A stretch of 64,000 bases of DNA from Euzebya tangerina (GTDB lineage: Bacteria; Actinomycetota; Nitriliruptoria; Euzebyales; Euzebyaceae), in contig NZ_PPDK01000002.1 in assembly GCF_003074135.1 (NCBI RefSeq), positions 124,001 to 188,000 on the forward strand, given 5' to 3'. The position numbers and the translations under genes are program-made. The stretch's first letter is position 1; each line of letters begins with the position of its first letter. The notes beneath the pieces were generated by a model. That model did not search any database and was not told where the DNA came from. It worked only from the letters and a program-made list of their open reading frames with translations. Below are positions 1-64,000 of the stretch, one piece after another.

Positions 1-3000
1 CCGCCACCGACGACCTGACCGATCGTGATGGTCAGGGGATCGCCGTTGGGGTCGACGTCGTTGGTCAGGACGTCCACCCGCACCGACTGGCCGGGCTCGG
101 CCGTGACGCTGTCGCCCACTGCACGGGGGGGCAGGTTGCGGACCGTGATGGTCACCGTCGTCGTGGCGGTGCTGCCGCTGCCGTCGGTGAGGCGATAGGT
201 GAACGTGTCGACACCACGGAACCCGGGAGCCGGGGAGTACTGGATGGTGTTGCCGACGATCTCGGGTGAGCCGCGCGTTCCGCTGGTGCTGATGCTCGTC
301 AGGGTCAGGCCGTTGCCGGCCGGGTCCAGGTCGTTGCCCAGCACCTCGATGGTGATGCGGGTCGGGGTCTGGCCGGCGGCGTAGCCGTCCATGGTCCGGC
401 GGTCCGGCACGGCGACGGCTGGGACGTCGCCGACCGCGACGGTGACCGTGGCCGTCGTGATGCCACCGTCCCCGTCGTCCACCTGGTAGGTGAAGGTGTC
501 GGTGCCGGCGAAGCCCGGATTCGGGGTGTATGTGGCCACACCTGAGGGGCTGATCGTCACCGTCCCGTTCGCCGGGTCCGAGACCACGGACCACGTCAGC
601 GGATCCCCGTTGGGGTCGCTGTCGTTGGCGGCGAGGTTGATCGCCGTGGCCGTGTTCTCGTCGGTGGTCGCCGAGTCGTTGCCGGCCACGGGTGCCGCGT
701 TCGGAACGGTGACGGTGACGGTGGCGCTGGCCTGGTCCTCGCCGTCGTCCACCTGGTAGGTGAAGGTGTCCGTGCCCTTGAACGAGGCATCAGGGGTGTA
801 GGTGACGGTCCCATCGGCGGTGATGGTCGCGGTCCCGCCCGCCGGGTCGCTGACCGATGCGATGGTCAGGGTGTCGGAGTTGGAGTCGGTATCGTTGCCG
901 AGGACGTTGATCGTCACCGGCGTATCGGGCGCTGTCGACCGCTCGTCGTCCCGGGCGATCGGGACGGCGTTGCGGACCGTGATCGTCACCGTCCCGGTCG
1001 AGAGGTCACCGCTGCCGTCGGTCACGACGTAGGTGAGGGTGTCGGTCCCCTTGAAGCCCGCGGGTGGCGTGTAGATGAGGTCGTCGCCGTCGACGACGAC
1101 CGCTCCAGACGTAGAGGTCGTGTCCACCGACGTCAGCGAGAGGCCGTTGCCGGCGTCGTCATCGTCGTTGCCGAGCACGTCGACCCGAACTGAGGTGGCC
1201 GGTTCACCGGGGCCGTAGCTGTCAACGGCCGCGTCGTCGTCGTTGGCCACGGGTGCGACGTTGGTCACCGTGATGACGACGGTGCGGGTGATGACACCCC
1301 CGTCGCCATCGTCGATGACGTACACGAACGAGTCGTCGCCGTCGTAGCCGGGGTCGGGGGTGTAGGTGGCCACACCGTCCGTGAGATCCACGGTGCCGTT
1401 GGCCGGTTCGGTGTCGATCGTGAACGTCAGCGGGTCGCCGTTGGGGTCGGTGACGCCGTCGGCCAGGTCGACCTCGACCGCGGTGTTCTCCGGTGTGGTG
1501 ACCGCAACCGGGTCGCGGCCGTCCACCACGGGTGGTGCGTTCGGGACGGTGACCGAGACGGTGGCCGTGTCGGTGCCGGTGTCGCCGTCGCTGACCTGGT
1601 AGGAGAAGGTGTCCGTCCCCTTGAACGTTGCTGCGGGGGTGTAGGTGATCCCATCCGGCCCGATCTCTGCCGTGCCGCCGGCCGGGTCACCCACCGCGGC
1701 GACGGTCAGGGTGTCGGCGTTGGAATCGGTGTCGTTGGCCAACACGTCGATCAGGACAGGACTGGCGACGGTGGTCGTCGCCGTGTCGGACCTGGCGATT
1801 GGCGCCAGGTTGAACACGCGGACCTCGACGGTGGCCGTGTCCTCATCGCCTGAGCCGTCCACGACCGTGTAGCTGAAGGTGTCGGTGCCCTTGAACCCCG
1901 GGGGTGGGGTGTAGACGACGTCGTCGCCGTCGATCAGGGCTGTGCCGGTCGTCGAGTCCGTCCTGAGTGATTGCACGGTCAGACCGTTGCCGGCCGCGTC
2001 GAGGTCGTTGGTGAGCACGGAGATCCGGACGCTGGTCGCTGGGCTTCCAGCGCCGTAGCCGTCGACGGATGCCTGGTCATCGACCGCGACGACGGGGACG
2101 TCGAGCACGGTGATGGTGACCGTTCGGCTGGCGGTGCCGCCGGCGCCGTCGTCGATTTGGTACGTGAAGACGTCGAATCCGATGAATCCCTGGTCCGGGG
2201 TGTAGGTGGCCTGGCCGGTGGTGGGGTTGATGACCACGGTGCCGGCCTCGGGCTCCACGAGCGTGGTGTAGGTGAGCGGGGCACCCTCGGGGTCGGAGAC
2301 GCCGCGCGTGAGGTCGATCCCGACCGGGGTGTTCTCCGGGGTGCGCGCACCCAGCTCGCCCCCGCGGATGATGGGGGTGGCATTGTCCACCGAGATGGTG
2401 ACGGTTGCGGTGTCGGTGCCGCCGTCGCCGTCAGAGACGGTGTAGGTGAAGCTGTCGGTGCCGTTGAACCCGGGACCGGGGGTGTAGGTGATGGTGCCGT
2501 CGCCGGCGTCGGACAGCGAGCCGTTCGTGGGGTCGGTGACGGCGGTGACGGTGAGGGTGTCGGTGTTGGAGTCGGTGTCGTTGCCGAGCACCGTGATGTC
2601 GACCGGCGTGCCCCCGACGGTGGTCGCGGTGTCGTCGCGGGCGATCGGGGCGGCGTTCGGCACGGTCACCGTCACGGTGGCCGTCGCCGTGTTGCCGGAG
2701 CCGTCGACCAGGGTGTAGGTGAACGCGTCGGTCCCCTTGAACCCACCAGCCGGCACGTAGTTGACCTGGTTGCCGCTGACGACCGCAGTTCCCACGGTCC
2801 CCGCGGTGTCGAGGCTGTCCAGGGACAGGCCGTTGCCGGCGGGGTCGAGGTCGTTGTCCAGCACCGCGATGGGACTGGGTGCCACGGGCTGGCCGGCTGC
2901 CCGGCCGGTGACCGTGGCGGAGTCGTCAACCGCCGTCGGGGGAACGTCGGTGACGGTGACGGTGACGGTGCGGATGGTCGTGCCGCCATCGTCGTCGGAG

Positions 3001-6000
3001 ACGGTGTAGGTGAAGGTGTCGGTGCCCACGAACCCGGGGTCCGGGGTGTAGGTGACGATCCCGGCGCCGTCGATGACCGCCGATCCGTTGTCGGGCTGCC
3101 CGCCGATTCCGAAGGTGAGGGGGTCGCCATTCGGGTCGGTCGCGCCGACGGTGACGTCGACCAGCACGTCGGTGTTCTCTGGTGTGGTCGTCGTGATCGG
3201 TTCGCCGTCCACGACGGGCACCGCATTGGCCACGGTGACGGTGACGATGCCGGTGTCGGTGCCGGTGTCGCCGTCGCTGATCTGGTAGGTGAAGGTGTCG
3301 GTGCCCTTGAAGCCCTCGCCGGGGGTGTAGGTGACCGCGCCGTCCGGGCCGATCACCGCGGTGCCGTTGGCCGGGGTGCCGACGGCGGTGATGGTGACGG
3401 TGTCGGTGTTCGAGTCGGTGTCGTTGGTGAGCACGTCGATGTCAACGGGGGTCACCAGGGTCGTGGTGGCGGTGTCGGGTCGGGCGATGGGTGCGGCGTT
3501 GGCCACGCTGACGCTGACCGTGGCGGTGTCGCTGTTGCCCGACCCGTCCACCAGTTGATAGGCGAAGGTGTCGGTGCCCTTGAACCCGGTGGGCGGGGTG
3601 TAGCGAACCTGGTCGGCCTCGACCTCCGCGGTGCCGGCCGTGCCGGTGGTGTCCACCGAGTCGATGGCCAGACCGTTGCCGGCCGGATCCTCGTCGTTGC
3701 CGAGGACGTCGATCAGCACACTCGTCGGGGTGTCCCCGACGCCGTAACTGCCCACTGCCGCGGTGTCACCGTTCGCGGTCGGGGGAACGTCCGTGACCGT
3801 CACGATCACCGTGCGGGTGATGATGCCGCCGTCGCCGTCATCGATCAGGTAGGTGAACGTGTCGGTGCCGCTGAAGCCCTGGTCCGGCGTGTAGGTCGCA
3901 ACACCCGTTGGTGTGATCGACACCGTTCCGTTGCTCGGGTCAGCCCCGGTTGCGTAGGTGAGGTCGTCGTCGTTGGGGTCGCTCACACCGTCGGTGAGGT
4001 CGATCGTGGCCGGCGTGTTCTCCGGAGTGCTGGTCTCCAGGTTCCCGCCGCTGACGCTTGGGGGCGCATTGGCGACGGTCACCCTGACGGTGGCGGTGTC
4101 GGTACCACCGTCCCCGTCGGACACGACGTAGGTGAAGGAGTCGGTGCCCTTGAACCCGTCCGCCGGGGCGTAGGTGATCGTGCCGTCCGGGTTCGCCACT
4201 GCGATGCCGCTACCGGGACTTCCGACCTCCTCGATGGTCAGCGTGTCTGAGTTGGAGTCCGTGTCGTTGACCAGGACGGCGATGTCGACGGGCGTGTTGA
4301 GCCCGGTGGACGCGCTGTCGTCCCGCGCGATCGGCGCCGCATTGGCCACGGTCACGACCACCGATGCGGTGTCGGTGTTGCCCGAACCGTCGATCAGGGT
4401 GTAGACGAAGACGTCGGTGCCCTTGAACCCTGCCGGGGGCGTGTAGCGGACCTCGTCGCCGATCACGACCGCCGAGCCAGCTGTGCCCGCAGCATCGACG
4501 GCATCGACGGCGAGGCCGTTGCCGGCCGGGTCCTGGTCGTTGTCGAGGACGTCGATCAGCACGGAGGTGGGCGTGTCTCCGGAGGCGTAACCAACCACTT
4601 GAGCCGCGTCGGGGACGGCCGTCGGGGGGACGTCGGTGACGGTCACCGTCACGGTGCGGATGACGGTTCCGCCATCGCCGTCCGAGATCCGGTAGGTGAA
4701 GGTGTCCGTACCGCTGAACCCGGGGTTGGGCGTGTAGGTCGCGACGCCATCGGTGATCTCCACCGTGCCGCCGGTGGGCGCATCATCGACGGTGTAGCTG
4801 AGCGGATCGCCGTTGGGGTCGCTGACTCCCTCGGTCAGGTCGATGTCGACCGGGGTGTTCTCCGGAGTGGTGGCTGCGAGGTCACCACCGACGATCACGG
4901 GCACGGCGTTGTCGACGGTCACCGTCACGGTGGCGCTGTCGGTGCCACCGTCGCCGTCGGAGATGCTGTAGGTGAACGTGTCGGTGCCCTTGAATCCAGG
5001 GCCGGGTGTGTAGGTGACGATCGTGCCGTCGGTCGTGGTCGTGCCGTTGCCGGGTGACGAGACAGCCGTGACGGTCAGCGTGTCGCTGTTGGAGTCGAGG
5101 TCGTTGCCCAGCACGGTGATCTCAACAGGCGTGCCCTCGGTCGTCGACGCGGTGTCGTCGACCGCGGTCGGTGGGGCGTTGCTGACGGTCACGGTGACGG
5201 TTTCGGTTGCCGTGTTGCCGGAGCCGTCCAGCACCTGGTAGTCGAAGGTGTCGGTGCCCTTGAAGCCAGCCGCGGGGGTGTAGACGACCTCATCGCCGTC
5301 GATGACGGCGGTCCCGGTCGTGGAGTCGGTGATCAGCGCGAGCAGTTCGAGACCGTTGCCGGCCGGGTCGGTGTCGTTGTCGAGCACGGGGATCCGGACG
5401 TTGGTCGGTGTGTCACCGTCGGCGTAGCTCGCCACTGTGGCGGTGTCGGGGCTGGTCGTCGGCGGCACGTCGCTGACGGTGATCGTGACGGTGGCCGAGC
5501 TGAGCCCGCCATCTCCGTCGTCGATGACGTAGGTGAAGCTGTCGGTGCCGCTGAACCCGGCGAAGGGTGTGTAGGTCGCGAGGCCGGTCGCGCTGACCGT
5601 CACCGAGCCGTTCGTCGGCGCGGCCCCCACGACATAGGTCAGCGGGTCCGCATTGGGATCGCTGTCTCCCACCGTCAGGTCGATGTCGACCGGCGTGTTC
5701 TCGAGGGTGGTCGCCGTGTCGTCGGTGGCGATCGGGTCGGCATTCGGGACGGTGACCGTGACCGCTGCGGTGTCGCTGCCCCCGTCGCCGTCGGTCACGC
5801 GATAGGTGAACACATCGGTGCCCTTGAACGTGGCATCCGGGGTGTAGGTGATCGTCCCGTCCGGGTTCACGGCAGCGGTGCCGTTGTCGGGGGCCGAGAC
5901 CTCGGTGACCGTCAGTGGGTCGTCATTCGCGTCGGCGTCGTTGGCCAGCACGGGGATGTCGACGGGTGTGCCCGCATCCGTCGCCGCGGTGTCAGCGACT

Positions 6001-9000
6001 GCGGTCGGTGGGGTGTTGACGACGGTGACGCTCAGCGTCGAGGTCGCGGTGCCTCCGTCGGGGTCGGTCACCCGGTAGGTCACGGTGTCGGTGCCCTTGA
6101 AGCCGGGCGCGGCGGTGTAGTCGAGCGTCCCGTCCGGGTTGATGGTGACGGTGCCGGTGCCTCCCTGCGTGCCCGCGATCGTCAGGGCCTCGCCGTTGGG
6201 GTCCGCATCGTTGTCGAGGACGCGAATGCCGGCCGCGGTTCCGCCGCCAGCGACGCTTGCCATGTCCGGCGCGGCCGTCGGGGGGCCGTTGGGTACGACG
6301 ACCCGGACGGTGGCCGTGTCGGTTCCGCCGCCGGTGTCGGAGATCGTGTAGGAGAACTCGGCAGTCCCCACGAAGGCTGCGTCAGGCGTGAAGTCGATCG
6401 TGCCGTCGCCGTTGTTTGTGACGGTGCCACCCGTGGCCGGGCCGATGGCTGTGATGGCCAGCGTCAGACCGTTCGGGCTCACGTCGTCGCTCAGGATGTC
6501 CGCGCCGACGAGTGCTGCCGCGGCACTTCCCGGCGCGGGCGTGGGCAGCACGAAGCGGTTGTCCCGTGCCAGCGGCGCCTCGGCGGAGACCTCGATCACG
6601 ACCGTGGCCGTTGCGGTGCCGCCACGGCCGTCGGAGACGGTGTAGGTGAAGGTGTCGGTGCCGACGAAGTCCTGTGCCGGGGAGAAGTCGAACGTGCCAT
6701 CGCCACCAGAGGTCACCGTGCCACCGCCGGTCCCGACCGCGTCGAATGCGGTGACGGTGAGCGGGTCACCGTTGTCGTCGGTGTCGTTGGCGAGTGCGTC
6801 GATGGTCACGACGGTCACCGGATCGCCGGGGCCGTAGGCGGGCATGGTCTCGAAGTCGTCCTGGGCGTCGGGAACCACGTTGGGGACGGAGACGGTGATC
6901 GTGGCGGTGTCGGTTCCCCCGTCCACGTCGCGGACCTGGTAGGTGACCAGGTAGTCGCCGACGAATCCCGGGGGTGGCGTGACCGTCACGGATCCGTCGG
7001 GGTTGACCCGCGCCGAACCGCCGGCCGGTACTGCTCCGACGATGGAGACGCTCAGTGGGCCACCGTTGGGGTCGGCGTCGTTGTCCAGCACGAAGATGGT
7101 GACCGGCTCGCCGGCCTTCGCCGTCGCGATGTCGTCCTGGGCCAGCGGTGGGGCGTTGGCGACGTCGATCTCGACGACCGCGACGTCCGTTCCGCCGGCA
7201 GCGTCGGAGACCGTGTAGGTGAAGCCACCCGCGCCGACGAACGTCGGGTCGGGTGTGAACACGGGGATGCCGTCAGCACCGATCGTGACCGAGCCACCCA
7301 CCACGTCGTCGATGCCGACGACCGTCAGCGGGTCTCCGTTGGGGTCGGTGTCGTTGGCGAGCACGTCGATCGGCGTCGCCGTGTTGGCGGGCACCGTGGC
7401 GATGTCATCGGCCGCAACGGGTGGTCCGTTCGCGACATCAACCGTCACGGTCTCGGTCAGGGTGGAGCCTGAGGCATCGCGCACCGTGTAGGTGAAGGTC
7501 ACCGGGCCACGTGCGGCTGGTGCCGGGGTGAAGCGAACCTCGCCATCGACGACGATGGCCGTCCCGACGGCTGGATCGACGTCGACGGCGATGACCTGCA
7601 GGGGACCGGTGTTGCCGGGCGCCGCGTCATTGGCGAGCACCGGGATCATCACGGAGGTGCTGGCGTCGGTCACGGCCGAGTCGGGTGCGGTGATCGGCGG
7701 CTGCTGGGTGATGTCGATGGTCACGGTTGCCGTGTCAACACCGCCGTTGCCATCATCGACCTCGTAGCTGAAGGTGGTCTGCTCGATGTCGGGGTCGCCG
7801 TCCCCGAGCAGGGGGGCGGTGTAGGTGATCGTGCCATCGGGGTTGACGGCGGCGGAGCCCAGCGCGGGCTGGTTGAGGATCGTGACGGTCAGCGGGTCGC
7901 CGTTCGGATCGGTGTCGTTGGCGAGGACGGTCAGCACCAGGTCCTCGCCCTCGGGCACCGCACCGGCGTCGTCGCGCGCGATGGGGGCGGTGTTGGCGAC
8001 GGTGACCGTGACGGTTGCGGTCGCGGACAGGCCCTGCTCGTCGGTGATGGTGTAGGTGAACGTGTCGGCGCCGGCGAAGTCGGCGTCCGGGGTGTAGACG
8101 ATCTGCCCGTCGACGACGCTGACCGAGCCGCCTGCCGGGTCGGCGACGGCGGTGATCTGCAGGTTCGCGTTGTCGCCGTCGGGGTCGTCATCATCGGCCA
8201 ACACGTCGATCGTCACCGGGGTCCCACCAGCGGTGGATGCGGTGTCATCACCGGCGGTGGGGGCGGCGCCAACCGCTGTCGTGACGGGGTCGGTGGCGTT
8301 GTTGCCCGGGTTGGTGTCGTCGTTGTCGCCGGTGACCGATGCGGTGTTGGCGAGCGGACCGGCGGCGTCCCCGTCAACCGTCGCGGTGACGGTCAGGCTC
8401 TGGACGTCGCCAGGAGCGAGGGCGCCGATCGCGCAGGTCAGCGTGCCGGCGTCGTTCGTGCAGGAGTCGGGCAGGTCGGTCACGGTGACGTCGGCCGGCA
8501 GCACATCGGTCACGACCACGTCCGGTTCGGTGTCCGGACCGGCGTTGCGAACCGCGAGGCTCCAGGTGATCGGCTCACCGGGTAGAACCACGTCGGCGGG
8601 GTCCGCGGTCTTGGTGATCGACAGGTCGCTCTCGACCACCACCGTCTTGACGTCCTGCTGGCTGGTCTGGGTGAAGGTCCTGCCGGCCGTGGACTCATAG
8701 GTCATCGAGGCCTGGTTCTCGATGAGGAAGTTGTTGGGGATGCCCGGCTGCACTTGGACGCGGAAGCGGACCGTGTTGACCTCGTTCGTCTCGAACGTCC
8801 CCCCGTCGGTGCTGTTCGCCCCGGTGCCGAGCCGCACGGTGAGCACACCATCGGTGACGTCGACCTGGTCGGCGTCGATTGCTTCGGTCTTCGCTCCCGC
8901 GTTGGCGCCGGCGACCAGGTCGATCGAACCGGGGACCAACTCGGTGAACGACGGGAGAGGGTCGGTCAGGACGGAGCGGAGTGCGTCGTCGATCCCGGTC

Positions 9001-10220
9001 ATCGGGTCGGGCTGCAGGTTGGAGACGCGGATCGTGTACTCGATGATGTCGCCGGGCTCGGCCTGTCCGCCGTTCAGGTCCTCGCCGACCTTGTCGATCT
9101 CGATGTTTGGCGCGAAGAGATCGGTGACGAAGGTGACGACACCGGGCCGGTACACGTCGCCCGTGCTCGACAGGCGGATCGTCGCGCTGGTGGCGTTGTT
9201 CGCCAGGATGCCGCTGGCGTCCACCCGGTCGACGTCGACGGCGAACTGGTCCTTGTAGTTCGGGTTCTTCGCCGTGAACGTGGTCGCGAGGTTCGAGATC
9301 GAGGAGTTGAAGAAGTTGTTGGCGGGGTTGTTGGTGTCGGATCGCGTGTTGCCGTTCAGCTGGAGGGCGTCGCCGGTGATGGCGTTGTCGCCCTCCCAGG
9401 CCAGGACACCCAGCTGGGTCCGCACCGGACCGAGCCGCGGGGTCTGGAAGCCCGAGACGGTGATGGTCTGATTGTTGTTGTTGGAGATCTGCTGGTAGCC
9501 GTCGAACACCGTCAGATTTCGGGCGGGGGCGCTGCGATCGCGGTAGGCGAGCTGGATGGCCCACCCGGCGTAGTTGTCCTGGCCGGTGCCCGTCTGGACG
9601 TTGGCGACGCCGTAGGTGCCGTTGCCGGAGCTCCGGACCTGTGTGGTGATGTCGGCGAAGCCCTGGTAGTAGGCGGTGTCGAAGCCCATCACCTCGTCCG
9701 CCACGACCGTCGAGTAGGCCGTGCTGCCCGGGAGGCGGAACTGCACGACACCGGCGTCGGCGCGGTTCGGCGCTGCGCTCCCGGTGGCGTTGACGCCCTG
9801 CCGCACGTCGGCGCCCCAGTACAGACCGGCGAAGAGCACCTCCGCACCAGCGGGGAGCGACAGCTCGGCCGTGGAGGAGTTGAAGGTCGAGGCGTTGCCG
9901 TCGACGTCGACCATCACCATGTTGAAGTTGTTGTTCGCCGTCGGCGGGGAGGCCGTTCCGTTCCGGGTCGCCGTGCAGTTGTTCGCCGTCGCCGGGCAGG
10001 TCAGGAGGGTGTTGCCGATCGCCGCGATGTTGCCGGTGGTGTTGATGGCGTAGCGCGGCTCGAAGGTCTGCAGCCCGTTGCTGGCCGGCGGTGTCGTCTG
10101 CGCGGCAGCCGGCGTGGCGAGGCCGGTCGTCAGAAGACCGACGATCAACAGCAGGGCCATGAGCCCGGCTGTGGTGCGGCAGTCGGAGCGGGTGCGAGCG
10201 CCGGTCGGCAGATCCCCCAT
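1..10220 (-). CDS. Giant secreted Ig-like repeat surface protein, C-terminus beyond left edge
   Basis: The frame is open from ATG 10220 to the left edge (3,406 codons and no stop); the frame was checked near 5018, 2492 and 119 and is unbroken. The start gives a signal peptide with a hydrophobic core LMALLLIVGLLTTGLATP and an AAA-Q cleavage region near residue 40. Then come an N-terminal domain shared with the next gene (LFAGLYWGA), DUF11-like domains (PGDIIEYTIRVSNL; SLAVRNAGPDTEPDVV), and about 29 full plus one partial Ig/cadherin-like repeats of about 95 aa with DVLANDTDPNGDPLTV and FKGTDTFTY signatures. Such repeats (VCBS/tandem-95 type) build adhesins or wall stalks in known families. From repeat 9 on, a three-repeat block recurs seven times. 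It probably ends in CWB2 repeats like its paralogue, but that part is not visible. No strong ribosome binding site precedes the ATG. Confidence 0.85.
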   Translation of the reverse strand, partial: MGDLPTGARTRSDCRTTAGLMALLLIVGLLTTGLATPAAAQTTPPASNGLQTFEPRYAINTTGNIAAIGNTLLTCPATANNCTATRNGTASPPTANNNFNMVMVDVDGNASTFNSSTAELSLPAGAEVLFAGLYWGADVRQGVNATGSAAPNRADAGVVQFRLPGSTAYSTVVADEVMGFDTAYYQGFADITTQVRSSGNGTYGVANVQTGTGQDNYAGWAIQLAYRDRSAPARNLTVFDGYQQISNNNNQTITVSGFQTPRLGPVRTQLGVLAWEGDNAITGDALQLNGNTRSDTNNPANNFFNSSISNLATTFTAKNPNYKDQFAVDVDRVDASGILANNATSATIRLSSTGDVYRPGVVTFVTDLFAPNIEIDKVGEDLNGGQAEPGDIIEYTIRVSNLQPDPMTGIDDALRSVLTDPLPSFTELVPGSIDLVAGANAGAKTEAIDADQVDVTDGVLTVRLGTGANSTDGGTFETNEVNTVRFRVQVQPGIPNNFLIENQASMTYESTAGRTFTQTSQQDVKTVVVESDLSITKTADPADVVLPGEPITWSLAVRNAGPDTEPDVVVTDVLPADVTVTDLPDSCTNDAGTLTCAIGALAPGDVQSLTVTATVDGDAAGPLANTASVTGDNDDTNPGNNATDPVTTAVGAAPTAGDDTASTAGGTPVTIDVLADDDDPDGDNANLQITAVADPAGGSVSVVDGQIVYTPDADFAGADTFTYTITDEQGLSATATVTVTVANTAPIARDDAGAVPEGEDLVLTVLANDTDPNGDPLTVTILNQPALGSAAVNPDGTITYTAPLLGDGDPDIEQTTFSYEVDDGNGGVDTATVTIDITQQPPITAPDSAVTDASTSVMIPVLANDAAPGNTGPLQVIAVDVDPAVGTAIVVDGEVRFTPAPAARGPVTFTYTVRDASGSTLTETVTVDVANGPPVAADDIATVPANTATPIDVLANDTDPNGDPLTVVGIDDVVGGSVTIGADGIPVFTPDPTFVGAGGFTYTVSDAAGGTDVAVVEIDVANAPPLAQDDIATAKAGEPVTIFVLDNDADPNGGPLSVSIVGAVPAGGSARVNPDGSVTVTPPPGFVGDYLVTYQVRDVDGGTDTATITVSVPNVVPDAQDDFETMPAYGPGDPVTVVTIDALANDTDDNGDPLTVTAFDAVGTGGGTVTSGGDGTFDFSPAQDFVGTDTFTYTVSDGRGGTATATVVIEVSAEAPLARDNRFVLPTPAPGSAAAALVGADILSDDVSPNGLTLAITAIGPATGGTVTNNGDGTIDFTPDAAFVGTAEFSYTISDTGGGTDTATVRVVVPNGPPTAAPDMASVAGGGTAAGIRVLDNDADPNGEALTIAGTQGGTGTVTINPDGTLDYTAAPGFKGTDTVTYRVTDPDGGTATSTLSVTVVNTPPTAVADTAATDAGTPVDIPVLANDADANDDPLTVTEVSAPDNGTAAVNPDGTITYTPDATFKGTDVFTYRVTDGDGGSDTAAVTVTVPNADPIATDDTATTLENTPVDIDLTVGDSDPNADPLTYVVGAAPTNGSVTVSATGLATYTPFAGFSGTDSFTYVIDDGDGGLSSATVTITVSDVPPTTSPDTATVASYADGDTPTNVRIPVLDNDTDPAGNGLELLALITDSTTGTAVIDGDEVVYTPAAGFKGTDTFDYQVLDGSGNTATETVTVTVSNAPPTAVDDTASTTEGTPVEITVLGNDLDSNSDTLTVTAVSSPGNGTTTTDGTIVTYTPGPGFKGTDTFTYSISDGDGGTDSATVTVTVDNAVPVIVGGDLAATTPENTPVDIDLTEGVSDPNGDPLSYTVDDAPTGGTVEITDGVATYTPNPGFSGTDTFTYRISDGDGGTVIRTVTVTVTDVPPTAVPDAAQVVGYASGDTPTSVLIDVLDNDQDPAGNGLAVDAVDAAGTAGSAVVIGDEVRYTPPAGFKGTDVFVYTLIDGSGNTDTASVVVTVANAAPIARDDSASTGLNTPVDIAVLVNDTDSNSDTLTIEEVGSPGSGIAVANPDGTITYAPADGFKGTDSFTYVVSDGDGGTDTATVRVTVANAPPSVSGGNLETSTPENTPATIDLTDGVSDPNDDDLTYATGADPSNGTVSITPTGVATYTPDQGFSGTDTFTYLIDDGDGGIITRTVIVTVTDVPPTANGDTAAVGSYGVGDTPTSVLIDVLGNDEDPAGNGLAIDSVDTTGTAGTAEVEADQVRYTPPTGFKGTDTFAYQLVDGSGNSDTATVSVSVANAAPIARPDTATTTLVTPVDIDVLTNDTDSNTDTVTITAVGTPANGTAVIGPDGAVTYTPGEGFKGTDTFTYQISDGDTGTDTGIVTVTVANAVPVVDGEPITTTTPENTDVLVDVTVGATDPNGDPLTFGIGGQPDNGSAVIDGAGIVTYTPDPGFVGTDTFTYTVSDDDGGTTIRTVTVTVTDVPPTAVDDSATVTGRAAGQPVAPSPIAVLDNDLDPAGNGLSLDSLDTAGTVGTAVVSGNQVNYVPAGGFKGTDAFTYTLVDGSGNTATATVTVTVPNAAPIARDDTATTVGGTPVDITVLGNDTDSNTDTLTVTAVTDPTNGSLSDAGDGTITYTPGPGFNGTDSFTYTVSDGDGGTDTATVTISVDNATPIIRGGELGARTPENTPVGIDLTRGVSDPEGAPLTYTTLVEPEAGTVVINPTTGQATYTPDQGFIGFDVFTYQIDDGAGGTASRTVTITVLDVPVVAVDDQASVDGYGAGSPATSVRISVLTNDLDAAGNGLTVQSLRTDSTTGTALIDGDDVVYTPPPGFKGTDTFSYTVVDGSGDEDTATVEVRVFNLAPIARSDTATTTVASPVLIDVLANDTDSNADTLTVAAVGDPAGGTAEIGPDGITYTPAATFKGTDTFSYQVSDGDTGTDTATVSVTVPNAPPVVDGRDPVAVTTPENTAVEVDLADGVTDPNGDPLTFTIDTEPANGTVDLTDGVATYTPDPGYDGDDSFVYVIDDGDGGVITRTVVITVTNVAPVANDDDAAVDSYGPGEPATSVRVDVLGNDDDDAGNGLSLTSVDTTSTSGAVVVDGDDLIYTPPAGFKGTDTLTYVVTDGSGDLSTGTVTITVRNAVPIARDDERSTAPDTPVTINVLGNDTDSNSDTLTIASVSDPAGGTATITADGTVTYTPDASFKGTDTFTYQVDDGEDQASATVTVTVPNAAPVAGNDSATTDENTATAINLAANDSDPNGDPLTWSVVSDPANGTVTISPSGVATYTPNPGFAGTDTFTYQVDDGDGGITTATVTVAVGDVPAVAVPDRRTMDGYAAGQTPTRITIEVLGNDLDPAGNGLTLTSISTSGTRGSPEIVGNTIQYSPAPGFRGVDTFTYRLTDGSGSTATTTVTITVRNLPPRAVGDSVTAEPGQSVRVDVLTNDVDPNGDPLTITIGQVVGG
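150..6010 (-). repeat. Higher-order repeat: seven copies of an about 840-bp (three Ig repeat) block
   Basis: Inside the giant gene the Ig-like repeats cycle in triads: a PIARDDTATT...NDTDSNSDTL type, a TTPENTPVDIDLT type and a GYGxGDTPTSVxIDVL type. The 8-base marker gtgttctc (plus strand), which encodes the PENT-type position, occurs at 652, 1483, 2329, 3172, 4015, 4855 and 5695. The spacings are 831, 846, 843, 843, 840 and 840 bp, all multiples of three. The paralogous gene has this marker only once, at 12572. The outer boundaries are approximate. Confidence 0.85.
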
Positions 10221-10285
10221 GTCAAACGTCCGTTCTGGAAGTCGGTCTAGCGATGAGTTGTGTGCATCCCTGTCGGCTCGCATCG

Positions 10286-10329
10286 CGGCTACTTGAGCAG
10301 TTAGGACACGCAATGATTGCCTGCAATCA
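10286..10329 (-). promoter_or_regulatory. Putative promoter with abutting palindrome upstream of the giant gene
   Basis: On the minus strand TTGCGT (10313-10308) is followed after 16 nt by TAGCCG (10291-10286), an imperfect sigma-70-like pair. A perfect 7-2-7 inverted repeat TGATTGC-CT-GCAATCA (10314-10329) directly abuts the -35, the usual place for an activator site. The pair lies about 70 nt upstream of the ATG at 10220. The match is suggestive only. Confidence 0.35.
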
Positions 10330-10427
10330 CAGAGAGTGGTTTCTTGCTGTTCGATCTTGCCGCCCGTGAGGATTGGTGCGCACCCTCAACCCTCAACCCT
10401 CACGGCCTGCTGCGACGGCCAGCCCTT

Positions 10428-10460
10428 GGGGCCGACCCAGTCAGCTACTGGGTCTGCCCC
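10428..10460 (-). terminator. Strong hairpin downstream of the CWB2/Ig-like gene
   Basis: A 13-bp stem with one mismatch (10428-10440 paired with 10448-10460; core GACCCAG/CTGGGTC) and a 7-nt loop begins about 50 nt after the stop at 10513 on the minus strand. There is no U-tract, as is common in high-GC actinobacteria. The rest of the 10,221-10,512 gap holds a short ctcaaccctcaaccctca run and the promoter region of the next gene. Confidence 0.55.
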
Positions 10461-10512
10461 CTGGGTCTGGCGGTGCGGAGGTCCTGCCGGCCCGCCTCAG
10501 CCGTCGTCGCGG

Positions 10513-13500
10513 TCAGCCGTCGCCGTTCGCGGCGGCCGCGATGGCGGCCTCGACCTCCTCGGTCACCGCGTTGGTCCCGCCCACGATCCGGATCGTCTCG
10601 ATCGGCCCGGAGTTGGCCGCCACCAGGTCCAGGATCTCGGGTGATCCGGCGGGGTCCTGGCCGTTGACGAGGGCGACGGTGTCGCCGAGGGCACCGATGA
10701 CCGGGCCGGTCGTCAGGGCGTCGGGCCAGTCCAATCCCGTAGCGACCCACAGCACTTCGGGGTCGAGGCCCAGCGCCAACCCCTCCTGGTACAGCAGCGC
10801 CAGCGTCTCGTACCTGGTCGCGCCGGCGATCCGCTCGATGTCAAAGCCCAGATCGGCGATCTGCTGCTCGACCTCGGCGCTCACGGCGGCCGTGCCGCCG
10901 ACGACGATGACATTGGTTGCCTCCGATGCCGCCAGGGCATCGATGGTCTCCTGTGGTAGCCGGGTGGCGTTCACCAGCAGGATCGGGCGCTGGGAGAACG
11001 CCGCCTGCGACGAGACGCCCAGGGCATCGGGCCAGCCCCGCTGCGGATCGACGTTCTCGCCCTCGGTGATGTACACGGTGGTGCCGTCCGGCTCGTCCAA
11101 GTTGGCTTGGACCAGTCGCGCGGTGTCGAAGCGGTTCACACCACCAACCCGGCTGACGTCCAGTCCGAGATCAGCGACCTGTCCGGCGGTCTCGGCCGAG
11201 ACCGCGACCTCGCCGCCCAGGATGAGGGCGTTCTCCGCCCCCAGCCGAGTGATCTCGGTGGATGTGGCCGAGTCGAGCTGGCCGGTGGAGGTCAACAGGA
11301 TCGGTGCGTTGAGTTGCCGCGCGATGGTGGCGCCGGAGAGGGCGTCCGCGTAATCGTCGGACCGCGCGAGCACCACCCAGGGCGCGCCATCCGGGTAGGC
11401 GATCTGTGCCACCAGGATCGCGGTCTCGATGCGGGTGTCGCCCGCGACTCGGACCACCTCGGCGCCAGGCTCACCGTCACCCTCCAGCACCGTGACTGTC
11501 ACGGTTGCCGTTGTGGTGTTCCCGCCTTCGTCGGTGATCTCGTAGACGAAGGTGTCCGTCCCGACGAAACCCTCGTTCGGCGTGTAGATGAGTTGACCGT
11601 CGGGACCGATTTCGACGGTGCCGTTGGCTGGGCCATCGAATCCGTCGGGGTTGATGGTGATGGGCCCGCCATTGGGGTCGAAGTCGTTGTCGAGCACCGG
11701 GATCCGGACGCTGCCGCCTGTAGTGACGGTGGCGTCGTCGTCCTCGGCGACGGGCGCGAGGTCGTTCACCTCGACCGACACCGTCGCAGTGGACGTGTTC
11801 CCGTTGATGTCGGTGATCTCGTAGGTGAAGGTGTCGAGGCCGACGAACCCGGGTGGCGGTGTGTAGACGAGTTGCCCGTCCACGATGTCGACCGTCCCCT
11901 GGGTGTCGGAGGTGTCGACGTCGGTGATGTCGAGTCCTCCGCCGGCTGGATCGGCGTCGTTGCCGAGCACGTCGATCGTGACCGAGGTGGGGTCGCCGTC
12001 ACCGCCGTAGCCGTCGACGGTTGCGCTGTCGTCCTCCGCCTGCGGTTCCAGACCCCCGACGGTCACGGTCACATCAGCCGTTGCCGTGTTGCCGCTGCCG
12101 TCGGTGATCGTGTAGGGGAACGTCTCGGTACCGACGAAGCCCGGGGGTGGGGTGTAGACCAGCTCACCGTCGACTATTTCGACGGTCCCCTCGATGCCGG
12201 AATCGTCGAATCCGGTGATCTCCAGACCGTTGCCGGCCGGGTCGAGGTCGTTGGCGAGTGCGTCGATGGTGACCGAGGTCGGGTCCTCGCCGGGGGAGTA
12301 GCCGTCGACGGAGGCGGCGTCGTCGGAGGCGGTCGGCGGGACATCGCCAACGGTGACGGTGACGGTTGCGGTCGTGATCCCCCCGTCGCCGTCGTCGACG
12401 ACGTAGGTGAAGGTGTCGGTCCCGTCGAACCCGTCGAAGGGGGTGTAGACGACGGTTCCGGTCGCCGTATCGATGGTGACCGTTCCGTTGGAGGGCTGCG
12501 TCCCCAGGCCGAACGTCAACGGGTCGCCGTTGGGGTCGCTGTCGTTGGCGGCGACATCGATCGTCACCGGTGTGTTCTCATCGGTGGTGGCGGTGTCGTC
12601 TCCGGCCTCGGGGGGAGCATTGGGCACGACCACCGTGACCGTGGCGGTGTCGGTCCCCCCGTCGCCGTCGATGATGCTGTACTCGAACGTGTCGGTGCCC
12701 TTGAAGCCGGCCGTCGGGGTGTAGGTGATCGTGCCGTCACCGCCAGCGACGGCTGACCCGTTCGCGGGAGTGCCGACGGTCGAGACCGAGATGGGGTCGT
12801 CGTTCGGATCCGAGTCGTTGTCGAGCACGGGTATGTCGACGGGTGTGGCTGGATCCGTTTCGGCGTCGTCGTCGACGGCGACCGGTGGCTCGTTGGCAAC
12901 GGTGACCGTGACCGTCGCCGTCGCCGTTCCACCATCGGGGTCGGTGACCGTGTAGGTGATCGTGTCAGTGCCCTTGAAGCCGGGGGGTGGTGTGTATGAG
13001 AGGGTTCCGTCCGGGTTGACGGTGACCGTTCCCTGACCGCCCTGCGTGCCGGTGACGGTCAGTGGCGAGCCGTTGGGGTCGCTGTCGTTGCCGAGGACGT
13101 CGAGGATCGAGGTACCCGTTCCTGGCACGTCAGCGGTGTCGTCGCCGGCCGTGGGGATGGCGTTCGGCACGACGATCCGCACGACGGCGGTGTCGGTCCC
13201 CGTGTCGGTGCCCGTGGTGTCGGCGATCGTGTAGGTGAACTCTGCCGTCCCGACGAAGGTCGGGTCTGGCGTGTAGTCGATGGTCCCGTCCGGGTTCAGG
13301 TCCACGGTCCCGCTCGAGGGCGTGCCCACGCCGGTCACGGTCAGATCAAGGCCGTTCGGACTGGTGTCGTTGCCCAGCAGGTCCCCGGCCGTCAGCGGAG
13401 CGGGCAGCGAGCCCGGCGCCGGATCGGGAAGGACGAACAGGTCGTCGGTCGCCAGTGGGGCGTCGGCCGACACCTCGATCACCACGGTCGCAGTCGCGGT

Positions 13501-16500
13501 TCCGCCACGGCCGTCTTCGATCGTGTACGTGAAGGAGTCGGTGCCGGTGAAGCCCTCGGCTGGCGTGTAGTCGAACGTCCCGTCACCATTGTCGACGATG
13601 GTTCCGCCACTGTCGGTGGTCGTGTCCACCTGCGTGACCGTCAGCGTGTCGCTGTTGCTGTCCGTGTCGTTGGCCAGGGCGTCGATCGTGACCGTGGTCG
13701 GCGGCTCGGCCGGCCCGTACGCGGCAACCGTTCCGAAGTCGTCGCGTGCGTCTGGGAGGGCGTTGGCGACGGTCACGGAGATGGTGGCCGTGTCCGTTCC
13801 GCCGTTGCCGTCTCGGACCTCGTAGGTGACCTCGTAGGTCCCGGTGAAGCCGGGAGGGGGCGTCACGACGACCGAGCCGTCGGGGTTGACCACAGCGGAA
13901 CCACCCTCGGGCACGCCACCGACGATCGAGACCGTGAGCGTGTCGGAGTTGGAGTCGGTGTCGTTGTCGAGTGGGTAGACGGTGACCGGCGTGTCGGTGT
14001 CGGTGACCGCCGCGTCGTCATTTGCGACTGGTGGGGCGTTGGCCACGTCGACGGTGACGGTGGCCGTGTCCGTTCCGCCGTTGCCGTCGCTGATCGTGTA
14101 CTCGAACGAGCCCTCGCCGACGAACGTGGGGTCGGGGGTGAAGACGGGCAGGCCGCTGCCAGCGTCGATCGTCACGGTGCCACCGACGGGGTTGTCGACG
14201 CCGATGACCGTCAGCGGGTCGTCGTTGGGGTCGTTGTCGTTGGCGAGCACGTCGATGGTCGTCGGCGTGTCGAAGGGCACGGCCGCGGTGTCGTCGGTCG
14301 CCTCGGGCGGCGCGTTGTTGACCGTCACGGTGACGGTCTCGCTGAGTGTCGAGCCCGACGCGTCGCGGACGGTGTAGGTGAACTCGACGTCGCCGGACAC
14401 GCCGGGTGCGGGCGTGAACTGGACCTGACCGTCGATGACGATCGCCTCGCCGACCGCCGGGTCGACGTCCACGCCGACGACACCGAGCGGACCGGTGCTG
14501 CCGGGGGCGGCGTCGTTGGCCAACACGTCGATGGTGATCGGCGTCTCCGGGTCGGTCACGCCGCTGTCGGGCGCGGTCACGGGCGGCACCTGGGTGACCG
14601 TGAGGCTGACGGTGGCTGTCGCCGTCCCGCCGTTGCCGTCATCGACCTCGTAGGTGAAGGGCGGCACCACGACGACATCCGGGTCGTCATCGCCCAGCAG
14701 GCCGGGATCGTAGGTGATCGTGCCGTCACCGTTGTCCGTGACCCCATCCGGCAGGCCTCCCGGGAAGGAGACCGAGAGGTCGTCGCCGTTGACGTCGGTG
14801 TCGTTGGCGAGGAGGTCGATGGTGATCGTCTGACCCTCCTCCACGGCGCCGGCGTCGTTGCGAGCGACCGGATCGGCATTGGCCACATCCACGGTGACGG
14901 TCGCGGTCTGGGTCAGACCCTGCTCGTCGGTGACGGTGTAGGTGAAGGTGTCTTGGCCCGCGAATCCTGGATCGGGTGTGTAGACGAGCTGCCCGTCCAC
15001 GATGGTCACCGAGCCGTTCGGCGGGTCGCTGACCGCGGTGATGGTGAGCGCCGCGTCATCACCGTCGGGGTCGCTGTCGTTGCTGAGCACGTCGATCGTG
15101 ACGGGCGTGCCGGGACCGGTGCTGGCCGTGTCGTCGTCGGCCACCGGAGGCTGTGCGATGTCGACCGCGACCGCGGCGGAGGTGTTGTTGCCGGGGTCGG
15201 GGTCGGTGTTGTCACCCGACACCGTGGCGGTGTTGCTCGGCGAGTCACCGGGTGCGCCCGTCACCTCACCCTCGATCTCGAGGGAGATCGCCGTCCCGGA
15301 GGCCAGGGCCCCCAGGTCGCACTCGACGAGTGTGCCGACTTGGGTGCACTCGGCCGGCAGCGATGTGACGCTGATCCCCGCCGGGATGTCATCGGTCAGG
15401 ACCACCGCAGGATCGGCGTTGGGACCCGCGTTGCGCACCTCGAGGACGTACGTGACGGTCTCACCGACGGCGACGGGGCCAGCCGGGTCCACCGACTTGC
15501 GGACCGACAGGTCGCTGCGCACCACAACAGGCTGGGAGTCGACGTTGCTCGAGTTCTCGAAGTCAAGATCGGCCGTGGAGGAGAACGCGACGGTCGCGTC
15601 GTTGTCGATGCTGGAGCCGTCGACGACACCCTCCAGCACCTCGACGCGGTACCGAATGGTGTTCACCTCGTCCGTCTCGAACACACCGCCGTCCGTGGCA
15701 TCAGCACCCGTGCCCAGACGCGCCGTCAGCACGTTGCCTGCCACGTCTACCTGGTCGTCGCCGGCGGCGGCGGTCTTGCCGCCGGCGTTCACCCCGTCGA
15801 CGTAGCTGATGGAGCCCGGGACCAGGCGCGTGAAGGCTGGCAGTTCGTCGGTCAGGACCGTGTCGACTGCGTCGTCGATGCCGTCGGCCGCCGGTGGCTG
15901 CAGGTTCGAGATCTCGATCGTGTACTCGATCACGTCCCCGGGCTCGGCGCTGCCGCCGTTGATGTCCCGCCCGGTCTTGGTGATCTGCACGTTGGGGGCG
16001 AAGAGCTCGGTGGAGAAGGTCACGACCCCGGGGAAGTACTGGTCACCGCTGGACGTCAGGTTGATCGTCGAGCTGGTCTGGTTGTTGGTCAGGATCCCCG
16101 AGGCGTCGACCCGATCGAGGTCGACGGCGAGCTGGTCGACGAAGTCCGGGTTCTTGTCGTCGAACCGTGCGCCGAGGAACGAGATGGAGGAGTTGAAGAA
16201 GTTGGTGGACGGGTTGTTGGTGTCGGAGATGACGTCTCCGTCCAGGCTCAACTGGTCGCCGGTGATGCCGCTGTCGCCCTCCCAGGAGAGGATGCCGACC
16301 TCGGACCGCACCGTGCCGAGCGGCGGTGTCTGGAAGCCCTCCAGGGCGATGTTGATCGGGTTGCCGTTCGAGACGACGTCATAGCCGTCGAAGATCGTCA
16401 GGTTGCGCGCAGGCTCAGCCTGGTCGCGGTACGCCACGATCAGCGCCCACCCGCCGTACCTGCCTCCACCCAGCCCCGCCTGGACGTTGGCGACCCCGTA

Positions 16501-17115
16501 GGTTCCGGAGCCCGCGGCCCGGACCTGGGCGGTCACGTCGGCGACACCCTGGTAGTCACCCGTCGCCGAGCCGTCGACGGTGTCGGCCACGATCGGCTGG
16601 TAGTCGGCGTCCCCGGGAACGGTGAGCAGGACACGGCCCTGATCGGCAGGCGTCGGCGCGGCAGGTCCGTCGGGCCCCGACGCTGCGGGCGTGTTGCCGG
16701 AGATGCGCGCCCCCCAGTACAGCCCGGCGTACAGCACCTCTCCGCCAGCCGGGATCGTGAGGTCAGCGGTGGAGGAGTTGAAGGTGTTGGGGTCGCTGTC
16801 GATGTCGACGTTGATCATCGCGAGGCTGTTGTTGGACCCGCTCTGGGTGCCGGCCCGTGCCGCATCGCAGTTGCCCTGACCTGGCGTACACGACACCACC
16901 ACGTTCCCGGTCTGGGTGATGTCGCCGGGCGTGTTGATGCTGAAGGCCGGACCGAAGGAACGGTCGCCGCTCGCTGGCGGTGGGCCAGTCTGGGCCGCGG
17001 CCGGACTGGCCATCCCCGTCAAGGCCATGGCTGCGGCGAGCACACCGACGAGCACGCGCAGCGTGGTGCTGCTGAGCGTGGCGCGGTGATGGGTGGGCGC
17101 GGACGTGAGGGGCAT
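10513..17115 (-). CDS. Secreted Ig-like repeat protein with three C-terminal cell wall-binding repeats (CWB2)
   Basis: 2,200 aa. Signal peptide about residues 1-41 (LVGVLAAAMALTGMASPAAA). N-terminal domain with VLYAGLYWGA, then DUF11-like domains (VIEYTIEISNL; TYVLEVRNAGP). Thirteen Ig/cadherin-like repeats of about 95 aa follow (ADDDTAST...IDVLSNDSDPDGDD; FTYTVTDEQG). Three CWB2 (PF04122-type) repeats occupy about residues 1882-2200, each with the RVAGxxRxETA, DALS/DALG/DALT and GGTxAVSxEVE hallmarks. CWB2 modules in clostridial and actinobacterial proteins hold them non-covalently on the wall, so this is probably a wall-attached stalk or adhesin. The ATG at 17115 is preceded by AGGA about 7 nt upstream. 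Repeats 1-8 correspond one-to-one with those of the gene at 1-10220, so the two are tandem paralogues. Confidence 0.9.
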   Translation of the reverse strand: MPLTSAPTHHRATLSSTTLRVLVGVLAAAMALTGMASPAAAQTGPPPASGDRSFGPAFSINTPGDITQTGNVVVSCTPGQGNCDAARAGTQSGSNNSLAMINVDIDSDPNTFNSSTADLTIPAGGEVLYAGLYWGARISGNTPAASGPDGPAAPTPADQGRVLLTVPGDADYQPIVADTVDGSATGDYQGVADVTAQVRAAGSGTYGVANVQAGLGGGRYGGWALIVAYRDQAEPARNLTIFDGYDVVSNGNPINIALEGFQTPPLGTVRSEVGILSWEGDSGITGDQLSLDGDVISDTNNPSTNFFNSSISFLGARFDDKNPDFVDQLAVDLDRVDASGILTNNQTSSTINLTSSGDQYFPGVVTFSTELFAPNVQITKTGRDINGGSAEPGDVIEYTIEISNLQPPAADGIDDAVDTVLTDELPAFTRLVPGSISYVDGVNAGGKTAAAGDDQVDVAGNVLTARLGTGADATDGGVFETDEVNTIRYRVEVLEGVVDGSSIDNDATVAFSSTADLDFENSSNVDSQPVVVRSDLSVRKSVDPAGPVAVGETVTYVLEVRNAGPNADPAVVLTDDIPAGISVTSLPAECTQVGTLVECDLGALASGTAISLEIEGEVTGAPGDSPSNTATVSGDNTDPDPGNNTSAAVAVDIAQPPVADDDTASTGPGTPVTIDVLSNDSDPDGDDAALTITAVSDPPNGSVTIVDGQLVYTPDPGFAGQDTFTYTVTDEQGLTQTATVTVDVANADPVARNDAGAVEEGQTITIDLLANDTDVNGDDLSVSFPGGLPDGVTDNGDGTITYDPGLLGDDDPDVVVVPPFTYEVDDGNGGTATATVSLTVTQVPPVTAPDSGVTDPETPITIDVLANDAAPGSTGPLGVVGVDVDPAVGEAIVIDGQVQFTPAPGVSGDVEFTYTVRDASGSTLSETVTVTVNNAPPEATDDTAAVPFDTPTTIDVLANDNDPNDDPLTVIGVDNPVGGTVTIDAGSGLPVFTPDPTFVGEGSFEYTISDGNGGTDTATVTVDVANAPPVANDDAAVTDTDTPVTVYPLDNDTDSNSDTLTVSIVGGVPEGGSAVVNPDGSVVVTPPPGFTGTYEVTYEVRDGNGGTDTATISVTVANALPDARDDFGTVAAYGPAEPPTTVTIDALANDTDSNSDTLTVTQVDTTTDSGGTIVDNGDGTFDYTPAEGFTGTDSFTYTIEDGRGGTATATVVIEVSADAPLATDDLFVLPDPAPGSLPAPLTAGDLLGNDTSPNGLDLTVTGVGTPSSGTVDLNPDGTIDYTPDPTFVGTAEFTYTIADTTGTDTGTDTAVVRIVVPNAIPTAGDDTADVPGTGTSILDVLGNDSDPNGSPLTVTGTQGGQGTVTVNPDGTLSYTPPPGFKGTDTITYTVTDPDGGTATATVTVTVANEPPVAVDDDAETDPATPVDIPVLDNDSDPNDDPISVSTVGTPANGSAVAGGDGTITYTPTAGFKGTDTFEYSIIDGDGGTDTATVTVVVPNAPPEAGDDTATTDENTPVTIDVAANDSDPNGDPLTFGLGTQPSNGTVTIDTATGTVVYTPFDGFDGTDTFTYVVDDGDGGITTATVTVTVGDVPPTASDDAASVDGYSPGEDPTSVTIDALANDLDPAGNGLEITGFDDSGIEGTVEIVDGELVYTPPPGFVGTETFPYTITDGSGNTATADVTVTVGGLEPQAEDDSATVDGYGGDGDPTSVTIDVLGNDADPAGGGLDITDVDTSDTQGTVDIVDGQLVYTPPPGFVGLDTFTYEITDINGNTSTATVSVEVNDLAPVAEDDDATVTTGGSVRIPVLDNDFDPNGGPITINPDGFDGPANGTVEIGPDGQLIYTPNEGFVGTDTFVYEITDEGGNTTTATVTVTVLEGDGEPGAEVVRVAGDTRIETAILVAQIAYPDGAPWVVLARSDDYADALSGATIARQLNAPILLTSTGQLDSATSTEITRLGAENALILGGEVAVSAETAGQVADLGLDVSRVGGVNRFDTARLVQANLDEPDGTTVYITEGENVDPQRGWPDALGVSSQAAFSQRPILLVNATRLPQETIDALAASEATNVIVVGGTAAVSAEVEQQIADLGFDIERIAGATRYETLALLYQEGLALGLDPEVLWVATGLDWPDALTTGPVIGALGDTVALVNGQDPAGSPEILDLVAANSGPIETIRIVGGTNAVTEEVEAAIAAAANGDG

Positions 17116-17203
17116 CAGCGTTCCTGTTCAGTTCGTGGCATGCGTGCCGCCGCCCGTGTCGGCGGCCTCCCGTGGGTGTTCCGTGTCACGCGCCGTCCGG
17201 CGG

Positions 17204-17216
17204 TGACGGTCCGTCA
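17204..17216. promoter_or_regulatory. Possible operator palindrome upstream of the CWB2/Ig-like gene
   Basis: A perfect 6-1-6 inverted repeat TGACGG-t-CCGTCA lies about 90 nt upstream of the ATG at 17115, just downstream of a minus-strand TTTACT (17224-17219) that could be a -10 box. It would then overlap the transcription start. No matching -35 was seen, so this is a weak candidate. Confidence 0.25.
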
Positions 17217-17305
17217 GGAGTAAACCACATACCGCATGATGGAGGTAGCCGGTTCGGGAGGTCGTTGCGGCGCGATGGTCACATCCGCGCCTTTGGGGCG
17301 GCCAG

Positions 17306-17311
17306 TACCCT
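17306..17311 (+). promoter_or_regulatory. -10 box of a leaderless promoter (Ca2+/Na+ antiporter gene)
   Basis: TACCCT ends 7 nt before the ATG at 17319, with no Shine-Dalgarno between them, so transcription would begin at or next to the start codon. No good -35 is evident. Confidence 0.5.
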
Positions 17312-17318
17312 CACCGCC

Positions 17319-18260
17319 ATGCGTGACGCTCTCCTCCTCGTCGCCGGCCTGGGACTGCTGACCTACGCCGCCGACAAGTTCGTCCTCGGCGCCGTGCGCG
17401 TCGCCACGATCCTGCGCGTCTCCATCGTGCTGGTCGGTGCCCTGGTCGTCGGCTTCGGGACCAGTGCACCGGAACTCCTGGTCAGCGCGCTGGCCTCGAT
17501 CGACGGGAAGCAGGACATCGCCCTCGGCAACATCGTCGGCTCGAACGTCGCCAACGTCATGCTCGTCATCGGGTCGGCGGCCCTCTTCGGCGTGCTGCCC
17601 ATCACGACCCGGATCTGGAGGCAGGAGATCCGGCTGATGCTGATCGCGATCGGCGTGCTGGCGCTGGTGTCCTACGACCTTCGGGTCTCGACCATCGATG
17701 CCATCTTCCTGCTCGTCGGTGCCGTCGCCGCCATCGGGCTGATCATCTACTGGGCATCCAAGGACCGTGAGGCCGCGCAGGAGATCCAGGTTGAGGTCGG
17801 CGAACTCAGCGAGGGAGAGCACCGCTTGGGACCCTCCATCGTCCTCACACTGGTCGGGCTCGCCGGGACGTTGGCGGGGGCCCAGATGCTGGTGGTGGGG
17901 GCCTCCGGACTGGCCGAGGCGCTGGGGCTGAGCGAAGCGGTCATCGGTCTCACGGTCGTGGCGATCGGGACCTCGTTGCCGGAACTCGTGACGGCCGTCG
18001 CCGCTGCACGACGCCAGGAGAACGACCTGATCATCGGCAACGTCGTCGGCTCCAACATCTTCAACTCCCTGCCCGTGGCCGGGGTTGCCGGGATTCTCGA
18101 TACCACGCCGCTGGACAGCCAGTTCGGCTTGAGCCTGCTGCTCATGGTCGGTGGCTGCGTGCTGTTCGCGGTCTTCTCGAGGACCGACTTCTTCGTCAAC
18201 CGGTGGGAGGGCGGCGTCCTGCTGGCCGGCTACGCGGGTGTGACGGCTCTGGCGCTGTAG
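17319..18260 (+). CDS. Calcium/sodium antiporter, CaCA family (YrbG-like)
   Basis: 313 aa integral membrane protein with the two inverted alpha-repeats that define the Ca2+:cation antiporter superfamily. The first has GFGTSAPELLVS and GNIVGSNVANVMLVIG; the second has AIGTSLPELVTA and GNVVGSNIFN. The acidic residues in the two PEL motifs are the expected ion ligands. About ten hydrophobic segments surround a short charged loop (residues about 150-170, KDREAAQEIQVEVGELSEG). Known members exchange Ca2+ or K+ for Na+ across the cytoplasmic membrane. ATG 17319 is chosen because it begins the first membrane helix and sits 7 nt after a -10-like TACCCT. An upstream in-frame extension would add an uncharacteristic basic segment. 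The gene is divergent from the giant surface protein gene and stands alone. Confidence 0.9.
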   Translation: MRDALLLVAGLGLLTYAADKFVLGAVRVATILRVSIVLVGALVVGFGTSAPELLVSALASIDGKQDIALGNIVGSNVANVMLVIGSAALFGVLPITTRIWRQEIRLMLIAIGVLALVSYDLRVSTIDAIFLLVGAVAAIGLIIYWASKDREAAQEIQVEVGELSEGEHRLGPSIVLTLVGLAGTLAGAQMLVVGASGLAEALGLSEAVIGLTVVAIGTSLPELVTAVAAARRQENDLIIGNVVGSNIFNSLPVAGVAGILDTTPLDSQFGLSLLLMVGGCVLFAVFSRTDFFVNRWEGGVLLAGYAGVTALAL

Positions 18261-18287
18261 CTCGCTCAGCACTCGGCCTGGGGTCCG

Positions 18288-18316
18288 CTGTCACGCAGTC
18301 GAGCGCCCGATACCAT
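18288..18316 (+). promoter_or_regulatory. Putative promoter of the rpsP operon
   Basis: CTGTCA (18288-18293), a 17-nt spacer, then TACCAT (18311-18316). Spacing is optimal and both hexamers resemble actinobacterial housekeeping boxes. The start would lie near 18323, leaving a leader of about 135 nt before rpsP. No other structure was recognised between 18,261 and 18,459. Confidence 0.45.
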
Positions 18317-18459
18317 CGCGCAGCCGCGTCGACGTGGACCTGCTCGGAGTACCCGCCAGGACCCAGACCCGGCATCTCCCGAAGGCACATCGCCTTGCGT
18401 GGCCCCTGAACTGCTCGGGGGTAGAGCCAAATCACGCGTAGACCACGAAAGAGGAACCC

Positions 18460-19020
18460 ATGGCAGTTCGCATGCGCCTGCGGCGCGAAGGAAAGAAGAA
18501 GGCCCCGTACTACCGGGTGGTCGTCGCCGACTCCCGCTCGCCTCGTGACGGGCGCTACATCGAGGACATCGGCTTCTATCAGCCGCTGAACGACCCCTCG
18601 ACCATCGAGATCAACTCCGAGCGCGCGCTGTACTGGCTCGGCAACGGGGTTCAGCCCTCGGACCAGGTGAAGCAGTTGCTCCGCGTCAGCGGCATCTGGG
18701 AGGAGTTCAAGCCGGGCGATCCCGGTCGCGACCGCACCGCGAAGATCGAGCAGCGCGCCAAGGAAGCCGCCGCCCGCGACGCCAAGATCGCCGAGGCGGA
18801 GGCCGCGGCCGCCAAGGAACTGGCCGACAAGCGCGCCGCCGAGGAGGCGGAGGCACAGGCTGCCGCCGACGCCGCTGCCGCTGAAGCAGCGGCCGCCGAG
18901 GAGGCCGCGCAGGCCGAGGCCGCTGCAGACGAGACTGACAGTCCCGTCGAGGAGTCGGCCGCGGACACCAACGCCGATGACGCCGGTGCGGACGACGCCG
19001 CGGCTTCCGAGGAGGAGTAG
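18460..19020 (+). CDS. rpsP: 30S ribosomal protein bS16 with long Ala/Glu-rich tail
   Basis: 186 aa. Residues 1-85 are a canonical bS16 ([52 protein letters not shown]). bS16 folds into the 5' domain of 16S rRNA in the 30S subunit. Typical bS16 is 80-100 aa; here a further 100 residues follow, first a charged helix (about 90-135, lysine and glutamate rich), then an alanine/glutamate/aspartate tail ending ASEEE. Actinobacterial bS16 proteins often have some tail, and this one is long. A GAAAGAGGA ribosome binding site precedes the ATG. The gene heads rpsP-khpA-rimM-trmD-lepB, with only 3 nt to khpA. Confidence 0.97.
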
Positions 19021-19023
19021 GTC

Positions 19024-19263
19024 ATGGAGATGACCGAAGAGGTCCTCGACTTCATCGCGAAGAACCTGGTCGACAACCCCGACGACGTCCACATCACCTC
19101 CACCGATTCCGACGGTGGCGTCCTGCTCGAGCTGCGGGTCAACCCCGAGGACATGGGCAAGGTCATCGGCAAGCGGGGTCGGACCGCCAAGGCCATCCGC
19201 ACCATGATCAAGGCCGCGGGGACCCGCGAAGGCATCAACGCCTCCGTCGAGATCATCGAGTAG
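19024..19263 (+). CDS. khpA: KH-domain RNA-binding protein KhpA
   Basis: 79 aa single KH domain. The RNA-binding GxxG loop is visible as GKVIGKRGRTAKAIR near residues 45-60. Members of this family (KhpA/YlqC) dimerise or pair with KhpB/EloR and bind many RNAs; in firmicutes they affect cell elongation. The position directly after rpsP and before rimM is conserved in actinobacteria and firmicutes. It starts 3 nt after the rpsP stop, so translational coupling is likely. Confidence 0.93.
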   Translation: MEMTEEVLDFIAKNLVDNPDDVHITSTDSDGGVLLELRVNPEDMGKVIGKRGRTAKAIRTMIKAAGTREGINASVEIIE

Positions 19264-19282
19264 CGCGGTCACCAGCCCGCCG

Positions 19283-19801
19283 ATGTCCGACGTGCCCGCC
19301 GACCGCGTCATCGTCGGAGTCATCGGCAAGCCGTTCGGGACCTCCGGCGAGGTCTACGTGTTCGCCGACGCCGACCTGGACGAGGGGTTCGACCCGGGGA
19401 CCGTGCTCGACGCTGCGCAGGCACCAACGGCTCAGCTCACGGTCCGGCACTCTCGGCATCAGGGCGACCGCCTGGTCGTGGCCTTCGACGGCGTCGGGAC
19501 CCGAGGGGATGCCGAGTCCCTCCGCGGTGCGCTGCTCCACCGCGGACGCGACGAGGTGACCCTCGTCGAGGATGCGCTGTGGGTGGCCGACCTCGTGGGC
19601 CGCCGCGTGGTCGATGTCACGGGCGCTCCCGTCGGCGTCGTCGATTCGGTCAAGGACGGGCACGCCCACGACCTCCTCGTGGTGTCCCTGGACCGTGGCG
19701 GGCACGCCTCCATCCCCATGGTCACCGAGTTGGTCGAGTGGTCCGTCGACCCGCTGGTCCTCCACCCGATCCCCGGTCTCATCGACGACCAGTGGCTGTA
19801 G
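19283..19801 (+). CDS. rimM: Ribosome maturation factor RimM
   Basis: 172 aa, the usual length. The N-terminal RimM barrel opens with VIVGVIGKPFGTSGEVYV (residues 8-25), and the C-terminal PRC-barrel contains LWVADLVGRRVVD, VVDSVKDGHAHDLLVV and the family ending IPGLIDDQWL. RimM assists assembly of the 30S head by binding uS19 during 16S processing. It lies between khpA and trmD in the standard rpsP-rimM-trmD order. The start ATG 19283 has only a poor ribosome binding site, so coupling to khpA is probable. Confidence 0.95.
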   Translation: MSDVPADRVIVGVIGKPFGTSGEVYVFADADLDEGFDPGTVLDAAQAPTAQLTVRHSRHQGDRLVVAFDGVGTRGDAESLRGALLHRGRDEVTLVEDALWVADLVGRRVVDVTGAPVGVVDSVKDGHAHDLLVVSLDRGGHASIPMVTELVEWSVDPLVLHPIPGLIDDQWL

Positions 19802-19831
19802 CGGGAACCGAGCGATGAGGAGAGCAGCGCT

Positions 19832-20539
19832 GTGAAGATCGACGTCCTCACGATCTTCCCCGAGTTCTTCCAGGGGCCGTTCGACGCCTCCCTGCTCGGA
19901 CGAGCGCACGAGACCGGGCTGGTCCAATTGGCCGTTCATGACCTCCGGGACTGGACCGGCGACCCCCGCCGCACGGTGGATGATGCGCCCTACGGAGGCG
20001 GGGCCGGGATGGTGATGACCCCGGCGCCCTTCTTCGCTGCGGTCGAGGCCCTGTACGGCGGGGTGGACCAGCGCCCGCGGACGCTGGTGATGACACCGAG
20101 GGGGCGCCAGTTCGACCAGCGCATGGCGACGACGCTTGCGACGGAGGACCACCTGCTCCTGCTGTGCGGCCGCTACGAGGGCATCGACGAACGCGTCCAC
20201 CTGCACCTGGCGCACGATGAGATCTCCGTCGGCGACGTGGTCCTGGCGGGCGGTGAGGTGGCTGCCGCCATGGTGGTGGAGGCGGTCACCAGGCTGGTAC
20301 CAGGTGTCATGGGAAACGCCGACAGCGGGGTGGAGGAGTCCTTCGGAACCTCCGGCCCGCAGGCCGGGCTGCTGGAGCACCCCCAGTACACCCGACCAGC
20401 ATCATTCCGTGGCTGGCAGGTCCCGGGCGTTCTACGGTCGGGTGACCACGGCCGGGTCCAGGCGTGGCGCACCGCGCAGGCACGGTCCAGAACCCGGCTC
20501 GTCCGGCCGGACCTGTCCGGCCCCGAGAACCTCTCCTGA
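19832..20539 (+). CDS. trmD: tRNA (guanine-N1)-methyltransferase TrmD
   Basis: 235 aa SPOUT methyltransferase that forms m1G37 in tRNAs with a G at position 36, preventing +1 frameshifting. Visible motifs: IDVLTIFPEFF at the N-terminus, DDAPYGGGAGMVM (substrate loop), LCGRYEGIDER and SVGDVVLAGGEVAA of the trefoil knot that binds S-adenosylmethionine, and PQYTRPASFRGWQVP in the C-terminal domain. The start is GTG 19832; GAGGAGAGC upstream serves as the ribosome binding site. The C-terminus is slightly basic, then ends in GPENLS. It is in the rpsP operon, 30 nt after rimM. Confidence 0.96.
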   Translation: MKIDVLTIFPEFFQGPFDASLLGRAHETGLVQLAVHDLRDWTGDPRRTVDDAPYGGGAGMVMTPAPFFAAVEALYGGVDQRPRTLVMTPRGRQFDQRMATTLATEDHLLLLCGRYEGIDERVHLHLAHDEISVGDVVLAGGEVAAAMVVEAVTRLVPGVMGNADSGVEESFGTSGPQAGLLEHPQYTRPASFRGWQVPGVLRSGDHGRVQAWRTAQARSRTRLVRPDLSGPENLS

Positions 20540-20561
20540 CCCGAGCCCGAAGGCCAGCGCC

Positions 20562-21449
20562 GTGACCAACCTGCACGACTCATCCGCGTGGCCGCCGCCC
20601 GTCCCGGCGTCCCCGCAGGATGGGGGGTCGGTGCCTCGGTCGACCTTCCGCCCGCCGCGCCCTGAAGAGCGGGCACCAGCCGAGCAGCCGTCCCAGACCG
20701 AGCAGCCGGAGGCCCCCCAACCTGCCGAGAAGGGGGTGGTCGTCAGATCGTCGTCCGAGCTCGCCTCCGAGTCCCCTGCCGCGGCCGAAGCCGCGGAGGG
20801 ATCTCCATCGGCGGCCACGACCGTGCTGCGGGGGCTGCGCGAGTTGGTGCAGTTGCTCGTGATCGCACTGGTCATGGCCTTCATCATCAAGTCCCTGGCG
20901 ATGCAGGCCTTCTTCATCCCCTCCGGCTCGATGCTGCAGACCCTCCAGATCGGCGACCGGGTCCTGGTGGAGAAGGTGACCTACCGGTTCCGTCCACCGG
21001 AGCGGGGTGAGGTGATCGTCTTCCGCCGGCCTGGCCTCGAGACCCAGGGATTCAGCCTTCGTGAGACCGCAACGTCCTTCCTCGAGGGCATCGGTGTGGT
21101 GCAACCGGACCCCGAGCGGGACCTCATCAAGCGGATCATCGGCCTGCCCGGCGAGACCATCGAGCTGATCGATGGCGTCGTCCACATCAACGGACGGGCG
21201 CTCGAGGAGCCCTACGCAGCCTTCGAACAACGCCCCTTCGGCCCGTTGGTCGTTCCCGCGGGTGAGTACTTCGTGATGGGTGACAACCGCACCAACTCGC
21301 TCGATTCCCGGTTCGGGCTCGGCACCATCCCCGAGCAGAACATCATCGGGCGGACCTTCGCGATCATCTGGCCACTGCCGGACGCCACCCTCGCCATCGA
21401 CACCGACTACCCCGGCGTCGGAGAGCAGTCCCTGGGAGCAGCCGAGTAG
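20562..21449 (+). CDS. lepB: Signal peptidase I (first of two paralogues)
   Basis: 295 aa with a start at GTG 20562, 22 nt after trmD. A proline- and acid-rich cytoplasmic segment (residues 1-85) precedes a single membrane anchor (VQLLVIALVMAFIIKSLAMQ). The catalytic region follows: FIPSGSMLQTL supplies the nucleophilic serine, RDLIKRIIGLPGE the general-base lysine, and GEYFVMGDNRTNSLDSR the box E signature. The enzyme removes signal peptides from exported preproteins at the outer face of the cytoplasmic membrane. An ATG upstream in the same frame would overlap trmD extensively and is unlikely. A second lepB lies beyond rplS; the two differ in N-terminal length and active-site flank (SGSM versus SASM). 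Confidence 0.94.
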   Translation: MTNLHDSSAWPPPVPASPQDGGSVPRSTFRPPRPEERAPAEQPSQTEQPEAPQPAEKGVVVRSSSELASESPAAAEAAEGSPSAATTVLRGLRELVQLLVIALVMAFIIKSLAMQAFFIPSGSMLQTLQIGDRVLVEKVTYRFRPPERGEVIVFRRPGLETQGFSLRETATSFLEGIGVVQPDPERDLIKRIIGLPGETIELIDGVVHINGRALEEPYAAFEQRPFGPLVVPAGEYFVMGDNRTNSLDSRFGLGTIPEQNIIGRTFAIIWPLPDATLAIDTDYPGVGEQSLGAAE

Positions 21450-21456
21450 CGCTCAG

Positions 21457-21485
21457 TTGACGCTCCTCTGTCGGCCCCGTACCTT
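21457..21485 (+). promoter_or_regulatory. Putative rplS promoter
   Basis: TTGACG (21457-21462), a 17-nt spacer, then TACCTT (21480-21485), close to the actinobacterial housekeeping consensus. The start would be near 21492, giving a leader of about 165 nt before rplS. The promoter begins within 10 nt of the end of lepB, separating rplS transcription from the rpsP operon. Confidence 0.55.
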
Positions 21486-21655
21486 GGACCGTCGCGCCCG
21501 ACCGGCGCTCGTTTCCCTATGCCTCCTGCGGAGCACGCGCCGACGCGGCAGCCCCGACGCCCCAGAGAGGTCACCTCACCAGGCCGCCTGTTCGCGCCAC
21601 CCAAGCTGTTGCCAGCCCAACCCTGCTCCACCAACCCCCTGCGGAGTCCTCCACG

Positions 21656-22006
21656 ATGAACCCCACCGATCTTGTCGACGTCGAGACCGTCCGCGACGAC
21701 ATCCCCGACTTCAGCCCTGGTGACACCCTCAAGGTGCACGTCCGTGTGACGGAGGGCGAACGCACCCGAATCCAGATCTTCGAGGGCGACGTGATCGCAC
21801 GTCGCGGCAGCGGCCCACGCGAGTCGTTCACGATCCGCAAGGTCTCCTTCAACGGCATCGGCGTCGAGCGGATCTTCCCGCTGCACGCGCCGATCATCGA
21901 CAAGATCGAGGTCGTCCGTCACGGCAAGGTGCGGCGCGCCAAGCTGTACTACCTGCGGGACCGGGTCGGCAAGAAGGCCAAGATCAAGGAGAAGCGCACC
22001 AGCTGA
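21656..22006 (+). CDS. rplS: 50S ribosomal protein bL19
   Basis: 116 aa, normal family length. Motifs include [48 protein letters not shown] and the C-terminal [20 protein letters not shown]. bL19 lies at the 30S-50S interface (bridge B8 region) of the ribosome. ATG 21656 follows a weak purine-rich stretch. It sits between two signal peptidase genes and has its own promoter candidate at 21457-21485. Confidence 0.97.
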
Positions 22007-22038
22007 CGACCGCGCTGCCTGCGCGTCAGCCCACCGCC

Positions 22039-22761
22039 GTGAACGGCCTGGAGACGACCACCGACGACTCGACGGACAGTCGAGCCGACGCCGACCCGCA
22101 GCCTGAATCGGCGGCAGCAGGCCGCAGGCCGGGCTTGGCCCTTACTCGCTTCTTCGCGGAGCTGCCCGGCCTGATCATCGTGGCGCTGGTCCTCGCCTTC
22201 CTGCTGAAGACCTTCGTCATCCAGGCGTTCTACATCCCGTCCGCGTCGATGGAGCCGACGCTCCAGGTCGGCGATCGGGTGTTGGTCACCAAGCTGGCCT
22301 ACCTCTATCGCGAGCCAGAGCGCGGCGAGATCGTGGTGTTCCGTGAGGAGGAGGTGGGTCCGACGACGCAGGGCAACATCGTCGGAGACACGGTTCGGTC
22401 CTTCGCCTCCGGCCTTGGCCTGATCCAGCCCCTCGAGCGGGACTTCATCAAGCGGATCATCGGCTTGCCCGGTGACGAGGTGGAGATGCGCGGCGGGGTC
22501 GTGCTGATCAATGGCGACCCGCTGCCCGAGTCGCTCATGAGCGACGGCGGCTACCTGGCCGAGCGGGACCTCAACGACTTCGGACCCGTCACCGTGGAGG
22601 CTGACCACTACTTCGTCATGGGGGACAACCGGCCCAACTCCTCCGACAGTCGGTTCTCGCTGGGCCAGATCGATGCCGACCAGCTGCTCGGCCGGGCCTT
22701 CGTGACGATCTGGCCGATCGACGGCGCCGGGTCCCTGCCGATAGCCGAGTACGAGGAGTAG
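22039..22761 (+). CDS. lepB: Signal peptidase I (second paralogue)
   Basis: 240 aa. Short acidic N-terminus, then one membrane anchor (LPGLIIVALVLAFLLKTFVIQ). FYIPSASMEPTLQVGDRVLV carries the catalytic serine, RDFIKRIIGLPGDEVEM the catalytic lysine, and HYFVMGDNRPNSSDSR the signature box. Same reaction as the lepB at 20562-21449. GTG 22039 is the first reasonable start after rplS (32 nt downstream). It is followed after 4 nt by a 38-aa membrane protein gene with a strong ribosome binding site inside the lepB stop region. Confidence 0.94.
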   Translation: MNGLETTTDDSTDSRADADPQPESAAAGRRPGLALTRFFAELPGLIIVALVLAFLLKTFVIQAFYIPSASMEPTLQVGDRVLVTKLAYLYREPERGEIVVFREEEVGPTTQGNIVGDTVRSFASGLGLIQPLERDFIKRIIGLPGDEVEMRGGVVLINGDPLPESLMSDGGYLAERDLNDFGPVTVEADHYFVMGDNRPNSSDSRFSLGQIDADQLLGRAFVTIWPIDGAGSLPIAEYEE

Positions 22762-22765
22762 ACCA

Positions 22766-22882
22766 ATGGGATTCAACGCCACACGCCGCTACCGGGACTC
22801 CAAGTTCAAGGACATCGGCATCCTGATCAGCGCCATCCTCATCATCGGGGGACTGGTGGCCTGGGCGGCCGGCGTCTTCTAG
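22766..22882 (+). CDS. Small single-span membrane protein, 38 aa
   Basis: ATG 22766 to TAG 22882. A GAGGAG ribosome binding site (22753-22758, overlapping the lepB stop) lies 7 nt upstream, better than that of most neighbours, so translation is well supported. The N-terminal 14 residues are basic and polar (MGFNATRRYRDSKFKD), followed by one hydrophobic helix (IGILISAILIIGGLVAWAAG) and a short VF end. A basic N-terminus favours an N-in orientation. No family is recognised. Tight coupling to signal peptidase I suggests a link to membrane or export functions, but this is inference. Confidence 0.7.
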   Translation: MGFNATRRYRDSKFKDIGILISAILIIGGLVAWAAGVF

Positions 22883-22911
22883 ATCGCGACGGCCCGACGG
22901 CGTCCGCGGGG

Positions 22912-22966
22912 TTGTCCACAGACCGGCTGAGATTCCTCTCGGGGCACGTGGACTGATGCCTACCGT
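22912..22966 (+). promoter_or_regulatory. Three-block promoter module upstream of yraN (copy 1)
   Basis: TTGTCCACAG (22912-22921), 14 nt, CTCTCGGGG (22936-22944), 16 nt, TACCGT (22961-22966), then 8 nt to ATG 22975. The same three blocks with the same internal spacing occur at 27837-27891. The first block contains a perfect actinobacterial DnaA box (TTGTCCACA). TACCGT is a plausible -10 for a leaderless transcript, while the -35 position (CTCGGG) is atypical. Confidence 0.55.
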
Positions 22967-22974
22967 CCTTCGGT

Positions 22975-23349
22975 ATGCATCGACGCCAACAACTCGGTGC
23001 GGCTGGTGAAGCCCGCGCAGCCGCCTACCTGACCCAGCAGGGGTACCGGATCCTCCACCGCAACTGGCGGCCGGACCTGCGGGAGGTCCGCGGCGAACTC
23101 GACATCGTCGCCCGGGAGGCGGACGGGACCGTCGTCGTGGAGGTCCGGACTCGATCCACCCTGCGGGCAGGGACCGCGCTCGAATCGGTCGACCGGCGCA
23201 AGCGCCGGCGGCTGCGGCTGCTCTGCGCCGCGTACCAGTACGAGACGGGCACTCGAGGACCCCTACGCGGTGACGTCATCACGATCTACGCGCCACTCAG
23301 CGTGGCCGACGCCAGCACCGAGCTGCGGCACCTGCGGGGCGTCTGGTGA
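22975..23349 (+). CDS. UPF0102 (YraN) family predicted endonuclease-like protein
   Basis: 124 aa. The family pattern is visible: LGAAGEARAAAYLTQQGYRILHRNWR, then RGELDIVAREADGTVVVEVRTRS, which contains the E-x-D...E-V-K/R-like nuclease core of the restriction-endonuclease fold, then VDRRKRRRLRLLCAAY. The precise role is unknown. In actinobacteria yraN precedes comM and dprA, genes linked to DNA uptake and recombination, as it does here. The start ATG 22975 has no ribosome binding site and lies 8 nt after the -10-like TACCGT, so the mRNA is probably leaderless. It overlaps comM by 4 nt (GTGA). Confidence 0.9.
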   Translation: MHRRQQLGAAGEARAAAYLTQQGYRILHRNWRPDLREVRGELDIVAREADGTVVVEVRTRSTLRAGTALESVDRRKRRRLRLLCAAYQYETGTRGPLRGDVITIYAPLSVADASTELRHLRGVW

Positions 23350-24884
23350 GGGTCGGCATCGCCTGGACCGTGGCCCTCGAGGGGCTGATGCCGCGCCCGG
23401 TCCGAGTTGAGGCCCGTGTCACCCACGGGCTCCCGGGCTTCACCGTGATCGGCGGTCCCTCGGGTGACACCGGCGAGCGGGTCAGGGCGGCCCTGGCCGC
23501 GGTTGGCCACGGGGTCGGCCAGGTCAAGGTCCTGGTCAACCTGGCCCCGGCCGACGTCCGCAAGCGAGGAGCCCGCTTCGATCTGCCGATCGCCGTGGCC
23601 GTGCTGCGGTCGCTCGCGGTCATCGACGAGGGTGAGGACACCCTGATCGGCGAGCTGTCCTTGGCCGGCGAGGTGCGTGGCGTCTCGGGGGTCCTGCCGA
23701 GCCTCCTGCCGGACGGCGCGCTCGGCGGACGAGCGGCTGCGACCTCGCCCCCGACCCCGCGCGGCGTCGGCAGTGACGCCGTCGTCGTACCGTGGGCCAA
23801 CCGTCACGAGGCCCGGTTGGCGGGCGACCGCGTCGTGGTGGGGATCCGCACGCTGCGGGACTACGTGGACATCGCCACTGGAACGACCAGGCCCGAGCGG
23901 ATCACGCTGCCGGAGGGTCTGCCCGAGCCGGCCGAGGTTCCCGACCTGGCCGATGTCGCCGGTCAACCCGAGGCACGGCGAGCACTGGAGGTGGCGGCAT
24001 CAGGTGGTCACCATCTCCTCATGATCGGGCCGCCCGGCGCCGGCAAGTCGATGTTGGCCCGCCGACTGCCGGGGATCCTGCCGCCGCTGACCGCAACCGA
24101 AGCGCTGGTCGCCGCCTCCGTTCGGTCCTTGGCAGGGCGGACCCGGGGGCTGACCCGACTGGAGTCGATGGCCCCCTTCGCCGCACCCCATCACTCGGCC
24201 AGCACCGCAGCCCTCCTCGGCGGTGGCTCGGGGTTGGCACGACCGGGGGCGGTGAGCGACGCGGCGCACGGTGTGCTGTTCCTCGATGAGTTGTTCGAGT
24301 GGAGCCGACGGACGCTGGATGCGCTGCGCGAGCCCATGGAAGAGGGCGTTGTCAGGCTGGCCCGTGCCCACGGCACCGTCACCTACCCGGCATCGTTCCT
24401 GCTGGTCGCTGCCAGCAATCCGTGTCCGTGTGGACCGGCCCGCGGTGGCTGCCGCTGCCCGGGCAACGAGGTCGCGCGGTACCGCGCCCGTCTGACCGGT
24501 CCGTTGGCCGACCGCTTCGACCTCGCACCGCTGATCCAGCCCGTCCCCGCGACGGCGCTGGCCGGTGGCGCCGGTGGTGAGCCATCGAGTGCCGTCGCGG
24601 CCAGGGTTCGGGCCGCGCGGGCCTGGGCCGCCGACCGCGGTCACGGCCCGAACGCGACTGCACCGGCGGCGGTGGTCCGGCAGACCGCCGACTCCGACGC
24701 CCTCGACGTGCTCGTCCGGGCAGTCCAGCGCGGACGGCTCAGCGCCCGTGGCTTCGATCGAGCGCTGCGCGTCGCCCGGACCTGCGCGGACCTGGCCGGC
24801 CGGCCCCGCATCCACGAGGAGGATGCCCACGAAGCGGTCGGCCACCGCGCTCGGCTCGACCAGACCTGGGAGCAGGCGGCGTGA
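23346..24884 (+). CDS. comM: Mg-chelatase-like AAA+ ATPase ComM/YifB
   Basis: 512 aa. An N-terminal Lon-like ChlI domain (residues 1-170, VEARVTHGLPGFTVIGGPSG, RFDLPIAVAVL) is followed by an AAA+ domain with Walker A IGPPGAGKSMLARRLPG (about residues 223-238), Walker B GVLFLDELFEW and sensor region AASNPCPCG with the CPCG...CRCP cysteines seen in the family, and then a Mg_chelatase_C domain (LSARGFDRALRVARTCADL). In Vibrio, ComM is a hexameric helicase that drives branch migration during natural transformation. GTG 23346 overlaps the yraN stop, and dprA overlaps its stop by 4 nt, so yraN-comM-dprA are translated together. Confidence 0.93.
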   Translation: MRVGIAWTVALEGLMPRPVRVEARVTHGLPGFTVIGGPSGDTGERVRAALAAVGHGVGQVKVLVNLAPADVRKRGARFDLPIAVAVLRSLAVIDEGEDTLIGELSLAGEVRGVSGVLPSLLPDGALGGRAAATSPPTPRGVGSDAVVVPWANRHEARLAGDRVVVGIRTLRDYVDIATGTTRPERITLPEGLPEPAEVPDLADVAGQPEARRALEVAASGGHHLLMIGPPGAGKSMLARRLPGILPPLTATEALVAASVRSLAGRTRGLTRLESMAPFAAPHHSASTAALLGGGSGLARPGAVSDAAHGVLFLDELFEWSRRTLDALREPMEEGVVRLARAHGTVTYPASFLLVAASNPCPCGPARGGCRCPGNEVARYRARLTGPLADRFDLAPLIQPVPATALAGGAGGEPSSAVAARVRAARAWAADRGHGPNATAPAAVVRQTADSDALDVLVRAVQRGRLSARGFDRALRVARTCADLAGRPRIHEEDAHEAVGHRARLDQTWEQAA

Positions 24885-26011
24885 CGGTGCGCTCGCTGGT
24901 CCGCCACCTCGTCGAGGCCGAGGTCACCCCGAACCAGATCGCTCGCGTGCGCCGGAAGCTCGGCCTGGACGCCGGCCCTCGTGTGGTTGCCACCACGTTG
25001 CTGGCCCAGTCCCGTCACGCGACTCACGCCGCCGGGGACGGACCGGCGACGGGCGACAGCCGAACTCTGCAGAAGGCCACACCGGCGCCGGACGACTATC
25101 ACCTGCTCGTGGTCGGCGACGACATGCCCCCGCTGCTGTCCCAGACCTGGGAGGCTGGTGGTCCGCTGTGGCTGTGGTGTCGGGGTCAGCCGCCGCCTGA
25201 TGGGCCTGCCGTTGCGATCGTCGGCACGCGCAGGCCGACCTCCGACGGGTTGCGACTGGCGCGCAACCTGGCGGGCGACCTGGCCCGCGCCGGTGTCCGT
25301 GTCGTCTCCGGGATGGCTCGCGGGATCGACCAGACGGCCCACCGCGGTGCGCTGGCCGCTGGTGGTCGAACCACCGCCGTCGTCGGCACCGGCCTTGACG
25401 TGGCCTATCCGGCCGGTAGCGAGCGCCTGCAGGCCGAGGTGGCAGCCAGTGGCGGGGTGCTGAGCGAGTTCCCGCCCGGCCACGGGATTCGCCAGCCCGC
25501 CCAGTTCCTGGCTCGCAACCGGATCCTCGTCGGCCTGGCGGATGCCGTTGTTGTGATCGAGGCCGGGCAGCGCAGTGGCGCGCTCAACAGCGCGAGTTGG
25601 GCGGCCACGTTCGGTCGAGAGGTCCTCGTCGTGCCGGCCAGTCCGTCGAACCGTGCCGCGGCAGGATCGCTGGCGCTGCTGGTCGACGGAGCCGCGCCGG
25701 TCAGGAACGCCCGCGACGTGCTGGACGTGATCGGGGTCACCCAGCCATCGCCGGGAACAGATCAGAGCCAGCCACGCCAGGGCAGGGCCCCCCAGGCGTC
25801 GGCCCCCTGCCTCGCGGATCCGGCGGTCGCCGAGGTGGTCGCGCTGCTGGGGCCCACGGAGGTGAGCCCCTCCGAGCTGGCCGGTGCCTGCGATCTGCCG
25901 GTCAGGCAGGTCCTCGTGGCGGTCTCCAAGCTCGAGGACGCCGGGCTCGCCCGACAGGGCCCCGGCGGCGTCGCGGCTACCTGGCAGGGGGATGCCGCGA
26001 CCGTACGGTGA
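24881..26011 (+). CDS. dprA: DNA-processing protein DprA
   Basis: 376 aa. An N-terminal helical segment (1-70) precedes the Rossmann-like DprA core: VAIVGTRRPTSDG, VVSGMARGIDQTAHRGAL, GLDVAYPAGSERL, SEFPPGHGIRQPAQFLARNR, VIEAGQRSGALNSA and REVLVVPASPSN. A C-terminal winged-helix (DprA_WH-like, about 300-365, VSPSELAGACDLPVRQVLVAVSKLE) completes the protein. DprA loads RecA onto incoming single-stranded DNA. GTG 24881 overlaps the comM stop. No other competence genes are in the window, so whether this strain is transformable cannot be told here. Confidence 0.94.
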   Translation: MTVRSLVRHLVEAEVTPNQIARVRRKLGLDAGPRVVATTLLAQSRHATHAAGDGPATGDSRTLQKATPAPDDYHLLVVGDDMPPLLSQTWEAGGPLWLWCRGQPPPDGPAVAIVGTRRPTSDGLRLARNLAGDLARAGVRVVSGMARGIDQTAHRGALAAGGRTTAVVGTGLDVAYPAGSERLQAEVAASGGVLSEFPPGHGIRQPAQFLARNRILVGLADAVVVIEAGQRSGALNSASWAATFGREVLVVPASPSNRAAAGSLALLVDGAAPVRNARDVLDVIGVTQPSPGTDQSQPRQGRAPQASAPCLADPAVAEVVALLGPTEVSPSELAGACDLPVRQVLVAVSKLEDAGLARQGPGGVAATWQGDAATVR

Positions 26012-26047
26012 GGACATCCCGCGCCCCATCGACCAGATCGGCGAGCT

Positions 26048-26962
26048 GTGCCAACCACCAGTGACGACCCCCGCTGGGCGTCGGCGATGCGGTCCTTCGA
26101 GCGACACCTGGACCTGGAGCGGGGCCTGTCCAGCAACACCGTCCAGGCCTACCTGCGTGATGTGGGAGACCTGGCGAGTTGGTGTGCGGAGTTCGCCATC
26201 GGGCCGGACGAGGTGACGGTGCAGGTGCTGCGCCGGTTCATGGGCCAACGACGGCGGGAGGGGTTGGCGCGGTCCACGATCAGCCGCAAGCGGGCAGCAC
26301 TGCGGACGTTCTTCGCCTGGGCCGCCAAGCGAGGCCTCGTCGAGGCCGATCCTGCTGTCCTGCTGGACGCTCCGAAGACCGACCGGTTGCTGCCGAAGGT
26401 GATGCGGATCGACCAGGTCGCTGCACTGCTCGGCGATCCCGTCTCGGGCATCCCCGACGCCATCGATCGGCGCGACGCGGCGATCCTGGAGCTGCTGTAC
26501 GCGAGTGGTGCGCGGGTCAGTGAGGTCACCTCCCTGGATCTGGGCTCGATCGACCTCCGTGCGGCACGAGCCCGACTCCACGGCAAGGGAGACAAGGAGC
26601 GCCTGGTCCCCCTTGGCGAACCCGCCCTCGTGGCGCTCCGACACTGGCTCGGATCCGGCCGCGACGTGCTGCTCGGGGCCGGCAACACCCCGGCCCTGTT
26701 CCTGGGCCGGTCGGGCGACCGCGTCGATCGGGGCGCGATCTACCGCATGGTCCGATCCCGGGGGATGCGGGCCGGCGTCGGGCACGTCACGCCGCACATG
26801 CTGCGACACTCCTTCGCCACGCACCTCCTCGAAGGTGGCGCCGACCTCCGCAGCGTCCAGGAGCTCCTCGGGCATGCCAGCCTCGCGACGACGCAGACCT
26901 ACACCCACGTGTCCCGCGAACACCTGCGGTCGGTCTACGCCGGCGCCCACCCACGAGCGTGA
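26048..26962 (+). CDS. xerC: Tyrosine recombinase XerC/XerD family
   Basis: 304 aa. An N-terminal SAM-like core-binding domain (HLDLERGLSSNTVQAYLRDV) is followed by the catalytic domain with the full R-K-H-x-x-R-H-Y set: SGARVSEVTSLDL (Arg), GKGDKERLVPL (Lys), HMLRHSFATHLLEGG (His, Arg), LGHASLATTQTYTHVS (His, nucleophile Tyr). The role is site-specific recombination at dif to resolve chromosome dimers. The position after dprA and before whiG matches the actinobacterial xerC locus, which supports XerC. The start is GTG 26048. Integrases share the fold, but no phage genes are near. Confidence 0.92.
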   Translation: MPTTSDDPRWASAMRSFERHLDLERGLSSNTVQAYLRDVGDLASWCAEFAIGPDEVTVQVLRRFMGQRRREGLARSTISRKRAALRTFFAWAAKRGLVEADPAVLLDAPKTDRLLPKVMRIDQVAALLGDPVSGIPDAIDRRDAAILELLYASGARVSEVTSLDLGSIDLRAARARLHGKGDKERLVPLGEPALVALRHWLGSGRDVLLGAGNTPALFLGRSGDRVDRGAIYRMVRSRGMRAGVGHVTPHMLRHSFATHLLEGGADLRSVQELLGHASLATTQTYTHVSREHLRSVYAGAHPRA

Positions 26963-27009
26963 CCCGCCTCAGTTGTGCCGCTGTTGCGCGGATCGTGGCG
27001 ACGGCGCCC

Positions 27010-27015
27010 TACACT
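27010..27015 (+). promoter_or_regulatory. -10 box of a leaderless promoter (whiG)
   Basis: TACACT ends 7 nt before GTG 27023, which favours GTG 27023 over the internal ATG 27065 as the start of the sigma factor. No good -35 at 16-18 nt was found. Confidence 0.45.
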
Positions 27016-27022
27016 CACAGGT

Positions 27023-27823
27023 GTGTCCACACCATCAACCACCTCTCGTTCGCCCGGCCCGGGGATGGCACCTGAGGTCGTTGCTCTCTGGGAGCGCTTC
27101 AAGGACGACGGTGACCAGGACGCCCGCGAGCGGCTGATCCTCAACTACTCCCCGCTGGTGAAGTACGTCGCCGGCCGGGTGAGCGTCGGCCTCCCGAACA
27201 CGGTGGAACACGCCGACCTGGTGTCCTACGGGATGTTCGGCTTGATCGATGCCCTCGACAAGTTCGAGTTGGACCGCGGATTCAAGTTCGAGACCTACGC
27301 CATAACCCGCATCCGCGGCGCGATCATCGACGAGCTCCGCTCGGTCGACTGGGTCCCCCGCAGCGTTCGGGCCAAGGCCAAGCGGGTCCAGCGGGCCCTC
27401 GCCAAGCTCGAGGAGCAGCTGGATCGGACCCCCACCGAAGAGGAGCTGGCCGCCGAGATGGAGATCTCGGTCGACGAGCTCCGCCAGATCCTGACGCAGG
27501 TGTCGCTCACCTCGCTCGCCGCGCTCGACGAGCCGACGGCCTCCGATGACGGCGGTGGCCGCCAGACGCTGGTCGACACCCTGGCCGACCGCTCCCTGAC
27601 CGATCCGCAGCAGTCACTGGAGGACCAGGAGTTGCGGGCCATCCTGGCCGATGCGATCAACCGGATGTCAGAGCGCGAGAAGACGGTCATCGTGCTGTAC
27701 TACTTCGAGGGGATGACGCTGGGCCAGATCGGCGAGGTGCTCGGGGTGACCGAGTCGCGGATCTGTCAGATCCACACCAAGGCCGTGCTGGGGCTGCGCA
27801 CCCGGATGACCGCCAAGCTGTAG
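27023..27823 (+). CDS. whiG: RNA polymerase sigma factor, WhiG/FliA family
   Basis: 266 aa from GTG 27023. Region 2 ([53 protein letters not shown]), region 3 ([32 protein letters not shown]) and region 4 (LSEREKTV-type helix [38 protein letters not shown]) are complete. WhiG controls sporulation in Streptomyces and FliA controls flagella in other bacteria; no flagellar gene is seen here, so the regulon is unknown. The first 14 residues are Ser/Thr/Pro-rich. ATG 27065 would give a shorter protein beginning at the conserved region and cannot be excluded. The gene lies after xerC with a 60-nt gap. Confidence 0.93.
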
Positions 27824-27836
27824 CGCGTCAGAGCAG

Positions 27837-27891
27837 TTCTCCACAGGCCACGGGAATTCCCTCTCGGGACGCCACCGGTCTCACGTACCGT
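27837..27891 (+). promoter_or_regulatory. Three-block promoter module upstream of the M23-like gene (copy 2)
   Basis: TTCTCCACAG (27837-27846), 14 nt, CTCTCGGGA (27861-27869), 16 nt, TACCGT (27886-27891), then 7 nt to GTG 27899. Block order, block sequence and spacers match the module before yraN (22912-22966). The bases between the blocks are mostly different, so this is not a recent duplication. Confidence 0.55.
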
Positions 27892-27898
27892 GCGCCTC

Positions 27899-28396
27899 GT
27901 GTCAGAACTGGCCACACGATGGCAGCGCGGCGCGTCCGCCGCGGTGCTGGTACTCACCCTCCTGCTCGCTGGCGGGCCAGCGGGTGCGGTCCACGCAGCG
28001 GAGGCCGGTGGCGTCCAACGGCCCGTGCCCGGTGCGGTGACCCGGCCCTTCGACCCGCCGCCTCATCCCTACGGCCCCGGCCATCGGGGTGTCGACCTTC
28101 ACGCAGTCGGTGGTGAGCGGGTGACCGCGCCGCTGGATGGCACGGTGCGCTTTGCTGGTCAGGTGGCGGGTGTCGGTTGGGTCTCGCTGGAGCATGGTCC
28201 GGCACTGCGGACGACGTACGGGCCCGTGACGGCGCTGGTGAGACGTGACCAGGTCATCCGGGCAGGGCAGGTCATCGGTGTGCTCGAACCGGACGCCACC
28301 CACCTCGACTGGGGTGTTCTCCGCGACGGGGAGTACATCGATCCGCTGCTGCTCCTGATGCGTTGGCGGCTCCACCTGATCGCACCTCGACGCTGA
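27899..28396 (+). CDS. Exported M23/LytM-like protein with altered metal motif
   Basis: 165 aa from GTG 27899. A signal peptide (AAVLVLTLLLAGGPAGAVHAAEA, given here in parts: core VLVLTLLLAGG, cleavage near residue 34) leads to a LytM-like beta-fold: GPGHRGVDLHA supplies the His62/Asp66 pair, SLEHGPALRTTYG a further His, and TKxxxHLDWGV-like ATHLDWGV the last motif. Active M23 peptidases have HxH there; this protein has His134-Leu-Asp136, so activity is uncertain. It probably acts on, or binds, peptidoglycan outside the membrane. GTG 27890 would add three residues but would overlap the -10. It lies between whiG and rpsB. Confidence 0.8.
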   Translation: MSELATRWQRGASAAVLVLTLLLAGGPAGAVHAAEAGGVQRPVPGAVTRPFDPPPHPYGPGHRGVDLHAVGGERVTAPLDGTVRFAGQVAGVGWVSLEHGPALRTTYGPVTALVRRDQVIRAGQVIGVLEPDATHLDWGVLRDGEYIDPLLLLMRWRLHLIAPRR

Positions 28397-28510
28397 GGTC
28401 GGAGGCTGAGCACGGTGGGCACGGTCCCCGTGACGTGGAGTGTTGCGTCTTATCCTCCCCGGAGAAAGATGGGGTTCGATCGGGGGCGCTGGGGACCGTC
28501 GACGTCTGGC

Positions 28511-28539
28511 TGCACAAGAGGTGGTGGCACGGCTACCCT
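28511..28539 (+). promoter_or_regulatory. Putative rpsB operon promoter and long leader
   Basis: TGCACA (28511-28516), 17-nt spacer, TACCCT (28534-28539). The transcript would start near 28546, leaving a leader of about 190 nt. A second weaker candidate is GTGACG (28430-28435) with TATCCT (28451-28456) and a 15-nt spacer. The 28,397-28,733 gap otherwise holds only short hairpins such as GAGGT-tc-ACCTC (28650-28661); a uS2-binding leader is possible but not shown. Confidence 0.4.
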
Positions 28540-28733
28540 TGGTCGCTGCACGGGTCTGCCGGATGGTGTGCCCGATGCGACACCCGCCCGGAGCGATCCG
28601 GAGCACATCACACAGCGCATGGCCGAACCTGCGGTCCGCCCCACCGGCGGAGGTTCACCTCGGCTAGTCGGATCTCTCGGCTGCCCCTGGCACGTGCGCG
28701 AGGCCCAACCGCGAACACAACAGGAGAAACATC

Positions 28734-29783
28734 ATGAGCGTCGTCACCGTGCGACAGCTGCTAGAAGCCGGTGTCCACTTCGGGCATCAGACCCGCCGCT
28801 GGAACCCCAAGATGGAGCGGTACATCTGGGGGGAGCGCAATGGGATCTACATCCTCGACCTCCAGCAGACGGTCGGCCTGCTCGAGCGTGCCTACCAGTT
28901 CCTCGAGGACACCGTCGCCGGTGGCGGCACCGTGCTCTTCGTCGGAACGAAGAAGCAGGCGCAGGAGGCGGTTGAGCAGCAGGCACTCCGCGTCGGGATG
29001 CCCTACGTCAACTTCCGCTGGTTGGGCGGCATGCTCACCAACTTCGAGACCATCAAGACCCGCCTCACGCGACTCCGTGAGTTGGAGGACATGGTCAACG
29101 ACGGCACCATCGAGTTGCTGACGAAGAAGGAAGGGCTGTTGCTGACCCGCGAGTTGGACAAGCTGCAGCGCAACCTCGGCGGCATCCGGTCCATGACCAA
29201 GCTGCCATCCGCCATCTGGGTGGTCGATACCGTCAAGGAGCACATCGCGGTCTCCGAGGCCAACCGCCTCGGCATCCCTGTGGTCGCCGTCGTCGACACC
29301 AACTGCGACCCCGACATGATCGACTACGTGATCCCGGGGAACGACGACGCCATCCGTTCGGGTGCACTGCTGACCCACCTGATGGCCGACGCCTGCGCCG
29401 CCGGGTACGCCCGCCGCGCGTCGCGCAGCAGCGACGACGTGGTGGCCGAGCAGGCCGCAGCCGTGTCGGCGACACCGGCACCGGAGCAGGCCGAGGCCGC
29501 CCCGGCGGCGGAGCCCCTGGCCGAGTGGGAGATCGCCCTGCAGCAGGAGGAAGCCGCCTCAGCTGCCGCTGCGGCCGGCGCACCCCCCGAGGCGGCTGCG
29601 GCTGAGGCTGCTCCTGCCGACGCCCCGTCTGCTGACGCCGCGTCTGCTGACGCCGCGTCTGCTGACGCCGCTCCTGCGGCAGAGGAGCCGGTTCCGGCCG
29701 CTGACGCCGCCCCCGCTGACGCCGCACCCGCGGCCGAGGCGCCCGATCAGGACGACGCCGAGCCCGAGGCACCCGCCGAGTAG
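28734..29783 (+). CDS. rpsB: 30S ribosomal protein uS2 with long Ala/Asp/Pro-rich tail
   Basis: 349 aa; typical uS2 is 230-270 aa. Residues 1-230 are canonical: [89 protein letters not shown] and [11 protein letters not shown]. The last 110 residues are alanine-, acid- and proline-rich, with [16 protein letters not shown] encoded by a 15-bp triplication. uS2 completes the 30S subunit and bridges to uS1. An AGGAG ribosome binding site lies 9 nt before the ATG. The gene heads rpsB-tsf-pyrH-frr-cdsA-rlmN-dxr. Confidence 0.97.
29626..29670 (+). repeat. Three perfect 15-bp tandem repeats in rpsB
   Basis: cgtctgctgacgccg repeats at 29626, 29641 and 29656, encoding an A-S-A-D-A repeat in the uS2 tail. 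The period keeps the reading frame, so copy number can vary without disrupting the protein. Confidence 0.9.
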
Positions 29784-29819
29784 ACCACTGGGTAAGACGA
29801 CCAAGGAAACCAACACATC

Positions 29820-30437
29820 ATGAGTGACACCAAGATCAGCGCCGCGGACGTCAAGGCCCTCCGGGAAGCCACCGGGGCCGGGATGATGGCGTGCAAGAAG
29901 GCTCTCGTCGAGGCTGACGGCGACATGGAGGCCGCAGCCGACATCGTCCGCAAGACGACCGGACTGAAGATGGAGCAGCGAGCGGGTGACCGCACCGCCG
30001 CCGAGGGACTGGTCCACGCCTACCTGCACACCCCGACCCCCGGCGTGCCCGCCAAGGTCGGTGTGATGCTCCAGCTCAACTGCGAGACCGACTTCGTCGC
30101 CAAGGAGGAGTCCTTCCAGCAGCTCGCGCAGGACATCGCGCTGCACATCGCCGCCTCCAAGCCGGTCGCCGTGTCCGAGGACCAGGTCGACCCTGCCCTC
30201 ATCGAGAAGGAACGGGCCTTCGCGAAGAGCCAGGCCGAGGAGGAGGGCAAGCCGGAGAACATCGTCTCCAAGATCGTGGAGGGTCGGGTCGCCGCGATGC
30301 TGAAGGATCAGGTCCTGCTGAATCAGCCATTCGTCAAGAACCCCGACCAGACCATCGCCCAGCTCATCACCGACGCCAGCGCCCGGACCGGTGAGAAGAT
30401 CGAGGTCGGCCGGTTCGTCCGCTTCCAGATCGGCTAG
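29820..30437 (+). CDS. tsf: Elongation factor Ts
   Basis: 205 aa, the short form. The N-terminal UBA-like domain ([40 protein letters not shown]) and the core with [17 protein letters not shown] are clear, ending in the EF-Tu-contacting C-terminal segment ([20 protein letters not shown]). EF-Ts is the guanine nucleotide exchange factor for EF-Tu. The length (about 200 aa rather than 280) reflects a single core subdomain, as in Thermus-type proteins. The AAGGAA ribosome binding site and a 36-nt gap after rpsB indicate co-transcription. Confidence 0.97.
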
Positions 30438-30442
30438 GGCCG

Positions 30443-31183
30443 GTGGCACCTTACAGCCGAGTCCTCCTCAAGCTGTCGGGGGAGACCTTCGCCGACGAGA
30501 GCACGGCCATCTCGCCGACCATCGTCGGATCGGTGGCTGACCAGTTGGTGGAGGTCTCTGCGCTCGGCACCGAGATCGGCGTGGTGGTCGGTGGAGGCAA
30601 CATCCTGCGCGGCGCGTCGCTGTCCGCCACCGGCATGGACCGCTCGAGTGCCGACCACATGGGCATGCTGGCCACCGTCATCAACGCACTGGCCCTCCAG
30701 GATGCCTGCGAGAAGCGTGGCGTGAACACGCGTGTCCAGTCGGCGGTCGCCATGCAGGAGCTGGCCGAGCCCTACATCCGCAGGCGGGCTGTCCGCCACC
30801 TCGAGAAGAAGCGGATCGTCATCTTCGCCGCGGGGCTGGGAGCGCCGTACTTCTCCACCGACACCGCGGCGGCGCAGCGCGCCCTCGAGATCGACGCCGA
30901 GGCGATCCTGAAGGGCACCAAGGTCGACGGGGTGTATGACGCCGACCCGGCCGTCGACCCGAGCGCCACGAAGTACGACCGGCTGAGCTACCTGCAGGTG
31001 CTCGCCGACGAGCTGAAGGTGATGGACGCCACGGCGATCTCGCTGTGCATGGACAACCAGTTGCCCATCATCGTGTTCAACATGATGACCGAGGGGAACA
31101 TCCGCCGGGCCGTGGAGCGGGAGCCCATCGGGACGCTGGTGGAGCGGGCTGAGGACGACGACGGCCAATCTCGGGCAGGATAG
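30443..31183 (+). CDS. pyrH: Uridylate kinase
   Basis: 246 aa amino-acid-kinase fold enzyme that phosphorylates UMP to UDP with ATP in pyrimidine nucleotide synthesis. Motifs: [75 protein letters not shown] and [16 protein letters not shown]. The C-terminus carries an extra acidic segment ([10 protein letters not shown]). The GTG start at 30443 lies 5 nt after the tsf stop, so it is coupled to tsf. Confidence 0.97.
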
Positions 31184-31187
31184 TCCC

Positions 31188-31745
31188 ATGATCGATGACA
31201 TCCTGGACGAGGCCGAGCTCAAGATGGACGACGCCGTGGAGCACACCAAGGACGGGTTCTCCAAGATCCGGACCGGTCGGGCCAACCCGCAGCTGCTGAC
31301 CGGTCTCCGCGTCGACTACTACGGTGCATCGACGCCGCTCCAGCAACTGGCCGGGATCACCGCACCAGAGGCCCGCATGCTGCTCATCGCCCCCTATGAC
31401 GCCAGCTCGCTCCGCGACATCGAGAAGGCGATCATGATGAGCGACCTGGGATTGAACCCGAGCAACGACGGCTCCGTCATCCGGGTGATCCTCCCGGAGC
31501 TGACCGAAGAGCGGCGAAAGCAGTACGTCAAGCTGGCCCGCGAACGCGCCGAGGACGGCCGGATCGCGGTTCGCAACGCCCGGCGTTCGGCCAAGAGCGA
31601 TCTGGAGTCCCTCGAGAGCGAGGGTGAGATCAGCGAGGATGAACTGCGTCGGGCAGAGGACGATCTGCAGAAGCGCACGGATGCGGCGACGTCCCAGATC
31701 GACACGGTGCTGAAGGCCAAGGAGGCCGAGCTGCTGGAGGTGTGA
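31188..31745 (+). CDS. frr: Ribosome recycling factor
   Basis: 185 aa, exact family length. The N-terminal helix (DDAVEHTKDGFSKIRTGRANP), the small beta domain (VDYYGASTPLQQLAGITAPE, LLIAPYDASSLRDIEKAI, LGLNPSNDGSVIRVILPELT) and the long C-terminal helices (EERRKQYVKLARERAEDGRI) are all present. With EF-G it splits post-termination 70S ribosomes. It starts 4 nt after pyrH. No undecaprenyl pyrophosphate synthase gene lies between frr and cdsA, unlike in many bacteria. Confidence 0.97.
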   Translation: MIDDILDEAELKMDDAVEHTKDGFSKIRTGRANPQLLTGLRVDYYGASTPLQQLAGITAPEARMLLIAPYDASSLRDIEKAIMMSDLGLNPSNDGSVIRVILPELTEERRKQYVKLARERAEDGRIAVRNARRSAKSDLESLESEGEISEDELRRAEDDLQKRTDAATSQIDTVLKAKEAELLEV

Positions 31746-31769
31746 CCGGTCCTCGAGTCACACGACGTC

Positions 31770-32636
31770 ATGGCAGCCCCAGAGCAACCGGAGTCATCGG
31801 CTGACGGCCAGCCGGTCGAGCCCATCCACCGTGGCGGGCGCAACCTTCCGGTCGCCATCGGCGTCGGTGTGGGCCTGGCGACCATGTTCGTCGGATCGCT
31901 GCTGATCCACCCGCTTCTGTTCCTCACCTTCGTGTTGGTCAACATCGGCATCGCGCTGTCCGAGCTGCACGCCGCATTCGCCCGCACCAAGGCCCCACCC
32001 CCGACACTCGTGGCCCTGATCGCCCTGCCGGTGATGCTCTACGGTGCCTACCTCGGCGGTAGCGACTTCGTCGTCGTCGGGCTGTTCATGGGTCTGCTCA
32101 CCGGCTTCCTCGCAGTCATGGTCACCGGCAAGCGCGGTCACGCGGTCTCACGGATCGCTGCCCTCTCGCTGATGCTGCTGTGGGTCAACCTGGGGGCCAG
32201 CTCACTCGGGCTGCTCCTGCAGCGCGATGACGGACACTGGTACGTGATGGCAGCGACGGCCTTGACCGTCACACACGACATCGGCGCCTATGCCTTCGGC
32301 CGCAACTTCGGTCGCCACCGGATGGCGCCGCAGATCTCCCCGAAGAAGAGCTGGGAGGGTTTCGGCGGTGCGGTGGTCACCACCGTGCTGCTGGCCGTGC
32401 TGGTGACTGCGCGGCTCGTGCCCGACCTGAGCATCGGGGTGGCGCTGGCAGTGGCTGGCGCGGTCGTGATCGCTTCGACCACCGGTGACCTGGCCGAGTC
32501 CGTCCTCAAGCGTGATCTGGGCGTGAAGGACCTCGGCACCATCTTCCCGGGCCACGGCGGGGTCATGGACCGCATCGACGCCCTCCTCATCTCGCTCCCG
32601 GCCACGCACGTCACGCTCCTGACGTTCGGCATCTAG
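31770..32636 (+). CDS. cdsA: Phosphatidate cytidylyltransferase
   Basis: 288 aa. A hydrophilic N-terminus of about 30 residues is followed by about seven to eight membrane helices. The CdsA signature near the C-terminus is complete: SVLKRDLGVKDLGTIFPGHG, followed by GVMDRID. THDIGAYAFGRNFGRHRM and SPKKSWEGFGGA are also typical. The enzyme makes CDP-diacylglycerol from phosphatidic acid and CTP in the cytoplasmic membrane, the precursor of anionic phospholipids. It is 24 nt after frr and 11 nt before rlmN. Confidence 0.95.
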   Translation: MAAPEQPESSADGQPVEPIHRGGRNLPVAIGVGVGLATMFVGSLLIHPLLFLTFVLVNIGIALSELHAAFARTKAPPPTLVALIALPVMLYGAYLGGSDFVVVGLFMGLLTGFLAVMVTGKRGHAVSRIAALSLMLLWVNLGASSLGLLLQRDDGHWYVMAATALTVTHDIGAYAFGRNFGRHRMAPQISPKKSWEGFGGAVVTTVLLAVLVTARLVPDLSIGVALAVAGAVVIASTTGDLAESVLKRDLGVKDLGTIFPGHGGVMDRIDALLISLPATHVTLLTFGI

Positions 32637-32647
32637 CGAGTTCGCCG

Positions 32648-33850
32648 ATGGCAACCCACACTGAGTCCGTGCAACCCGACCCCTACACCCCGGACGGCCT
32701 GGCGCAGTTGCTGGCCGACGAACCGGCCTACCGCCGTGACCAGGTGGCGGAGTGGCTGGCCAAGGGCATCGACGATCCAGCCGAGATGACCAACCTGTCC
32801 AAGGATCTGCGGGCGCGGCTGGCCGAGCAGATGCCAGCGCGACCCCGCGTGCTCAAGGTCAGCGAGTCGGACGGCGGACTCACCAGGAAGGTGCTGCTCG
32901 AGTGCGGGACCGCTGGCGCTGCCGAGGCGGTCGAGAGCGTCCTGATGCTGTACCCGGCCACGGGTGACCGCTCCGCCCGAGCTGGATCAACGGCGCGCGC
33001 TGGGCGAGCGACGGTCTGCATCTCCACCCAGGCCGGCTGTGCCATGGGTTGTCCCTTCTGCGCCACCGGCCAGGCAGGGTTCAGACGGCAGCTGACCGTC
33101 GGTGAGACCGTGCGACAGGTCACCGTGATGCAACGGCTCCTCGCTGGCTCCGATGGTGCCGGTGAGCTGGGATCAGCTGGGCTCCCCGACGGTGTGCCCG
33201 ACTACGTCACCAACGTGGTGTTCATGGGGATGGGTGAGCCGCTCGCGAACCTCGATGTGACGCTGGAGGCCGTCCGGTGGCTCCACGGCCCATTCGGGCT
33301 GTCCGCACGGTCCATCACCGTGTCGACCATCGGGCTGGTGCCCGGCATCGTCAAGCTCGCCGAGCTCGACCTCCCGATCACGCTGGCGATCAGCCTGCAC
33401 GCTCCCGACGACGACCTTCGCGACGATCTCGTCCCGGCCAACCGGCAACACCCGCTTGCCGAGGTCTTCGGCGCCGCACGCCACTACCTGCAGTCCACGG
33501 GCCGACGGGTCAGCTTCGAGTACGTGATGATCGACGGCGTCAACACCACGCTCGAGCAGGCAGCCTCGCTCCGACAGTTGCTGGCCACCCACATGCCGAG
33601 CGGCTCGGCCCACGTCAACCTGATACCGATGAACCCGACCCCTGCCGTCCCGTGGACCGCTCCCTCGATCAGCGACCAGCGGGCCTTCGCCCGGGTCCTC
33701 GACGACGGTGGCATCTCGACCACCATCCGCGCCAATCGCGGCAACGACATCGACGCCGCCTGTGGGCAGTTGTACGCCAACTACCAGATGGCCAGCGGCC
33801 GCATGCTGCCTGCGGCCGTGGGCGCCGCCGACCGAATCGCACAGCGATGA
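32648..33850 (+). CDS. rlmN: Dual-specificity 23S rRNA/tRNA adenine-C2 methyltransferase RlmN
   Basis: 400 aa radical-SAM enzyme. The [4Fe-4S] motif is TQAGCAMGCPFCATG (three cysteines in CxxxCxxC), with NVVFMGMGEPLANLDV, STIGLVPGI, ISLHAPDDDLRDDLVPANR and EYVMIDGVN following. The catalytic Cys that forms the methylene-cysteine intermediate is in DIDAACGQL near the C-terminus. It methylates A2503 of 23S rRNA and A37 of some tRNAs. The insert around residues 100-115 (TGDRSARAGSTARAGRAT) is alanine/arginine-rich and slightly longer than usual. Its stop overlaps the dxr start (ATGA). Confidence 0.96.
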   Translation: MATHTESVQPDPYTPDGLAQLLADEPAYRRDQVAEWLAKGIDDPAEMTNLSKDLRARLAEQMPARPRVLKVSESDGGLTRKVLLECGTAGAAEAVESVLMLYPATGDRSARAGSTARAGRATVCISTQAGCAMGCPFCATGQAGFRRQLTVGETVRQVTVMQRLLAGSDGAGELGSAGLPDGVPDYVTNVVFMGMGEPLANLDVTLEAVRWLHGPFGLSARSITVSTIGLVPGIVKLAELDLPITLAISLHAPDDDLRDDLVPANRQHPLAEVFGAARHYLQSTGRRVSFEYVMIDGVNTTLEQAASLRQLLATHMPSGSAHVNLIPMNPTPAVPWTAPSISDQRAFARVLDDGGISTTIRANRGNDIDAACGQLYANYQMASGRMLPAAVGAADRIAQR

Positions 33851-34995
33851 GCCGCCGCACCGTCGCCATCGTCGGGTCCACCGGCTCCATCGGAACGCAG
33901 ACCCTCGACGTCATCAGCCACCACCCCGACCGGTTCGAGGTCGTCGCGCTCGCCTGTGGTCGCCGGGACGACATCATCCAACAGGCCAAGAACACCGGTG
34001 CCCGACTCATCGGCGTCGCTGATGACGACCTGGCCGGTCGTGTGCGCGAGGCGCTCCCCGACGTCGAGGTCTGCGTCGGGGCCGGTGCCGCCGCAGACAT
34101 CGCCGGCTCGGGGGCCGACGTCGTCATCAACGGCATCGACGGTGGCCGCGGCCTCGAGCCGACGTTGGCGGCGCTGCACGCCGGCAGCCAGCTGGCCCTG
34201 GCGAACAAGGAGTCGCTGATCGTGGGCGGCGACCTGGTCCGCGAGGCCCGGCAACGCGCTGATCAGATCGTGCCCGTCGACTCCGAACACTCCGCGATCG
34301 CGCAGTGCCTGCGGGGTGAGCAGGCCCGGGATGTCGGGCGGCTCGTCCTCACGGCATCCGGCGGACCGTTCCGCGGCCGCGATCGGGCCGACCTGGCGAC
34401 CGTGACGGTCGCCGACGCCCTCAACCACCCGACCTGGGACATGGGCCCGGCCATCACCATCAACTCCGCGACCCTCGCCAACAAGGGCCTCGAGGTCATC
34501 GAGGCGCACCTGCTCTTCGACATCGACTTCGACGACATCGACGTGGTCGTCCACCCACAGTCGATCGTGCACTCGATGGTTGAGTTCACCGATGGGGCGA
34601 CCATCGCCAAGCTGAGCCCGCCTGACATGCGGCTACCCATCCAGTTGGCGCTGACCTGGCCCGAACGTCTTGACTTCGCACCGACGCGGATGGACTGGGG
34701 CTCCGCGGTCCAGATGACCTTCGAGCCACTGGACCACGACACCTTCCCCATGGTCCAGCTGGCCCGCCAGGCCGGTCGGGCCGGTGGCACCGCACCCGCT
34801 GTCTTCAACGCCGCGAACGAAGCGGCGGTTGCCGCCTTCCTCGACGGGCGGCTGTCCTTCCTCGGCATCGCGGACGTCGTCGGGGACACCCTCGAGGTCC
34901 ACCAGGCCGAGCCGATCGAGAGCCTGGAGCACGTCCGTCAAGTCATCGACGAAGCACGGACCACCGCCCGAGCACACATCACCCGCCGCGCCTAG
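33847..34995 (+). CDS. dxr: 1-deoxy-D-xylulose-5-phosphate reductoisomerase
   Basis: 382 aa. NADPH-binding VAIVGSTGSIGTQTLDVI at the N-terminus, NGIDGGRGLEPTLAALHAG, ALANKESLIVGGDLV, VPVDSEHSAIAQCL (metal and substrate residues), LTASGGPFRGR, HPTWDMGPAITINSATLANKG in two adjacent motifs, and the C-terminal helical domain. It catalyses the first committed step of the MEP isoprenoid pathway, DXP to MEP. The ATG at 33847 overlaps the rlmN stop by 4 nt. ispG of the same pathway lies 6 kb downstream, with rseP between, a common actinobacterial order (dxr-rseP-ispG) interrupted here by the ABC/two-component operon. Confidence 0.96.
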   Translation: MSRRTVAIVGSTGSIGTQTLDVISHHPDRFEVVALACGRRDDIIQQAKNTGARLIGVADDDLAGRVREALPDVEVCVGAGAAADIAGSGADVVINGIDGGRGLEPTLAALHAGSQLALANKESLIVGGDLVREARQRADQIVPVDSEHSAIAQCLRGEQARDVGRLVLTASGGPFRGRDRADLATVTVADALNHPTWDMGPAITINSATLANKGLEVIEAHLLFDIDFDDIDVVVHPQSIVHSMVEFTDGATIAKLSPPDMRLPIQLALTWPERLDFAPTRMDWGSAVQMTFEPLDHDTFPMVQLARQAGRAGGTAPAVFNAANEAAVAAFLDGRLSFLGIADVVGDTLEVHQAEPIESLEHVRQVIDEARTTARAHITRRA

Positions 34996-35013
34996 ACCGG
35001 GCTGCCAGCCGGT
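34996..35013 (+). terminator. Hairpin after dxr
   Basis: ACCGGGCT-gcc-AGCCGGT immediately after the dxr stop forms a 7-bp stem with one bulged G. No T-tract follows. It sits in the convergent gap with the response regulator gene. Confidence 0.4.
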
Positions 35014-35062
35014 GTGTCGCCCATGAGCGGCCTGTCGCGCGAACCTGACACACCCTGGCGGG

Positions 35063-35085
35063 CCCGACACGTTCGGCTCGTCGGG
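35063..35085 (-). terminator. Hairpin after the response regulator gene
   Basis: CCCGAC (35063-35068) pairs with GTCGGG (35080-35085) across an 11-nt loop, just past the minus-strand stop at 35089. The stem is short, so termination strength is uncertain. Confidence 0.35.
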
Positions 35086-35088
35086 TCG

Positions 35089-35724
35089 TCAAAGCAAGCC
35101 CAGGTTGCGGGCCTTGGTGGCCGCCTGGGCTCGGGACGACACAGCGAGCTTGGTGCACGCCTCCGAGAGGTAGTTGCGCACGGTTCCCTCGGCCAGGTGC
35201 AAGTCCGCGGCGATCTCACGACCGGACAGGCCCCTCTCGACCGCCCGGAGGACGTCGCGCTCGCGGTCGGTCAGCTCCACCGTCGCCTCCCACGCCTGGA
35301 CGGCCAGCTCTGGGTCGATCACACGGCCTCCGTCGCGGACGGTGCGCAGGGCCTGCACCAGGTCCTCGATCGGTGCCGCCTTCAGCACATAGCCCGCGAC
35401 GCCGGCGGCCAACGCTCGCCGCAGATAGCCGGGCCGCTGGAAGGTCGTGACGATGACCACGCGGCAGTCGAGCTCCTGCTGCTGGATCCGCTCGGCAAGG
35501 TCCAGACCCGTTGCACCCGGCATCTCGATGTCGGTCAGCACGATGTCCGGTTCATGGTGTGCGATCGCAGCCATGGCAGCGTGGCCGTCAGCCACCGTGG
35601 CCACGACGTCGATTCCCGGCTGGAGCCCCAGGAGCTGGGCGAAGGCGTCCCGGATCATGGCCTGGTCCTCGGCCAGGACGACGCGGACCGGGGAGTTGTC
35701 GGGTCCCACCGGCGTCGCCGTCAC
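35089..35724 (-). CDS. NarL/LuxR-type response regulator
   Basis: 211 aa from GTG 35724. Receiver domain: VRVVLAEDQAMIRDAF (acidic pair), phosphoacceptor Asp65 in IVLTDIEMPGATG, VIVTTF switch Thr and YVLKAAP lysine. C-terminal LuxR-type HTH: LTDRERDVLRAVERGLSGRE, IAADLHLAEGTVRNYLSEA. This is a DesR/LiaR-like pattern. The GTG overlaps the kinase stop (GTGA), and the gene is the last of an operon ATPase-permease-kinase-regulator, so it probably regulates the exporter in response to envelope or drug stress. The direct/inverted TGTCA motif at 38653-38681 upstream of the operon is a candidate binding site. Confidence 0.93.
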   Translation of the reverse strand: MTATPVGPDNSPVRVVLAEDQAMIRDAFAQLLGLQPGIDVVATVADGHAAMAAIAHHEPDIVLTDIEMPGATGLDLAERIQQQELDCRVVIVTTFQRPGYLRRALAAGVAGYVLKAAPIEDLVQALRTVRDGGRVIDPELAVQAWEATVELTDRERDVLRAVERGLSGREIAADLHLAEGTVRNYLSEACTKLAVSSRAQAATKARNLGLL

Positions 35725-36836
35725 GCGGGGACAGCCACGATCAGCGTGGTGCCAGCTCGCTGACGTCGCTCGACGCTGCCACCGACGGCGGCTATGCGCT
35801 CCCGTAGTCCTCGCAGCCCGTTGCCGTCGGGCTCGGTCGAGCCGACGCCGTCGTCGGCCACCTCCAGCCGATAGGTGGCGCCGGCTTCGTCCAGGGTGAT
35901 TCGGCAACGCTGAGCATCGGCGTGACGGATCACGTTGGTGACCGCCTCACGCAAGGCGAGTGCCAGGGTGCGCTCCAGCATCGGATCCGGGCGGACGTCG
36001 GGGGGGACGGTGACCTCGGCCACGACACCCGCTGCCGCGAGGCTGTCCTCGGCCCGGGACACCTCCTCAGCCAAGGACAGCTCACTCAGACCCGAGACGG
36101 CCTGCCGCACCTGGACCAGAGCGGTGCGTGCGTCCTCCTCCACCGCAGCCGCCGCACGGGCAGCAGCCTGGGGGTCGCTGGCGACCGTGCTCCGCACCAG
36201 CTGGGCCTGCACCACCAGTCCCGTCAGGCTCTGACCCAGCATGTCGTGCAGGTCTCGCGCGATCCGCTCACGCTCGGACGCGGTCGCCAGGTGCTCCGCC
36301 CGGATCGCTGCGATGCGCTGCTCCTCGGCCTGCCGTTGCCGCTCCGCCTCGCCCTGGACCGACACGCCGATGGTCCAGATCAGGATCAGAGGTGGCAGGA
36401 TGCCGTACAGGCGAAACGGGAACGGCACGGCCGAGACCACTGCGAGAGTCAGCAGCAGTCCCGTCAGCACCAACCACCAGCGGAACGCGCGCCCGCGATC
36501 GGATTCAGATCCCGCGGCTGCCGCCACGTAGACCAGACAGACCGCGGCACCGACGTTGACGACGGTCGCGGCTGTACCCAGCAGCGTCAGAGCGACCATG
36601 GCCCCGTGGCGACGACTCGAGTCCGGCTGGTACAGGACCAGCCACAGGGGCACGAAGGCGGCGATGACCCCGATGACGAGCAACCACTGCACCAGGCCCG
36701 CGTCCGGGTCGAACGCCGGCTGCCAGACCAGGTTGGAGAGGAAGAACAGGTACAGCCACTCCGTCCCCGGCCTCGCCAGGTACTGGCGAAGGCGGGTCCG
36801 AGCGGATGCCGTGGCGATGTTCAGGTCCGAGCTCAT
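35721..36836 (-). CDS. Sensor histidine kinase (HisKA_3/NarX-DesK type)
   Basis: 371 aa. Four to five membrane helices in residues 25-165 with no obvious extracellular domain, then the HisKA_3 dimerisation helix with the phospho-His197 in RERIARDLHDMLGQSLTGLV, then the HATPase_c domain with LREAVTNVIRHADAQ (N box) and VADDGVG and GNGLRGLRERIAAVGG (G boxes). The lack of a sensor domain resembles intramembrane-sensing kinases such as DesK or LiaS. The ATG 36836 overlaps the permease stop (ATGA) and its own stop overlaps the regulator GTG. All four genes of this operon are translationally coupled. Confidence 0.92.
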   Translation of the reverse strand: MSSDLNIATASARTRLRQYLARPGTEWLYLFFLSNLVWQPAFDPDAGLVQWLLVIGVIAAFVPLWLVLYQPDSSRRHGAMVALTLLGTAATVVNVGAAVCLVYVAAAAGSESDRGRAFRWWLVLTGLLLTLAVVSAVPFPFRLYGILPPLILIWTIGVSVQGEAERQRQAEEQRIAAIRAEHLATASERERIARDLHDMLGQSLTGLVVQAQLVRSTVASDPQAAARAAAAVEEDARTALVQVRQAVSGLSELSLAEEVSRAEDSLAAAGVVAEVTVPPDVRPDPMLERTLALALREAVTNVIRHADAQRCRITLDEAGATYRLEVADDGVGSTEPDGNGLRGLRERIAAVGGSVERRQRAGTTLIVAVPA

Positions 36837-37585
36837 ATCCGTGCCCGACGGTATGACACCGCTGCGACGAGGGCGGCGACGGTCGCGAAGCCGAGCAGCG
36901 CGACGGCGTTGCCCAGCCGGAGCGGGCCGGCGTCGATGACGCCCAGTGCCAGCTGGGAGAGGTGGTAGGTCGGCCACACCGGAGCGATCTGCGCGACCCA
37001 CTCGGGCATCATCTCGAGTGGGAACCACAAGCCCGAGGCGATGGCCATCGGCATGATGATGGCGTTGAGTATCGCGGTCGTTGCGTTGCCCGACGCCTGT
37101 GCACCGACGGCCATCCCGATGAGCGCGAAGGGGATGACGCTGACCACCATGAGCGCAACGAGTGCCAGCCACTCCAGGATCCCGATCTCCAGCACGCCCA
37201 TGACCCCTGCGGTGAGCGTCATCGCACCGAGGATGCCGACGCAGTAGGGAAAGGCGGCCACGACCTTGGCGCCCAGGATCAGGGGGAGGGGAACGGGGGA
37301 CACTCGTTGGACGCGCAACCAGCCGGCCTCCCGGGACTCGGCCAGGCTGATGCCGGGCGAGAGCATGCCGGCGCCGAGCACGCCGTAGGTCCCGAAGGTC
37401 GCCAGCATCAGCGTGCCGGTCGGCACCGCCTGGTCGGCGGCCTGCTCGGTGCCGAAGAGTCCGACGAACAGGGCGAAGAAGGCCACGGGCATGACGATCG
37501 AGAAGAGGATTGCGGCGGGTTCGCGGATGATGCCGAGCATCTCGTCGCGGATCTCGACGCGGGCGATGGGGGCGAGGGCGGTCAT
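36833..37585 (-). CDS. ABC-2 type transporter permease
   Basis: 250 aa with six hydrophobic segments typical of ABC-2 export permeases. The cytosolic N-terminus (LAPIARVEIRDEMLGIIREP) leads into helix 1 (LFSIVMPVAFFALFVGLFG). The ESREAGWLRVQRVSPVPLP loop between helices 2 and 3 is characteristic of ABC-2 drug/lipid exporters. The last helices contain GLWFPLEMMPEWVAQIAPVW. The substrate is unknown; such exporters paired with DesK-like kinases often handle antimicrobial peptides, lipids or linearmycin-like compounds. It overlaps both neighbours by 4 nt. Confidence 0.9.
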   Translation of the reverse strand: MTALAPIARVEIRDEMLGIIREPAAILFSIVMPVAFFALFVGLFGTEQAADQAVPTGTLMLATFGTYGVLGAGMLSPGISLAESREAGWLRVQRVSPVPLPLILGAKVVAAFPYCVGILGAMTLTAGVMGVLEIGILEWLALVALMVVSVIPFALIGMAVGAQASGNATTAILNAIIMPMAIASGLWFPLEMMPEWVAQIAPVWPTYHLSQLALGVIDAGPLRLGNAVALLGFATVAALVAAVSYRRARI

Positions 37586-38601
37586 CGGATGTGCTCCAGT
37601 TCCATGGGGGATGTGATGGTGGTGGAAGTGGTGGGTGGCGTGGTCGGCATGCCGGTGGAGATGGCGGCGACGGCCTCGTCGAGGCTCGCGGTCTCGACCC
37701 GCAGATCGGTGATCTGCGAATCCTGCTCGAACAGCTGTCGGAGAAGGTCCTCGGGATGGCTGGTGACGATGGTCAGGAGGTCGCCGTCGGCCCTGCAGGA
37801 CACGACTCCGTGGAGCCGGCGGACCCGGTCGATGGACAGCGTCGTGGAGAGCGTGACCGTGCGGTTGGGCAGCCGGCCCGTGAGCCGTCGCGGTGTCTCG
37901 TCGGCCACGATCCGGCCGTCGGCGATGACAACGACCCGGTCGGCCATGGCCCCGGCCTCGTCCATGAGGTGGGTGGTCATCAAGATCGCCATGCCCTGGT
38001 CTCGTCGGACCTGCAGGTCGTTCCAGAACTGGCGGCGCGTGCTCGAGTCCAGACCAACCGTGGGCTCGTCCAGGACCAACAGGACGGGCTGGGTCACCAG
38101 CGCCCGAGCCAGCCAGACACGCTGCTGCTGTCCACCCGACAGCTCCTTGGTGCGGCGGGACGCCAGGTCGCGGATGTCGAGCTCGTCCAGGACTGCGGCC
38201 GCGCGTGGCGCCGGAACGCCATGTCGGACCGCCTCACCACCGACGATCTCGCTGACGGTCAGGTGTCGTGGAAAGCCTGCGGTCTGCTGCACGACACCGA
38301 GCGCCCGGCGTGTCGCCTGGTCGCGCGGGTCGCCACCTCCTACACGGACCGAGCCGTGGTCGGGCGCGCGGAGGCCAGTGATGCAGTCGACCAGCGTGGT
38401 CTTGCCGGCGCCATTGGGGCCCAGCAGCGCCACGATCTCACCCGGGCCGACCTGGAGGTCCGCGCCGGCGAGTGCCGGCCTGGCCGCGCTCGGGTGGGTG
38501 CCGGGGTAGGTGAAGGTCACGCCGTGGGCGATGCAGGGCAGGGCTTGCGCGGGTCGTTGGGTGCTGCTGGTGGTGCTTGCTCTGGTGGTCATGTGGATCA
38601 C
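37582..38601 (-). CDS. ABC transporter ATP-binding protein
   Basis: 339 aa. Walker A LLGPNGAGKTTLVDCITG, Q-loop VVQQTAGFPRHLTV, signature TKELSGGQQQRVWLARAL, Walker B LLVLDEPTVGLDS and H-loop ILMTTHLMDEA. A C-terminal extension (about 235-320) with a VTLS...DLLTIVTS fold is common in ABC-2 exporter ATPases. The GTG at 38601 has GAGGG five nt upstream and is preferred; ATG 38592 is a possible alternative. The C-terminus is Thr/Pro-rich (TTPPTTSTT). It is the first gene of the ATPase-permease-kinase-regulator operon and is divergent from rseP. Confidence 0.92.
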   Translation of the reverse strand: MIHMTTRASTTSSTQRPAQALPCIAHGVTFTYPGTHPSAARPALAGADLQVGPGEIVALLGPNGAGKTTLVDCITGLRAPDHGSVRVGGGDPRDQATRRALGVVQQTAGFPRHLTVSEIVGGEAVRHGVPAPRAAAVLDELDIRDLASRRTKELSGGQQQRVWLARALVTQPVLLVLDEPTVGLDSSTRRQFWNDLQVRRDQGMAILMTTHLMDEAGAMADRVVVIADGRIVADETPRRLTGRLPNRTVTLSTTLSIDRVRRLHGVVSCRADGDLLTIVTSHPEDLLRQLFEQDSQITDLRVETASLDEAVAAISTGMPTTPPTTSTTITSPMELEHIR

Positions 38602-38652
38602 CGTGACCCTCAGCCGACCACTCCGGTAGTGCCGCTTGTCAGGACCTGCGCG

Positions 38653-38681
38653 TGACAGATGTCATCTGGGGTGTCATCTGG
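38653..38681. promoter_or_regulatory. Candidate operator between the ABC/two-component operon and rseP
   Basis: TGACA (38653-38657) faces TGTCA (38660-38664) as an inverted repeat with a 2-nt centre, and TGTCATCTGG occurs twice with a 12-bp period (38660-38669, 38672-38681). Dyad plus direct repeat suits a dimeric NarL-type regulator. It lies 52-80 nt upstream of the ATPase start and 50-79 nt upstream of rseP. Confidence 0.45.
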
Positions 38682-38731
38682 TTCAGTCGTGATCTGCACA
38701 GCCCCCCGGGGCGCGGCACCCTTGAGCCAAC

Positions 38732-39916
38732 ATGTTCGTCGCACTCTTCGTCATCGTGATCGTGGGTGCGATCGTGCTGCACGAGTTGGGTCACTTCGCC
38801 ACGGCCAAGGCCTTCGGCATGAAGGCCAGCCAGTTCTTCGTCGGCTTCGGACCCACGATCTGGTCGACGCAGCGCGGGGAGACCGAGTACGGGGTCAAGT
38901 GGATCCCAGCCGGCGGGTTCGTGAAGATCATCGGCATGACCCCGTGGGAGGACACGGACCCGGCGGACGACGGCAGGCTCTTCTACCAGTACGCACCCTG
39001 GAAGCGGTTCATCGTGCTGGTCTCCGGCTCGGTCATCCACGTGATCCTCGCGATCCTGTTCCTCCTCGGCGGTCTGGCCTTCGTCGGCGTGGACGTGCTG
39101 ACCAACGGCGTCAGCCAGGTGTCGGAGGCCAGCCCGGCGGAGGCAGCCGGTCTGGAGGCGGGGGAGGAGATCGTTGCCGTCGATGGTGAGGCCACACCGA
39201 CGTTCGACGCCATCAGTGCCGCAGTGGCCGACCGCTTCGGCGACACGCTGACGCTGACGATCGCCGGTGGCGGCAGCGAGCGGACGGTGGAGGTCACCCT
39301 CGACGTTCCCCACCCCAACCCGGATCGTGCGGGCTTCGGCTTTCTCGGCGTGTCCCCCGAGGTCGAGCAGCGCGCCTTCGGTGTGGCCGACGCAACCCGC
39401 ATCGTCTTCGCCCCCTCGGCCTCCGAGGCGTTGGTCGGTACAGGCCAGAACTACTCGTTTGCGTTCTTGACGACCACCACGGTCGAGGGGCTGACACAGG
39501 TGTTCAGCCTGGAGGGGCTGGGCCGCTTCTTCGGTTCTCTGGATGAGGATGCGCCACGCGAGGAGGAGTCGGTGACCTCCTTGGTCGGAGCTGGCCAGAT
39601 CGTCAGCGAGTTCGGCAACCGCGGCGAGATCTTCGCGGTGCTGGTCGTGCTGGCCCAGCTGAACCTCGTGCTCGGGATACTCAACATGCTCCCGCTGCCG
39701 CCGTTGGATGGTGGCCACGTCGCGGTCATGTTCATCGAGGAGGCCGTGAACGGTGCCCGTCGACTGCGCGGGGCCGCGAAGGCCCGACCCAAGTTCCACC
39801 TCAACCCCAGCATCGTCACACCGGTGGCGCTTGCGGTCATCGCGTTCTTCCTGGTCCTAACCAGTGCAGCGCTGTACCTCGACATCACCTCCCCGGCCTC
39901 GGAACTGGTCCAGTAG
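38732..39916 (+). CDS. rseP: Site-2 intramembrane metalloprotease RseP
   Basis: 394 aa M50 protease. Zinc-binding HELGHFATAKAFGM (HExxH) is in the first helix; the family GxxxG/FGPTIWS region and a PDZ domain (about 125-200: VSEASPAEAAGLEAGEEIVAVDG) follow; the third metal ligand is in ILNMLPLPPLDGGHV. It cleaves anti-sigma factors or signal peptide remnants within the cytoplasmic membrane. The ATG at 38732 lacks a ribosome binding site; CACCCT 9 nt upstream may be its -10, so it may be leaderless. The last 60 nt overlap the convergent hypothetical gene at 39857. Confidence 0.93.
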   Translation: MFVALFVIVIVGAIVLHELGHFATAKAFGMKASQFFVGFGPTIWSTQRGETEYGVKWIPAGGFVKIIGMTPWEDTDPADDGRLFYQYAPWKRFIVLVSGSVIHVILAILFLLGGLAFVGVDVLTNGVSQVSEASPAEAAGLEAGEEIVAVDGEATPTFDAISAAVADRFGDTLTLTIAGGGSERTVEVTLDVPHPNPDRAGFGFLGVSPEVEQRAFGVADATRIVFAPSASEALVGTGQNYSFAFLTTTTVEGLTQVFSLEGLGRFFGSLDEDAPREEESVTSLVGAGQIVSEFGNRGEIFAVLVVLAQLNLVLGILNMLPLPPLDGGHVAVMFIEEAVNGARRLRGAAKARPKFHLNPSIVTPVALAVIAFFLVLTSAALYLDITSPASELVQ

Positions 39917-40555
39917 CACGTCCAGGTAGGCGGCGGTGTCTGTTGACCACGCGAAGCGATGACCCAGCCGCTCGCAGCGGGAGATCTGCGTGATCAGCGC
40001 CGCAGCCTGATCCGTACCGGGCACCGGCACCGGGGTCGCCTCGCTGGCGGCCACCGCCAGTGCGCTCGGGATGAACCCGAGCGCGTTCACCTCGCAGATC
40101 ATCTCACCCAGCCGGACCTCGCCGGTCTCGGTTCGGTCGTAGGCCCGAAGTCGGTTGAGTGACAGGGGCGGGGTCGTGCTGCCGTCGACGGAGTGGATGG
40201 TCAGGACCGGCTGGCGCAGGTCACCATCCTCGCTGACCGGCGGAATGGGATCCTCGAGCGACCACGCGCGACCCGCGAGCGAGATCATCAGGCGGTCCGC
40301 GCCCAGGCCGGCCGCCACGGCGAGCACCTCCAGCACCGGACGATGGTGGCCGCCGGTCGTGAAGGGGCGGAGGGTGGTCAGGAACACCGCCTGCTCGCCT
40401 TGGAAGGCGACACACGACGGCTTGACCTCGCCACCCTGCTCGAGATCGTGGACGGCGAGGCTGGTGAGCAGGTCGGACTGGGTGTCCCACCGCGGTATCG
40501 GGTCGTGGATGTCAGAGAACGGTCCTGGTGCGGTCATGGGGTCACGGTGGCGCAT
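39857..40555 (-). CDS. Hypothetical protein
   Basis: 232 aa, no family recognised. The sequence has a normal amino acid balance, no signal peptide and no membrane segment. It has a mixed alpha/beta look with [35 protein letters not shown] and [15 protein letters not shown] stretches, so a soluble cytoplasmic protein is likely. The stop lies 60 nt inside the 3' end of rseP (convergent overlap). ATG 40537 is an alternative start 6 codons in; neither has a clear ribosome binding site. It is divergent from ispG across a gap with two palindromes. Confidence 0.6.
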
Positions 40556-40570
40556 CGGGCAGCCAAGAAC

Positions 40571-40602
40571 GTGCGCTCAGCGCACAGCCTGTGGACAGGC
40601 TG
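40571..40602. promoter_or_regulatory. Two adjacent palindromes in the ispG divergent promoter region
   Basis: GTGCGC-tca-GCGCAC (40571-40585) is followed by an 8-2-8 dyad CAGCCTGT-gg-ACAGGCTG (40585-40602), sharing one base. Each is perfect. The second contains CTGTCCACA on the minus strand, one mismatch from a DnaA box. They could be regulator sites or RNA hairpins. Confidence 0.4.
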
Positions 40603-40652
40603 CGGTACACCAACGGCCGACCCGTGCACGTCTTGCTCGCAGCGGTGCTGGG

Positions 40653-40658
40653 TAGCCT
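40653..40658 (+). promoter_or_regulatory. -10 box of a leaderless promoter (ispG)
   Basis: TAGCCT ends 8 nt before ATG 40667; the intervening ttttgcctg-like stretch contains no ribosome binding site. This supports ATG 40667 as the start. Confidence 0.5.
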
Positions 40659-40666
40659 TTTGCCTG

Positions 40667-41860
40667 ATGTCGCAGACTCCGACCAAATCCGGCAAGAAGT
40701 CACTCCCGATCCTCCCGACGACGCCCGAGACGGCTCCGCACCAGGAGCCCCCGGTCCGGCGTGAGACCCGACAGATCGATGTCGGAGGCGTGAAGGTCGG
40801 TGGTGGCGCCCCGATCAGCGTGCAGACGATGACCACGACGCCGACCCACGACGTCAACGCCACCCTGCAGCAGATCGCGGCCATGAACGCGGCTGGCGTC
40901 GACATCGTCCGCGTCGCCGTTCCGCGGCAGGAGGACGCCGACGCCCTCTCCACGATCGCCAAGCAGTCGACGGTGCCCGTGGTCAGCGACATCCACTTCC
41001 AGTGGAAGTACGCCATGCAGGCCATCGAGGCAGGCGTGGCCAAGGTCCGCATCAACCCGGGCAACATCCACAAGGCCGGCGACACCTCGAAGGTGAAGGT
41101 CATCGGCGACGCGGCCAAGGCGGCCGGCATCCCCATCCGCATCGGTGTCAACGGCGGGTCGCTGGAGAAGCGCCTCGTCGTGAAGCACGGCGGTGTCACG
41201 CCGGAGGCCCTGGTCGAGTCGGCACTCGACGAGGTGAAGATCCTCGAGGACGTCGACTTCACCGACATCGCCATCTCCGTCAAGCACTCCGACCCCTGGA
41301 CCATGATCCAGACCTATCGGCTGCTCAGCGAGAGGACCGACTACCCGCTCCACCTCGGTGTGACCGAGGCCGGCCCGATGGGCACGGGCACGATCAAGTC
41401 GGCGGTGGGCATCGGTGCGCTGCTGAGCGAGGGGATCGGCGACACCATCAGGGTCTCCCTGTCCGCCGACCCCGTCGAGGAGGTCAAAGCCGGCATCACC
41501 ATGCTCGAGGCTCTCCATCTGCGGGAACGCGGCCTCGATGTCGTGTCCTGCCCCTCGTGCGGCCGTGCCGAGGTCGACGTCTACACCCTGGCGGAGAGCG
41601 TCCAGAAGGGGCTCGAAGGCATCGACGTCCCGCTTCGCGTCGCCGTCATGGGCTGTGTGGTCAACGGCCCCGGCGAGGCGCGTGAAGCCGACCTGGGGGT
41701 GGCGGCCGGCAAGGGCAAGGGCCAGATCCTGAAGAAGGGCGAGGTCCTGTTCACGGTCGGGGAGGACGAGATCGTGGAGACCCTGGTTCACTTCGCCAAC
41801 GAGATGGCCGAGGAGATCCGGGCCGAGCGTGGCGAGGGCGAGCCAGCCGTTGTCTCCTGA
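40667..41860 (+). CDS. ispG: 4-hydroxy-3-methylbut-2-en-1-yl diphosphate synthase
   Basis: 397 aa from ATG 40667. A TIM-barrel domain opens with [19 protein letters not shown] and contains [15 protein letters not shown] and [11 protein letters not shown]. The C-terminal [4Fe-4S] domain has [18 protein letters not shown] and [18 protein letters not shown], which together give the three cluster cysteines. It converts MEcPP to HMBPP in the MEP pathway, the step after those fed by dxr. The first 40 residues are Lys/Thr/Pro-rich and poorly conserved. Its last 32 nt overlap the next gene. Confidence 0.96.
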
Positions 41861-42674
41861 TCTCCAGGCCGAACTCGCCACGGCGACCCGGATCGGGCGG
41901 GACGCAGCAGAGCTCGCGCTGTCCTGGTTCCACCGCGGCGTCGAATGGATCGAGAAGGACCCGGGCGACCTGGTCTCCGTCGCCGATCGAGAGACCGAGT
42001 CGCTGATCGCCGACCGTCTGGCGTGTTCGTTCCCGGATGACCTCGTGATCGGCGAGGAGGGCACCGGTGCGGGTCGGACGCCGAAGCCGGGGCAGCGGCG
42101 CTGGTACGTCGACCCGATCGATGGCACGACCAACTTCCTCAAGGGTCTGCCGACCTGGGGGATCAGCATCGGCCTGGCCGACGGCGACGACGAGTTGCTC
42201 CTCGGCGTCGTGATCCTCCCCGCCACCGGGAGCGTCTTCACGGCGGCACGTGGGCTCGGCGCCACCCGCAACGGCGTCCCGATCCGCTGTCAGGACACCA
42301 CGGACCTCGGTCGCACCCTGGTCACCTACGCGATCACCGGCACCGGATCGCAGCACTTCGGCGGGGACGCCGCGATGATGGCGGGCTTTCGCGCGCTGAC
42401 GCGCCGGACGCTGGGTACCCGGATGCAGGGCTGCTCGGTGGCGGATCTCACCTGCATGGCCGAGGGGACGATCGACGCGAGCATGGCGGGCGGGATGAAC
42501 GCGTGGGATGTGGCCGCCGGGCTGATCATCGCCCGTGAGGCGGGGGTGACCGTCACGACGCTCGAGGGGGAGGAGGCGACGGGCCCTGCAACGGTCTACG
42601 TCGCCAGCCCACCTGGTGTCCACGCCGAGCTTCGGACGATCCTCGCGGACCACGGCGCCTTGCCGAACCCGTGA
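41829..42674 (+). CDS. Inositol monophosphatase family protein
   Basis: 281 aa lithium-sensitive phosphatase fold. Metal-binding motifs: VIGEEGTG (Glu), [16 protein letters not shown] (the DPIDGTTN signature) and [19 protein letters not shown] (second signature with WD). Substrates in the family include inositol-1-phosphate, histidinol-phosphate, fructose-1,6-bisphosphate and 3'-phosphoadenosine nucleotides; the sequence alone does not decide. GTG 41829 overlaps ispG by 32 nt in another frame; a start nearer the family N-terminus ([17 protein letters not shown]) cannot be excluded. The MmcQ-like gene is convergent. Confidence 0.88.
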
Positions 42675-42722
42675 CGCGGCCCAACCCGCGACTCGGCCCA
42701 ACCCGTGACGCGGCCCAACCCG
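42672..42722. repeat. Three 17-bp tandem repeats in a convergent gap
   Basis: Units starting at 42672, 42689 and 42706 match ygacgcggcccaacccg, with cggcccaacccg invariant apart from one or two substitutions at the unit start. The array begins at the stop codon of the phosphatase gene and fills the gap to the convergent MmcQ-like gene. Confidence 0.85.
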
Positions 42723-42736
42723 TGCGTCCGAGCCGG

Positions 42737-43123
42737 CTACTCCAACTCTGCGATGAGCCGGGCCGGCGCGGTCAGCCGGTAGGAGGCGTCCAGCAGCTCC
42801 CGCACCTCCGCCCAGTCGGCGTGCGCCTCGAGGTCGATTCCGATCCAACCCGAGGGTCCGAGGTAGGCCGGCGTGTAGGTCCTGGGATCATCGAGGAGCG
42901 CCAGGCGGTCCTCCGGATCCGACTTCAGCACCAGCGACTGCGGGTGCTGCACCCACTCGCCGTCGACCTTCAGGGACCCGCCGTAGTACGCAAAGACCTT
43001 CTTGGTGTAGAAGGCCGGTCGGCCGTGTGAGGTCTTCTCCGCGGCGCCAGGGAACTCCGCGGCCAACGCCCGGACCTGCAGCAGCATCGGGTCGTCGTCG
43101 TCGAACATGGGGGTGTGGGCCAT
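42737..43123 (-). CDS. MmcQ/YjbR family DNA-binding-like protein
   Basis: 128 aa from ATG 43123. The family pattern is visible: MLLQVRALAAEFPGAAEKTSHGRPAFYT is spread over the first strand-helix (key residues PGAAEKTSHGRPAF), then VFAYYGG, SLVLKSDPEDRLALL, TYTPAYLGPSGWIGIDLE and ELLDASYRLTAPARLIAEL. The fold resembles a CyaY-like DNA-binding domain, but the cellular role is unknown. The start is chosen because TACGGT ends 7 nt upstream; the longer reading frame to 43189 would overlap the divergent potassium channel gene. No ribosome binding site, so a leaderless mRNA is likely. Confidence 0.88.
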   Translation of the reverse strand: MAHTPMFDDDDPMLLQVRALAAEFPGAAEKTSHGRPAFYTKKVFAYYGGSLKVDGEWVQHPQSLVLKSDPEDRLALLDDPRTYTPAYLGPSGWIGIDLEAHADWAEVRELLDASYRLTAPARLIAELE

Positions 43124-43130
43124 GGCCCCG

Positions 43131-43140
43131 ACCGTACGCT
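43131..43140. promoter_or_regulatory. Overlapping divergent -10 boxes (MmcQ-like and potassium channel genes)
   Basis: TACGGT on the minus strand (43136-43131) and TACGCT on the plus strand (43135-43140) share two bases. The first is 7 nt from ATG 43123, the second 10 nt from ATG 43151. If both are used, polymerase cannot occupy them together. Confidence 0.4.
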
Positions 43141-43150
43141 GCGGTACCGG

Positions 43151-44197
43151 ATGAGCAGCTTCAGCGATCCCGGACCCGACCGGGTCCACGTCGGGCGACT
43201 ACCCGTCACCCGGCGTCTGGCCTTCGCCGGCACCTTCTTCGTGTTCGTGGTCATCGGCGGCATCGTCGGCTACGTCACGACCCAGGACGCCAGCCTGGCC
43301 GAGGCCAGCTACTTCACGATCATCACGATCTTCGCAGTCGGGTTCGACGAGACGATCACGCTGGACGCCACCGGTCGGGTGCTGACCAGTGGGGTGATCC
43401 TGCTCGGAGTCGGCTCATTCACCTTCCTCACCATCACCCTCATCGAGTTCTTCGTCGAGGGTCACCTGCTGGATCTCGTCGGGAGACGCCGTATGGAACG
43501 CGAACTGGCCGAGCTGGACGCCCACATGATCATCTGCGGGTTCGGTCGGGTGGGCCTGCAGGTCTCGGAGGACCTGAGACAAGCCGGTCGCCAGCACATC
43601 GTGATCGACACCGACGAGAACCGACTGGAGAGCGTCGTTGGGACCGGCGTCGCCCACATCGTCGGGGACGCCACCGACGAGCGGGTCCTGGAGCGAGCCC
43701 AGATCGCCCGTGCAACCGGGCTTGCGGTCTGCACCGACGACGACGCCGAGAACGTCCTGATCGCCCTGACGGCCAAGATCATGCGACCTGAGCTGTTCAT
43801 CGTCGTGCGGATCAAGAACACGCGGAACGTCACGAAGGCACAGCAGGCCGGAGCCGACCGGGTCATCGCCCCGACCGAGATCGGTGGTCGTCGCATCGCG
43901 GCGCTGCTCACCAAGCCTGAGGTCGTCGACTTCCTCGACATCGTCACGCACTCCTCCGACATCGACCTGGTCCTCGAGGAGGTGACGCTGTCGGAGCGCT
44001 CACCCTTGGTCGGTCGGACGCTGGCGAACGCCGGGCTGCGGGACAAGTACGGTGCCAACGTGGTTGCCATCCGCCGGGCTGGCAAGGACCGCCCGACCAC
44101 GCGCCCGGATCCGATGGTGGCGCTCCAGGCCGGCGACGTGCTGGTGGTGATCGGCGCGCAGGAGGAGCTCAGCCGCATCCAGCGGCAACTCGGCTGA
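43151..44197 (+). CDS. Two-TM potassium channel-like protein with RCK (TrkA-N/TrkA-C) domains
   Basis: 348 aa. Two membrane helices (residues about 23-42 and 78-101) flank a pore loop at 52-68. The K+ filter TVGYGD is replaced by AVGFDE, so the second Gly is missing. The cytosolic RCK N domain has the Rossmann motif MIICGFGRVGLQVSEDL, VIDTDENRLE, GDATDERVLERAQI and ALTAKIMRPELFIVVRIKN, followed by a TrkA-C domain (about 255-348, LVGRTLANAGLRDKYGANVV, LQAGDVLVVIGAQEEL). Related proteins (MthK-like, Kch) gate K+ flux by nucleotides or Ca2+. Whether the altered filter conducts K+ is unclear. ATG 43151 is selected since the longer frame would overlap the MmcQ-like promoter. Confidence 0.88.
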   Translation: MSSFSDPGPDRVHVGRLPVTRRLAFAGTFFVFVVIGGIVGYVTTQDASLAEASYFTIITIFAVGFDETITLDATGRVLTSGVILLGVGSFTFLTITLIEFFVEGHLLDLVGRRRMERELAELDAHMIICGFGRVGLQVSEDLRQAGRQHIVIDTDENRLESVVGTGVAHIVGDATDERVLERAQIARATGLAVCTDDDAENVLIALTAKIMRPELFIVVRIKNTRNVTKAQQAGADRVIAPTEIGGRRIAALLTKPEVVDFLDIVTHSSDIDLVLEEVTLSERSPLVGRTLANAGLRDKYGANVVAIRRAGKDRPTTRPDPMVALQAGDVLVVIGAQEELSRIQRQLG

Positions 44198-44259
44198 GCT
44201 CGCTGCGGTTCGGTGGCAAAGGCGGATCGGGCTTGTCTGACCGCGACGACCAGCGCTGC

Positions 44260-44275
44260 TAGGCTTCCGCAAATG
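44260..44275 (+). promoter_or_regulatory. rimP-nusA-infB promoter -10 with an in-frame ATG 7 nt downstream
   Basis: TAGGCT (44260-44265) is followed by 7 nt and ATG 44273, which is in frame with rimP and would extend it by 35 residues. A TTGTCT at 44233-44238 is 21 nt upstream of the -10, too far for a classical -35. Confidence 0.35.
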
Positions 44276-44377
44276 CTGGTCGCGCGAGCGACCGGGCTCT
44301 CTTCGGAGCTGGACAACTTCAACGCGGAGCCCGACGCACCGCCCGTCCACCCCACTACATCCGAAGGGAGCACCGTC

Positions 44378-44836
44378 ATGGCCGACCTCGCCGACGCCGT
44401 CGAACGGCTGGCGCGCCCGCTTGCCGAGGACGGGGATCTGGACGTCCTCGACGTGGTGGTGAAGGGGACCGGCCCCCGGCAGCGCGTCCAGGTGATCGTG
44501 GACCGCAAGGGCGGCGTGACGCTGGATGCGTGCCGACAGCTGGCCAAGGCGCTCAGCAAGCAACTCGACACCGACGACCCCACGGATGACCGGTACACCC
44601 TGGAGGTCACGTCCCCAGGCATCGACTGGCCGCTGTCCGACCAGGCCTCCTTCGACCGGGTGGAGGGACGGACCGTCCACGTCCGCCTGGGGCAGGACGG
44701 CCGACAGACCGGTGAGGTGCGCGGCACCGTCGGACCCGCCGGCAGCGATGCGGTCCAGATCACCGATTCCGCTGGCGAGGCTCACACGGTGGCCTACGAC
44801 CACATCCTCTCGGCCAAGCAGGAGGTGCGCTGGTGA
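44378..44836 (+). CDS. rimP: Ribosome maturation factor RimP
   Basis: 152 aa from ATG 44378. The family pattern RLARPLAEDGDLDVLDVVV, RVQVIVDRKGGVTLDACRQ, LDTDDPTDDRYTLEVTSPG and IDWPLSDQASFDRVEGR is clear. RimP helps assemble the 30S 5' and central domains. ATG 44378 has GAAGGGAG 7 nt upstream and starts where family homology begins. A 35-residue extension from ATG 44273 (MLVARATGLSS...) is possible if the transcript is leaderless. It heads rimP-nusA-infB. Confidence 0.92.
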   Translation: MADLADAVERLARPLAEDGDLDVLDVVVKGTGPRQRVQVIVDRKGGVTLDACRQLAKALSKQLDTDDPTDDRYTLEVTSPGIDWPLSDQASFDRVEGRTVHVRLGQDGRQTGEVRGTVGPAGSDAVQITDSAGEAHTVAYDHILSAKQEVRW

Positions 44837-44879
44837 TGACCTCATCCCACCTCCTGAACCCACAGCAGGAAGGACTCTC

Positions 44880-45989
44880 ATGAATGTCGAAATCGCCGCG
44901 CTCGAGGCCATCGCGCGCGAGAAGAACCTGTCCTTCGAGACCGTTCTCGACGCCATGGAGGGGGCGCTCGCCAACGCCTACAAGCGCTCCAACGCCGACG
45001 CCGAGGAGGCCCGTGTCGTCATCGACCGCTCCAGCGGCGAGGTCACCGTCTTCGCCCAGCGGCTGGACGAGGAGGGCAACGTGATCGACGAGTGGGTCGA
45101 CACCCCCGCCGATGCCGGCGGTCGGATGATCGCCCAGACCGTGAAGCAGGTCCTGACCCAGCGCCTGCGCGAGGCGGAGCGCGAGCTGACCTATGGCGAG
45201 TACTCCGGCAAGAACGGCGACCTCGTCACCGGCACCATCCAGATCCACGACAACCGCGTCGTGGTGCTGGACCTCGGCAACGCCGAGGCCGTGCTGCCCG
45301 TCGCCGAGCAGGTTCCCTCGGAGCGGTACGAACACGGCAGCCGCATGCGGGCCATCGTGACCGAGGTCCGCAAGTCCATGAAGGGTCCCCAGATCATCGT
45401 CAGCCGGTCCCATCCGGACCTCGTGGCGAGCCTCTTCCGCCTGGAGGTGCCCGAGATCGAAGCCGGGACGATCGAGATCCGCGGTGTCGCTCGTGAAGCC
45501 GGCTACCGTACCAAGATCGCGGTGGCGACCAACGATCCCAACGTCGACCCGGTCGGCGCCTGCGTCGGTCCGCGCGGCTCCCGGGTCCGCTCGATCGTCG
45601 AGTCGCTCAACCAGGAGAAGATCGACATCGTCACGTGGTCGGAGGAGCCGGCCCAGCTGGTGGCCAACGCCCTCAGCCCCTCCAAGGTCAGCGAGGTGTA
45701 CCTGTACCCGGAGGACCAGACGGCCCTGGTCGTGGTGCCCGACTATCAGCTCTCGCTGGCGATCGGTCGCGAGGGTCAGAACGCCCGCCTCGCGGCGCGG
45801 TTGACCCGTTGGCGCATCGACATCAAGTCCGAGACGCAGTTCGCGGAGGAGCAGCAGGCCTTCCAGGAGGCACTCGACCGGGGTGAGATCGACGAGTTCG
45901 GCAACCCAATCGGCGAGCCGGACGCCGGGTCGGACGACGGGTCCGCCGCGGCCGAGACCGCAGAAGCAGCACCGCCAGCCCCGGAGTAG
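44880..45989 (+). CDS. nusA: Transcription termination/antitermination protein NusA
   Basis: 369 aa. The N-terminal RNAP-binding domain (FETVLDAMEGALANAYKRS) precedes S1 (LVTGTIQIHDNRVVVLDLG), KH1 (KGPQIIVSRSHPDLVASLF, RGVAREAGYRTKIAV) and KH2 (NVDPVGACVGPRGSRVRSIV, AIGREGQNARLAARLTRW). It is the short form without the C-terminal acidic repeats of E. coli NusA and ends in an acidic/alanine tail (AETAEAAPPAPE). It modulates pausing, termination and rRNA antitermination. AGGAAGGA precedes the ATG. No YlxR gene follows; the 180 nt to infB hold no recognised feature. Confidence 0.96.
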   Translation: MNVEIAALEAIAREKNLSFETVLDAMEGALANAYKRSNADAEEARVVIDRSSGEVTVFAQRLDEEGNVIDEWVDTPADAGGRMIAQTVKQVLTQRLREAERELTYGEYSGKNGDLVTGTIQIHDNRVVVLDLGNAEAVLPVAEQVPSERYEHGSRMRAIVTEVRKSMKGPQIIVSRSHPDLVASLFRLEVPEIEAGTIEIRGVAREAGYRTKIAVATNDPNVDPVGACVGPRGSRVRSIVESLNQEKIDIVTWSEEPAQLVANALSPSKVSEVYLYPEDQTALVVVPDYQLSLAIGREGQNARLAARLTRWRIDIKSETQFAEEQQAFQEALDRGEIDEFGNPIGEPDAGSDDGSAAAETAEAAPPAPE

Positions 45990-46169
45990 GGTTGAGGGTC
46001 GCCCACGACAAGAACGCATAGTGCCGGTCCGCCGGCGGCAGACATCTTCCCGATAGAGGTTGGCCACGACGCCGACCGTCTGACGCCGGCAGAGGCTCGC
46101 CGACAGTTCGTCGTCACAGCCGTCCCATCGCAAGCGACGCCCCGGCGTCACAGATCCCACGACCCAGGA

Positions 46170-49013
46170 GTGGTCCCACTGAGTAAGGTCCGCGTTTACG
46201 AACTCGCCAAGGAAACAGGCCTGTCCAACAAAGAGGTCCTGGAACGCCTTGGCGACATGGACATTGCGGCGAAATCGCACTCCTCGTCGGTGTCGCAGGG
46301 TGACGCGCTGCGCTTCCGGGAGAGCTTGGGCAAGGCCAAGGAAGAGCGCGAGCAGGCCGAGCTCGAGCGTGCCCGCAAGGAGGCCGAGGAGTACGAGCGG
46401 GCCATGAACGAGGCCAAGCCGAAGGAGCGGACGGCCAACCGCATCCTGCCGCCGCACCTGCGCAAGGCCCAGGAGTCCGAGGAGAGCGAGCAGCCCGCTG
46501 CCGCGCCGGCCCGGGCCCTCCGCCCTCCGGTCCAGGCCTTCAAGCCGTCCGACGGTGGGTCCGCCACCGTCGGCGGCGAGGCCGCGTCCCCACGCCCTGC
46601 GTCCACCCCGCCACCGAGCGGAGCACCGGATCGGCCCGCCGGTCCGCCGCCGGCTCGTCCGGCAACCCCACCAGCTCGTCCGGCCGACAGCCCGGCGCGT
46701 CCGGCGGCGGCCAGCACCGGCGAGAGCGCAGCGCCGACGCCCACGCCCTCGCCGGTCGGCAAGCCGCTCGACCCGCGTCAGGCTGCGGCCATCGCCCGCC
46801 AGGGTGTGGTCTACCGGCCCAACGAGAAGCCTCAGGAACGCCCCGCTGCTCGAGCGCCACAGGAGACCGAGGAGACGGAGGGCGAAGCGACGGTGGCCCC
46901 TGGCACCGCGACCAGCGGTCCGCCACGCCCCGGCGAGTCCACCATCCCGGCCCGCATGCTGCGTGGCGCGGCCGTCGAACCACGGCGTCGCGTCGAGACC
47001 AAGCTGCCGCAGGAGGGCGACGGGAAGCGGTCCATCCCACCACCACTCAAGGCAGCACCCAAGGGCGGTCCGAGCCGCCCCGGTGGCGCACCTGGTCGCC
47101 CTGGCGGCGGCCCCGGTCGTCCCGGCGGTGGTCGTCCCGGTGGTGCCCCCGGTCGCGGCAAGGGTCGCAAGGGCCGTCGCGGCGAGCTCTCCCCGCAGGA
47201 GCAGTTCGAGCGTGACAACCGCCCCCGTCGCGGCCGCAAGCAGAAGGAGGCCGTCAAGGCCGCCGTGGAAGGTCCGGTGGACATCGTGCCCGGCATCACC
47301 GTCAACGAGTTCGCCAAGGCCATCGGCGTCAGCCCGGCCTCCATCGTCGGTGTGCTGTTCCGCATGGGCGAGATGATCACGGTGACCCAGACGATGTCGA
47401 ACGACCTCATCGAGCTCGTCGCGGCCGAGATGGACGCCGAGATCAACTTCATCGAGGCCGACGACCTCTTCTTCGACGAGATCGAGGAAGACGACCCGGA
47501 CGACCTGGTCGACCGCCCACCGGTGGTCACCGTCATGGGTCACGTCGACCACGGGAAGACCCTGCTGCTGGACTCGATCCGCAACGCCGACGTCGTCTCC
47601 GGCGAGGCCGGCGGGATCACCCAGCACATCGGCGCCTACCAGGTCACCCGCGAGGGCCGGAAGATCACCTTCATCGACACCCCGGGTCACGAGGCGTTCA
47701 GCGCGATGCGTGCCCGTGGTGCCTCCGTCACGGATGTCGCGATCCTGGTCGTCGCGGCCGACGACGGGGTGAAGCCGCAGACGGTCGAGGCGATCGACCA
47801 CATCAAGGAGGCCGAGGTCCCCTTGATCGTGGCGGTCAACAAGATCGACAAGGAGAACGCCGACCCCGTTCGTGTTCGAACGCAGTTGACCGAGTACGAA
47901 CTCATCGCTGAGGAGTTCGGTGGCCAGACGACCTTCGTGGACGTCTCCGCCATGACCGGCCAGAACCTCGATGAGCTGCTGGACCTGATCCTGCTGCAGG
48001 CCGATGTCGAGGAGACCAAGGCCAACCCCGACCGTGAGGCCATGGGGACCGTGATCGAGGCCAACCTCGACCGCGGGCGTGGTGCCGTGGCCACGGTGCT
48101 GGTGCAGAACGGCACGCTGAACGTGGGCGACAACCTGGTCGCGGGTGTGGCCAGCTGCAAGGTCCGTGCGATGTTCGACGACACCGGCGAGCGGGTCGAG
48201 ACGGCCGAGCCGGCCAAGCCGGTCCAGGTGCTCGGCTGGTCAGACGTCCCTGACGCCGGCGACGACTTCCGGGTCGTCGAGGACGAGCGGACGGCTCGTG
48301 ACATCGCCGAGGACCGTGCCTCTCGTGCACGCAAGGAAGAGCTGGCCAACCGTCCGCGCCTGACGCTGGAGGGCCTTGGCACCGCGGTCCAGGAGGGCCA
48401 GCTGTCGATGCTCAACCTCGTCATCAAGGGCGACGTGTCCGGGACCGTCGAAGCGGTCGCGGCCGAGATGGACAAGCTGGACCTCGAAGGCGTCCGCACC
48501 CGGATCGTCCGCAAGGGCGTGGGTGCGGTGACCAACGACGACGTCAACCTTGCCGTGACGTCTGACGCGATCATCATCGCCTTCAACGTCCGGCCGGAGT
48601 CGAGCGCCCGCGAGGCGATCGAGGAGTCCGGAGTCGACCTCCGGCAGTACTCGATCATCTACAAGGCGATCGAGGACATCACCAACGCCGTCAAGGGTCT
48701 GCTCGCACCCGAGTTCGAGGAGGTCGTGGTCGGCCGTGCGGAGGTCCGCGAGATCTTCAAGGTGCCGCGTGCCGGGTTCGTCTTCGGGTCCTACGTCACC
48801 GAGGGCACGCTCAAGCGCAATGCCCAGGTCAGGGTCATCCGCGACTCCACCGTGGTGGCCGACGACACGATCGCCTCACTGCGGCGGTTCAAGGACGACG
48901 TCACCGAGGTCCGTGAGAACTTCGAGTGTGGTGTCGGGCTGGACAAGTTCCAGGACATCAAGGTCGGCGACGAGTTCGAGGTCTACGAGGAACGCGAGAT
49001 CGCTCGGGACTGA
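46170..49013 (+). CDS. infB: Translation initiation factor IF-2
   Basis: 947 aa from GTG 46170. The N-terminal IF2N motif (KVRVYELAKETGLSNKEVLE) is followed by a long linker (90-380) first acidic/Pro-rich and then Gly/Arg/Pro repeats (GGAPGRPGGGPGRPGGGRPG). The second IF2N and G domain follow: VTVMGHVDHGKTLL (G1, about residue 457), GGITQHIGAY, FIDTPGHEAFSAMRARG (G3), VAVNKIDKENADP (G4), then domains II, III and IV. It delivers initiator tRNA to the 30S. GTG 46170 overlaps the AGGAG at 46166-46170; CTG 46179, 8 nt after it and opening L-SKVRVYELAK, fits the family start better and may be the true start. Confidence 0.96.
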   Translation: MVPLSKVRVYELAKETGLSNKEVLERLGDMDIAAKSHSSSVSQGDALRFRESLGKAKEEREQAELERARKEAEEYERAMNEAKPKERTANRILPPHLRKAQESEESEQPAAAPARALRPPVQAFKPSDGGSATVGGEAASPRPASTPPPSGAPDRPAGPPPARPATPPARPADSPARPAAASTGESAAPTPTPSPVGKPLDPRQAAAIARQGVVYRPNEKPQERPAARAPQETEETEGEATVAPGTATSGPPRPGESTIPARMLRGAAVEPRRRVETKLPQEGDGKRSIPPPLKAAPKGGPSRPGGAPGRPGGGPGRPGGGRPGGAPGRGKGRKGRRGELSPQEQFERDNRPRRGRKQKEAVKAAVEGPVDIVPGITVNEFAKAIGVSPASIVGVLFRMGEMITVTQTMSNDLIELVAAEMDAEINFIEADDLFFDEIEEDDPDDLVDRPPVVTVMGHVDHGKTLLLDSIRNADVVSGEAGGITQHIGAYQVTREGRKITFIDTPGHEAFSAMRARGASVTDVAILVVAADDGVKPQTVEAIDHIKEAEVPLIVAVNKIDKENADPVRVRTQLTEYELIAEEFGGQTTFVDVSAMTGQNLDELLDLILLQADVEETKANPDREAMGTVIEANLDRGRGAVATVLVQNGTLNVGDNLVAGVASCKVRAMFDDTGERVETAEPAKPVQVLGWSDVPDAGDDFRVVEDERTARDIAEDRASRARKEELANRPRLTLEGLGTAVQEGQLSMLNLVIKGDVSGTVEAVAAEMDKLDLEGVRTRIVRKGVGAVTNDDVNLAVTSDAIIIAFNVRPESSAREAIEESGVDLRQYSIIYKAIEDITNAVKGLLAPEFEEVVVGRAEVREIFKVPRAGFVFGSYVTEGTLKRNAQVRVIRDSTVVADDTIASLRRFKDDVTEVRENFECGVGLDKFQDIKVGDEFEVYEEREIARD

Positions 49014-49032
49014 TCTCCGGGCTCACGCCGGA

Positions 49033-49062
49033 CGCTGCGGTCCGACGTTCCGTTCCGCAGCG
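49033..49062 (+). terminator. Hairpin after infB
   Basis: CGCTGCGG (49033-49040) pairs with CCGCAGCG (49055-49062), an 8-bp perfect stem with a 14-nt loop, 20 nt after the infB stop. There is no T-tract. Confidence 0.5.
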
Positions 49063-49126
49063 ACAGGTCCTAGGGCGTTGCAGACATTCCCTCAGGTCGG
49101 CCCGTGGTCACGCCGATCCCTTCTCG

Positions 49127-50623
49127 GTGACGTCTCCTCTGCTGCACCTGCGCGCGCTGATGCTCATCTCGGCGCTCGTCGCCGTGGTCGGGGTCGACGC
49201 CATCGCCGGCTCTTCCGGAGGCGACCGGATCGCGGGAGTGGCGACGCTGGTGCTGGGGGTCGCAGGCGTCGGGGTCGCGTTGGATCTGCGCCGACGGGAT
49301 GCAGCAGCACGAGCCGACGGCCCGACCGCGTGGTCGGGTGCCGTGGCGAGCCCCGCCGCGATGGTGCTGGCGGCCACCCGTGCAGTCCCCGGCGGGCCAC
49401 CGTCCGCAGCCCCTGCCGCCATGATCAGGATGAGCGTCCACCCGCTCCACGATCGAGGGGTGTCGCTTACACCCGACGAGGCAGATCGGCTGCTCCAGGT
49501 CGCCGTCGAACGGGCGCGTCGCACCCTCAGGACAGGAGACGTCGTCACGCGCGTCGGCGTCTACGACATGGCGATCTCCCTCCACGTGCCGTGCAACACC
49601 GACATCGTGACCGCCCTGGCCGAGCGGCTGCGAGACACCCTGCTGGAGCCGGTTTCACTGGATCGGCTCGACGTCCGCCTGGCCCCACGCATCGGCGTCG
49701 CCGTCGATGACGAGGAGGCGCCGATCACCAGCGGCGACGTCGTCGAGACCCTGCTGCGGCGGGCTGAGGAGGCTCGAGGGCAGGCAGACGGCGATGGTGG
49801 CTCCGTGATGGTGTGGCGCGATGGTCACAGTCAGGTGTCCCTGCGGCGCTCAGAGCTCTCGACTCGTCTTCGTCGGGCCCTGCGCGTCGGCGACATCTCC
49901 CTGGTCTACCAACCGATCTACGGTGTCGAGGCGGGTCGTGTCACGGCCGTCGAGGCCCTGGCCCGCTGGGACGACGTCAAGTTCGGTCACGTCTCACCGG
50001 TCGAGTTCGTGGGCCTCTGCGAGTCGCTCGGCCTGACTGCCCAGCTCATGCGGCTGGTGCTCGACCAGGCGGTGGCACAGGTGGTCGAGTGGCGCTCCGA
50101 GGGTCTTGACATCGGCGTCCACGTGAACGTGTCCGGGCACGACATCTCCGAGAACCGGCTGCCCGTCTGGGTCGGTGAGTCCCTTCGCAGGCACGACTGC
50201 CCGCCGGCACTGCTGACCCTCGAGATCACCGAGACCGCGGTCATCGCCAGACCCGACCGCGTTCTGCCGACGCTGCACGCGCTTCGGGACATCGGCGTCC
50301 ACCTCTCGCTGGACGACTACGGCACCGGGTACAGCTCGCTGCTGTACATCCAGAAGATGCCGATCCACTCGCTCAAGATCGATCAGGCCTTCCTGGCCAA
50401 CCTCACCCGCAGTGAGAGCGATGAGGTCATCGTCCGAACCAGCATCGAGTTGGCCCACGCACTGGGGCTGTCGGTCACGGTCGAGGGGGTCGAGGACTCC
50501 ACGACCATGGCGCGGGCCATCGAGTTCGGAACCGATCACATCCAGGGCTACTTCATCGGCAAGCCCGAACGTCCAGGATCGGTTCGGGTCACCGCCACCG
50601 TGGGCCTCCGAGGCACCGCGTAG
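49127..50623 (+). CDS. Membrane protein with degenerate GGDEF and intact EAL domain
   Basis: 498 aa from GTG 49127. Two N-terminal membrane segments (LMLISALVAVVGVDAIAG and VATLVLGVAGVGVALDL) precede a GGDEF-like region (about 95-225) whose signature is lost (RVGVYDMAISL where GGDEF is expected), so diguanylate cyclase activity is unlikely. The EAL domain (about 240-495) keeps its catalytic set: TAVEALARWDD (EAL), HVNVSGHDIS (Asn), LTLEITET (Glu), LDDYGTGYSSLLY (metal Asp pair), SLKIDQAF (Lys), TVEGVED (Glu) and IQGYFIGKP. It probably hydrolyses cyclic-di-GMP at the membrane. It lies between infB and the Mrp operon. Confidence 0.88.
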   Translation: MTSPLLHLRALMLISALVAVVGVDAIAGSSGGDRIAGVATLVLGVAGVGVALDLRRRDAAARADGPTAWSGAVASPAAMVLAATRAVPGGPPSAAPAAMIRMSVHPLHDRGVSLTPDEADRLLQVAVERARRTLRTGDVVTRVGVYDMAISLHVPCNTDIVTALAERLRDTLLEPVSLDRLDVRLAPRIGVAVDDEEAPITSGDVVETLLRRAEEARGQADGDGGSVMVWRDGHSQVSLRRSELSTRLRRALRVGDISLVYQPIYGVEAGRVTAVEALARWDDVKFGHVSPVEFVGLCESLGLTAQLMRLVLDQAVAQVVEWRSEGLDIGVHVNVSGHDISENRLPVWVGESLRRHDCPPALLTLEITETAVIARPDRVLPTLHALRDIGVHLSLDDYGTGYSSLLYIQKMPIHSLKIDQAFLANLTRSESDEVIVRTSIELAHALGLSVTVEGVEDSTTMARAIEFGTDHIQGYFIGKPERPGSVRVTATVGLRGTA

Positions 50624-50684
50624 GGACGAGTGAGGCCACGGCCAGTCGCGGCAGCGCTCGGCGGGGGTGACCAGGAACGCGTGG

Positions 50685-50741
50685 CATAGTTCCCTCATGC
50701 CTTCCCCGTGCCTGCGACGTCTGCCGTCAGGACTGCCGTGA
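50685..50741 (+). promoter_or_regulatory. Promoter -10 and possible leader peptide coupled to mrpA
   Basis: CATAGT (50685-50690) lies 6 nt before ATG 50697. This opens a 14-codon frame (MPSPCLRRLPSGLP) whose TGA (50739-50741) overlaps the mrpA GTG (50738-50740) as GTGA. A leaderless short peptide could feed ribosomes to mrpA. GTG 50708 is an alternative mrpA start. Confidence 0.35.
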
Positions 50742-52924
50742 ACGCCGACCCGCTGGAGTGGTCGTGGGAGTGGCTGCCAGGCCTCGACGTGTCCATCGCC
50801 GGACGGCTTGACGGGCTGGCAGCCATCATGCTGGCCCTCATCGTCGGGGTGGGCATCGCGGTGCTGCTCCACGCGGCCGCCTACGCCTCCGGGCAGACCC
50901 GAGGTCGGCTGCTCCGGCTGCTGAGCGCATTCGCCGTGGCCATGGCAGGACTGGTCCTGGCCGACGACGTGGTGACGCTCTTCGTCTTCTGGGAGGCCAC
51001 GTCGGTCCTGTCGTTCCTCCTCATCGCCGTCAAGGACACGGCCGCCGACGCGCGAACGGCCGCCCGGCGCGCCTTCGCCATCACCGGAGCCGGCGGGCTC
51101 GGCCTGCTGACCGGCCTGCTGATGCTCGCCCAGTCCGCGGGCAGCCTGCGGCTGTCCGAGATCCTGACGACTGCCCCCGACGACGGGCTGGCCCAGGCCG
51201 GCATCGTGCTGGTGATCCTCGGGATCGCCACGAAGTCCGCGCAGTTCCCGTTCCACTCGTGGCTGCCTGGCGCCATGGCGGCACCCGCGCCGGTCAGTGC
51301 CTACCTGCACTCCGCAACGATGGTCAAGGCCGGCGTGTACCTCGTCGCCCGGTTCGCTCCGGTCTACGCCGACGAGGCGGTGTGGCAGATCCCGGTCAGC
51401 ACCCTGGCCACGGCCAGCGTGCTCTACGGCGGCTGGGTCGCGCTTCGCTCGACCGATCTCAAGCGGCTGCTGGCCTACTCCACGATCAGCCAGCTGGGTC
51501 TGATCATCGTGGTGTTCCAGATCGGCAGCCCCAAGGCTGCGCTTGCGGGGACCGCCCTGATCATCGCCCACGCGGCGGCCAAGGCATCGCTGTTCCTGAT
51601 GACCGGCAGCATCGAGAAGGTCTCCGGCACCCGGGACATGTCGTTCCTGGTCGGCGTCGGCCGGACCAAGCCGATCGTGGCCGCCTGTGTCGGCATCGGC
51701 CTGTTCTCCCTGGCTGGCGTCCCGCCCACCGCCGGCTTCGTCGCCAAGGAGGGCGGGCTGGTCGCCGGCGTCGATGGCCACCCGATCCTGACCACGGTCC
51801 TGGTGCTCGGGTCGGTTCTCACCATGGCCTACGCCACACGGGTCACCGTCACGTTGTACCGATCTGACGGCAGCGCAGAGACCCCGACGATTGCCTCGAT
51901 GTCGGGTGCGCTCCTGTGGGCGCCGGCAACGCTTGCGTTCACCGCCCTCGCGCTCGGGCTTGCTGCGCCGCTGTTCGATGACCTCTCACGGCTCGGCGGG
52001 GAGGCCGTCGCCGGCGTGTCGGAGGAGGGCCTCAAGCTCGTTCCGGGCCTTGGATTGCCGCTGCTGCTGTCGCTGGTCGCCATCGCCGGCGGTGTGGTGC
52101 TCGACCGCATCGGTCCAGCCTGGACCGGTGACCTCCGTGAGGGGCCACATCCCTATGACCGGCTGATCGACCTGCCGGCCACGCTCGGCTCGACGGCGAT
52201 CACCCGGAGCGGAATCGAGCGGCTCGCCCGGATCCTCACGATCACGATGGCCGTGGCTGTCGGGCTGACCGTGCCCTTCCTGATCCAGACCACCGCCACG
52301 GCCGACGTCCCAACCACCACCGGCTGGGTCGAGTCGTTTGCCCTGGCCGGTGTGATGATCGGCGCCGTCGGCACCGCGGTGATCCGGATGCGGTTTGCGG
52401 CAGTGCTGTCCCTCGGGGTCGTCGGCTTCAGCCTGTCGGGGTGGTTCCTCGCGCGTGGGGCGCCGGACCTCGCGCTCACGCAGATGTTGGTCGAGATGAT
52501 CATCGTCCTGGCATTCCTGCTGGTTCTCAGCCGCCTCTCGACCGATGTCGACGGGGCGCCGCGGTCGACCCTGCCGACCGTGGTCCGGGCGGTGGTGGCG
52601 ATCGGCTCGGCGGTCTTCGTCGGTGCCGTGGCGATCGCAACCACCAGCGTCGGGCGTGTCACCACGCTCCAGGACGAGATCGTCGCCCGTGCCCTCCCCG
52701 AAGGCGAGGGCCGCAACATCGTCAACGTCATCCTGACCGACATCCGGGCCCTCGACACGATGGCGGAGGTGGCCGTGTTGACCATTGCCACGATCGGCGT
52801 CATCCGGCTGTTCGCCGTCGCCGGCCCCGACATCGTCCAGGCCGTGAGCCGATCGGACCAGCAGCTGTACGCTGCTCGACTCGGTGGTCGCCGTCGCGAC
52901 GTCGACCCATCGGAGGAATCATGA
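50738..52924 (+). CDS. mrpA: Mrp Na+/H+ antiporter subunit A
   Basis: 728 aa from GTG 50738. The NuoL/MrpA-type antiporter core has about 16 membrane segments: VTLFVFWEATSVLSFLLI, KSAQFPFHSWLPGAMAAP, PVSAYLHSATMVKAGVYL and RLLAYSTISQLGLII. The C-terminal part contains the DUF4040 (MbhD-like, GAPDLALTQMLVEMIIVLAF) and MbhE-like (RNIVNVILTDIRALDTMAE) domains seen in MrpA. It is the largest subunit of the hetero-oligomeric Mrp complex in Na+(Li+)/H+ exchange for salt and alkaline pH tolerance. ATGA joins it to mrpB. Confidence 0.93.
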   Translation: MNADPLEWSWEWLPGLDVSIAGRLDGLAAIMLALIVGVGIAVLLHAAAYASGQTRGRLLRLLSAFAVAMAGLVLADDVVTLFVFWEATSVLSFLLIAVKDTAADARTAARRAFAITGAGGLGLLTGLLMLAQSAGSLRLSEILTTAPDDGLAQAGIVLVILGIATKSAQFPFHSWLPGAMAAPAPVSAYLHSATMVKAGVYLVARFAPVYADEAVWQIPVSTLATASVLYGGWVALRSTDLKRLLAYSTISQLGLIIVVFQIGSPKAALAGTALIIAHAAAKASLFLMTGSIEKVSGTRDMSFLVGVGRTKPIVAACVGIGLFSLAGVPPTAGFVAKEGGLVAGVDGHPILTTVLVLGSVLTMAYATRVTVTLYRSDGSAETPTIASMSGALLWAPATLAFTALALGLAAPLFDDLSRLGGEAVAGVSEEGLKLVPGLGLPLLLSLVAIAGGVVLDRIGPAWTGDLREGPHPYDRLIDLPATLGSTAITRSGIERLARILTITMAVAVGLTVPFLIQTTATADVPTTTGWVESFALAGVMIGAVGTAVIRMRFAAVLSLGVVGFSLSGWFLARGAPDLALTQMLVEMIIVLAFLLVLSRLSTDVDGAPRSTLPTVVRAVVAIGSAVFVGAVAIATTSVGRVTTLQDEIVARALPEGEGRNIVNVILTDIRALDTMAEVAVLTIATIGVIRLFAVAGPDIVQAVSRSDQQLYAARLGGRRRDVDPSEES

Positions 52925-53352
52925 GGAAGACCTGGCAGACCGGACCGAACACCGGGCTGTGGATCTCCTTCGGGCCGATCCTCCCGCTGGTTGTGGCCTT
53001 CGCCATCCACCTGCTGATGGTCGGACACGACGAGCCGGGGGGCGGCTTCATCGCGGGGCTGCTCATCGCCGGTGCCATCGCACTGCTGGCCGTCGCCGAC
53101 CCGGAGTACCAGACCCGGATGACCAAGCCCGAGGCGCTCATCGGCGGGGGGTTGCTGCTGGCCGCCGTCATGGGGATCGCGCCGCTCGTCGTCGGAAAGG
53201 CGCTGCTGGAGGCACTGAAGCACACCTTCGATCTCGGCCCGATCGGCTCGTTCAAGCTGTCGAGCATCCTGCTGTTCGACATCGGGGTCGCGATGGTCGT
53301 GGTCGGCCTGGCCGATGCGGTGATGGACCGGATCCGGGCGGCGCTGCGATGA
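52921..53352 (+). CDS. mrpB: Mrp antiporter subunit B
   Basis: 143 aa with four membrane helices. MbhF/MnhB-type motifs: FGPILPLVVAFAIHLLMVGH, DEPGGGFIAGLLIAGAIALL (the GGGF turn is typical) and SSILLFDIGVAMVVVGL. It is a required small subunit of the Mrp complex in the cytoplasmic membrane. The ATG overlaps the mrpA stop and its own stop overlaps mrpC (ATGA each). Confidence 0.93.
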   Translation: MRKTWQTGPNTGLWISFGPILPLVVAFAIHLLMVGHDEPGGGFIAGLLIAGAIALLAVADPEYQTRMTKPEALIGGGLLLAAVMGIAPLVVGKALLEALKHTFDLGPIGSFKLSSILLFDIGVAMVVVGLADAVMDRIRAALR

Positions 53353-53630
53353 GTCTGCTGGTCGTCCTCACCATCGCCGTCGTCTTCGGCATCGGGATCT
53401 GGCTGGTCCTCGACGCCGACCCCAAGCGGATCGTGCTCGGCACCGTGTTGCTGGGACACTCCGCAATCATGATGCTGGTCGGGTCACGACCGTCGGGACG
53501 CGAGCCCCTGGTGACCGACGAGGCCGCGGCCGCCGTCGCCGACCCCGTGCCGCAGGCGCTCTCCCTCACGGCCATCGTCATCTCGTTCGGTGTGACCGTG
53601 CTGCTCCTCGCCGTGGTCGCGCGCCGATGA
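53349..53630 (+). CDS. mrpC: Mrp antiporter subunit C
   Basis: 93 aa, NuoK-like with three membrane helices (VVLTIAVVFGIGIWLVL; IVLGTVLLGHSAIMMLVG; TAIVISFGVTVLLLAVVARR). VTDEAAAAVADPVPQALSLT is the conserved loop of MrpC proteins (DPxPQALxLTAIVI). Structural subunit of the complex, coupled by 4-nt overlaps to mrpB and mrpD. Confidence 0.93.
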   Translation: MSLLVVLTIAVVFGIGIWLVLDADPKRIVLGTVLLGHSAIMMLVGSRPSGREPLVTDEAAAAVADPVPQALSLTAIVISFGVTVLLLAVVARR

Positions 53631-55117
53631 CCGACAGCGCAGCTGCGGCCGTCCTCGGATTCGCCGTCGCCTCTCCGTTGGCTGGGTTGGGCCTGTGCCT
53701 GTTGGTCGCCCGGCGTGCGTCCGCGCGCCAGATAGCCGGCGTCACGTTCAGCGCGTCGGCGTTCGTCCTGGCGGGGATCCTCTTCTGGCACGTGGCCACG
53801 ACCGGCACGGTGATCGCCGAGATCGGCGGCTGGCCGGCTCCGGTGGGCATCACGCTGGTGGCTGACCGCCTGGCCGCCGGGGTCATGCTGGTCAGCGCAA
53901 CGGTGGTCCTCGCAACACACGTGTTCGGCATCCGCACCGACCGGATGGAGTCGAACTGGCCGAACTTCCACGCCGCGCACGTCGCGCTCGGCGGCGGCCT
54001 GACCTTGGCCTTCGCCAGCGGCGACCTCTTCACGCTCTTCGTCGGGTTCGAAGTTGCGCTCATGGCCAGCTACACGCTGCTGACGGCCGCCGGTCCACTT
54101 CCGGCTGGGCGCAGCGGGTTGCTCTACATCGTCACCAACGTGCTGGTGAGCGCACTGTTCCTGATCGCGATCGCAGCGGTGTACGCCGTGACCGGCTCGC
54201 TCAACATGGCCGCCATCGCCACCGTGTGGCCGACGCTCGGCGAGCCGCTGCGGACCGGCATCGGTCTGCTGCTGCTCGTGACCTTCGCGACGAAGGCGGC
54301 GGCCTTCCCGCTGTTCGGCTGGCTGCCCGGACCCTACCGGGAGGCCCACCCGGCCATCGCCTCGGTGTTCGCCGGGCTGCTGACCAAGCTCGGCGTCTAC
54401 GCGCTGTTCCGGACCCACACCCTGTTCGGCCTGACCGGCGACTCCCAGGCGTGGGTGCTGGCCTTCATCGCCGGCGCCACGATGCTCGGCGGCGTTCTGG
54501 CGGCCTACGGCCAGACGGAGGTCCGACGGATCCTCAGCTTCCACATCACCTCACAGGTGGGGTACATGCTCTTCGGTCTCGCGGTGCTGACGGAGGCTGC
54601 GCTGGCCGGCGCGGTCTTCTACCTGCTGCATCACATCCTGGTGAAGACCACGCTGTTCATGGTGGCTGGGATGATCGAGCGTGACGGCGGCTCCGGGAAG
54701 CTGTCCGAGATCGGCGGGATGCGCGCGACCGCCCCCGTGCTGGCGATCCTGTTCGCCCTCCCGGCGTTGTCCCTGGCCGGCATCCCACCGTTCTCCGGCT
54801 TCGTGGCGAAGTTGGCGCTGGTCGCGGCGAGCATCGAGGCAGGAGCCTGGGTGCTCCTGGGTGTCAGCCTCGTCACGTCCCTCCTGACGGTGCTCTCGAT
54901 GGCCAAGATCTGGTCGGGTGCGTTCTGGGGTGACGTGCCGGACCCAGCCCCCGCGGTGTCTGAGGACACCGGACGAGGGACCGTCGCCGTTGCGGGGTTG
55001 GCCGCCGCCTCCATCGTGGTGGCGCTGGTCGCTGGTCCGCTGCTGACCTACAGCCAGCAGGCCGCGACCGACCTCCTCGACCCGGGTGTCTACATCGGTG
55101 AGGTGCTCCCGTCGTGA
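53627..55117 (+). CDS. mrpD: Mrp antiporter subunit D
   Basis: 496 aa NuoN/NuoM-like subunit with about 14 membrane helices. LFTLFVGFEVALMASYTLL, KAAAFPLFGWLPGPYREAHP, SVFAGLLTKLGVYALFRT, RRILSFHITSQVGYMLFGLA and HHILVKTTLFMVAGMIER include the lysine and histidine residues of the proposed proton path. With mrpA it forms the antiport core. The ATG overlaps the mrpC stop and its stop overlaps the GTG of mrpE. Confidence 0.94.
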   Translation: MTDSAAAAVLGFAVASPLAGLGLCLLVARRASARQIAGVTFSASAFVLAGILFWHVATTGTVIAEIGGWPAPVGITLVADRLAAGVMLVSATVVLATHVFGIRTDRMESNWPNFHAAHVALGGGLTLAFASGDLFTLFVGFEVALMASYTLLTAAGPLPAGRSGLLYIVTNVLVSALFLIAIAAVYAVTGSLNMAAIATVWPTLGEPLRTGIGLLLLVTFATKAAAFPLFGWLPGPYREAHPAIASVFAGLLTKLGVYALFRTHTLFGLTGDSQAWVLAFIAGATMLGGVLAAYGQTEVRRILSFHITSQVGYMLFGLAVLTEAALAGAVFYLLHHILVKTTLFMVAGMIERDGGSGKLSEIGGMRATAPVLAILFALPALSLAGIPPFSGFVAKLALVAASIEAGAWVLLGVSLVTSLLTVLSMAKIWSGAFWGDVPDPAPAVSEDTGRGTVAVAGLAAASIVVALVAGPLLTYSQQAATDLLDPGVYIGEVLPS

Positions 55118-55617
55118 TCGGCAGTTGGACGCGCACCGCGCTCGTGGCGCTGTTCTACATCGCGCTGTGGGACCGCATCACGCCGGGCATCGTCATCTCC
55201 GGCGTGCTCGTCGCCCTGGTGTTGCAGTCGCCGTTTCGACGTCGGACGTACCAGATCAGCGCCAGCGGAACCATTCGGACGGTGGGCCGCCTCACCTGGG
55301 AGGTCCTGCTGTCGAACATCTCGGTCATCGGCAAGGTGCTCGGCATCGGCACGATCCACCCGAAGGGCATCCTCGAGGTGGAGTTGCGTCGCGCGAAGCC
55401 GGGTGTTGACGTGCTGGTGGGACTGATGGTGACCCTCACACCTGGCACGATGACCATGGGCATCGATCGACGCGACGACGGCTCTGCACTGCTCACGGTC
55501 CACGCGCTGTCCATGCCGACGGCGCAGGCGGTGCGAGACGCGGTGCATCGCCTGGAAGGCGCAGCTGTCGCGGCCGTCCGCGTGGCGGACCCGACCATGG
55601 TGGAGGGTGCGGAGTGA
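55114..55617 (+). CDS. mrpE: Mrp antiporter subunit E
   Basis: 167 aa MnhE family. Two or three N-terminal hydrophobic segments (TALVALFYIALWDRITPG; VISGVLVALVLQSPF) and a cytosolic domain with LTWEVLLSNISVIGKVLGI, LMVTLTPGTMTMGIDRRDDG and LLTVHALSM. The TLTPGTxT motif is the family mark. Start GTG 55114, overlapping mrpD (GTGA). Confidence 0.92.
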   Translation: MIGSWTRTALVALFYIALWDRITPGIVISGVLVALVLQSPFRRRTYQISASGTIRTVGRLTWEVLLSNISVIGKVLGIGTIHPKGILEVELRRAKPGVDVLVGLMVTLTPGTMTMGIDRRDDGSALLTVHALSMPTAQAVRDAVHRLEGAAVAAVRVADPTMVEGAE

Positions 55618-55874
55618 TGGTGGCCGTGGCCTACGGCGTGGTTGCCCTCAGCATCGTCCTCGCGGTCATCCGGGTCCTCCGGCCCGGACGGCTGGCCGAT
55701 CGTGTCGTCGGGCTCGATGTGACCCTCTGGGGGCTCATCTCCCTCATCGCGATCAACGCCGCCGCAACCGGCAACGCCAACTTCGAGGACATCCCCCTCA
55801 TCGTCGCCCTCCTCGGCGTCCTGGGCACCGTGACCGCGGCGATCTGGCTCGAGAGTCGAGGACCCCGGTCATGA
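55614..55874 (+). CDS. mrpF: Mrp antiporter subunit F
   Basis: 86 aa, three membrane helices (AVAYGVVALSIVLAVIRVL; VVGLDVTLWGLISLIAINA; PLIVALLGVLGTVTAAIWL). RPGRLADRVVGLDV is the MrpF loop signature. GTG 55614 overlaps the mrpE stop; ATG 55617 is equally possible. Its stop overlaps mrpG (ATGA). Confidence 0.92.
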   Translation: MMVAVAYGVVALSIVLAVIRVLRPGRLADRVVGLDVTLWGLISLIAINAAATGNANFEDIPLIVALLGVLGTVTAAIWLESRGPRS

Positions 55875-56239
55875 TCATCGATGCCATCGGCTGGACACTC
55901 GTCGGCCTCGGGGTGGTCGTCAGCCTGATCGGTTCCATCGGGCTGCACCGCTTCGCCGACACCTATGCCCGCATGCACGTCGCCGGCTCGATCACCACGC
56001 TCGGGACCGTGCCGGTCCTGTTCGGCAGCGCCCTGGTGATCGGCGGGGGAGGGGCCGCGAAGCTGATCCTCGCCGGTGTGTTCCTGCTGGTCACGACGCC
56101 TGCCGCAACCCAGAAGCTGGCAGCAGGTGCGCTCGAGTCGGGAACCGGTCTCGAACCCGATACGCACGTTGCGGAACTCCTCGACGCCGGCCCGGGCCAT
56201 CCCATCACGGCCGAGGACGGGCTCCCCCTCAAGGAGTAG
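55871..56239 (+). CDS. mrpG: Mrp antiporter subunit G
   Basis: 122 aa MnhG family: three membrane helices (WTLVGLGVVVSLIGSIGL; VPVLFGSALVIGG; KLILAGVFLLVTTPAATQ) with LHRFADTYARMHVAGSITTL, the conserved MrpG loop. It closes the seven-gene mrpABCDEFG operon in which all genes overlap by 4 nt. The C-terminal 25 residues are hydrophilic and extend the family length. Confidence 0.93.
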   Translation: MIIDAIGWTLVGLGVVVSLIGSIGLHRFADTYARMHVAGSITTLGTVPVLFGSALVIGGGGAAKLILAGVFLLVTTPAATQKLAAGALESGTGLEPDTHVAELLDAGPGHPITAEDGLPLKE

Positions 56240-56298
56240 CCGGCGGACGGACGTCATCACGTTGACGAGTCATCACGCAGATCGAGGGGTCCGCCGGC
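56239..56298 (+). terminator. Inverted repeat enclosing direct repeats after mrpG
   Basis: A perfect 10-bp stem (GCCGGCGGAC 56239-56248; GTCCGCCGGC 56289-56298) begins at the last base of the mrpG stop and encloses a 40-nt loop with GTCATCACG twice, 16 bp apart (56253 and 56269). It may terminate the operon or bind a regulator. Confidence 0.45.
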
Positions 56299-56347
56299 AC
56301 GGGCAGGTGGCGCCGGCCCGCCAAGTGAGGATCGCACGGTGGTCAAC

Positions 56348-56353
56348 TACGCT
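56348..56353 (+). promoter_or_regulatory. -10 box of a leaderless promoter (DUF503 gene)
   Basis: TACGCT ends 6 nt before GTG 56360, which coincides with the conserved family N-terminus. GTGAGG at 56325-56330 has 17-nt spacing but weak -35 similarity. Confidence 0.45.
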
Positions 56354-56359
56354 TGGGCT

Positions 56360-56785
56360 GTGCTTGCCGTCCTCGTCGAACTCGACCTTCACATCCCTGC
56401 CTCGCGCAGCCTCAAGGACAAGCGTGGTGTCATCCGACGACTGCAGTCGCGCCTCCGCCAGGATCTTCACGTGAGCGTGGCCGAAGTCGACCACCAGGAC
56501 CTCTGGCAGCGCACCACGCTGGGGGTGGCGATCGCCTGCTCGGACGAGACCACCGGTCGGTCCGTGGTCTCCGACGTCGAACGCATCGTCGCCCGAACGG
56601 TCGAGGTCGAGGTGCTCGATCTGCACATCGAGGTGGTGGCCACCGAGGAGACCGGGTTCAGCATGGCCCGTGGCGGCACCCGTGACCCCCGTGTGGGCGT
56701 CGACGCCGGGCTCCTCAGCGACTTCACCGTGGAGTTGGACGTCGATGTCGAGGACGACATCACCGTCACCGGAGGTGCCGCATGA
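56360..56785 (+). CDS. DUF503 family protein
   Basis: 141 aa from GTG 56360. Family motifs: VLVELDLHIPASRSLKDKRG, VIRRLQSRLRQDLHVSVAEVD in sequence, HQDLWQRTTLGVAIAC and ERIVARTVEVEVLDLHIEVV. Usual members are about 95 aa; this one carries a C-terminal acidic extension (GGTRDPRVGVDAGLL, ELDVDVEDDIT). The function is unknown, though DUF503 genes precede rbfA in actinobacteria and some firmicutes, suggesting a ribosome link. GTG 56339 would start earlier but would put the -10 box inside the gene. It overlaps rbfA (ATGA). Confidence 0.9.
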   Translation: MLAVLVELDLHIPASRSLKDKRGVIRRLQSRLRQDLHVSVAEVDHQDLWQRTTLGVAIACSDETTGRSVVSDVERIVARTVEVEVLDLHIEVVATEETGFSMARGGTRDPRVGVDAGLLSDFTVELDVDVEDDITVTGGAA

Positions 56786-57168
56786 GTGCGCCCGAACGAG
56801 GTCGACGACTCGGCGAGCGGGTCAAGGAGATCATCAGTTCGCAGATCCCCACCCTCAAGGACCCGCGAGTCGGGTTCGTGACCGTGACCGACGTGCGGAT
56901 GTCCGGGGACAACGAGCGAGCCACGATCTACTACACCGTCCTGCCCGACACCGAGGAGCAGCGCAGGTCGACCGCCGCCGGTCTGGCGTCCGCGACCGGA
57001 CTGCTGCGACGGGACCTCGGCCGCGCACTGACCGTGCGACACATCCCGGAACTCTCCTTCGAGCTGGACGACGTCGCCGAGCGCGGCCGCAGGGTCGAAC
57101 AGATCTTGGCGGGCCTGGACGCCGACGCCGACGAGGGCGACACCCTGACACCGGACAGCAGCACCTGA
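56782..57168 (+). CDS. rbfA: Ribosome-binding factor A
   Basis: 128 aa KH-like fold: RGRRLGERVKEIISSQI, LKDPRVGFVTVTDVRMSGDN (family signature), ATIYYTVLPDTEEQ, GLLRRDLGRALTVRHIPEL and SFELDDVAERGRRVEQIL. RbfA helps mature the 16S 5' end and is needed at low temperature. The ATG overlaps the DUF503 stop; the C-terminal 15 residues are acidic. nrnA follows after 9 nt. Confidence 0.96.
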   Translation: MSAPERGRRLGERVKEIISSQIPTLKDPRVGFVTVTDVRMSGDNERATIYYTVLPDTEEQRRSTAAGLASATGLLRRDLGRALTVRHIPELSFELDDVAERGRRVEQILAGLDADADEGDTLTPDSST

Positions 57169-57177
57169 TCCGCCTCG

Positions 57178-58206
57178 ATGTCGCCCAACTCCAACGCACG
57201 ATCGACGGCAGTGGACGCCGCAGCCCGACGGGCTGCCCAGCGACTTCGGCGTGCCGGCAGCGTCACCGTGGTCGGGCACATCAACCCCGACGGGGATGCG
57301 CTCGGGTCGGTGCTGGCACTGACCGAGGGGCTCCGCACCATCGGTGTGCCGGCTGTCGCCACCTGGGGCGCACGTCACGAGGGGCAGGAACCCGCACCGC
57401 TGAGTGACGCCCTCGCGGCCGTGCTGCCGACCGACGGCCTGGTCGCCGCGGGGATGATCACGGAGCCGCCCGAGGTGCTCGTCTCCTGCGACACGGCAGC
57501 CGCCAGCCGGTTGGGGACGTTGTCCCACCTGGCCGCTCAGGCAACCGACGTCGTCGTCATCGACCACCACGCGGTCGGCGAACCCTTCGGTGACATCCGC
57601 GTGGTCGACGAACATGCATCGTGTACCGGGGTGCTGGTGCTCGAGGTCCTCAGGCACCTCGATGTCCCCCTCACCCCACCACTCGCGAACGCGATCTACC
57701 TGGCACTGCTGACCGACACCGGTCGGTTCGGCTTCTCCTCGACCGGCCCCGCCGACCACCGGGTTGCCGCCGGACTGCTCGAGGCCGGCGCGGACCACGC
57801 CGCCGTGGGCGAGGCGGTGTACGCCTCCGCCTCCCGGGGGTACCTGACCCTCGTGTCCCGGGTCACCCGGCGGGCCACGGTCACCGACACGATGGTGTCC
57901 AGCTACGTGACCCTGGACGACCTGGCGCAGACCAGGACGTCTTCCGATGAGCCCGACGGCCTGATCGACCTGCTCCGCAGCGTCGGCGACATCGACGTCA
58001 CGTGTTTCCTGCGCGAGACACAGCCCCTGGTGTGGCGCAGCTCCCTCCGCTCACGTGGAGGGACCGACGTCGCCCAGATCGCCCGCGCCATGGGTGGGGG
58101 CGGCCACCGCCGTGCGGCTGGCTTCACCGGCCGGGGCACGGCCTCCGAGGTGGTGGCGGCCGTCCGGTCGCTGCTCCCCGAGGAGCAACTGGAGGTGGCC
58201 GGATGA
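57178..58206 (+). CDS. nrnA: DHH family phosphoesterase, NrnA-like oligoribonuclease/pAp phosphatase
   Basis: 342 aa. The DHH domain shows VVGHINPDGDALGSVLAL, EVLVSCDTAAASRLG, VVVIDHHAVGEPFG (the DHH motif) and ALLTDTGRFGFSST. The C-terminal DHHA1 domain has GGTDVAQIARAMGGGGHRRA, ending in AAGFTGRG. NrnA degrades short RNA oligonucleotides and dephosphorylates pAp. Its place between rbfA and truB is conserved in actinobacteria and firmicutes. The truB ATG overlaps its stop region by 4 nt. Confidence 0.93.
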   Translation: MSPNSNARSTAVDAAARRAAQRLRRAGSVTVVGHINPDGDALGSVLALTEGLRTIGVPAVATWGARHEGQEPAPLSDALAAVLPTDGLVAAGMITEPPEVLVSCDTAAASRLGTLSHLAAQATDVVVIDHHAVGEPFGDIRVVDEHASCTGVLVLEVLRHLDVPLTPPLANAIYLALLTDTGRFGFSSTGPADHRVAAGLLEAGADHAAVGEAVYASASRGYLTLVSRVTRRATVTDTMVSSYVTLDDLAQTRTSSDEPDGLIDLLRSVGDIDVTCFLRETQPLVWRSSLRSRGGTDVAQIARAMGGGGHRRAAGFTGRGTASEVVAAVRSLLPEEQLEVAG

Positions 58207-59171
58207 TGAGCGCCGACCGGACGGCCACTCGGGCTGACGTCGACCACGCGCCTGTCGGAGCGGATGTCGAGGGGGTCGTCGTCATCGACAAGGAGGTCGG
58301 GATGACCTCACACGATGTCGTGGCCGCGATCAGACGGATCGTCGGGTCGAAGCCCGGCCGCCGGGGGCGTCGGAAGGGCCCGAAGGTCGGACACGCCGGC
58401 ACCCTGGACCCGGACGCGACCGGCGTGCTCGTCGTCTGCATCGGCAGAGCGACCCGACTGGTTCCCTACCTGCAGGCCTCGCAGAAGACCTATGACGCGA
58501 GGATGCGGCTGGGCCGGACCACGACCACGCTCGACAACGAGGGCGAGGAGACCAGCCGCACCGACGCCTCTGCGGTCACCGAGGCCGAGCTCTGTGAGGT
58601 GCTGAAGTCCTTCGTCGGTGACATCGAGCAGATCCCGCCGATGGTGTCCGCCGTCCGGGTCGACGGGGAGCGGCTCCACGTGAAGGCACGTCGGGGTGAG
58701 GAGGTCGAGCGCGAGCCCCGACCGGTCACCATCCACGACATCGTCCTGGCCGACTTCGCACCGGGGCCGGAGGCAACCGCGTCGTTCCTCGTGACCTGCT
58801 CGGCCGGGACCTATGTCCGCACGCTTGCCGCGGACGTCGGAGAGGCCCTCGAGGTCGGAGCGCACCTGACGGGTCTGCGGCGACTGGGTTCGGGTCGGTT
58901 CTCCGTGGAGGAAGGACGGTCGCTGGAGGTCCTGCAGGCGCTGGCCGACGAGGAACGATTCGCCGAGGCTGTCATGTCGCCGGCGGAGGCGATGGCCGAC
59001 TACCCCTCAAGGCTGGTGTCGGACGAGGATGCCGCCCTGGTCCGCAACGGTCGGCGGCTGCCCTCCAGCGGCACCCCCGGAACGGTGTCGGTGCTGACCC
59101 GTGGTGGCGAGCTCATCGCGGTGATGACCGATGACGGGAGACAGGCGAAGCCCGACGTGGTGTTCAACTGA
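58203..59171 (+). CDS. truB: tRNA pseudouridine(55) synthase TruB
   Basis: 322 aa. GVVVIDKEVGMTSHDVVAAI, KVGHAGTLDPDATGVLVVCI (catalytic Asp in TLDPDA), TRLVPYLQASQKTYDARMRL, QIPPMVSAVRVDGERLHVKA and CSAGTYVRTLAADVGEAL are all present. It makes pseudouridine 55 in the T loop of tRNAs. A 25-residue N-terminal extension and the loop RRGRRKGPK are actinobacteria-like. ATG 58203 (followed by a second ATG) overlaps nrnA. Confidence 0.95.
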   Translation: MMSADRTATRADVDHAPVGADVEGVVVIDKEVGMTSHDVVAAIRRIVGSKPGRRGRRKGPKVGHAGTLDPDATGVLVVCIGRATRLVPYLQASQKTYDARMRLGRTTTTLDNEGEETSRTDASAVTEAELCEVLKSFVGDIEQIPPMVSAVRVDGERLHVKARRGEEVEREPRPVTIHDIVLADFAPGPEATASFLVTCSAGTYVRTLAADVGEALEVGAHLTGLRRLGSGRFSVEEGRSLEVLQALADEERFAEAVMSPAEAMADYPSRLVSDEDAALVRNGRRLPSSGTPGTVSVLTRGGELIAVMTDDGRQAKPDVVFN

Positions 59172-59192
59172 TGAGGGTTCGGAGCAGAACCG

Positions 59193-60134
59193 GTGGCTGA
59201 GATCGCGGTCGGGCTGGATGCGGTGAAGCCGGCCGAGTCCGTGGTCGTCATCGGCTTCTTCGACGGGGTGCACCGCGGGCACCAGTCGCTCATCACCCGG
59301 GCCGTGCGGGCGGCTGACCAGCAGGGCATCCGCTGCGTTGTGGTGACCTTCGATCGCCACCCCCTCGAGGTGGTCAACCCGGGCGCCCGGCCGCCTCTGT
59401 TGATGACGTTGGATCAGCGGTTGCGAGCTCTGGCGGCTCTCGAGGTGGACCTGGTCGTCGCCCTGCCGTTCGACGACGAGCTCCGGCACCGGGAGCCGGG
59501 GGACTTCATCACCCACGTGCTCGGCGGGCCCCTGCAGGCCCGACATGTGGTCGTCGGCGCGAACTTCCGCTTCGGCCATCGGGCGGCCGGTGACGTGACG
59601 ACGCTGGCCGACATCGGACCGCTCCTGGACTTCACCTCCGAGGGGGTCACGCTGCTCGAGCTCGACGACACCATCGTCTCCTCGACCCAGATCCGCGCGG
59701 CCCTCGAGCGGGGTGACGTCGAGCAGGCCGCTCGCTGGCTCGGCCGCCCGTACGTGATGGAGGGCATCATTGCGCGGGGCGATCAGCGCGGCCGGCTCCT
59801 CGGCTTCCCGACCGCGAACCTGCACGTCGATGAGCGGGCGGCGGTGCCGGCGGACGGGGTGTACGCCGGACGGTTCCGGCTGCCGGAGTCGGGGCCGGAC
59901 CATCGGACCTGGCATCCGTGTGCGATCTCGGTGGGGACGAACCCGACCTTCGCGGGGATCACCGCGGTGCGGATCGAGGCCAACTTGCTGGACTGGTCAG
60001 GGGAGTTGTACGGCGTGGACGCGGCCCTCGCCTTCACCCACCGGCTGCGGGGCCAGGTGAAGTTCGACGCCGTGGACGACCTCGTCGCACAGATGACGCT
60101 GGACGTGGCGCGGGCTCGGGAGCTGCTGGCCTGA
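59193..60134 (+). CDS. ribF: Bifunctional riboflavin kinase/FAD synthetase
   Basis: 313 aa. The N-terminal adenylyltransferase domain shows VVIGFFDGVHRGHQSLITRA, FDRHPLEVVNPG, HVVVGANFRFGHRAAGDV and EDDTIVSSTQIRAALERG-like LDDTIVSSTQIRAAL. The C-terminal flavokinase domain has GIIARGDQRGRLLGFPTANL (PTAN motif), DGVYAGRF, SVGTNPTF and LYGVDAALAFTHRLRGQVKF. It converts riboflavin to FMN and FAD. GTG 59193 has GGAG 8 nt upstream. The stop is followed within 7 nt by the 20-bp tandem array. Confidence 0.95.
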   Translation: MAEIAVGLDAVKPAESVVVIGFFDGVHRGHQSLITRAVRAADQQGIRCVVVTFDRHPLEVVNPGARPPLLMTLDQRLRALAALEVDLVVALPFDDELRHREPGDFITHVLGGPLQARHVVVGANFRFGHRAAGDVTTLADIGPLLDFTSEGVTLLELDDTIVSSTQIRAALERGDVEQAARWLGRPYVMEGIIARGDQRGRLLGFPTANLHVDERAAVPADGVYAGRFRLPESGPDHRTWHPCAISVGTNPTFAGITAVRIEANLLDWSGELYGVDAALAFTHRLRGQVKFDAVDDLVAQMTLDVARARELLA

Positions 60135-60140
60135 GTTCTT

Positions 60141-60380
60141 GGTGGGGAACCTGGCCTCGTCGTGGGGAACCTGGCCTCGTCGCGGGGAACCTGGTCTCGT
60201 CGTGGGGAACCTGGTCTCGTGGTGGGGAACCTGGTCTCGTGGTGGGGAACCTAACCTCGTGGCGGGGAACCTGGCCTCGTGGTGGGGAACCTGGCCTCGT
60301 GGTGGGGAACCTGGCCTCGTCGTGGGGAACCTGGCCTCGTCGTGGGGAACCTGGCCTCGTGGTGGGGAACCTGACCCGGT
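60141..60380. repeat. Twelve contiguous 20-bp tandem repeats between convergent genes
   Basis: Twelve units with exact 20-bp period start at 60141, 60161, ... 60361 with no spacers. Consensus is sgtggggaacctggcctcgt; the GGGGAACCT core is identical in all twelve. Differences are at base 1 (g/c), base 3 (t/c, in units 3 and 7), and the GG/GT/AA region (units 3-6), with unit 12 diverged at its end. It fills nearly all of the 252-bp gap between ribF and the RlpA-like gene. The period is not a multiple of three and matches two turns of DNA. Confidence 0.95.
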
Positions 60381-60386
60381 CTGAGA

Positions 60387-61337
60387 TCAGCCGGGAACGT
60401 TCGCGGTCACGACCGTGACCGGGATGACCCCCGCCCCGAGCGGCGCGATCGCGTTGAACACGGCGGCGGAGAGGTCGAAGCGCCGACCGGTCCACTCAGC
60501 CGGGCCCCAGTCGGTCACCGTCGCCTCAACCGTTGCGCCGGAGGGGCCGGTGATCCGCACGATGGTCCCGCACCGCAGCTCCCGAGCTGCGATCGTCGGG
60601 CCGTTCTGGTCGTACACCCCTCCACAGGCCGTGGTGTTGCCGTGGAAGCCCGGCCCGTACCAACTCGCCTGCCCGGTCAGCTGGGTTCCCAGCGGCAGGG
60701 CCGGGAGAAATCGGGGATTGGTCCGCAGTCGTCCCTCGGTGTGGGGTGGCAGCACGTAGGCCGGGGAGACCGCGGAGGTGGTCTGCACCGACGAGGCGGC
60801 GGGTGCCTCGACGACCGCTTGCGCACCCGAGGTGTCATCCGACGAGGTAGCGCCGGCCCCCTCGGAGATCGTGTCCCCCTGGTCCGGGGTCCCGGACTGA
60901 TTGGACACGCTGTCGGCGGAGGCAACTGTGGCCTGTGCCGCGGCATCGGGCTCCTCGGTCGGCGGGAGACCCTGGCGGATCTCGATCACCCCATCGAGCG
61001 GGGCCGGCTGGCCGTAGGCGGGGGACTGGCCCGTGATCGGCGACTCCGGATCGAAGGGGATGACCCTGACCTCGAAGCCGGCCTCGGCGGCCGCACGGGC
61101 AGCGCGCTGCGCTGACATGCCGACCAGGTCCGGGATCACCAACTCCTGCACGGCAGCGGCTGGACCTGTCGGGTACCGGTCGAGCGCGGCGCCACGTGCC
61201 GCTGCGCCCGCATCGACCGAACCGGTGACCTGTTGGGCCATCGGCTCGCCCACGCCACCGGTGTCGGCGCTGCACGCGGTCAGCGCGAGGCTGACCACGA
61301 GAAGTGATCCGAGGGCGGCGTGACGGGCGGAATGCAT
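60387..61337 (-). CDS. PASTA and RlpA-like double-psi beta-barrel lipoprotein
   Basis: 316 aa. A lipoprotein signal peptide (LVVSLALTACS; lipobox LTAC with Cys22) anchors it outside the membrane. One PASTA domain (about 67-123: VIPDLVGMSAQRAARAAAEA, GFEVRVIPFDPESPITGQSP) binds peptidoglycan fragments in other proteins. After an Ala/Ser/Thr-rich linker comes an RlpA double-psi beta-barrel (about 225-316: QLTGQASWYGPGFHGNTTAC, GGVYDQNG, LRCGTIVRIT, VTDWGPAEWTGRRFDLSAAV) with the Asp of the VTDWGP motif that is catalytic in RlpA lytic transglycosylases. It likely acts in cell wall remodelling. Upstream GATACT (61355-61350) could be its -10. Confidence 0.85.
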   Translation of the reverse strand: MHSARHAALGSLLVVSLALTACSADTGGVGEPMAQQVTGSVDAGAAARGAALDRYPTGPAAAVQELVIPDLVGMSAQRAARAAAEAGFEVRVIPFDPESPITGQSPAYGQPAPLDGVIEIRQGLPPTEEPDAAAQATVASADSVSNQSGTPDQGDTISEGAGATSSDDTSGAQAVVEAPAASSVQTTSAVSPAYVLPPHTEGRLRTNPRFLPALPLGTQLTGQASWYGPGFHGNTTACGGVYDQNGPTIAARELRCGTIVRITGPSGATVEATVTDWGPAEWTGRRFDLSAAVFNAIAPLGAGVIPVTVVTANVPG

Positions 61338-61434
61338 GGCGGTACCTGGAGTATCGGCAGCCCGGCCGCCAACCTTCGCAGAATCTCCCGATCCATCACC
61401 CGCGGGCTGTTAGTGGTTGGTTAGAGGCGCCCTG

Positions 61435-61440
61435 TACGGT
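61435..61440 (+). promoter_or_regulatory. Possible -10 box of the CWB2 protein gene
   Basis: TACGGT lies 50 nt upstream of ATG 61490; TTGGTT (61417-61422) is only 12 nt upstream of it, so the -35 is unclear. A short ttagtggttggttag repeat lies at 61410-61424. Confidence 0.3.
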
Positions 61441-61489
61441 CCGATCTCAGCAGGAAGCAGTCATTTCCACGAGAGATTGAGGAGCAGTC

Positions 61490-63520
61490 ATGGTGCGCGT
61501 ACGCGTTTTGCTCGTGAGCTGTCTGATTGCTGTGCTGGCTTTGCCGGGCACCACAGCAGTCGGGCAGGAGGACTCGCCGTTCGGAGAGGACACGGCCGCC
61601 GTCGGCTTGGGCGAGTCCGCGACTCCCAACATCGATGTCGCCGTCGAGTTGTCCCGAGCGACCTTCGCCGAGGGCTCGGTCGACACCGTTCTGATCGGCC
61701 GCTCGGATGTCTTCGCAGACTCGCTGTCGTCCGGCCTGGCACAGAGCGACGGGCCGCTGCTGCTGGTTCCCACTGACGGGCCCATCCCCGCCGAGGTGCG
61801 CGACGAGATCGAACGGCTCGGGGCTTCGGCGGCGGTGATCTTCGGTGGTGAGGTGGCGGTGTCCGAGGCGGTGGCCGACGAGCTCTCCGATCTCGGCCTC
61901 ACCGTCAGCCGCGTCTCCGGTGTGTCGCGGACAGAGACTGCGGTGTCCACGGCCTCGACCCTCCAGCCCGACGCCACCACCGCGGTACTTGCGCGGTCGG
62001 GTGGTGTGGAGGGCAACCCGACGTCGGCGTTCGCCGACACCCTGGGTGCTGGTGCCCTGGCTGCGATTCGGGGCTGGCCGGTCCTGCTCACCCAGACCGA
62101 GGTGCTGACCGGGTCCACTCGTGACTACCTCACGTCCTCGGGAATCACCGAGGTCGTGATCGTGGGTGGGACGGCGGCGGTATCGGCCGAGGTCGAGCAG
62201 CAGGTCGCCGACCTGAGCATCGCGGTCCGGAGACTTGAGGGTCCGGACCGCGCTGCGACAGCGATCGCGATCGCAGCAGAGCTCGGCTTCGACACCGCTG
62301 CCGCCACCGACGAGGTGATCGTGGTGGATGGGTTCTCCGACGACGCGTGGGCGGCGGGATTTGCCGCGGCTGCCCGCGCCTTCGTCCTGGGCACCCCGAT
62401 CGTGCTGGGCAACATCGACTCGCTCCCGCCGGCCACCGAGGGGTACCTGGAGGAGGGGCCGGAGGCCATCACCTGCGCGGTTGCCGCGGTCGTGTGTGAC
62501 GCCGCCCGCGTGGAGCTCGGCTTCGCACCTGCCGTGGCACTCCCGACGCCGGCGGGGACCTTCACCTTCGCCGTCAGCGACGGCGACTCGTCTCTTGTCT
62601 GGGGTGCCGCCTTCGACGGTTCGGACTCCGGGCTGCGGGCGACCTGCCGACCCGACGGCTGCCCCCTCCTCGACTGGACCGGCGACAGCACCCGGTTGTA
62701 CGGCCTCCTGCCGACCGGCGAGCGCACCGTGCGATACGCCTTCGACGTGCAGGCCGACGGCACCCTCGGCGCCGATCCCGGCGACGACAGCGACGCGGGG
62801 GGACGGGAGACCTTCCTCGACGCCTTCGGCGGTGACGGCGCCCAGTCGGCGGTCTTCATCCCGTCCCTCGGGGCCGGCGGTGTGTTCCGAACCGCCGGCG
62901 GGGTCAGGAGCGGCTTCGGCTCCGGCTTCCGGGGCGCGAGCCCGGTGTCGTTCCAGGCCTACGAGCCGCACGCGGCGAACGCGAACGTCAACGAGGGCCT
63001 CCTCGCCGAGACCTCCGACGGCGGTCTCCGCGTCGACGCCCGACAGGCCGGCGCCTTCGACGCCCAGATCCAGCGCCGCAGTGGCGCGGCCATCATCGGG
63101 GCCGCCCTCAACCCGAACGGCGATGGCGCGATCGCCCTGACTGACGAGATCGCTAACACCGGCGTCCTGCGCATCGCAACCTACCCCGAGGGCGACACCG
63201 TCGAGGTGGAAGGGCTCGACGTGAACTCTCCGCCGTACTGGCTGCCCGACGGCGAGACCGTGGTCGTGCTGGCCGACGTCGCTGACGCGGTCGCGCTCGT
63301 GGCTGTCGACGCCGGGTCCGGCGAATTAGAGGTGCTCGTGGACGACGCCGGCGACGCTGCCGCAGGGCAGCGCATCGAGTCCGACGGCTCCGGTACCCTG
63401 ATCGGCTGGCGGGTCGGTGACGAGGCCATCAGGGTCCTCAACACCGGGGACGGCACGGTCGCCGAACTGACCCCGCCGGAGGGGTACGCAGTCACCGGCG
63501 GCCCCGCCGTGCGACAGTAG
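61490..63520 (+). CDS. Secreted protein with three CWB2 repeats and a beta-propeller-like C-terminal half
   Basis: 676 aa. Signal peptide residues 1-26 (VRVLLVSCLIAVLALPGTTA). Three CWB2 repeats (about 45-330) show VLIGRSDVFADSLSSG, VIFGGEVAVSEAVADEL, RVSGVSRTETAV, FADTLGAGALAAI, VIVGGTAAVSAEVEQQVADL and RRLEGPDRAATAIAIA. The C-terminal half (about 345-676) has WD40/PD40-like blades (LVWGAAFDGSDSGL, PPYWLPDGETVVVLADVADA, LIGWRVGDEAIRVLN). CWB2 should hold it on the wall; the other half may bind a ligand or polymer. A strong ATTGAGGAG ribosome binding site lies 7 nt before the ATG. It is divergent from the RlpA-like gene. Confidence 0.88.
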   Translation: MVRVRVLLVSCLIAVLALPGTTAVGQEDSPFGEDTAAVGLGESATPNIDVAVELSRATFAEGSVDTVLIGRSDVFADSLSSGLAQSDGPLLLVPTDGPIPAEVRDEIERLGASAAVIFGGEVAVSEAVADELSDLGLTVSRVSGVSRTETAVSTASTLQPDATTAVLARSGGVEGNPTSAFADTLGAGALAAIRGWPVLLTQTEVLTGSTRDYLTSSGITEVVIVGGTAAVSAEVEQQVADLSIAVRRLEGPDRAATAIAIAAELGFDTAAATDEVIVVDGFSDDAWAAGFAAAARAFVLGTPIVLGNIDSLPPATEGYLEEGPEAITCAVAAVVCDAARVELGFAPAVALPTPAGTFTFAVSDGDSSLVWGAAFDGSDSGLRATCRPDGCPLLDWTGDSTRLYGLLPTGERTVRYAFDVQADGTLGADPGDDSDAGGRETFLDAFGGDGAQSAVFIPSLGAGGVFRTAGGVRSGFGSGFRGASPVSFQAYEPHAANANVNEGLLAETSDGGLRVDARQAGAFDAQIQRRSGAAIIGAALNPNGDGAIALTDEIANTGVLRIATYPEGDTVEVEGLDVNSPPYWLPDGETVVVLADVADAVALVAVDAGSGELEVLVDDAGDAAAGQRIESDGSGTLIGWRVGDEAIRVLNTGDGTVAELTPPEGYAVTGGPAVRQ

Positions 63521-63548
63521 CCGACACCCACCAGCGCTCATCCCCCGT

Positions 63549-63576
63549 CCCCCGGCCGGTTGTCATCGGTCGGGGG
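63549..63576 (+). terminator. Terminator of the CWB2 gene, with the rpsO -35 in its loop
   Basis: CCCCCGGCCG (63549-63558) pairs with CGGTCGGGGG (63567-63576), a 10-bp GC stem with one G-T wobble. The 8-nt loop GTTGTCAT contains TTGTCA, the proposed rpsO -35. Confidence 0.6.
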
Positions 63577-63588
63577 GCGCGGCATACT
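63560..63588 (+). promoter_or_regulatory. Putative rpsO promoter
   Basis: TTGTCA (63560-63565), 17-nt spacer, CATACT (63583-63588): five and four matches to the consensus hexamers. The start would be near 63595 with a leader of about 150 nt. Confidence 0.6.
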
Positions 63589-63688
63589 CCGAGGTCGGTC
63601 GCAGGTCGCGGCCGAATGACATCGTGCCCATGCGGGTGAGCCCAGGAGGACCAGGACGGATGCCGCTCCGGCGCCGACCAGGTACCCC

Positions 63689-63707
63689 GGTCGCAGGATG
63701 TGCGACC
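63689..63707 (+). promoter_or_regulatory. Leader hairpin before rpsO
   Basis: GGTCGCA-ggatg-TGCGACC forms a 7-bp stem with a 5-nt loop, 40 nt before the rpsO ATG. uS15 autoregulates through leader structures in several bacteria; this may be part of such an element. Confidence 0.35.
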
Positions 63708-63747
63708 CGCCCGATGGGAGACGACCAGACGAGGAGCACGCAGATAC

Positions 63748-64000
63748 ATGGCCAAGGCGCCGATTCCGAACAAAGAAGCCATTCTCGCCGAGTACGCCAC
63801 ACATGAGGGCGACACCGGCTCACCCGAGGTCCAGGTCGCGCTGCTCACCGCACGCATCAACCACCTCACCGAACACCTGAAGACCCACGCCAAGGATCAC
63901 CACTCCCGTCGCGGATTGCTGATGCTGGTCGGTCAACGCCGCAACCTGCTGGGATACCTCCAGCGCAAGGACATCGAGCGCTACCGTGACCTGATCGGTC
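63748..64000 (+). CDS. rpsO: 30S ribosomal protein uS15, cut by the right edge
   Basis: 84 codons are visible out of an expected 89. [60 protein letters not shown] and [14 protein letters not shown] are the full uS15 pattern. It binds the central domain of 16S rRNA early in assembly. ATG 63748 has GAGGAG 11 nt upstream. In most bacteria pnp follows; that lies outside the window. Confidence 0.97.

Follow-up and report, generated by a model that had tools for sequence, protein, structure and literature searches.

In the fibrillar adhesins of Firmicutes, the adhesive domains are N-terminal (PMC8286594). Bacterial Ig-like repeats have been named among those that expand through internal duplication, and the duplication of blocks of several domains, often in the middle of an array, has been described as a way in which repeats multiply and has been proposed to be favoured by selection against the misfolding of neighbouring domains that are alike (PMC1553488). 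Titin is an example of the resulting super-repeat (PMC10665226) and nebulin is another. The Periscope proteins, for their part, are defined by repeats that are highly identical in DNA (PMC8201768, PMC9704523). Here we describe three giant tandem paralogues, A, B and C, from Euzebya tangerina, which probably encode secreted, C-terminally wall-anchored stalks of the fibrillar-adhesin-like kind, those of A and B having been lengthened by the old duplication of a three-domain block.

The stretch of DNA analysed, referred to as the window, consists of 64,000 nt of the Euzebya tangerina contig NZ_PPDK01000002.1 (positions 124001-188000). Contig coordinates are prefixed C2 and all others are positions in the window. 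The three genes adjoin one another. Gene C (10513-17115, minus strand) is complete in the window and encodes 2,200 aa. Gene B (1-10220, minus strand, with its start at 10220 or 10283) continues to C2:122560, and its product has 3,886-3,907 aa, depending on the start chosen. Gene A (C2:111418-122385; 3,655 aa) lies wholly to the left of the window. A preliminary description of the window had reported two tandem genes; B and C are as it described them, and A is a third paralogue beyond its reach. It had also foretold that the truncated gene would end about 1.4 kb past the left edge with three CWB2 repeats, at about 3,870 aa, and the sequence to the left of the window does end in three CWB2 repeats, 1,440 bp from the edge, giving 3,886 aa with the shorter start. 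Scans for sigma-70 promoters and terminators across gene C and the gap between B and C found no match.

All three proteins have a signal peptide, an N-terminal domain, two DUF11-like (CLIPPER) domains, an array of Big_9/cadherin-like repeats and three CWB2 motifs. In gene C the signal peptide, the DUF3344-like N-terminal domain and the first CLIPPER/DUF11-like domain (model residues 52-370 and 372-535) are encoded at 15500-17115 on the minus strand, and sequence comparison places the same region of gene B at 8613-10220, also on the minus strand. The N-terminal domain is 55-59% identical between B and C. Its match to DUF3344 is weak and under Pfam's cut-off, and no known adhesive family matched the head at E 0.1, DUF3344 (under the cut-off) and DUF11 being the only families found. 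The structure model of the head is confident (pLDDT 88); for the second domain of the head there is a match to the solved CLIPPER structure 9ifr. Matches in a fold search were confined to this CLIPPER part (372-535), residues 52-370 being barely covered by the search. As judged by eye, each of the three proteins has counterparts of the Lys, Asp and Asn of the intramolecular 9ifr isopeptide bond in both of its DUF11-like domains. At the C-terminal end, the PILL motif is found in two of the three CWB2 stretches of each protein. Wall anchoring in C. difficile needs three tandem CWB2 (PMC4973711). The Euzebya tangerina genome has 163 CWB2 matches as against three sortases, and several Actinoplanes-type homologues of A, B and C terminate in LPXTG-like signals. 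A, B and C would be the same kind of stalk set on the anchor favoured by their own lineage, CWB2.

With a purpose-built repeat model we found 28 Ig-like repeats in A, 31 in B and 13 in C. Repeats 1-8 match one to one and in the same order in the three proteins, with 56-73% identity slot by slot between B and C, and lie on the minus strand at 6009-8261 in B and at 12886-15147 in C. This agrees with the preliminary description, in which B and C shared a signal peptide, N-terminal domain, DUF11-like domains and repeats 1-8 in order; its start-to-PENT-marker distances of 4,518 and 4,536 nt are likewise consistent with the repeat coordinates. Repeats 1-8 are followed by triads of a, b and c repeats, of which there are six in A, seven in B and one in C. 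The array of A and of B ends in two further repeats, E1 and E2, while C has a second c-type repeat in the place of E1, to which E1 is unrelated. On the minus strand of gene C the single triad lies at 12046-12885, the tail repeats at 11476-12045 (the second c-type repeat at 11755-12045 and E2 at 11476-11754) and the tail with its three CWB2 motifs at 10513-11475. At least seven triads had been proposed for B, with periods of 831-846 bp, against one for C; our count gives exactly seven full triads in B, with a period of 834-846 bp. Read along gene B, on the minus strand, these are triad 1 (5172-6008), whose b-type repeat is of the 'outer' kind, triad 2 (4335-5171), triad 3 (3492-4334), triad 4 (2649-3491), triad 5 (1803-2648), triad 6 (963-1802) and triad 7 (129-962), which is again of the outer kind. 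An AlphaFold model of triad 6 consists of three Ig-like domains (pLDDT 94).

The three-repeat period is clear in both long arrays. In B, identity is 60% between repeats that lie three positions or a multiple of three apart and about 43% at other lags, a difference that none of 5,000 shuffles gave; in A the values are 59% and 43%. The autocorrelation of A and B, and of these two only, peaks at lags 3 and 6 (60-61% versus 40-43% elsewhere). Repeats of B that are in the same phase have a mean identity of 56-65% among themselves versus 39-47% to repeats 1-8, so that the triads resemble each other more than they resemble the other repeats. The higher-order duplication of a three-domain block that had been proposed for this locus is thus supported. 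The 19 homologous arrays that come with this head in Actinoplanes and its relatives show a flat identity of about 40% at every lag, and of all the arrays compared, A and B are therefore the only ones to have the super-repeat. No three-domain period was found in other Big_9 arrays from the same genome, from congeners and from another actinobacterium (L121, L122, L123, L014 and L136).

The repeats of A and B pair in order. A12-16 correspond to B18-22, A21-22 to B24-25 and A24-28 to B27-31. At the level of triads, B triad 4 is the counterpart of A triad 2, the a and b repeats of B triad 5 correspond to A triad 3, and B triads 6 and 7 are the counterparts of A triads 5 and 6; B triad 3 has no counterpart in A. 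A domain-level alignment of A and B has three indels of three repeats each (B09-11, B15-17 and A17-19), although the method of alignment gives whole-triad indels some advantage, because repeats that are out of phase score lower. Among the 720 possible orders of the A triads, the actual order ranks fifth in its fit to B. Corresponding repeats are 60-77% identical, a divergence similar to that of repeats 1-8. The ordered pairing of the triads, together with this divergence, suggests that most of the array predates the split of A and B. Gains or losses of whole triads in the middle of the array would have come after the split, leaving six copies in A and seven in B.

A quite different history had been read from the window, in which the expansion was confined to one paralogue and gave a protein whose length could vary in steps of about 280 aa. 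The clean period of 834-846 bp and the difference of whole triads between A and B speak for a recent, B-private expansion of the Periscope type, and the A11/A14 pair of repeats in gene A, recently homogenised (about 310 nt at 98% identity, 840 bp apart), is a possible recombination substrate. The triads of B, however, are just 63-73% identical in DNA, and the longest exact run is 28 nt. Their third codon positions are 48-61% identical, versus 52% for unrelated slots, and are thus near saturation. These values indicate that the array of B is old, and ready switching of length in 280-aa steps is unsupported; the divergence of the triads speaks against a recent expansion in B. The restriction to one paralogue also fails, since A carries the same array in the same order, and highly identical DNA repeats, on which the Periscope definition depends (PMC8201768, PMC9704523), are missing from B. 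We therefore consider a recent expansion, with a length that is readily variable, to be very unlikely.

The placing of most of the array before the split of A and B rests on the correspondence of the repeats, and ancient conversion between the two genes could partly imitate this: if segments of the array had been copied from one gene to the other, the ordered pairing would reflect exchange and not common descent. Conversion does appear to occur at this locus. One c repeat of A has been homogenised with the next (A11/A14), and B and C are 99-100% identical over about 238 nt at their 3' ends, a tract that takes in the last ~210 coding nt and runs 26 nt beyond the stop codon. Both tracts are sharply bounded and are best read as recent gene conversion; outside these two tracts no recent homogenisation is apparent. 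The paired repeats of A and B, by contrast, are so diverged, at about the level of repeats 1-8, that any exchange between them must date back almost to the origin of the paralogues, and we regard conversion as an unlikely source of the pairing. Misassembly of the tandem genes or of the triads might also be suspected in a repetitive region of a 12-contig assembly. Yet A, B and C are each an uninterrupted open frame, all on a single 575-kb contig, and the copies differ by 20-40% in DNA, which is beyond what an assembler would confuse. Only the 310-nt A11/A14 tract and the 238-nt B/C tract could be affected, and an artefact of this kind is scarcely credible. We thus prefer an old expansion, mostly shared by A and B.

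The single triad of C could be the state before the expansion or the scar of a deletion. In the second case C would have contracted, its array having been lost through an in-phase deletion that joined the a repeat of the first triad to the b repeat of the last. The affinities of the individual repeats lean in the direction that such a deletion would give: C09 groups with B09 of the first triad (support 95/79), C10 is nearest to B28 of the last triad (71% aa identity), and C11 and C12 can group with the c repeats of the last triad. In one N-terminal tree B and C group together (SH-aLRT 87), and on that branching the array would predate C. On the other hand, C10 is basal among the b repeats in a tree of all repeats, AU tests on the repeats reject neither history (p 0.35-0.52), and a careful N-terminal tree with outgroups does not settle which of A, B and C separated first. 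Actinoplanes-type arrays compared slot by slot showed no repeat-to-slot correspondence and are therefore unusable as an outgroup for the array. We give a contraction of C somewhat less than an even chance.

The genes A, B and C, together with those for an alpha/beta hydrolase and an HTH regulator, make up a block of 31.6 kb. Its right border is a Na+/Ca2+ exchanger gene (17268-18260, plus strand), which lies 31.6 kb from the Zincin_1 gene (C2:109192-109566). The two genes adjoin each other in all three congeneric genomes examined, from which the block is absent. This suggests that the block is lineage-specific, having been either acquired by Euzebya tangerina or lost from its congeners. Its G+C content (68.7%) matches that of its surroundings (69.1-69.2%) and thus gives no sign of recent import, and a tRNA search for an integration site of the block found none. 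The head domain was not found in any other of 66 genomes of the class; its relatives are spread across Actinomycetota, Planctomycetota, Deinococcota and Pseudomonadota.

From these data we propose how the proteins may work and how their stalks may have grown. The signal peptide would send the chain out of the cell, the three C-terminal CWB2 motifs would hold it on the wall, and a stalk made up of 13 Ig-like domains in C, 31 in B and 28 in A would carry the N-terminal globular head, DUF3344-like and CLIPPER, outward. An Ig-like domain is about 4 nm long. At roughly this length per domain, C is predicted to reach ~50 nm, and the longer A and B 110-125 nm. The stalks of A and B would have been lengthened in mid-array, where the three-domain block was duplicated in tandem and in phase, mostly before the two genes separated, with later gains or losses of whole triads accounting for the present six copies in A and seven in B. 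Since what was copied is a set of three unlike domains, neighbours are kept dissimilar: adjacent domains stay about 41% identical, as in the unexpanded homologues, and this may avoid tandem runs of near-identical folds. Surface display and adhesion, like the reach and the folding rationale, are predictions. It is conceivable, but doubtful, that the triad is itself the selected unit, with stalks growing only in blocks of three unlike domains for safe folding and two reaches (~50 and 110-125 nm) being kept for related heads.

Like the fibrillar adhesins and fibrillar-adhesin-like proteins (PMC8286594), A, B and C have a signal peptide, a head, a long stalk of Ig-like domains (Big_9, E-set clan) and a C-terminal wall anchor; unlike them, they have a head without a recognised adhesive domain and an anchor that is CWB2 and not LPXTG. 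The Actinoplanes-type homologues (for example L061 and L035) share the N-terminal domain, the DUF11-like domains, the Big_9 array and the occurrence as tandem genes, often in pairs, but in contrast to A and B they have 9-12 Big_9 repeats, a length of 1,500-1,900 aa and no three-domain period, and several have an LPXTG-type end. As in the Periscope proteins (PMC8201768, PMC9704523), the number of tandem domains would set the length of a stalk that carries an N-terminal head outward; the difference is that the B triads are not highly identical in DNA, A11/A14 alone reaching 98%. A parallel for the pattern within the array is found in the titin A-band and in nebulin (PMC10665226, PMC1553488), where domains in the same position are also more alike than neighbours and blocks of several domains have expanded in mid-array, whereas A and B are bacterial, predicted to be extracellular and wall-anchored, and have a block of three Ig-like domains. 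The growth of the A and B stalks is a clear case of a way in which proteins are already known to lengthen, and does not amount to a switch that changes length quickly. As this locus shows, repeats that look cleanly periodic to the eye need be neither recent nor variable, and their divergence has to be measured. With two paralogues that record one expansion and later gains or losses of whole blocks, and 19 unexpanded homologues as controls, the locus offers an unusually legible bacterial case of stalk growth by the duplication of multi-domain blocks.

The (TDP)n linker that precedes the CWB2 repeats of gene A is encoded by an in-frame minisatellite, a 9-bp unit present in about 23 copies with 82% matches (positions 112421-112630 of the contig that holds the window, equal to 8421-8630 of L012, our handle for a stretch of that contig). 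Length change could be easier for this minisatellite than for the triads of Ig-like domains. Two long open frames on the + strand opposite the repeat genes, of 759 aa (window 1971-4250) and 756 aa (window 14953-17223), were read as mirror frames of high-G+C coding DNA and not counted as genes.

The N-terminal domain of gene C (model residues 52-370, approximately window 16005-16962) has a confidently predicted fold. No Pfam family matches these residues above cut-off, the nearest being DUF3344. The domain is widely distributed, with 359 relatives in genome contigs from several phyla.

CWB2 seems, from sequence, to be the main wall anchor of Euzebya tangerina, because PF04122 has 163 matches in the whole 4.8-Mb genome, frequently within long frames. 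The same genome has three sortase genes. An additional CWB2 protein, of 676 aa with three motifs, lies at window 61490-63520, close to the right end. In Actinoplanes-type genomes the homologues (L061, L035, L048 and L055) have the head and 9-12 Big_9 repeats and are arranged as tandem gene pairs, and several of them terminate in LPXTG-like sorting signals.
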